Virus record (IMG/VR): IMGVR_UViG_3300021467_000022
Location: 1-24,654 of that record
Source: a virus
DNA length: 24,654 bases
Direction: 5' to 3' (one strand)
Part shown: positions 1 to 24,654 of the stretch, piece by piece
How the letters are laid out: each line of letters starts with the position of its first letter
How positions within the stretch are numbered: the first letter of the stretch is position 1
Notes under the pieces: model-generated
Told to the model about the DNA's origin: nothing
Databases searched by the model: none
What the model saw: only the letters and a program-made list of their open reading frames with translations
Program-made: the position numbers and the translations under genes

Positions 1-3000
1 TGTTAGTATTACTAACATATATATCTAAATTTTGTGGTGTATTACCAACATATTTAAGGTGAATTTCATCTATAGGTAATGATGATGGTAAAGCAAAACC
101 AACTCCATGATGAAATAGATTAGCATCTAGTCCTACATATGGTACAAAATACAAAGAATTATTAGCATGTATACTCGGTATTAATTCACTACCATATGAA
201 AAAAAATATATTTTAACATATGAAAACATTTCAACATTAAAAACACCATCATACATTAAAACTCCATTCATAAAAAATTTCAAATTATTACCTTGACGTT
301 TAAATCTAATCAATGTGTGTTTACCATCAGCACTACTAATATCACTATCATAAATTTTAGTTGTGCCATTATAAAGTTCCTGATATTTAGTATACTGATT
401 AACTGAATATTCATTGTATTGAAATATAACATTGTCCGAACTATCGTATAAACTAATTAAAATTCGTTGAGGATACCCATCCGAAATTTGATTATAATAA
501 AAAACAAATATCATTTCAAAATCAGATACAGAACCAAATTTATTACTAGTTAAAGTGGTACTAGCAGATCCATGATGGGTATCCGCTCTATATATTGCTG
601 ATGTATTCACACACCAATAATCAGGACGCGTTTCCCAAATAATAGAAATATATTTATTTTTTATTAAATCATATATAAAAAAACTAGAAAGATTAATTCC
701 ATCACATTCAACAAATCTTTCCTGCCTATTTAATGTTCCGTCGCTCTTACCATAAACACCAGAAATATCAACCCGTTCACCATTATAATAGCACTCAATA
801 TCATGAACTGCAAATCCAGCATCGCTATTTTTTAAAATTTTCCAATATCGTGCAGATACAGGATTAAATTTAATTACTGCTTCTTTCAAATAACAATATT
901 CATAATTATCAAAATTAATCGAAATTCCACTACTAACTGTGCCCCAACTATAAAAATCTTCGCCGTTATAACTATAGTATGCCTCCTTACCATCAATTAA
1001 ATTCTTTAATCCGTATGCTGGTACATTTATTGCGCATTGTCCATTAGCATTCCTAATCTCATAATCATCATACTTATACAATAAACTTTTAGGGCCTATT
1101 TGAGGCGTGTCTAAAGATTCTTGAGAATCTAACTTACTCCAAAACAAGACATCATTCGTATTAAAAATTTCTTTAGGTATATCAATTGACAAATCTAATG
1201 ATTTACCATAAACATTAGTAATAGTAAATGGAAAAGCCGAATTTACTTTATTACTTTGCGCCTCTTCTAAAAGAACGTTATCTGTACAATCATCCAATTT
1301 AACTTGGTCTCCAACAAAAGCGCTTACTTCATTCAAATAAAATTTACCGCTAGCAATCAATTCAAGCCTAAAATAACGTGGAGATCCACCAATAAAAGCA
1401 CTTATATGATTATCATCTATCCTCTCAAATTCGGCTGTGTTCCATATATCTCCATATGACGAAAAAGATAAAATTATATTGTCCAATAAAGAAGCACTCA
1501 TAAACATTCTACTATAAACTTCAATTTCAGTAAGTTTTGTACTATAATGTTTATGCGTATAAATTCTAAACCCTTTACACTCTATTGGATCAAAATTATG
1601 TTCTAAAACCAACCAATCTGTAACAGCAGCTGATTTAGCAATATCTGGATTTATCGGGTTATAAGCATCTGTTCCACGCCATTCTCTATAATATACCGTA
1701 TCATCCATTGGGTTATTATATAAATATTTAGCTGATGGGTAATCATCAGTATTGTATTGTGGAAGGCCATCAACTTTAATTAATGTATATTCCGGTATAC
1801 GATTATACCTCGGATCATACGTATTGCCTCCATACCCATTAAATCCCATATAATAAGACAATTCTAAATGCCTAAAATTATTCCGTTCTTTAAAATATAT
1901 AATACTTTTATGTATATCCAATACCATTTCGTCCGGAAAATTTAATGTAAATGCTATAGGATCTCTCTCAAAACTCAATGCATATCCATCTTGATCTGGC
2001 ACATTTGGCCAACAAAATTCATGCTTACCATCACATGTTGAGCTATATAACCATTCAGCATCACCATTAACATAAAAATAGGAATGTGGGCCATGCGTCG
2101 CAATACCATTATCAGTGTATATAGTACCCAACTGCCCATTATCTGCTGTAACAATTCCATCATCTAAACATTCAATGCCATATGCTATATTTTGATGAGT
2201 GGCCGACCACAGCTGCCCACTCCACCAATTAAATCCTGTGTGATAATGTGTCTCATTAAATAAATCTACATCCCAATTCACATCTAAACATAACGCCACA
2301 TTATATTCAAAATAATCAGAATCCTCTTTACCAAAAATATCTACTGTTTCAACGTTTACTAATTCTCCTAGATCAAAATCCAAAATCACATTATTTTGCC
2401 TTCTATTACTTCTGGCATAAATAGCAAAACCGCCCAATCCAAACGAATAAAACTGTGCGTCGTCTCTTGACGCTACACCTTCTATGTCACCAGTAAAAAT
2501 TAAAAATGTAGCATCGGGCAAATCAGATAAATTCTTACCTACATATAAATTAACATCATAAACCCCTATTAAATCTCCTTTTTCAACTAAAACATTACAA
2601 TCAATTCTATAAACATTAGGTCTAGTAGTATATAAATAATTATCTTCTATCTCTGGAAAATCCAAAGTATAAACAACTTCCAAATCACCATTAGCTTTAG
2701 GACGTAAAATTTTAATTTTAGAGCTTTCTGTGGCAATACCTGAAACATAAATAACATTAAGTATACCATTATTATTAATAGGATGAGACAAATCAACTAT
2801 AGTATTATGTTTACTTACAAAATCATGGTAATATGACTGAGTTTCTCCCTCAATTAATTGTGAAGGTGAAATCTGATTAAAATCTCTTCGCCCAGCCTCT
2901 ACATTAAATTGATCGCTGTTATGAACATATGCAAAATCATCATAATTACCGTCAATAAGCCTATTAATCTCTAAACTAGTCAACATTCTAGAAGATGCGT

Positions 3001-3946
3001 AATCAAAACCAGAAGCAGGTTTTTTACCACCAACTGCTTCATATGTACTAAAACCAAATGCTTCCGCTGCAGTGCCTGAAACACTAACTTTCGAATGATC
3101 TCCTTTAGACCCAGAATAAATAACTAATTTATTGTCTTCATTGTATTCACAAAATGCATAAGCATAAGAACCTATATTATAACTACTTATAGTATTTGAT
3201 AATAATTTTGCGGCCTCAATACCGGTTAAATTTTTATGTGTTCCTAGATTAAATTTAACATCTCCATAGTCATTTATATTTATTATTAATTCATCATTTA
3301 CACCGGAAATAGTAGTATAATTAGACTTTGCTTCTCCAGCAATTATATACCCTCTTCGGCCCGCGCCAGGACATGGGTGTTTATAACTATTATAATATGA
3401 ACACTGTGGATTTGAACAACGATAATTAGTACTAGAACTTATCTTAATAAAACTTATAGCAAATTTATCTCTATAATGACCATCTATAGCCGGATAAATT
3501 CGTAAATTATTAATCAAACCTCGCCATTTGGTTTTAGGCCCAGCATTTATTTCATAAAGATGCCATTTATCATCAGTAATAATATCAAATTCAATCTCTT
3601 TTGAGTCGTCCCACACATTGTCGTCAATTTTTGTCCATTGAATTTTCCCTTTTGTAGGTCTATGTTTTTCATCATAAACCGTATATTTCATCATTAATCT
3701 TATATAATAAAAATCTGACCCGTCTATAGGAATAAAAGGATTAGATCTACTTATATAGCTACCATTGTCTCTAATATTGCCTACAAGCGTACCTCGCCAA
3801 CTGCCGTATAAATATATATTATAAAATACATCCCAACCATCAACATCGCCATCAACTGTAAAATTAGTTGAATAGCCATCTAATGAATCGAATCGGCAAT
3901 AATCAGAATTTTGTACTGATCTAGCATCTTTAAAAATATTGTACAT
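1..3946 (-). CDS. Giant modular adhesin-like virion protein, 3' end outside window (at least 1315 aa)
   Basis: I checked this frame triplet by triplet: it is open from ATG at 3946 to the window edge, 1315 codons without a stop, so the C-terminus is missing. The start is set by GAGG five bases upstream and by the preceding gene's TAG one base before the ATG. Visible modules, approximate residues: an N-terminal jelly-roll-like region (1-150); a hook-like domain (215-305) ending in IYSGSKGDHSKVSVSG then FGFS; discoidin (F5/8 type C)-like stretches near 720-830, 880-915 (RYFRLELIASGKFYLNE) and 970-1055 (RYWKILKNSD, the latter after LKNLIDG); and a LamG/concanavalin-like domain near 1095-1235 (HTLIRFKRQGNNLKFFMNGV). 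There is no signal peptide. Such modules typically bind glycans or surfaces, so a tail-fibre or adhesin role is inferred. Fold assignments are by eye. Confidence 0.9.
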   Translation of the reverse strand, partial: MYNIFKDARSVQNSDYCRFDSLDGYSTNFTVDGDVDGWDVFYNIYLYGSWRGTLVGNIRDNGSYISRSNPFIPIDGSDFYYIRLMMKYTVYDEKHRPTKGKIQWTKIDDNVWDDSKEIEFDIITDDKWHLYEINAGPKTKWRGLINNLRIYPAIDGHYRDKFAISFIKISSSTNYRCSNPQCSYYNSYKHPCPGAGRRGYIIAGEAKSNYTTISGVNDELIININDYGDVKFNLGTHKNLTGIEAAKLLSNTISSYNIGSYAYAFCEYNEDNKLVIYSGSKGDHSKVSVSGTAAEAFGFSTYEAVGGKKPASGFDYASSRMLTSLEINRLIDGNYDDFAYVHNSDQFNVEAGRRDFNQISPSQLIEGETQSYYHDFVSKHNTIVDLSHPINNNGILNVIYVSGIATESSKIKILRPKANGDLEVVYTLDFPEIEDNYLYTTRPNVYRIDCNVLVEKGDLIGVYDVNLYVGKNLSDLPDATFLIFTGDIEGVASRDDAQFYSFGLGGFAIYARSNRRQNNVILDFDLGELVNVETVDIFGKEDSDYFEYNVALCLDVNWDVDLFNETHYHTGFNWWSGQLWSATHQNIAYGIECLDDGIVTADNGQLGTIYTDNGIATHGPHSYFYVNGDAEWLYSSTCDGKHEFCWPNVPDQDGYALSFERDPIAFTLNFPDEMVLDIHKSIIYFKERNNFRHLELSYYMGFNGYGGNTYDPRYNRIPEYTLIKVDGLPQYNTDDYPSAKYLYNNPMDDTVYYREWRGTDAYNPINPDIAKSAAVTDWLVLEHNFDPIECKGFRIYTHKHYSTKLTEIEVYSRMFMSASLLDNIILSFSSYGDIWNTAEFERIDDNHISAFIGGSPRYFRLELIASGKFYLNEVSAFVGDQVKLDDCTDNVLLEEAQSNKVNSAFPFTITNVYGKSLDLSIDIPKEIFNTNDVLFWSKLDSQESLDTPQIGPKSLLYKYDDYEIRNANGQCAINVPAYGLKNLIDGKEAYYSYNGEDFYSWGTVSSGISINFDNYEYCYLKEAVIKFNPVSARYWKILKNSDAGFAVHDIECYYNGERVDISGVYGKSDGTLNRQERFVECDGINLSSFFIYDLIKNKYISIIWETRPDYWCVNTSAIYRADTHHGSASTTLTSNKFGSVSDFEMIFVFYYNQISDGYPQRILISLYDSSDNVIFQYNEYSVNQYTKYQELYNGTTKIYDSDISSADGKHTLIRFKRQGNNLKFFMNGVLMYDGVFNVEMFSYVKIYFFSYGSELIPSIHANNSLYFVPYVGLDANLFHHGVGFALPSSLPIDEIHLKYVGNTPQNLDIYVSNTN

Positions 3947-3947
3947 A

Positions 3948-4340
3948 CTACCTCTTACGAATAGTACACTGTTTTATAATATCAACTAGACAATACCCGT
4001 CTCCCCCATAACCGCTGCATTGTCCGCAAAATTCTAGACCGTTGTCTGGATCGATTAATTGCGGGTTTATTTCTTCAGCAAACATCTTTTGTTTACGTAT
4101 CTCCATAGCCTGCATAGCTAGTTTTTCTCTGTATTTAGCTTCCCATTCTTTATATGTATACTTATATACTTTATTACATAATGTACATTCATAAATCAAA
4201 TACTGTTGTATAGAATTTTGTATTAATTTTCCACTATTCTCATCCAAATAATAATCCGCATCTTTCAAATATTCATCTATAGTCTTTCGTTCGTTTATTA
4301 CTAATTCGCCACCACATACATCACAATTTATAACAAACAT
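3948..4340 (-). CDS. Small two-cluster zinc-ribbon-like protein (130 aa)
   Basis: The ORF has a clear ribosome binding site, TAGGAG, which is fused to the stop of the upstream giant gene and lies six bases before ATG. Two four-cysteine clusters are visible: CxxC at 6/9 with CxxC at 52/55, and C105/C108 with C117/C125, each consistent with a structural zinc site. Between them is a charged helical stretch (residues 62-92, rich in K, E, R and M). The protein sits between two giant structural genes, one base before the next ATG. Its role is unknown; it could be an assembly factor, chaperone or small virion part. I recognise no family. Zinc binding is inferred from cysteine spacing only. Confidence 0.85.
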   Translation of the reverse strand: MFVINCDVCGGELVINERKTIDEYLKDADYYLDENSGKLIQNSIQQYLIYECTLCNKVYKYTYKEWEAKYREKLAMQAMEIRKQKMFAEEINPQLIDPDNGLEFCGQCSGYGGDGYCLVDIIKQCTIRKR

Positions 4341-4346
4341 GATAAA

Positions 4347-4352
4347 CTCCTA
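4347..4352 (-). promoter_or_regulatory. Stop codon fused to ribosome binding site (TAGGAG)
   Basis: The TAG of the 1758-aa gene begins TAGGAG, the binding site six bases before the 130-aa ATG. The following three sense codons (GAG TTT ATC) are in frame with that ATG, so amber read-through would fuse the two proteins. Confidence 0.75.
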
Positions 4353-7300
4353 ATATAAATTTCTAACTGCCTCTGGAAAATACAAAGAGATATTACCCTT
4401 CCAACTTTTCAATGAATATGACACCTTTTCAAATCTCTCAATAGTTGGCTCCATAAAATATTCAAATGGACGAATTAATACGTTAGCAGTACCCTTAAAA
4501 TATGCCACTATCGCAGTATTGGGTACCTGCTTATAATCATCACATGCCCTAACAAAAACTCTATCATAAATATCTTTCCATACACATGGGACTGGCATGC
4601 CATGTCCACATAAAATACACGGCACACTGCGTAATGTGCTAAAATCATATTGGAATTTATGACCACATGGACTATATCTATTATATGAAATAATTTCAGC
4701 CAGCGGTCTAACAAAAGTATTTTCAAAACTACATTCCCAAACTGGAAAAGAAATTCCTAATTCAGCCAATTGTTCACTTAAAGATGGCGGGGGATATGAC
4801 TTCATAGTAAAAGAAGTGCTTCCTTTATTAACTATATTATCATGTATTATTTTTTGTAAAGTTTCATAATAATGAGGATCTTTAGGTCCAGAAATAGCTT
4901 CTTTATCCTTATGACATTTCTCCATAATTCTGCCACGTAGTTTATTCATAGTAATGTGTTCACCATCAGATCCTGGCATTCCTACAACACCATAAATACT
5001 ATCCATTTGATAAACAGTTGAAGAATCGCTAGGTAATTTATATAATAATGATCCAGTTGATTCATAACCATGCGGCGGAAAATCTCCATGTCCTCCTATA
5101 GAAGCCATGTATTTACGTTCATACGTAGTTATATCTTCAATAGCATCGACGAACTCTATATAATAAAGATATAAACTATCAATAAATACATGATTGGTAA
5201 CATACAACGAATCATAATATTTAGATAACTCTCCGGCATCTTCTAATTCGCTAGTAGTTGGCTTTAATCTAAATACTAACTTTATATATTTACTACCAGC
5301 TAACCTTTTATGTATATCCAAAGACAATTCATAAAAAACATTAATCGTATTCGTACTATCCGATCTGTTATACAATATCATTTTATCGTTTTCATAAACT
5401 AATTCGTAAGCCTTATCGTCATTAGAAATATAAATTTTAATTCCTGGTATATGATATAAATCACCAGAAAATATCGGAGATTCATTAGATAAATGGTTAA
5501 ACAACTCTTCATAAAATCTCTCAAAAGCACCTATTTTAAAACTAATAGAAACACCACCTATACTAATCCCATCCGCATTAAATAATGTTATGGCTGTATC
5601 CTCTAATTCACAATTATAATCAAGCTTAACTGTACGAGATGCCGGATAAAAGTAATCAGTAGACTCTATGCCGCTCCATTCATTACTATCAAAACTTGGT
5701 TTATCCGATAGCCTAATTTGATATAAATCTGAATCTAACAATTTCAATTCATATGGAATATACTCAAAATTATCTTTTTTTAATTGGACATCAAGCCCTC
5801 GATGATAATAATGTCTTACTTCCTCTCCTGCTTCATCATATGTTATAATAGTTCTATCATCAGGTTCATCAATACTAACGTACCCTGTATCAAACAATGA
5901 AACTTCAAATACCCACGGATCTTTTGTACATGTTTTATATAAAGATTTAGTCGCGTCACACCCTTCTACACCACTTGATGTAGTTTGATCTAACCACTCT
6001 CCATCAGCATTAAAACACCTAATTGGCCCATCATTCAATTGTAATTTCCACACATCATCCTCACTATAAGTCAAATCATCACTAATACTGGGCGCATAAA
6101 GTTTAATTGCGTGGTCCCCTTCATCACACACTAATCTATGTTCTTTTATCATAAAATCGTATTTATATGGTGGATACATAATATCTAAAAATAAATGTCG
6201 GCCACGTACTTCACCATTAGATTTTTTATATGGCACACTTAGTATATTGTTGATCACTCTATTTGTAGTATTTATATAGTGCCCATTAATCTCATTAAAG
6301 GCATTTTTCCAATTAGCGCTAAATTCGATTTTAAACCTAACTAAATCTTTCCATTTTTCTCTCCATACCCACTGAATAGATTTAGACATGTCGCCTAGTG
6401 GGTTATCTTTATATGTATACCAAGATATAACTGGAATTAAATTGGTCCCTACTAAATATAATTCTTTAGGATAAGGATAATAAATACCTCCTATCCAATG
6501 CGGCCTAAATAAATCATCAAATCTAAATCTAATGACTCCATCCTCATCAACTATTAATTCTTCATTTATATCTACATTCTCTATAGTTAAAGCCTGTAAT
6601 AAACCAAATTGATCGATATATAGACTTTTGTCATTATAAAAATCATTGCTAATATAAGAGAAATATGGATATTCAGTTATAGCTGAGTCAAGATCCATAA
6701 TAGAATAAAACTCAGATGTTGGAACCCATTTTGATTTACGTACATAATCAGAACCAGTCCACACATAATAATCAATATTATCTATAGAACGAAAACTACG
6801 CAAAAAATCTCTATAAACATTGCCAAATTTAGGTAATAATCCTCCAAACTGTATAGCCTTTAATTTATCAGCATAAGATAACCCACCACGATATCTGGCA
6901 TAACCACTAAATATATTCTTTCCTCTTTTTTCTAAATTACAGTAAGACCAATCCTCATGACACGTCCATATTGTAGAATGAATGCCACATATATCTCCAA
7001 AATTATCGGCAGGACCAAGCATTCGCATATCATGCTTACCGTGTTTTTGCTCAGATGGATAATCTTCATTAAACACTTCCATAATGCCAGTATCAAAAAC
7101 AATATTATTAACAATGTTATATCTAGCGTAGTCATCACAACTATCATATGGATACCACATTGGACCAGTTTCCGTAAATAAAGATAAATCATGATCACCG
7201 CATGGTGGAGTATAAGACTTACTCACTAAATAATCATACACTTCAACCCCTATTGGTCCATACTTAACAAACTCTGGTAATAACTTATATTTAAAATAAT

Positions 7301-9626
7301 TAGCTCGCCAATTATAAAATATTTCAACATCTCTACAATACGGCTGTCTAATCCATGTTATAAGTTTAGTTTTAAACTGTCCCCTAATACGGCCAGTGCA
7401 CCCTCTAAAAACAACAGATGGTACAATAGGCATATCAGAAAATTGTTTAATAGAATAGCTCTTCCCATTATTTATTACTATAGAATTTCCATACTCAATA
7501 ACATCATCATCGTTTATAAAATCTTCCCTAATCTCTTCATAATTATCATCATCAATAATTTCACTAGCGGTATGTCGTTCATAGATATAGATATTGTCTA
7601 TTTTAAGAATAGCGTCATTACAAACTTGTGAAAATTCTTTAATGTTTTTTGGTTTTATGATACATTGATTAAGTTCTAATTTATCATTACATTTATCAAC
7701 AACTACCATTTCAATACAGTCTTTTTCACCATAACATAATTTAATACCCTCGATTTCCCATGGTTTTATAACATCAGTAAGTAATTTATCATTATCAGGT
7801 ATAATAACAAGAGCGTACCCGGCATTTCCAAAAAATTTAACATTGCTAATATCTAACTCTAAGTTTGAAAACACCTTTCTTTTATATAATTTATAGTTAA
7901 GCTTCCATAATTTATATGGCAGTGGATGACTAAGAGACGGACTTAACCTCTCTTTAACCCCATCCAAATAGATATATGCAATATCATTTTCTGGCTTAGT
8001 TTTGTACGACGTAAAATAAAAAAATTGAAAATTAATTTCACCATTTTTATTAACATCTGCTACAAAATTATCTTCGTATGACGGTAAATAATTTACCTCT
8101 CCTTCACCATTTATAGTAAATTTAGTCTGGCCTACAACGCCGCCCACATAAATCTTCGTAAAACTGATTTTATCAAAATCCCATTCCCCATTCCCATTAT
8201 TGATAACTACAATAACATTCTCTCCAAAAAATGATGGTACATCTATATAAAACATGTTGTGATCAGAACCACTGTTTGATTTTATCATATGTTCTGGGCT
8301 GCTATTAATTAAAAATTCTATATATTTTTTATAATCGCTATACACATCATCAAACGTCTCAATTAAACCAGCTCTAGCAGCCTCCAAATTATCATACAGT
8401 AATAAAAAATCCTTTATATGAGAAGGAATACTCAAATCTGGATCATTTAAATTAAATGCATAGGTGTCAGAACCATAATAAAACTGATCTCCAAAGATGG
8501 TTATATATTTATGATCTAAATTTGAAGTTTCAAACACATTTTTATTATCTAACTGGTCAAAAACATTCCTAATTATGGGGCTCAGCGCTGTATCTTTCAA
8601 TTCTCTAACTAAAGTAGGGAAATCCGGCCAAACACCGTCCGCTGACATACCAGCAGACAATGGAATAGCGTGGCTATCTAAATTAAAATAATCGAAATCT
8701 ACAAAATAAACACGATGGCTTGGAACAATATTATAAGCATCTAACAAATAGCCATCCCATGCATAAATATCTCCTTCATAAAATGATTCATAGTATTTAT
8801 CAAAATCCCACCTATCTTTACGCAAATAGTAACGGAGTTCTAATATTTGCTCGGCTGATACATAATCGCCATGACGCATATATTCATCTATACAATACTC
8901 CCAACAAACACCCGTATAATACGGACATTCTGGCTTAGCACCATTACAGGGCGGTACATACATGTTCAAATCTGGATCATAATAAAAATCCATAAATTTG
9001 TCAGTTATTCCATCTGAATTACAACATAAGTACTGAGGCTTCTGCACAACGCCAGTATCGTCAACAGTAAATTCAGTAGCATTGCCCGCCCACCAATAGC
9101 ATCTAGAAAGTTTAGCCCTCAAATTATATATTTTAAAATTTAACGGTAGTCTGAAAATTAACCCTGATGTAGTAGTTATATCATCTACATCATATCCTAA
9201 AGATGCTATAGCATCGTCTGGCTCTAAAGCTGAAAAGGCCATATTGAAAGGCATATAACCTGTACACTTTAAACAACTACCATAACCATCACAATTACCC
9301 TCATTATAACAGCTAATTGGATTATAATTTCCTTGCTTTATAAGGTTTCTTTCAGAATCCAATATAGGCAAATTAACCCATTTAACATTATCCCGACTAG
9401 GAGTCGTTCTAAAAGGATCAGGCCTTACACACATATATACTGGCTTCTCAATATCGCCATCATATTTCCCACACTTAGTTTGAGTCCCTATTAAATTGCA
9501 AAATGGAAAAAAATCTGCTTCTGAATCGGTACAACATACTTTATCAGTACTCCACTTGCTACACCGCGGCGGCTCTTTTACCCAATATTGACATAAATAA
9601 ATACCAGAGGCACTAGTTGGCGGCAT
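4350..9626 (-). CDS. Giant cysteine-rich phage structural protein (1758 aa)
   Basis: A single 5.3-kb ORF starts at MPPTSASG. Its ATG lies inside the end of the upstream 104-aa gene (14-base overlap), with GGAGG twelve bases ahead. About forty cysteines are present, eighteen of them in the first 250 residues, many as CC, CxxC or Cx5C groups (residues 106-121 contain four). A further Cys/His-rich patch lies near 855-900 (HGKHDMRM, CGIH, WTCHEDWSYC) and another near 1645-1680 (SPCGHKF, CILCGHGMPVPC). The rest looks beta-rich and aromatic, with many Tyr, Trp and Asp. No signal peptide, membrane segment or catalytic motif is evident. Size and position favour a large tail or baseplate-associated protein. 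Whether the cysteines bind metal or form disulfides cannot be told. I do not recognise a named family. Confidence 0.9.
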   Translation of the reverse strand: MPPTSASGIYLCQYWVKEPPRCSKWSTDKVCCTDSEADFFPFCNLIGTQTKCGKYDGDIEKPVYMCVRPDPFRTTPSRDNVKWVNLPILDSERNLIKQGNYNPISCYNEGNCDGYGSCLKCTGYMPFNMAFSALEPDDAIASLGYDVDDITTTSGLIFRLPLNFKIYNLRAKLSRCYWWAGNATEFTVDDTGVVQKPQYLCCNSDGITDKFMDFYYDPDLNMYVPPCNGAKPECPYYTGVCWEYCIDEYMRHGDYVSAEQILELRYYLRKDRWDFDKYYESFYEGDIYAWDGYLLDAYNIVPSHRVYFVDFDYFNLDSHAIPLSAGMSADGVWPDFPTLVRELKDTALSPIIRNVFDQLDNKNVFETSNLDHKYITIFGDQFYYGSDTYAFNLNDPDLSIPSHIKDFLLLYDNLEAARAGLIETFDDVYSDYKKYIEFLINSSPEHMIKSNSGSDHNMFYIDVPSFFGENVIVVINNGNGEWDFDKISFTKIYVGGVVGQTKFTINGEGEVNYLPSYEDNFVADVNKNGEINFQFFYFTSYKTKPENDIAYIYLDGVKERLSPSLSHPLPYKLWKLNYKLYKRKVFSNLELDISNVKFFGNAGYALVIIPDNDKLLTDVIKPWEIEGIKLCYGEKDCIEMVVVDKCNDKLELNQCIIKPKNIKEFSQVCNDAILKIDNIYIYERHTASEIIDDDNYEEIREDFINDDDVIEYGNSIVINNGKSYSIKQFSDMPIVPSVVFRGCTGRIRGQFKTKLITWIRQPYCRDVEIFYNWRANYFKYKLLPEFVKYGPIGVEVYDYLVSKSYTPPCGDHDLSLFTETGPMWYPYDSCDDYARYNIVNNIVFDTGIMEVFNEDYPSEQKHGKHDMRMLGPADNFGDICGIHSTIWTCHEDWSYCNLEKRGKNIFSGYARYRGGLSYADKLKAIQFGGLLPKFGNVYRDFLRSFRSIDNIDYYVWTGSDYVRKSKWVPTSEFYSIMDLDSAITEYPYFSYISNDFYNDKSLYIDQFGLLQALTIENVDINEELIVDEDGVIRFRFDDLFRPHWIGGIYYPYPKELYLVGTNLIPVISWYTYKDNPLGDMSKSIQWVWREKWKDLVRFKIEFSANWKNAFNEINGHYINTTNRVINNILSVPYKKSNGEVRGRHLFLDIMYPPYKYDFMIKEHRLVCDEGDHAIKLYAPSISDDLTYSEDDVWKLQLNDGPIRCFNADGEWLDQTTSSGVEGCDATKSLYKTCTKDPWVFEVSLFDTGYVSIDEPDDRTIITYDEAGEEVRHYYHRGLDVQLKKDNFEYIPYELKLLDSDLYQIRLSDKPSFDSNEWSGIESTDYFYPASRTVKLDYNCELEDTAITLFNADGISIGGVSISFKIGAFERFYEELFNHLSNESPIFSGDLYHIPGIKIYISNDDKAYELVYENDKMILYNRSDSTNTINVFYELSLDIHKRLAGSKYIKLVFRLKPTTSELEDAGELSKYYDSLYVTNHVFIDSLYLYYIEFVDAIEDITTYERKYMASIGGHGDFPPHGYESTGSLLYKLPSDSSTVYQMDSIYGVVGMPGSDGEHITMNKLRGRIMEKCHKDKEAISGPKDPHYYETLQKIIHDNIVNKGSTSFTMKSYPPPSLSEQLAELGISFPVWECSFENTFVRPLAEIISYNRYSPCGHKFQYDFSTLRSVPCILCGHGMPVPCVWKDIYDRVFVRACDDYKQVPNTAIVAYFKGTANVLIRPFEYFMEPTIERFEKVSYSLKSWKGNISLYFPEAVRNLY

Positions 9627-9927
9627 TGGTATCTATAACCTCCATATAAAAACGGCCAGTAGTTTCATCTACATGATAACAAACTTTACTACGGCCCTCA
9701 TAAAACCCAATAGTTCTTCTTTCCAATCTAAAACTTTCTTGAATACCAGGAATCATAGAGGCCCTATATTTGACAAAATAAGCTTCTTTATTTGTTAAAT
9801 GCCAAGATCTCCCATCAAAAAATAAGGACAGACGAATTATGGCTTTTTTTGGAACTTCCCGCCATTCCATCTGTCCTTCTCTTATAATAGTCCCATCTTT
9901 GAGTTCAACTTCCCAATAACGTTGCAT
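9613..9927 (-). CDS. Small conserved-looking beta-rich protein (104 aa)
   Basis: The longest ORF begins at 9939 (MEVC), but I chose the internal ATG at 9927 (MQRYWEVELKDG): GGAGG at 9933-9937 lies five bases before it and itself overlaps the upstream ATG, which has no binding site of its own. The product is short and soluble, with alternating charged and hydrophobic strands (YWEVELKDGTIIREGQ, RLSLFFDGRSWHL, SFRLERRTIGFYEG), suggesting a small beta-barrel or sandwich. It has no cysteine clusters or catalytic motif. Its 3' end overlaps the start of the giant Cys-rich gene by 14 bases, so the two are probably co-translated. Function is not recognised; an accessory virion or assembly role is only suggested by position. 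Confidence 0.85.
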   Translation of the reverse strand: MQRYWEVELKDGTIIREGQMEWREVPKKAIIRLSLFFDGRSWHLTNKEAYFVKYRASMIPGIQESFRLERRTIGFYEGRSKVCYHVDETTGRFYMEVIDTNAAN

Positions 9928-9932
9928 ACAAA

Positions 9933-9937
9933 CCTCC
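9933..9937 (-). promoter_or_regulatory. Ribosome binding site deciding the 104-aa start
   Basis: GGAGG on the minus strand lies five bases before the ATG at 9927. It overlaps the first in-frame ATG (9939), so that ATG cannot be served by it. This favours the shorter protein. Confidence 0.75.
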
Positions 9938-9993
9938 ATTGCCTAAAACATAAATATATAACCACACTCTAGTTACTGCCCATCCCATCCTAA

Positions 9994-11082
9994 CTAAATA
10001 CAAACAACCCAGATATTTGCCTTACTAAAAGAACATACTCGATTTATCTTATCCATCACTTCTGCTAATTTATCAGATGTTATATTTCTACTCTTAACTT
10101 CTATATATACATCACAATCCTCCAAATAAAAATCAGGTGTATATGAACGTCTATTCCCATTCTCATCTATGTAAGGAAATCTACAAACCTCATAAAACCA
10201 TTTATATTTATTTTTTGTTAAAAAATCCGCATATTTAGCTTCTGTTTTAGATCTTAACAACAATTTACCTTGATATGGAGAATTATATTCCACAACAGTA
10301 CCATACTGATTTTGTCTATTGTAATTTAAAGCTGCTTGCTCAGATATAATACATCTCCTAACTTTTTCATTCCGTAATCTAGTTTGATCTTCACCAAATA
10401 AACGAACAAACCACCTACTCAAACTGTGCCTATCCATATTTAATTCTTTACTTATCTCATCAAGACTAAAATCACTATAAAAATAAATTTTTAATAGATT
10501 ATACATATAATCAAAATGTTCTTTACAAGTTTTAATTTTTAATGCCATATGTTGATATAATTTATTTAATTTAGTACCACAAACAGGACATACAAACTCC
10601 GCTTTAGTTGTGTCTCTCCTAGATTCTAAATAGCATTTAGAACATAACCCATGACCAGCGTGTGGGTACTTAGTAGTACCGCACTTTATACATTTAGCAA
10701 AAGATAATGACCAATTTCCACTCTTCCTCTCACGTCTACCTCTTCGTCTATTAATTGCTTTGACATGACACCTAATACATCTCCCGTTAGCAGCATATGG
10801 CCTATCAGTTGTACCGCAATCTATACACTTCTCATATTTTCTAGACCACTTAATTAATTTAGCCTTACGCTTCTTATATAATTCTTTCTTATAACATCGA
10901 ATACATAGCCCTTTAGCATTATGTTTATATTTAGTAGTACCACACTTAATACATTTATCATAATAACGTGACCATTTCCCGTTAGCAGTATTACTAGCCA
11001 AACCACGTCGATTATGACCATGTATATAAGTATTATTACCCTTTACTATCTTACCACAGCCACATTTACAGTATTTACGCAT
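9994..11082 (-). CDS. Free-standing homing-type endonuclease: zinc fingers, HTH, PD-(D/E)XK nuclease (362 aa)
   Basis: The N-terminus has CKCGCG and HGHN (5-24), then three near-identical zinc modules at residues 44-63, 86-105 and 131-150, each CIxCGTT followed by H/Y-rich residues and CxxC, each preceded by a WS pair. A further CPVC (165-168) with H178, C186 and H189 follows, then a helix-turn-helix (about 205-230). The C-terminal domain carries the PD-(D/E)XK signature: E281 in SKTEAKYA, D317 in YTPDF, and E328-V-K330 in YIEVKS. This arrangement resembles TnsA/Vsr-like nucleases and PD-(D/E)XK homing enzymes such as the I-Ssp6803I class; the exact family is uncertain. The gene lies between structural genes, overlaps the 533-aa stop by eight bases (ATGCGTAA) and lacks a Shine-Dalgarno, unlike its neighbours. 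It probably cuts gene-junction DNA lacking the insert and spreads by repair. Confidence 0.88.
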   Translation of the reverse strand: MRKYCKCGCGKIVKGNNTYIHGHNRRGLASNTANGKWSRYYDKCIKCGTTKYKHNAKGLCIRCYKKELYKKRKAKLIKWSRKYEKCIDCGTTDRPYAANGRCIRCHVKAINRRRGRRERKSGNWSLSFAKCIKCGTTKYPHAGHGLCSKCYLESRRDTTKAEFVCPVCGTKLNKLYQHMALKIKTCKEHFDYMYNLLKIYFYSDFSLDEISKELNMDRHSLSRWFVRLFGEDQTRLRNEKVRRCIISEQAALNYNRQNQYGTVVEYNSPYQGKLLLRSKTEAKYADFLTKNKYKWFYEVCRFPYIDENGNRRSYTPDFYLEDCDVYIEVKSRNITSDKLAEVMDKINRVCSFSKANIWVVCI

Positions 11083-12676
11083 AATCGAAGAACAAACGAT
11101 ACAATATAGATGAATTAGCTCCAGTTTCAGCTACACCAAGCCTGATATTAAGCCATATAGGATCACTTGTTAATCCGCATAAATTATACTGTCCAATAGA
11201 TTCACTATCATCTGCAGTTCCAACAACACTAAGATTGGCTTTGGTGGCATATAAATAATTAGGTGGAATATCATTGTCTATATCTGCTGGCTGAATATTA
11301 GGGTACCATTCAATTCCATTAGTTGGAGCAGAACCTGCGGTATTATCTGGGCCAACAGTTCCAAACCTAAAATATGTATCATTATTGCCACTTTCGTGAT
11401 GGCTAAAAGTACCGTGACTATTCAAACCAAATTTAACTGTACTCATTTGAACAGCGCCAGATTCAATCTCAAACATGACCGTTTTAACAGCACTTTCAGT
11501 AGAAACTGTAACATTTCCATAATTAAGTTGTGTGATATTATAATTAGCCGGACTTGGACCAGAACAGATAACATAAAAACAATCGCCAGCACCAAGCTCA
11601 TCTGAACCACCGGTCGGATTAAATTTGATTTGTAGGCCTCTAGATCCTAACTGAGTCCATCCTCCAGATACAGTTGTAACTGGAGAAGAACTATCATCCC
11701 CACGATCAGAGCTATAAACATATTGTGCAGTACCTACTGGCGCACTGGCATTAGTTCCCGCTGCATAGTCTGGTTTATAGCATTGTATAGTCCAAGCAGG
11801 GTTACATGTATTAAATACAGCATCACTAAATTTAACCCTTAACCCATATTTACCTATACTATACCAATAATCAGGGTATAACAATTCAACCCAATCAGTT
11901 TGACTATCTACATTAGGAGAACTACTCCATCTCATTCTAGGCACATTTCCAGTGCCTGCTCCCATAGTAGTGCCATTAGTAGTATCTATTTCTATTGTGT
12001 ATTGTATATCAGACGTGTAATTAAAAACACCGCCTGTAGTCAAAGTTCCAGCATATGTATTACTACCACCCTTTGTAGGCGTACCTATTCCTCTAGTAGC
12101 ATCATTATCATTGGTAATAACTATCTTATATACTTCATCAAATAATCCATAATATGTACCAGAAATAGAAACATCACCGGAAAAAGTATATGCTGCTTTT
12201 CCATCAGGAGTAGCAGAGCCACCTTGTTCATACTTAGTTTGAAATCCTAAAACTTGGTGCGCAGAATTAGTACCGCTAACTACAGAGACACTAGAACTGG
12301 AACCAAGGCTCCCAGAATAAATGACAAATCTATTACGTTTAGATATACTACCACTAATCACCACATTTTCCCATCTACAGATGGCATGATCCCAACGAGC
12401 ATCAAACTTTCCTAAATTATGTAATTTTTCAGTAATATCTCTGGCTACAAATCTTGGGTCCAAATTAGTTCCAGAATACAAAGTAATATACGGGCCAGAA
12501 TCTCCATCTATACTCAAATGAAGCCTATTCGTAGTAGGACCAATTGTAATAGTATCACCAGGATCTGATGTTCCAACACAATACCCCCGTGTTCCTTTAC
12601 AACCAGCATTTCTACCATCATCCGCCTCACCTACTGCTGATGGAGAATATTCCACCCATCTAGTAACAGCTACCAT
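11075..12676 (-). CDS. Beta-rich virion structural protein with hook-like domain (533 aa)
   Basis: Start is firm: TAGGAGG at 12684-12690 lies seven bases before ATG. The protein is rich in Gly, Ser, Thr and Asn, as in secreted or virion fibre proteins. Residues 50-150 form a domain also seen in the 315-aa protein and in the giant protein at the window start: a beta hairpin, a helix (VARDITEKLHNLG), a strand FVIYSGSLGSSSSVSVVSG, and a closing LGF. This resembles hook/flagellin insertion-type folds by eye, but no family is confirmed. Residues 160-400 contain repeated strand-rich segments (YKIVITNDND, GLRVKFSDAVFN, GLQIKFNPTGGSDELGAGDCFYV), and 400-533 look like a jelly-roll terminal domain. A tail-fibre or decoration role is inferred. 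Confidence 0.9.
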   Translation of the reverse strand: MVAVTRWVEYSPSAVGEADDGRNAGCKGTRGYCVGTSDPGDTITIGPTTNRLHLSIDGDSGPYITLYSGTNLDPRFVARDITEKLHNLGKFDARWDHAICRWENVVISGSISKRNRFVIYSGSLGSSSSVSVVSGTNSAHQVLGFQTKYEQGGSATPDGKAAYTFSGDVSISGTYYGLFDEVYKIVITNDNDATRGIGTPTKGGSNTYAGTLTTGGVFNYTSDIQYTIEIDTTNGTTMGAGTGNVPRMRWSSSPNVDSQTDWVELLYPDYWYSIGKYGLRVKFSDAVFNTCNPAWTIQCYKPDYAAGTNASAPVGTAQYVYSSDRGDDSSSPVTTVSGGWTQLGSRGLQIKFNPTGGSDELGAGDCFYVICSGPSPANYNITQLNYGNVTVSTESAVKTVMFEIESGAVQMSTVKFGLNSHGTFSHHESGNNDTYFRFGTVGPDNTAGSAPTNGIEWYPNIQPADIDNDIPPNYLYATKANLSVVGTADDSESIGQYNLCGLTSDPIWLNIRLGVAETGANSSILYRLFFDYA

Positions 12677-12683
12677 ATCTAAA

Positions 12684-12690
12684 CCTCCTA
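12684..12690 (-). promoter_or_regulatory. Stop codon fused to ribosome binding site (TAGGAGG)
   Basis: The TAG stop of the 206-aa gene is the first part of TAGGAGG, a near-perfect Shine-Dalgarno seven bases before the 533-aa ATG. A ribosome terminating here sits on the next initiation signal, implying translational coupling. Confidence 0.8.
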
Positions 12691-13308
12691 AGTTGGATTC
12701 TCTATTGTAAATGTAAAACGCAATGGCTTTAATTCATTACCACTAAAATCTTTAACTCCAGAAATGGTAATAGTGTATATACCACCGTAATAAAATATTG
12801 CGTCTTGAGGATAAACAACAGCACCTAAATCAACGCTGGTTATAGGCATAATATATGCCGATAACCTAGTAGACTGTAAATCTTTTGTTTCAAAAGAAAA
12901 AGACTTGCTTTCCAGATTTGGGCATATCACATTATTTCTAGCGAAAATAGATACAACCACCTCGTTGTGAGGACCCCAATCAACCACTTCATTAAATAAT
13001 AAATGGTATCCATATAATAATTCATAATTCTGAGTCTTGACCTCTCCAGATGTACTTTCAGCCCTAAAATCCAAATAAATAGTCCCGCTAGAAACTAAAG
13101 ATGATGGATAATACCTACATTCATAGCCTCCTGGAATACTGACATATGAGGTAGAAACAGGTATACCATCCTTTATAAAATATGTGCCAGAAGTAACAAT
13201 TGAACTACCACTTGTAGTTTCTATTACATTTACTTTGAAATAATCTAGCTCGTCTATCTTTTTCCATTCTTTAATATCTAATGAGAATGAGCTAATTTCA
13301 ATAGCCAT
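12688..13308 (-). CDS. Ig-like virion protein (206 aa)
   Basis: An all-beta protein starts MAIEISSFSLDIKEWKK. The last 60 residues (TSVDLGAVVYPQDAIFYYGG ... VKDFSGNELKPLRFTFTIE) match the ending of bacterial SbsA/Big_5-type Ig domains, in which D-x-x-G-N precedes the final strand. The first 140 residues look like one or two further Ig sandwiches (SGTIYLDFRAESTSGE, NEVVVSIFARNNV). A GGAG site lies thirteen bases before the ATG, a long spacing. The 36-base gap from the 861-aa stop is among the largest here. It follows the three paralogous propeller/Ig proteins and resembles a stand-alone version of their Ig modules. A fibre accessory or linker role is inferred. Confidence 0.88.
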   Translation of the reverse strand: MAIEISSFSLDIKEWKKIDELDYFKVNVIETTSGSSIVTSGTYFIKDGIPVSTSYVSIPGGYECRYYPSSLVSSGTIYLDFRAESTSGEVKTQNYELLYGYHLLFNEVVDWGPHNEVVVSIFARNNVICPNLESKSFSFETKDLQSTRLSAYIMPITSVDLGAVVYPQDAIFYYGGIYTITISGVKDFSGNELKPLRFTFTIENPT

Positions 13309-13345
13309 AAATAGTTTAGCACTCCTATAAATAACAGTTAGTTTA

Positions 13346-15931
13346 TTATTTTAAGCGGTATATTATTGGTATTATTTGAACTTTTCTATCTCTTCCGCCT
13401 ATCTTAACTAAAATGCTATCCTTATCTATACCGGTCCCGTCAACCGCATAAACATTAGCAGAAACCTCAGAAATTTTCCTAGGCACTCCTTTACTACAAG
13501 GATCAGGTACAAAACTTTCTTCATCTATCCAAGGCCCTGAACTACTAATACAGTAAAAACGCCACCCATCAAATAATGTATTCTTATTAATTGATTTGTC
13601 TTGTACAATAAGTGATACTTCTACTGTCTCACCATAGGAAAATTTACTGTTATTAGTATAAGATATATGATAGCCACCAGAAATAGTAGTAGCTATATAA
13701 TTAACACCAACATTATTAACATACAATTCTAACGTATCAATATTAACTCCAACTCCAGCATCCATTATATCAAATGAAACATCAGAATCAATTGGAACAT
13801 CATACTCTTCTCTAGCAGGCAATTCGTTTATAACATACGGACTTTTATAATCCGGAATTATCTTAAACCAATAATCTGTTAATATTATATTAGGAAGCGG
13901 GGCTGTGTCATAAACTTCAATAGAAACATATACAATTGCGTTGTGATGAAAATCGGTTGAAGGATCATACAAAATATCTAAACCTAGTAACCCACCACCA
14001 GCATCAAATGTTGATATTGCACATGAAGAAGTTACATCTATATAATCCGTATCACCTGTGTATGATAATTCACGTACTTTAAATTTAAGTGTTGATTGAT
14101 TCAAACTAAATGCAAAAGGCCTAAGTCTAATATAAATATTAGTATTAACTGGATTTTTCTCCGACCAAAAAGCAGGTACCGCATCTTCAATAAATCTAAA
14201 TTGATCTATTTGGGCCGTATCTTTATGCCCAGATGATTTATGCCTACTAACATATAACTGACTTAATTGAAAATCGTTAGTTTTAGATGCTAATTGCTGA
14301 ATATACATATCTAAATCAACTTCTGGCTGTAACTGCTGTATATAATCAAAACTATCGAAATCTTCTAATTGCTTAATTAATGTAGTCGTATCAGCAGGCG
14401 CCGACGTCCCTCCCCAGTGGCCACCTGGAAATTGGAATCTACTTAAGCATTTCAAGTAAATAGCAGTATCCAATCCTAATAACTGTCGAATATGCGTATT
14501 TAATTCATACTCATCTCGTTTTTGTATTAACTCTTGTAATTCAATTGTAAATCTCTTTAATAATAACAAGTCTAATGAAGACCAAACATATTGACTACCT
14601 GTAAATGAAGATGCTCCATCGGTTTTAGCTTTAATAGTTATAAAAATAGAATCATCATCAGATCCTTCTGGATTAAAATAATTAACATCATATGTTATAG
14701 ATGCTTCACCATCTGCATTAGTTGTAACTTGTCCAGCAGATGAAAACAACCCTACATCTGGTGAATCATAAAAATACACTGTTTTATTATTTAGTCCAAC
14801 GCCAAATTGATCTCGTACTACAACTTTTATAATAACTTGCTGATCATTTAAAACTATACCGTCTGGATCAGCGCTAACTGCTATACTATACGTATAAGGA
14901 GAAATTGAATCCTTTTGATAATTATATGTTGACCAAGACGTGGTAGATTTATTACCATCATCATCAACTAAAGTAATCTTACGCTGTAGACAATAAATCA
15001 CATTATTATCAAAAGCTATATCATAAACTGGAATAATTGTCATTTCATCAGATTCTATGTTATGCAGACATTGCGCTTTAGAAAATTGGCCTTTTTGTAA
15101 ATTATAATATAATAATACCGAACCATTTACAAATCCTACTGATTGATAGTCACGACTCCATGAAGCAGCCCTAACATTGTTAAAAACAGCATTTTGAACT
15201 CCACTCATAACTGTTCCAGTGTTTATATTAACTCGATAATAAGAACCATAATTAGAATTACCATTAAATCCATCATCGCTAAACAAATAAACATCTTTCC
15301 AATAGGTTACAGAATCACCAGCAGTATATTCATATTTCGGAGGAGTAATACCGCTTGCGGTTATATATACCCAACCACCAGATATACTGGTCACTTCAAC
15401 ATATTCAAAAGAATACAAATTATCCGTATCTCCGCTTGGCCCTAATAATAATACATCTCCAGCCTCAATTCCACTATATGTTGTAAGCTTAATTCTTCCT
15501 GTACCAGTAGTAGTAGCCTGATCAAATTCAGTTTCATAATGCTCTACAGCCATAGTATATGAATTGAATCGATATTGACCTGTATTAGATAAATCTATAG
15601 TATCATCTAACACTAACGAACTAAAAGTATTATTTAATTTCCAACGCCTTATTCTAACAGTAGAGTCCGAAACGTGTTCTAATGTAAAAAATGGTAACTC
15701 GTCTCCTAATTGATTAAAAGACAATGACAAATTTCTAGGGCCTACATATTCTAATGCATAAACTTCATTAATGGCTGTATCCAAACTATAGGTTTTTTGC
15801 AAAGTACCAGAATCATTCTTTACTTGTAAAATTCCATTAGTACCCTGCGTATGATCAATACTACAAAACTCCCCGGTTCTAGGGGCTATACAAAAATTCT
15901 GCTGCTGAAACTCCACATTCTCGTACGCCAT
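13346..15931 (-). CDS. Propeller/Ig-like structural paralog with long C-terminal extension (861 aa)
   Basis: This is the third of three tandem paralogs (432, 620 and 861 aa), beginning MAYENVEF. The N-terminal 340 residues carry repeated strand groups (ALEYVGPRNLSLSF, IRRWKLNN, YTMAVEHYETEF, IIPVYDIAFDNNVIYCLQRK) aligned with the paralogs and compatible with a beta-propeller. Residues about 350-440 form a Big_1 invasin-type Ig domain (VVRDQFGVGLNNKTVYF, DVGLF, then DGEASITYD). A helical segment rich in Leu and Gln (about 450-565) is unique to this copy, followed by Ig domains near 580-700 and 695-790; the latter (SPYVINELPAREEYDVPIDS) resembles residues 90-137 of the 171-aa protein. The final 70 residues contain DGTGIDKDSILVKIGG, another Ig-type strand. 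TAGGTGAG serves as stop of the previous gene and binding site here. Likely a surface fibre component. Confidence 0.9.
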   Translation of the reverse strand: MAYENVEFQQQNFCIAPRTGEFCSIDHTQGTNGILQVKNDSGTLQKTYSLDTAINEVYALEYVGPRNLSLSFNQLGDELPFFTLEHVSDSTVRIRRWKLNNTFSSLVLDDTIDLSNTGQYRFNSYTMAVEHYETEFDQATTTGTGRIKLTTYSGIEAGDVLLLGPSGDTDNLYSFEYVEVTSISGGWVYITASGITPPKYEYTAGDSVTYWKDVYLFSDDGFNGNSNYGSYYRVNINTGTVMSGVQNAVFNNVRAASWSRDYQSVGFVNGSVLLYYNLQKGQFSKAQCLHNIESDEMTIIPVYDIAFDNNVIYCLQRKITLVDDDGNKSTTSWSTYNYQKDSISPYTYSIAVSADPDGIVLNDQQVIIKVVVRDQFGVGLNNKTVYFYDSPDVGLFSSAGQVTTNADGEASITYDVNYFNPEGSDDDSIFITIKAKTDGASSFTGSQYVWSSLDLLLLKRFTIELQELIQKRDEYELNTHIRQLLGLDTAIYLKCLSRFQFPGGHWGGTSAPADTTTLIKQLEDFDSFDYIQQLQPEVDLDMYIQQLASKTNDFQLSQLYVSRHKSSGHKDTAQIDQFRFIEDAVPAFWSEKNPVNTNIYIRLRPFAFSLNQSTLKFKVRELSYTGDTDYIDVTSSCAISTFDAGGGLLGLDILYDPSTDFHHNAIVYVSIEVYDTAPLPNIILTDYWFKIIPDYKSPYVINELPAREEYDVPIDSDVSFDIMDAGVGVNIDTLELYVNNVGVNYIATTISGGYHISYTNNSKFSYGETVEVSLIVQDKSINKNTLFDGWRFYCISSSGPWIDEESFVPDPCSKGVPRKISEVSANVYAVDGTGIDKDSILVKIGGRDRKVQIIPIIYRLK

Positions 15932-15934
15932 ATA

Positions 15935-15942
15935 CTCACCTA
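15935..15942 (-). promoter_or_regulatory. Stop codon fused to ribosome binding site (TAGGTGAG)
   Basis: The TAG stop of the 620-aa gene runs directly into AGGTGAG just ahead of the 861-aa ATG at 15931, so both signals share bases. This is the same stop/start economy as at 12684, 4347 and 21948. Confidence 0.65.
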
Positions 15943-17802
15943 ATCAAATTGAGTCGCTGTACCTTCTATAGTAACAGTCCGTATAGCTATACCAGCTTTA
16001 TAATATGTAACGGCCTCTCCTGTGCCAAAAAAATAATCAGTATAGGCTATAGGTATTGTTATAAAACCTACATCATCATCGTCAGTAACAAATACGGGTT
16101 TGTTTACAATCCCGTCGCCATATTGATCGTTTACTATAATACTAATTTTTGCTGTATTAACAGCATTAGCTGGTAAAATAACTGGATATGCAGATACGTT
16201 TATAGTATCAACAAAACGTCTACTAGTAGATAGTACATAGTTATAATCTGACCAGCTATAGTCATGATCATAATAATTAGCTTCTTTTTGTAATCTAAAA
16301 ATGTTAGTATCGTCCACCGCTAAATCATAAATTGTAATAATATCATTATTAGTTTTTGTATTATCTATGGTAGCAGTGGCCAATAAATTCATACTACCAA
16401 TATCCAAAAACTTCAAATTAGTGTCCTTATTATACATTAATAACCACTGCGGTTTAGAGCTAACTCCTTTGATTTTATTAAATGTACATGCCTTAATATT
16501 GTCAAAATCTCCATAGTAAATTTTATCATACATAGTCTCCACTTTATGAATAATAACACAATCTATACCCCAATTATAGCTAGCAGATTGATACTGACGT
16601 CCTTTTATATCATAACTACCAGAAACAGATATATTAAAAATACCAGTTTGGGTTACCCAGCTGTTATCTCCAATATTATGAGCCTTAATATCTATTATAC
16701 CTCCCACACCATCCAATCTAAGCCCTATTTCTTCATCAACGTCATTATCATATGCATCAAATATTACATAATAAGTCCCGACATCAAAATCAACATTAGA
16801 TGCAATAGTATATTCCCAATTGCCAGCTTTATTTGTATGATCTCCAGCCCAATAACCTTTCTCAGTGCTCGATTTATATAGAGACTGTGTCTCTAAAGTT
16901 ATGTTATCTACTCCCCATGAATAAGTACTATCTTCTAATTGCCTACCTTTAATGGTATATGCACCAGAAACTGGTATATATAATAAATTAACTTGAGAAA
17001 CCCAACTATTATTACCTTCTCGCCTCGCTATAACGTCAAAAGTATCACTCGTAGATTCTATACGTAATGCTATTTCATGATCATCATCTGCATCATAAGC
17101 AGAAAATTTTACAGTATAAACCCCTTCATCTAATTCAACACCAGATGCGATAGTATATTCCCACAAACCTGTTTTAGCATTATGATCTCCATCCCAATGA
17201 TAAGAGACCTCTACAGGACTTTCAATTGGATACTTAACTAAATAATCATCTAGTACAATCAAAATATTAACGGCAACGTAAAATTTGTCTCCCTTGTTAT
17301 GTGGATATATTACGCTGTTTTGCAATTGTATAGTGCTGCCACTAATTGAGCTAATATAATTACTCTCTAATAAATCATCTTCACCTAAATAAATTTTAAG
17401 CCCACTACTTAAAATAGGCTCGAAATTATCATCAATTGTAATAAAAGTTTCTCCTCCGCTAATTGTAGTAGATAACGTACTAGTATAATATTCTATAGAA
17501 AACGCCGTACTTGTAAATCCAGGAAATTTATAGCTTTTATCTAATTTACATAAAAAGTTATCAATATACCACCGTTTAATCAATAAATTACTGCCATCCT
17601 GTTCTAACGTCCAAAAAAATAAAGAATCATATTCTAAACTCTCAATAGTATTATCAATTACAGTATCTAATAAATATGTAAAAACAGTATCACCATCGGC
17701 TAATTTTTGATATAACGCATCAGCGCTATCATCAAAAAAATAAAAATAACCTCCATAATATGTCATATTAGGTTTTGAAAATCTTATATTTTCATACGCC
17801 AT
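15940..17802 (-). CDS. Propeller/Ig-like structural paralog with duplicated inserted domain (620 aa)
   Basis: The second tandem paralog starts MAYENIRFSKPN. Residues 15-180 match the 432-aa protein (YGGYFYFFDDSADALYQKLA, LEYDSLFFWTLE, IKRWYIDNFLCKL, FSIEYY). Where that protein has a single loop strand (LYKLDAYTGDYITRY), this one carries two tandem copies of a domain of about 100 residues: copy A 205-305 and copy B 318-419. Both contain WEYTIAS, an acidic D-rich turn (DADDDHEI / DNDVDEEI), NSWV, and YxIKGRQ ending in WGxD. These look like carbohydrate-binding-module-type sandwiches, by eye only. The shared frame resumes at about 425 (KIYYGDFDNIKACTF), and residues 532-616 form the Big_1 Ig domain (IVNDQYGDGIVNKPVFVTDD). 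Its ribosome binding site is weak (GTGGTG). Confidence 0.9.
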   Translation of the reverse strand: MAYENIRFSKPNMTYYGGYFYFFDDSADALYQKLADGDTVFTYLLDTVIDNTIESLEYDSLFFWTLEQDGSNLLIKRWYIDNFLCKLDKSYKFPGFTSTAFSIEYYTSTLSTTISGGETFITIDDNFEPILSSGLKIYLGEDDLLESNYISSISGSTIQLQNSVIYPHNKGDKFYVAVNILIVLDDYLVKYPIESPVEVSYHWDGDHNAKTGLWEYTIASGVELDEGVYTVKFSAYDADDDHEIALRIESTSDTFDVIARREGNNSWVSQVNLLYIPVSGAYTIKGRQLEDSTYSWGVDNITLETQSLYKSSTEKGYWAGDHTNKAGNWEYTIASNVDFDVGTYYVIFDAYDNDVDEEIGLRLDGVGGIIDIKAHNIGDNSWVTQTGIFNISVSGSYDIKGRQYQSASYNWGIDCVIIHKVETMYDKIYYGDFDNIKACTFNKIKGVSSKPQWLLMYNKDTNLKFLDIGSMNLLATATIDNTKTNNDIITIYDLAVDDTNIFRLQKEANYYDHDYSWSDYNYVLSTSRRFVDTINVSAYPVILPANAVNTAKISIIVNDQYGDGIVNKPVFVTDDDDVGFITIPIAYTDYFFGTGEAVTYYKAGIAIRTVTIEGTATQFD

Positions 17803-17813
17803 GTTTACACCAC

Positions 17814-19112
17814 TTATGTCTGTTCAACTCTAGCAGTTATCTTTACTTCACGCGCTGAATCTCCAGAAGTATATACAGTTTCTGCCTTACCTTCACTATC
17901 AGTAACTTTCGGCGTACCGCCAGTAATACTACCAACAGGATCATCTTCAGAAAAATATACAAGCCTACCAGAAACAGGCTGCAAGAACTGGTCTTTAACT
18001 ATAGCTACTATAGTAGAAGTGGCTATAGTATTTGCAGCCAAGACTGCGGGGTATGCCGCTAATGATATAGATGTAACAAATGAATCCAAAGATGATAATA
18101 TATAACTGTATGCACTCCACGTAGTAGATGTGCCATCAGGTATATCTTGAAGTCTATACACATTTTTACTATCCATAGCTAAATCATAAATTGGTATAAC
18201 TGTTCTTTCGTCAGATTGTATATTTTCCATGACCATGGAACCATAATATGGTAATAAGACACCAGATTCCCTCACATTAACAAATAATATATTAGTACTT
18301 TTAACATAACACAAAGTATCTACATCACCATACTGTGTAAAAGACGGTACATTATAAAAGGTGGCCGCAGTTATATTTTTATACGCGCCTCCACCGTACC
18401 TAGTTATATAATCCCCAGTATAGGCGTCCAATTTATACAACGCTCCTCTAGAACTATCAGTCCCATCATAATTATTAAAAACCCACAAATAAGTATAAAA
18501 ATTTATTTTATCTCCATCTGCATAAGTAAACTGTAATGGCTGTTCTAAATCAACTCTATAATCCACAACCCCACTTACCACTGCCCCACTAACTGTTAGT
18601 ACTCCACTCACTGTAACATCTTCTTCTTCACCATTAGAGTTAGGTCCTAAATGCAATCTGAGGCCGTCCCCACTAGTTGTAGTAAAACCCATCAGAATAT
18701 TATCGTCTGAATACTTGGACATATATAAATAAGTACTACCACTACTCGCGGGGTACTTAAATGTTGTATGATAGTGCTCAATAGAAAATGCATTAGAATC
18801 GTACGTATGACTAGCATCATTAGTATATATGAAAGTCTGTTGTAATTTACATAAATAATTATCCAATTTCCATCTTTTAATTCTAATCTCACCAGATGGG
18901 TTTTCTAAAGACCAAAAATACACCCCATCAAATTCGGCGCTTTTAACAGGCTGATCCATAAGCACATCAAAGGGATATGAAAAAGCTGTATTCCCATCAT
19001 CAGTTTTTTGTAATAAATTATCCTGCGCATAATCAAAAGTGAAAAAGTAACCTTTATACACAGTAAAATTAGATTGAGTTGATTTATTTAATTTTATGTT
19101 TTCATTCGCCAT
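17814..19112 (-). CDS. Propeller/Ig-like structural protein, shortest paralog (432 aa)
   Basis: The first and simplest of three tandem paralogs starts MANENIKLNK after AAAGGAG. Residues 18-340 hold repeated strand units (GYFFTFDYAQDNLLQKTDDG, AEFDGVYFWSLE, IRIKRWKLDNYLCKL, AFSIEHYHTTF, LWVFNNYDGTDSSRGALYKL, VIPIYDLAMDSKNVYRLQ) that read like blades of a beta-propeller. Residues about 349-432 are a Big_1 (invasin/intimin-type) Ig domain: ATSTIVAIVKDQFLQPVSG, VYFSEDDPVGSI, then DSEGKAETVYTSGDSAREV. No insertions are present, so this copy probably shows the ancestral layout. It lies 14 bases downstream of the 171-aa gene. A virion surface or fibre role is inferred; there is no enzyme motif. Confidence 0.9.
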   Translation of the reverse strand: MANENIKLNKSTQSNFTVYKGYFFTFDYAQDNLLQKTDDGNTAFSYPFDVLMDQPVKSAEFDGVYFWSLENPSGEIRIKRWKLDNYLCKLQQTFIYTNDASHTYDSNAFSIEHYHTTFKYPASSGSTYLYMSKYSDDNILMGFTTTSGDGLRLHLGPNSNGEEEDVTVSGVLTVSGAVVSGVVDYRVDLEQPLQFTYADGDKINFYTYLWVFNNYDGTDSSRGALYKLDAYTGDYITRYGGGAYKNITAATFYNVPSFTQYGDVDTLCYVKSTNILFVNVRESGVLLPYYGSMVMENIQSDERTVIPIYDLAMDSKNVYRLQDIPDGTSTTWSAYSYILSSLDSFVTSISLAAYPAVLAANTIATSTIVAIVKDQFLQPVSGRLVYFSEDDPVGSITGGTPKVTDSEGKAETVYTSGDSAREVKITARVEQT

Positions 19113-19126
19113 AGATAAGAACTCCT

Positions 19127-19642
19127 TTAATTATATGTGCTATAAACAATTCGTTTAGGAACCCACCTTAATTTATATTCATACGCATCCCCTTCAATCT
19201 CTATTTCATTAGTAATATCAAATTCTGCCATACCGTTATTAAACATTACTTTCATGCCACTTAAGTCGATACCTGCAGATGGTAATTGTTCCTTTATAAT
19301 ACATTCAACAGCACTTATAATCGAAACGTTAGTGGCGCCATTTAAAGGCGTATATGATTCAATAAACGGCGGACTCTTATCTTCAATAAATGGGCTCCAA
19401 TCTATCAATTCACACATCTGATTTACATTATTCTCAATAACTTCGTCTATGTTATTTAAATCAGTCAAATAAATTTTCTTAGATGGTAACTTATCACCAT
19501 TTTTATCTGGCTCTGTAGTACCTACTTCTAAAACCCATTTATGGTCTCCTTCAGCATTAGTAGGAACTACATACCTTAATGTAATATTAAATTTAACAGC
19601 TTTTTTATTATTTAAACTATTAACTACATAGAACTCTGCCAT
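19127..19642 (-). CDS. Small structural protein with N-domain shared with the 315-aa protein and an Ig-like C-domain (171 aa)
   Basis: Residues 1-75 align by eye with the N-terminus of the 315-aa protein upstream: the core VPTNAEGDHKWVLEVGTTE corresponds to VPVGAEGDEQWVLSFTTTA, followed by KIYLTDLNN versus DLYIQEL. Residues 89-137 (KSPPFIESYTPLNGATNVSI, then GIDLSGMKVMFNNG) match a Big_5-like Ig unit in the 861-aa protein. So this small gene combines modules found separately in its neighbours. Its start codon and binding site (GGAGA) lie inside the 3' end of the LAGLIDADG endonuclease gene, with a 19-base overlap. Probably a minor virion or assembly component; the exact role is unknown. Confidence 0.87.
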   Translation of the reverse strand: MAEFYVVNSLNNKKAVKFNITLRYVVPTNAEGDHKWVLEVGTTEPDKNGDKLPSKKIYLTDLNNIDEVIENNVNQMCELIDWSPFIEDKSPPFIESYTPLNGATNVSIISAVECIIKEQLPSAGIDLSGMKVMFNNGMAEFDITNEIEIEGDAYEYKLRWVPKRIVYSTYN

Positions 19643-20559
19643 CTATCAGTCTCCAATAACTTGTTATACAATAAATATTTTCTTGTCATTCTAGTTAATT
19701 TGGTACTATCTTTATAGACAACAGACAAGAAGGTCATGGCACGCTTACCAGTATATTGTAATATATAAACTTTATTATTATAACTATATAAATTATATGG
19801 CACATTAATAACATCAGCAATAAAACATATTACATCTTTCATACCTATAATTCTAGCTGTAGGATACATAGTTTTCATATTTATAGAAATAGAGCCATCT
19901 CCATCAAAAATACCTCGTATACAACTATCAATATACGTTTCTGGCAAAACGGGAAACTTTAATTTAGCGGATTTATTATAAGTAATACCTAAATCAACAA
20001 AAAAATTCCAAATATACTTCCCACCCACAGTAAGTATAAAAACATCTTTATTATATTCATTATGCTTATGAATAATATTGCCTTTATAATCAATTAACTT
20101 AGCTATATTAAAAACAACGTCTTTATCACACATTGCAATTCTAATAAATTTACCAAATTTAGGGTTAGATACATAACCATCTGACATAACAATACCAACT
20201 AACCACGCCAACCCATGCGACCATTCAGTAAAAAATTCTACATTATATTTCTCAGGTCTATAATATTCATTACGTTTTAGCCCAAGAGATTCTGCCTTCA
20301 GAATTACAGAATTATAACTCCTATTGAGTAATTTAGCTATTTTAATAGGTGGAACATCATTATCATAACACTCAGACAATCTTTTGATTTCTTCTTGTGA
20401 CCAACGTCTATATGAATTGTGCTTGCGTATACCAAACATTCGTAATCTTTCAGAAACTGCTTTTTCAGACCTGCCTACTAATCTTCCAAGAGTAGCATAA
20501 TCACATTTATCATAATTATTTAAAATAAAATTATCTTCATACTCACTCCATCTAGACAT
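19624..20559 (-). CDS. LAGLIDADG homing endonuclease with two Myb/SANT-like domains (311 aa)
   Basis: Two LAGLIDADG motifs are visible: LAWLVGIVMSDGYV (117-130, catalytic Asp127) and SCIRGIFDGDGSI (212-224, Asp221), spaced as in a two-motif monomeric enzyme. Ahead of them lie two helix-turn-helix units of Myb/SANT type starting with W-S and acidic residues: 3-46 (SRWSEYEDN) and 52-96 (RRWSQEEIK), probably adding DNA specificity. Both acidic catalytic residues are intact, so the enzyme may be active. It is free-standing, not in an intron or intein: TAAGGAG, fused to the stop of the 315-aa gene, drives it, and its 3' end overlaps the next gene by 19 bases. It lies exactly between two genes with related N-termini. 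It would cut phage DNA lacking the insertion and copy itself by repair. Confidence 0.95.
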   Translation of the reverse strand: MSRWSEYEDNFILNNYDKCDYATLGRLVGRSEKAVSERLRMFGIRKHNSYRRWSQEEIKRLSECYDNDVPPIKIAKLLNRSYNSVILKAESLGLKRNEYYRPEKYNVEFFTEWSHGLAWLVGIVMSDGYVSNPKFGKFIRIAMCDKDVVFNIAKLIDYKGNIIHKHNEYNKDVFILTVGGKYIWNFFVDLGITYNKSAKLKFPVLPETYIDSCIRGIFDGDGSISINMKTMYPTARIIGMKDVICFIADVINVPYNLYSYNNKVYILQYTGKRAMTFLSVVYKDSTKLTRMTRKYLLYNKLLETDRWQSSM

Positions 20560-20568
20560 ACAATCTCC

Positions 20569-21516
20569 TTACGAACTAAAATCTATTTGGTTAACAATGC
20601 TCATTATACCAAACCTAGTTATAGAATCCACAGTATCATAGTATCCATTTGGCTCACCATCTGGATCTTGATAACGTAACACTTGTACTTTAGCTTCAGA
20701 GGCTGTATAGTTATTACTGATAGCATCAAAACCATTAGTCCCACTTACTGGTACAGTAAGGGTGGTTCCACTAACGGCAATTACTTGAAAATAATCAGTA
20801 TTAGTGCCGTCAGTAATCATACAACAATCCTTTGCGTTAATTCCAATACTAGAAGCTACATACAAATATTGCGAGCCAACCGTATAATTCATAGCCAACG
20901 TAGTCTCTGCAATACTATTAGATGCTAATTCTTCTGAATCTACTCCCAATGCGAAGCCTAAATCTTTATATAGTGTGTCAGCGCCTGAAGCAGTCACTTT
21001 TACAGATGACCGTTTACTCCCAACATATGAATCTGACATATTACCAGATACAATATAAAATTTATTATTTATATATTTAACTACAGCATTTTTATAAGCT
21101 AAGGCATCGTCATTTACATTCCACACTCCAGAAATAGTAGGCAAAGCCCGTATCTTCTCTTCAATAGCATTAGCGATATTATCTCCGCCAGCTAAGTCTT
21201 CGTCCAATTCAATATAATAGTATTGGCTACTATTATCTATTTTAATCCCTAATTTCTTACTAGTCGCAGATGTTTTGTAGCCTCCCAAGCTAACTAATCC
21301 AGAACTTTTAGCCCATCCGGTTTTTAATTCTTGTATATATAAATCTTGAATTGGCGTATTATTCGCATTATTACTATATGCAGTAGTAGTAAACGATAAT
21401 ACCCATTGTTCATCACCTTCAGCCCCAACAGGAACAATTGTTTGCTGATCAATAGTAACAGTTTTACTATTATCAGGATAATTATCTAAGTCATAAACAG
21501 TAATATTTCTAGCCAT
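20569..21516 (-). CDS. Virion structural protein with hook-like domain (315 aa)
   Basis: The start is supported by TAGGAGG ahead of ATG. Residues 1-75 carry the domain shared with the 171-aa protein (VPVGAEGDEQWVL at 28-40). Residues 87-197 form the domain shared with the 533-aa protein and the giant protein at the window start: KKLGIKIDNSSQYYYIELDE, helix IANAIEEKIRALP, strand NKFYIVSGN, then SSVKVTASGADTLYKDLGF. Residues 205-275 are a beta-rich loop (AETTLAMNYTVGSQYLYVAS) of the kind seen in phage tail proteins that place linkers on the surface. No signal peptide or catalytic residue is seen. Probably a tail-associated structural protein. Confidence 0.9.
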   Translation of the reverse strand: MARNITVYDLDNYPDNSKTVTIDQQTIVPVGAEGDEQWVLSFTTTAYSNNANNTPIQDLYIQELKTGWAKSSGLVSLGGYKTSATSKKLGIKIDNSSQYYYIELDEDLAGGDNIANAIEEKIRALPTISGVWNVNDDALAYKNAVVKYINNKFYIVSGNMSDSYVGSKRSSVKVTASGADTLYKDLGFALGVDSEELASNSIAETTLAMNYTVGSQYLYVASSIGINAKDCCMITDGTNTDYFQVIAVSGTTLTVPVSGTNGFDAISNNYTASEAKVQVLRYQDPDGEPNGYYDTVDSITRFGIMSIVNQIDFSS

Positions 21517-21530
21517 TATTATTCCTCCTA

Positions 21531-21941
21531 TTATCTATAAAAATACCGTTGCCCATTATTTATGAAAAACGGGCAATCAGGATCTACGCATAACCATCCA
21601 TATTTATTACCCTTAGCATATCTAATCATCATGCCACCAGTGGCAGTATGATCAGCTAACTCAGAAGCGGGTATTTCTTCCACTTTCCAAAAATTGGGAG
21701 AATCCCTATTAGTGTTTAATACATAATGTAGTTCTGCCTCAGTAGAATATGGACATTTTATATGAAAATAATGAAAATCCCTAATAGTAACCCACTCAGC
21801 CCCTCCTGCATGGATAGCGTTTAAATCTATAATATCTTCAATGCACTTAGTTCGATTATATTGAGGTAAATTACCACTAGCCGTAGTGCCATACCGATCT
21901 TCCCATGTAACATCACACTTATCTATTGGATTTCTTGGCAT
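21531..21941 (-). CDS. Small unrecognised phage protein (136 aa)
   Basis: The ATG is preceded by TAGGAG at 21948-21953, fused to the previous stop. The protein is small and soluble with scattered Cys (residues 9, 33, 63, 118 and 123) and aromatic patches: VTIRDFHYFHIKCPY, FWKVEEIPASELADHT, and a C-terminal YGWLCVDPDCPFFINNGQRY. The C-terminal pattern with two Cys in WLCVDPDC could be a metal or disulfide site. It may form a small beta-sandwich, but I recognise no family. It is followed by the 315-aa gene after 14 bases with a strong binding site, so it belongs to the same transcript. Confidence 0.85.
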   Translation of the reverse strand: MPRNPIDKCDVTWEDRYGTTASGNLPQYNRTKCIEDIIDLNAIHAGGAEWVTIRDFHYFHIKCPYSTEAELHYVLNTNRDSPNFWKVEEIPASELADHTATGGMMIRYAKGNKYGWLCVDPDCPFFINNGQRYFYR

Positions 21942-21947
21942 TTACTA

Positions 21948-21953
21948 CTCCTA
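21948..21953 (-). promoter_or_regulatory. Stop codon fused to ribosome binding site (TAGGAG)
   Basis: TAG ends the upstream gene and AGGAG from the same bases is the binding site for the ATG at 21941. In-frame TAG and TAA codons follow it, so read-through could not fuse the two proteins. Confidence 0.75.
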
Positions 21954-22361
21954 AAAAGTATATGGTGTATTGTCATACCTAATTAAATATGCGTCATACG
22001 TTAAATACATACTGTGCTTGTCGTCTGTATGATTGCTAGTATCAACAATAATAAAATCGTCATTTTTTAATTTAGGTACAGAAGTAATATATTTATTTTC
22101 CAACAATACCTCATCTAATTTAATTATTGAATCAAAATACTTGACACCATTCCAATAGAATTTAGCTATATAATATGAAGGTATAAATAACTTGTATTGT
22201 TTGCTAAAATCTAAAAAAATGTAATCTTCTTTATTAAGCCGATCTAATTCTTTTAAAACAGGCCCTGTTAAATAACAATTCTTAAATTTTGCTAACCCGT
22301 CTATCTCATAATATACCTTTTCCCAACGTATTTCTAACCTGAATCTATCATTAAAATCCAT
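21951..22361 (-). CDS. Small hypothetical protein with reassigned start (136 aa)
   Basis: The longest frame begins at 22424 inside the preceding gene, but its first 21 codons lack a binding site. I chose ATG at 22361 (MDFNDRFRLEIRWEKVYYE) because AAGGAG at 22368-22373 lies six bases before it and this removes most of the overlap with the 231-aa gene. The product is rich in Tyr, Lys and Asp with strand-like segments (YIFLDFSKQYKLFIPSYYIA, VKYFDSIIKLDEVLLENKYI). No cysteine cluster, membrane segment or catalytic signature is seen. Function is unknown. It is one of several small genes ahead of the fibre-type genes, probably minor tail or assembly proteins. Confidence 0.83.
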   Translation of the reverse strand: MDFNDRFRLEIRWEKVYYEIDGLAKFKNCYLTGPVLKELDRLNKEDYIFLDFSKQYKLFIPSYYIAKFYWNGVKYFDSIIKLDEVLLENKYITSVPKLKNDDFIIVDTSNHTDDKHSMYLTYDAYLIRYDNTPYTF

Positions 22362-22367
22362 AATTAA

Positions 22368-22373
22368 CTCCTT
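22368..22373 (-). promoter_or_regulatory. Ribosome binding site that sets the 22361 start
   Basis: AAGGAG on the minus strand lies six bases before ATG at 22361 and two bases after the TAG of the 231-aa gene. It identifies the internal ATG as the real start. Confidence 0.75.
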
Positions 22374-22374
22374 A

Positions 22375-23070
22375 CTATTGAATATATAGTGGCGTATGAG
22401 GTATAGATGCGCTTGACGTGCCAATTTTCCCGCCAGCCTCTAAATCACCACCGCCAATTCTAGTCACTATGCCTAACTCAACTGTATTAGCTTCCCCAAC
22501 ACTAGCAGGCCCGGCAGAAACACTGCCTTCTTGGCCAGTAACAAGACCTTCAGTAGCTAAATCGATGCCTCTGTCTATACCAACCTGATCACCGCTACGC
22601 TGTCCTTCTGTTATACCTTGTAATACATATGTAGGGGCTGGTATATTAATAAACTCATTACCAGTAACATCGGAGGCTAGCCATGTTTGAAATGACCAGG
22701 ATTCTGTGCCATATCCTACAGGATCTGTTTTAGAATATGAATAACTAGTAATATACATATGATCTTGATCTAAATGTATGGCGTCAGCAGGTTGACATGC
22801 TGAAGCATTCAATATAATATGCAATGAAGCAGGACTTAATTCACAGGCTTGTGAAGGCCTAATTACACTCTGATCAAGTCTCGGCAAAACTCCAGCATAG
22901 GCTGTTAAATTTATACTAATAGTAGTTACTACTTGCGTACGCCACGGTAACCAATCACCTAACTGCCACAGCCTATTAGGCTGTCTATTTACACTCCAAT
23001 TTATAGATTGAAATCCATGATTAACACTATTAATAATAACCTGAGTCATAGATCCTAAAATAACTGACAT
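22375..23070 (-). CDS. Putative tail structural protein (231 aa)
   Basis: GAGGAGG lies seven bases before ATG. Residues 1-150 are a compact beta-rich domain with a striking aromatic stretch (NRQPNRLWQLGDWLPWRTQV) followed by strand TISINLTAYAG, then HMYITSYSYSKTDPVGYGTE and SWSFQTW. This layout, a small all-beta domain with a conserved Y-S/Y-x-DPVGYG turn, resembles tail-tube or tail-terminator-type proteins, but I cannot confirm a family. From about 155 to the end the protein is Gly, Ser, Thr and Glu rich and low in complexity (TEGLVTGQEGSVSAGPASVG), probably a flexible tail exposed on the particle. Function is inferred from shape and context. Confidence 0.85.
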   Translation of the reverse strand: MSVILGSMTQVIINSVNHGFQSINWSVNRQPNRLWQLGDWLPWRTQVVTTISINLTAYAGVLPRLDQSVIRPSQACELSPASLHIILNASACQPADAIHLDQDHMYITSYSYSKTDPVGYGTESWSFQTWLASDVTGNEFINIPAPTYVLQGITEGQRSGDQVGIDRGIDLATEGLVTGQEGSVSAGPASVGEANTVELGIVTRIGGGDLEAGGKIGTSSASIPHTPLYIQ

Positions 23071-23085
23071 AATAACGCCTCCTCT

Positions 23086-23286
23086 TTATCTAGGTCGTGT
23101 CTCACAATTAAGGTACATATTATAATCACATTCATAACGTTTGGCACAATTAGCACAATATGTACGCTTAAACACTTCTAATCTAGCCTTAATTTGGTAT
23201 GGTTTCAAATATTTATACTGTTCAACAATATTAATAGGAGGTTTAACCGATTTAAATGCCTGTCGTCTACCACAGTTACAACCCAT
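23086..23286 (-). CDS. Small cysteine-rich zinc-ribbon-like protein (66 aa)
   Basis: It starts at MGCNCGRRQ with the ATG overlapping the previous stop by one base (TAATG), which suggests re-initiation; a separate binding site is weak. Six cysteines are present: C3 and C5 (CxC), then C44/C47 (CANC), C53 and C61. A basic linker with Lys, Arg and Tyr lies between. The second half fits a small zinc-binding knuckle. It resembles in kind, though not in sequence, the 130-aa two-cluster protein near the other end of the window. An assembly or nucleic-acid contact role is possible; I recognise no family. Confidence 0.82.
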   Translation of the reverse strand: MGCNCGRRQAFKSVKPPINIVEQYKYLKPYQIKARLEVFKRTYCANCAKRYECDYNMYLNCETRPR

Positions 23287-23522
23287 TAGTAATTACCAAC
23301 CCCTTCCATCTGAATTGACCATTCAAACCACTTTTTACTCCCTATAATAGGGCGCTGCATAACATTAGTAATAACACAATCAAATCTGATGCTGCCCCAT
23401 TCTTTATCAGTATAATCATCAGTTAGTTTATCGTTATCAGTTAGCACTGAAAAAGAAATAGAAGCCTTTCCAGTAGCATCATACGTTATAGATAATGATC
23501 CGCAATCAATAAACTCGACCAT
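23286..23522 (-). CDS. Small beta-rich hypothetical protein (78 aa)
   Basis: GGAGG precedes the ATG and the upstream stop is directly adjacent (TAAATG). The sequence is mostly strand-like: VEFIDCGSLSITYDATGKAS, ISFSVLTDN, then GSIRFDCVITNVMQ, RPIIGSKKWFEWSIQMEGVG. The alternating pattern suggests a single small sandwich or barrel domain. It is co-translated with the 102- and 66-aa neighbours, so the three probably act together. No family is recognised; a minor tail or neck component is one possibility. Confidence 0.83.
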   Translation of the reverse strand: MVEFIDCGSLSITYDATGKASISFSVLTDNDKLTDDYTDKEWGSIRFDCVITNVMQRPIIGSKKWFEWSIQMEGVGNY

Positions 23523-23831
23523 TTATATACCTCCACCTGGTATATCATCTTCATCAATAAACTCGGATTTATAAACCACTTGGCCACTAAATATTTGTTG
23601 ATGGCCTCTAGACAAAAATGGTAACCGTTGAAAACTTGCCGACACAAATTCACCACTAAAAGAGGCTCCAGCAAAGTCATCGCTTTTTGGCAACGTTGTA
23701 GTAGCAGGCCATAACCTTATTTTACTTTTATCGGCGCCAAACGTCTGTACTATAAATTCCCCTCTACCCGTAGGCGTCAGCCCAGAAGATCTTAATCTAT
23801 ATCTATATGCATCATAATATTGTCCGTCCAT
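23523..23831 (-). CDS. Small hypothetical virion-module protein (102 aa)
   Basis: A strong site (GGGGGAG) precedes ATG. The protein starts MDGQYYDAYRYRLRSSGL and ends with an acidic, glycine-rich tail (FIDEDDIPGGGI). Strand-like segments (RGEFIVQTFGADKSKIRLWP, ASFSGEFVSASFQRLPFLS) suggest a small beta domain. There are no cysteines and no catalytic signature. It follows the 200-aa gene after 20 bases and abuts the 78-aa gene. Function is not recognised. Confidence 0.84.
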   Translation of the reverse strand: MDGQYYDAYRYRLRSSGLTPTGRGEFIVQTFGADKSKIRLWPATTTLPKSDDFAGASFSGEFVSASFQRLPFLSRGHQQIFSGQVVYKSEFIDEDDIPGGGI

Positions 23832-23851
23832 AATTTACTCCCCCATTAAAC

Positions 23852-24454
23852 CTAATCATATATAAACAAAAACGAATAATTTACTTGCGGAACATTGGGC
23901 GGAGTATACTCCCACCCGAAACTTTGTAAATACAGACGCGAACCACGAGGCAAGATATCAATAAAAAAATCAACTTTTTTTTCATCATATGCATCATTAC
24001 TACTAATAATTATTGGATCTCCTGAATAATTAAAATCGTAACCGTCTACATGTACATCGTATAAATAAATAGAAGTTGGCCCACCAGTCGCAGACGCATT
24101 AAATGATTTGTACGATGTGACTTCAGTCATACGTATTTTATTTGTCACAGTGCCTTCAATAAATGCTTTAGAATTTCCTCTTGGTATCATGTAGATTTTA
24201 ATTTCTCCGGTATCATCACAGCTATATCGTCTATCCCAGTTATAGCTTACTCCGGCTCGGCCTGGACATTGAAGAACCTCTCCTTCTAATGGCGCGTACG
24301 CAGTTATAGTCAAATCTCCAACTGCAGGCCCGTAAAGTATTATATTATCTCCAACCACATTAGTTTCTACATTTGTACGTAATGACGCAGATATAATACC
24401 TCTATTTCTCAAATATGGAAATGCTCCAACTATATGGCATTCACATACAGACAT
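23852..24454 (-). CDS. Beta-rich hypothetical virion-module protein (200 aa)
   Basis: GAGGAG lies just ahead of ATG, and the preceding stop TAA is directly adjacent. The product begins MSVCECHIVGAFPYLRNRG and continues with strand-rich segments (IILYGPAVGDLTITAYAPLE, GEIKIYMIPRG, TSIYLYDVHVDGYDFNY, VDFFIDILPRGSRLYLQSFG). Cys4, Cys6, Cys63 and Cys79 are isolated. The pattern suggests one or two beta-sandwich domains. No signal peptide, helix bundle or catalytic motif is seen. It is likely a small structural protein of the particle, by context. Confidence 0.85.
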   Translation of the reverse strand: MSVCECHIVGAFPYLRNRGIISASLRTNVETNVVGDNIILYGPAVGDLTITAYAPLEGEVLQCPGRAGVSYNWDRRYSCDDTGEIKIYMIPRGNSKAFIEGTVTNKIRMTEVTSYKSFNASATGGPTSIYLYDVHVDGYDFNYSGDPIIISSNDAYDEKKVDFFIDILPRGSRLYLQSFGWEYTPPNVPQVNYSFLFIYD

Positions 24455-24646
24455 TTATTGCTCCTCTACTTCTTCAGGTATACGAGAATAATATGTGGCA
24501 TAAGCTGGCCCACCTTGCGGTATACTAGAATGATCGTGTACAACTATGCCATCTAAAATTATATAAAATATATGCTCTCCTAATGCACGTGACATATACT
24601 GTATAATTTGCCTACCGCTACGTAAATGGCGGTAATATACACACAT
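24455..24646 (-). CDS. Small hypothetical protein at window edge, 5' end uncertain (63 aa or longer)
   Basis: The frame is open from the window edge and the first ATG is at 24646, only eight bases from the end. Upstream codons (AGT AAT) contain no stop, so the true start may lie outside. GAAG just before the ATG could be the end of a binding site. The visible protein (MCVYYRHLRSGRQIIQYM, then ILDGIVVHDHSSIPQGGPAY) ends with an acidic EEVEEQ tail. It stops directly before the next ATG. Function is unknown. Confidence 0.6.
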   Translation of the reverse strand: MCVYYRHLRSGRQIIQYMSRALGEHIFYIILDGIVVHDHSSIPQGGPAYATYYSRIPEEVEEQ

Positions 24647-24654
24647 ATTACTTC

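Follow-up and report, generated by a model that had tools for sequence, protein, structure and literature searches.

What role could a giant protein so rich in cysteine play among the structural genes of a phage? Since phage virions are assembled under the reducing conditions of the cytoplasm, a conserved tail protein with so many paired cysteines would be unusual. The window, that is, the whole stretch of DNA analysed here, is a linear IMG/VR virus record of 24.7 kb (IMGVR_UViG_3300021467_000022, 24,654 nucleotides). A preliminary description made from its sequence had reported a cysteine-rich giant of 1758 residues within a phage structural module, with about forty cysteines, 18 of them within 250 residues. 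The open reading frame does lie at the positions given, to which the strand, minus, can now be added (Table 1), and its translation contains 42 cysteines, 18 of which fall in residues 1-245. By comparison, the window's remaining structural ORFs hold 57 cysteines in 5230 residues (1.09%), a rate at which 19 would be expected in a protein of this length (P = 4e-6 for 42 or more), and a cluster of 18 cysteines in 245 residues was matched by 0.03% of random placements. Some 30 homologues, the most distant about 20% identical, keep the frame intact, which excludes a chance ORF.

Table 1. Features of the cysteine-rich giant, its neighbours in the window and tape measure genes of relatives.
Feature	Position	Strand	Evidence or remarks
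Cysteine-rich giant (P0001), 1758 aa, 42 Cys	4350..9626	-	ORF list and translation (ATG at 9626, stop 4350-4352); about 30 full-length homologues
N-terminal cysteine domain, residues 1-250	8877..9626	-	Alignments; motifs CQYW, PCNGxKPECPxYTG
Middle part, residues 300-760, beta-rich, Ig-like by fold comparison	7347..8729	-	AlphaFold2 prediction
Second conserved cysteine region, residues 764-896	6939..7337	-	C764, C809-G-D-H812, C830, C889; pairs 880/896, 788/891
C-terminal half, residues 900-1758, predicted beta-sandwich domains	4353..6929	-	Model
Predicted beta-hairpin shut by covarying C1654-C1695	4542..4667	-	Pair history and model strands
108-aa neighbour, directly upstream, overlapping the start of the giant gene	9613..9939	-	25/27 loci
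130-aa protein, three CxxC and two single Cys, zinc-ribbon-like	3948..4340	-	24/27 loci
Next giant, start portion only (1315 aa up to the window end)	2..3946	-	26/27 loci
533-aa protein, best conserved neighbour	11075..12676	-	27/27 loci
Zinc-finger ORF resembling homing endonucleases, located between the 108-aa and 533-aa genes	9994..11082	-	Relatives in 12/27 loci
861-aa upstream structural protein, Big_1-like Ig domain	13346..15931	-	23/27 loci
Tape measure ORF, 8048 aa	G021:C1:32474-56620
Tape measure ORF, 7756 aa	G030:C1:64290-87560
Tape measure ORF, 7715 aa	G046:C1:119994-143141	-
Tape measure ORF, 7531 aa	G016:C1:28607-51202
Tape measure ORF, 6909 aa	G001:C1:21942-42671		Assembly gap near 3' end

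The first relative found was 70% identical over its full length and lies on a 67-kb contig with the gene order of the window. The capsid protein of this contig matches the major head protein family phrog_2522 (5e-14), and at least 171 viral-contig stretches encode relatives of it. When a two-row profile of the cysteine-rich protein was compared with 46 of the capsid-relative records, the protein was present in the five longest (119-234 kb), as products of 1761-1865 aa each. A wider profile then recruited about 30 full-length members of 1.7-1.9k residues, sharing 20-70% identity, all on IMG/VR contigs and every one of these metagenomic. Conservation and covariation were analysed in an alignment of 26 members and in a second version with 30. 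Two sequences are truncated, probably by frameshifts or assembly errors: L151, near-identical to the divergent member L152, has a frame that stops after 762 codons, and L149 is shortened at its C-terminal end.

The preliminary description had recognised no family for the giant, and the deeper homology search that it called for brought in metagenomic homologues and no named family. Scans of the 26 members against Pfam and PHROGs gave no convincing family (none matches the F5/8 type C model PF00754 at E ≤ 0.05), no solved structure in the PDB was matched by the single sequence or the 26-member profile, and tblastn with three members as queries found no homologue in 50,697 phage records; a tblastn search of 72,556 plasmid records was likewise negative. 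A lone phmmer match to glutamate-cysteine ligase (2e-4) is judged to be due to chance, since the family profile does not recover it. By sequence, then, the giant is an undescribed family, and because the family has neither a Pfam nor a PHROG model, annotation pipelines that use those libraries would leave its members unnamed. The cellular genomes scanned with the cysteine-rich protein gave no match. A scan of cellular genomes with the capsid protein returned three MAG contigs, labelled Fermentibacteria, WOR-3 and Geobacteraceae; as these are different phyla, which suggests binning noise, no host is claimed.

We also examined the genes around the giant. In 27 of 27 homologous loci checked, it belongs to one conserved late gene cluster that runs from Ig-domain proteins through the 533-aa protein, often a homing endonuclease, the 108-aa protein, the cysteine-rich giant and the 130-aa protein to a second giant, with individual neighbours kept in 23 to 27 loci. 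The assignment to a phage structural module is therefore borne out, and the giant, at a conserved structural locus and outside known families, is indeed a promising candidate for a virion component not described so far; its location in the virion we infer from gene order alone. Alternatively, the gene might be a non-structural late gene that sits in the module by chance, or its product might be secreted or displayed on the host surface, and secreted proteins too can have adhesin-like folds. However, we regard this as improbable given a single copy in every long relative examined, a fixed position among structural genes in all 27 loci and overlapping gene starts.

Several neighbours carry recognizable features. 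The Ig domain of the 861-aa protein was matched by PF02369 at 3e-6, which is under the curated cut-off. Homologues of the downstream giant are mostly 2100-3100 aa long; PF00754 was found in two of those scanned (4e-16 and 9e-9), and LamG lectin domains occur likewise in some. A weak hit linked the 533-aa protein with a 'tail sheath' protein of a Thermus phage (14% of the query, E 0.01) and was set aside. Homing-endonuclease-like ORFs lie between structural genes both in the window (9994-11082 and 19624-20559) and in a relative (L004:4327-6661 and 14931-19800); the one at 9994-11082 has many zinc-finger-like cysteines and is outside the core cluster.

Long relatives place the giant downstream of the tape measure gene among the structural genes, as seen in the maps of G016, G046, G030, G021 and G001. 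The upstream tape measure ORFs are 6909-8048 codons long with 0-2 cysteines, and PhageMin_Tail (2e-20) is the model matched by the tape measure of the 67-kb relative. Within the G001 tape measure (L005 from 1942, residues 289-416) lies an exonuclease domain of RNase_T/DnaQ type (PF00929, 6e-13), which had no counterpart in the part of the G016 protein inspected, its first 3797 residues. No match to the tail sheath model PF04984 was found in 11 relatives, in a search whose control was positive in 7 of 14 genomes and which a very divergent sheath could escape; the tail is therefore probably non-contractile. With a scaling of about 0.15-0.175 nm per residue, estimated from lambda-type scaling and P74-26, these tape measures would correspond to tails of roughly 1.0-1.4 μm. 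The clade apparently consists of large, siphovirus-like jumbo phages with extremely long tails, largely uncultured. Moraphages were rejected as a description of this clade because contractile tail proteins were reported for them and no tape measure gene was identified (PMC12619734). Other genes of the 234-kb relative (G046) specify NAPRTase, NAD synthase, an intein-bearing DNA polymerase A and an actin of the Volactin family (PF25216, 6e-64).

Giant tape measures are already known in phages, and those described here are longer. Thermus phage P23-45, a relative of the phage described with the longest known tail, has a tape measure of 5002 residues, and the tail of P74-26 is nearly 1 μm long (PMC10770324, PMC10034513). 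The present phages resemble these in long tails and a giant tape measure, which in one relative here contains an enzyme domain, but differ in a tape measure of 6909-8048 aa versus 5002 aa, and tblastn found no homologue of the cysteine-rich giant in the phage collection. Bacillus phage G (Donellivirus) has a distantly related major capsid protein (26% identity over 61%) and, by tblastn, no homologue of the giant either.

The cysteines proved to be conserved across homologues that share 20-70% identity: 18 cysteine columns are at least 90% conserved in the 26-member alignment. Thirteen of these lie in the N-terminal domain (residues 12, 22, 32, 43, 52, 66, 112, 121, 176, 201, 227, 234 and 245, each in 24-26 of 26 members) and the others at 764, 809, 830, 889 and 1670, while C241 is kept in 19 of 26. 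In the divergent member L152 most of the first cysteine module is gone, and two cysteines remain there. The preliminary description had further cited CC, CxxC and Cys/His patches as evidence, an argument that finds no support, since these motifs are mostly not conserved. The CC doublets at 31/32 and 201/202 and the CxxC at 118-121 occur in the window sequence alone or in a few other members, C31, C118 and C202 lacking conservation, and were for that reason rejected as metal or redox sites. No His-rich patch is conserved, and H812 is the sole histidine invariant among the 26 members.

The variable cysteines give an indication of what the residues may do. Eight pairs of variable cysteine columns have identical histories of gain and loss on the tree, namely 788/891, 1654/1695, 1204/1223, 1312/1338, 1332/1484 and 363/579, an insertion pair near 293, and an insertion paired with 150. 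Thus 16 of 41 variable cysteine columns (39%) have a partner, compared to 0-10% for every other residue type. Under a null matched for number of changes and frequency, the mean was 1.6 pairs, and eight were reached in 0.1% of trials (P = 0.001). With 30 members aligned and the cut-off relaxed, the enrichment is still there but weaker (per column pair, 0.0063 versus at most 0.0021). At positions 788/891 the alternative to C-C is K-E, present as K788-E891 in the window and its two nearest relatives; positions 1654/1695, 880/896 and 241/669 are always C-C or neither. In the AlphaFold2 models, 1654 and 1695 stand opposite each other in a predicted antiparallel hairpin (strands 1655-1672 and 1679-1693), as do 880 and 896 (strands 875-882 and 893-906).

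The preliminary description had offered zinc or iron sites and disulfides as alternatives. Gain and loss in pairs is the reason for preferring disulfides, and the adjoining 130-aa protein, perhaps a cytosolic assembly factor, provides a contrast with its metal-like pattern: all eight of its cysteines are invariant in 19 of 19 sequences, with CxxC-type spacing. Taken together, these observations favour disulfides for most of the giant's cysteines, and the metal half of the proposal narrows to one candidate site. The structural check suggested at the outset was informative for the two hairpins, where the cysteines are predicted to face each other, and not for residues 1-155, which are poorly modelled.

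That one candidate is the set C809, H812 (C-x2-H), C830 and C889, which is invariant in 26 of 26 members, is kept where C764 is lost, and does not fit simple cysteine pairing; it could form one metal site. A metalloprotein throughout, in which the conserved cysteines ligate zinc or iron-sulfur centres and thereby keep the fold stable under the reducing conditions of the cytoplasm, would accommodate these four residues as a CHCC site, and would also fit the clear Cys8 zinc-ribbon-like character of the adjoining gene and hosts that may be anaerobes. We nevertheless consider it unlikely, as the N-terminal domain has no conserved ligand quartet of CxxC-type spacing, histidine partner or CxxC, the variable cysteines change by twos and not by fours, and lost C-C pairs show K-E, E-D or L-F rather than sets of other metal ligands. 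A mixed arrangement, with a single structural metal site at 809/812/830/889 made in the cytoplasm and disulfides formed elsewhere later, accounts both for cysteines that covary in pairs and for the invariant C/H/C/C set. It is a possibility that we hold only tentatively, as the site comprises four positions, and C809, C830, C889 and C764 could instead make two disulfides in most members.

Disulfides in the giant would require oxidation, and no homologues of thioredoxin, glutaredoxin or DsbA were found in 17 relatives; a search for Evr1/Alr was silent in the relatives, its controls being silent as well. Without a phage thioredoxin, glutaredoxin or DsbA, oxidation would be carried out by the host or occur after release. 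Anoxic sediments seem to be the source of many of the relatives, and in such a setting oxidation following release would not be guaranteed.

Finally, we compared predicted folds of the giant with known structures. A first AlphaFold2 model (residues 1-960) had a mean pLDDT of 71.5, with values mostly of 84-95 in 340-760 save for local dips and good values in 160-250; residues 1-155, with half of the conserved cysteines, were of low confidence. Its fold comparison returned multi-Ig extracellular proteins, no match being significant, and Ig-like beta-sandwich domains are predicted to follow the N-terminal domain. The second model (residues 640-1758) had a mean pLDDT of 78.8 and, by Foldseek, matched CBM32 and discoidin folds with a probability of 1.00 and a TM-score by target of up to 0.66; a discoidin/CBM32-like (F5/8 type C) jelly roll is thus predicted somewhere within this part. 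In this it resembles phage F5/8 type C proteins but differs in having no Pfam match, and the jelly roll is just one part of an 1800-residue giant. The fold matches include the multidomain glycosidases 7nit and 7nsn, through their accessory domains, and might suggest a tail-associated enzyme, such as a depolymerase or peptidoglycan hydrolase, of a family too divergent for detection. We give this little credence, as no Pfam or PHROG enzyme domain occurs in any of the 26 members and the confident matches are to the CBM/discoidin module.

The closest functional parallel appears to lie in the tail-tip and receptor-binding proteins known from siphophages, among them minor tail proteins, tip attachment protein J and the Dit/Tal/RBP module. 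The giant is like them in its position downstream of the tape measure, its large size, its tandem beta-sandwich domains (predicted here) and its lectin-type neighbours. However, it has no sequence homology to a known tip or receptor-binding family in Pfam, PHROGs, the PDB profile search or phage tblastn, its predicted-fold matches to protein J and minor tail proteins are of low probability, and its cysteines are dense, conserved and covarying. The best-supported reading is that it works like these proteins while lying, by sequence, outside every described family.

With moderate confidence, we therefore propose that the giant is a disulfide-stapled scaffold or adhesin of the tail tip, a core external tail part of a clade of siphovirus-like long-tailed phages. 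Like the rest of the virion proteins, it would be synthesised in the cytoplasm, and it would be assembled beside the lectin-type giant whose gene lies downstream. The N-terminal 250 or so residues, with their 13-14 conserved cysteines, would form one domain; Ig-like beta-sandwich domains would come next, and the C-terminal half would include a discoidin/CBM32-like fold that may bind glycans. Most of the cysteines would pair as disulfides, upon release or already within the host should its cytoplasm be oxidising, and these staples would hold the loops and hairpins of a part that stands outside the cell and bears the load of attachment. More speculatively, and with considerable doubt on our part, the family may represent a new class of conserved multi-disulfide tail-tip proteins that pass from a reduced, assembly-competent state to an oxidised state locked after release, matched to record-long tails. 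The family thus raises a testable question, whether a phage tail tip is locked by oxidation on release, and marks a wide, apparently undescribed clade of phages.
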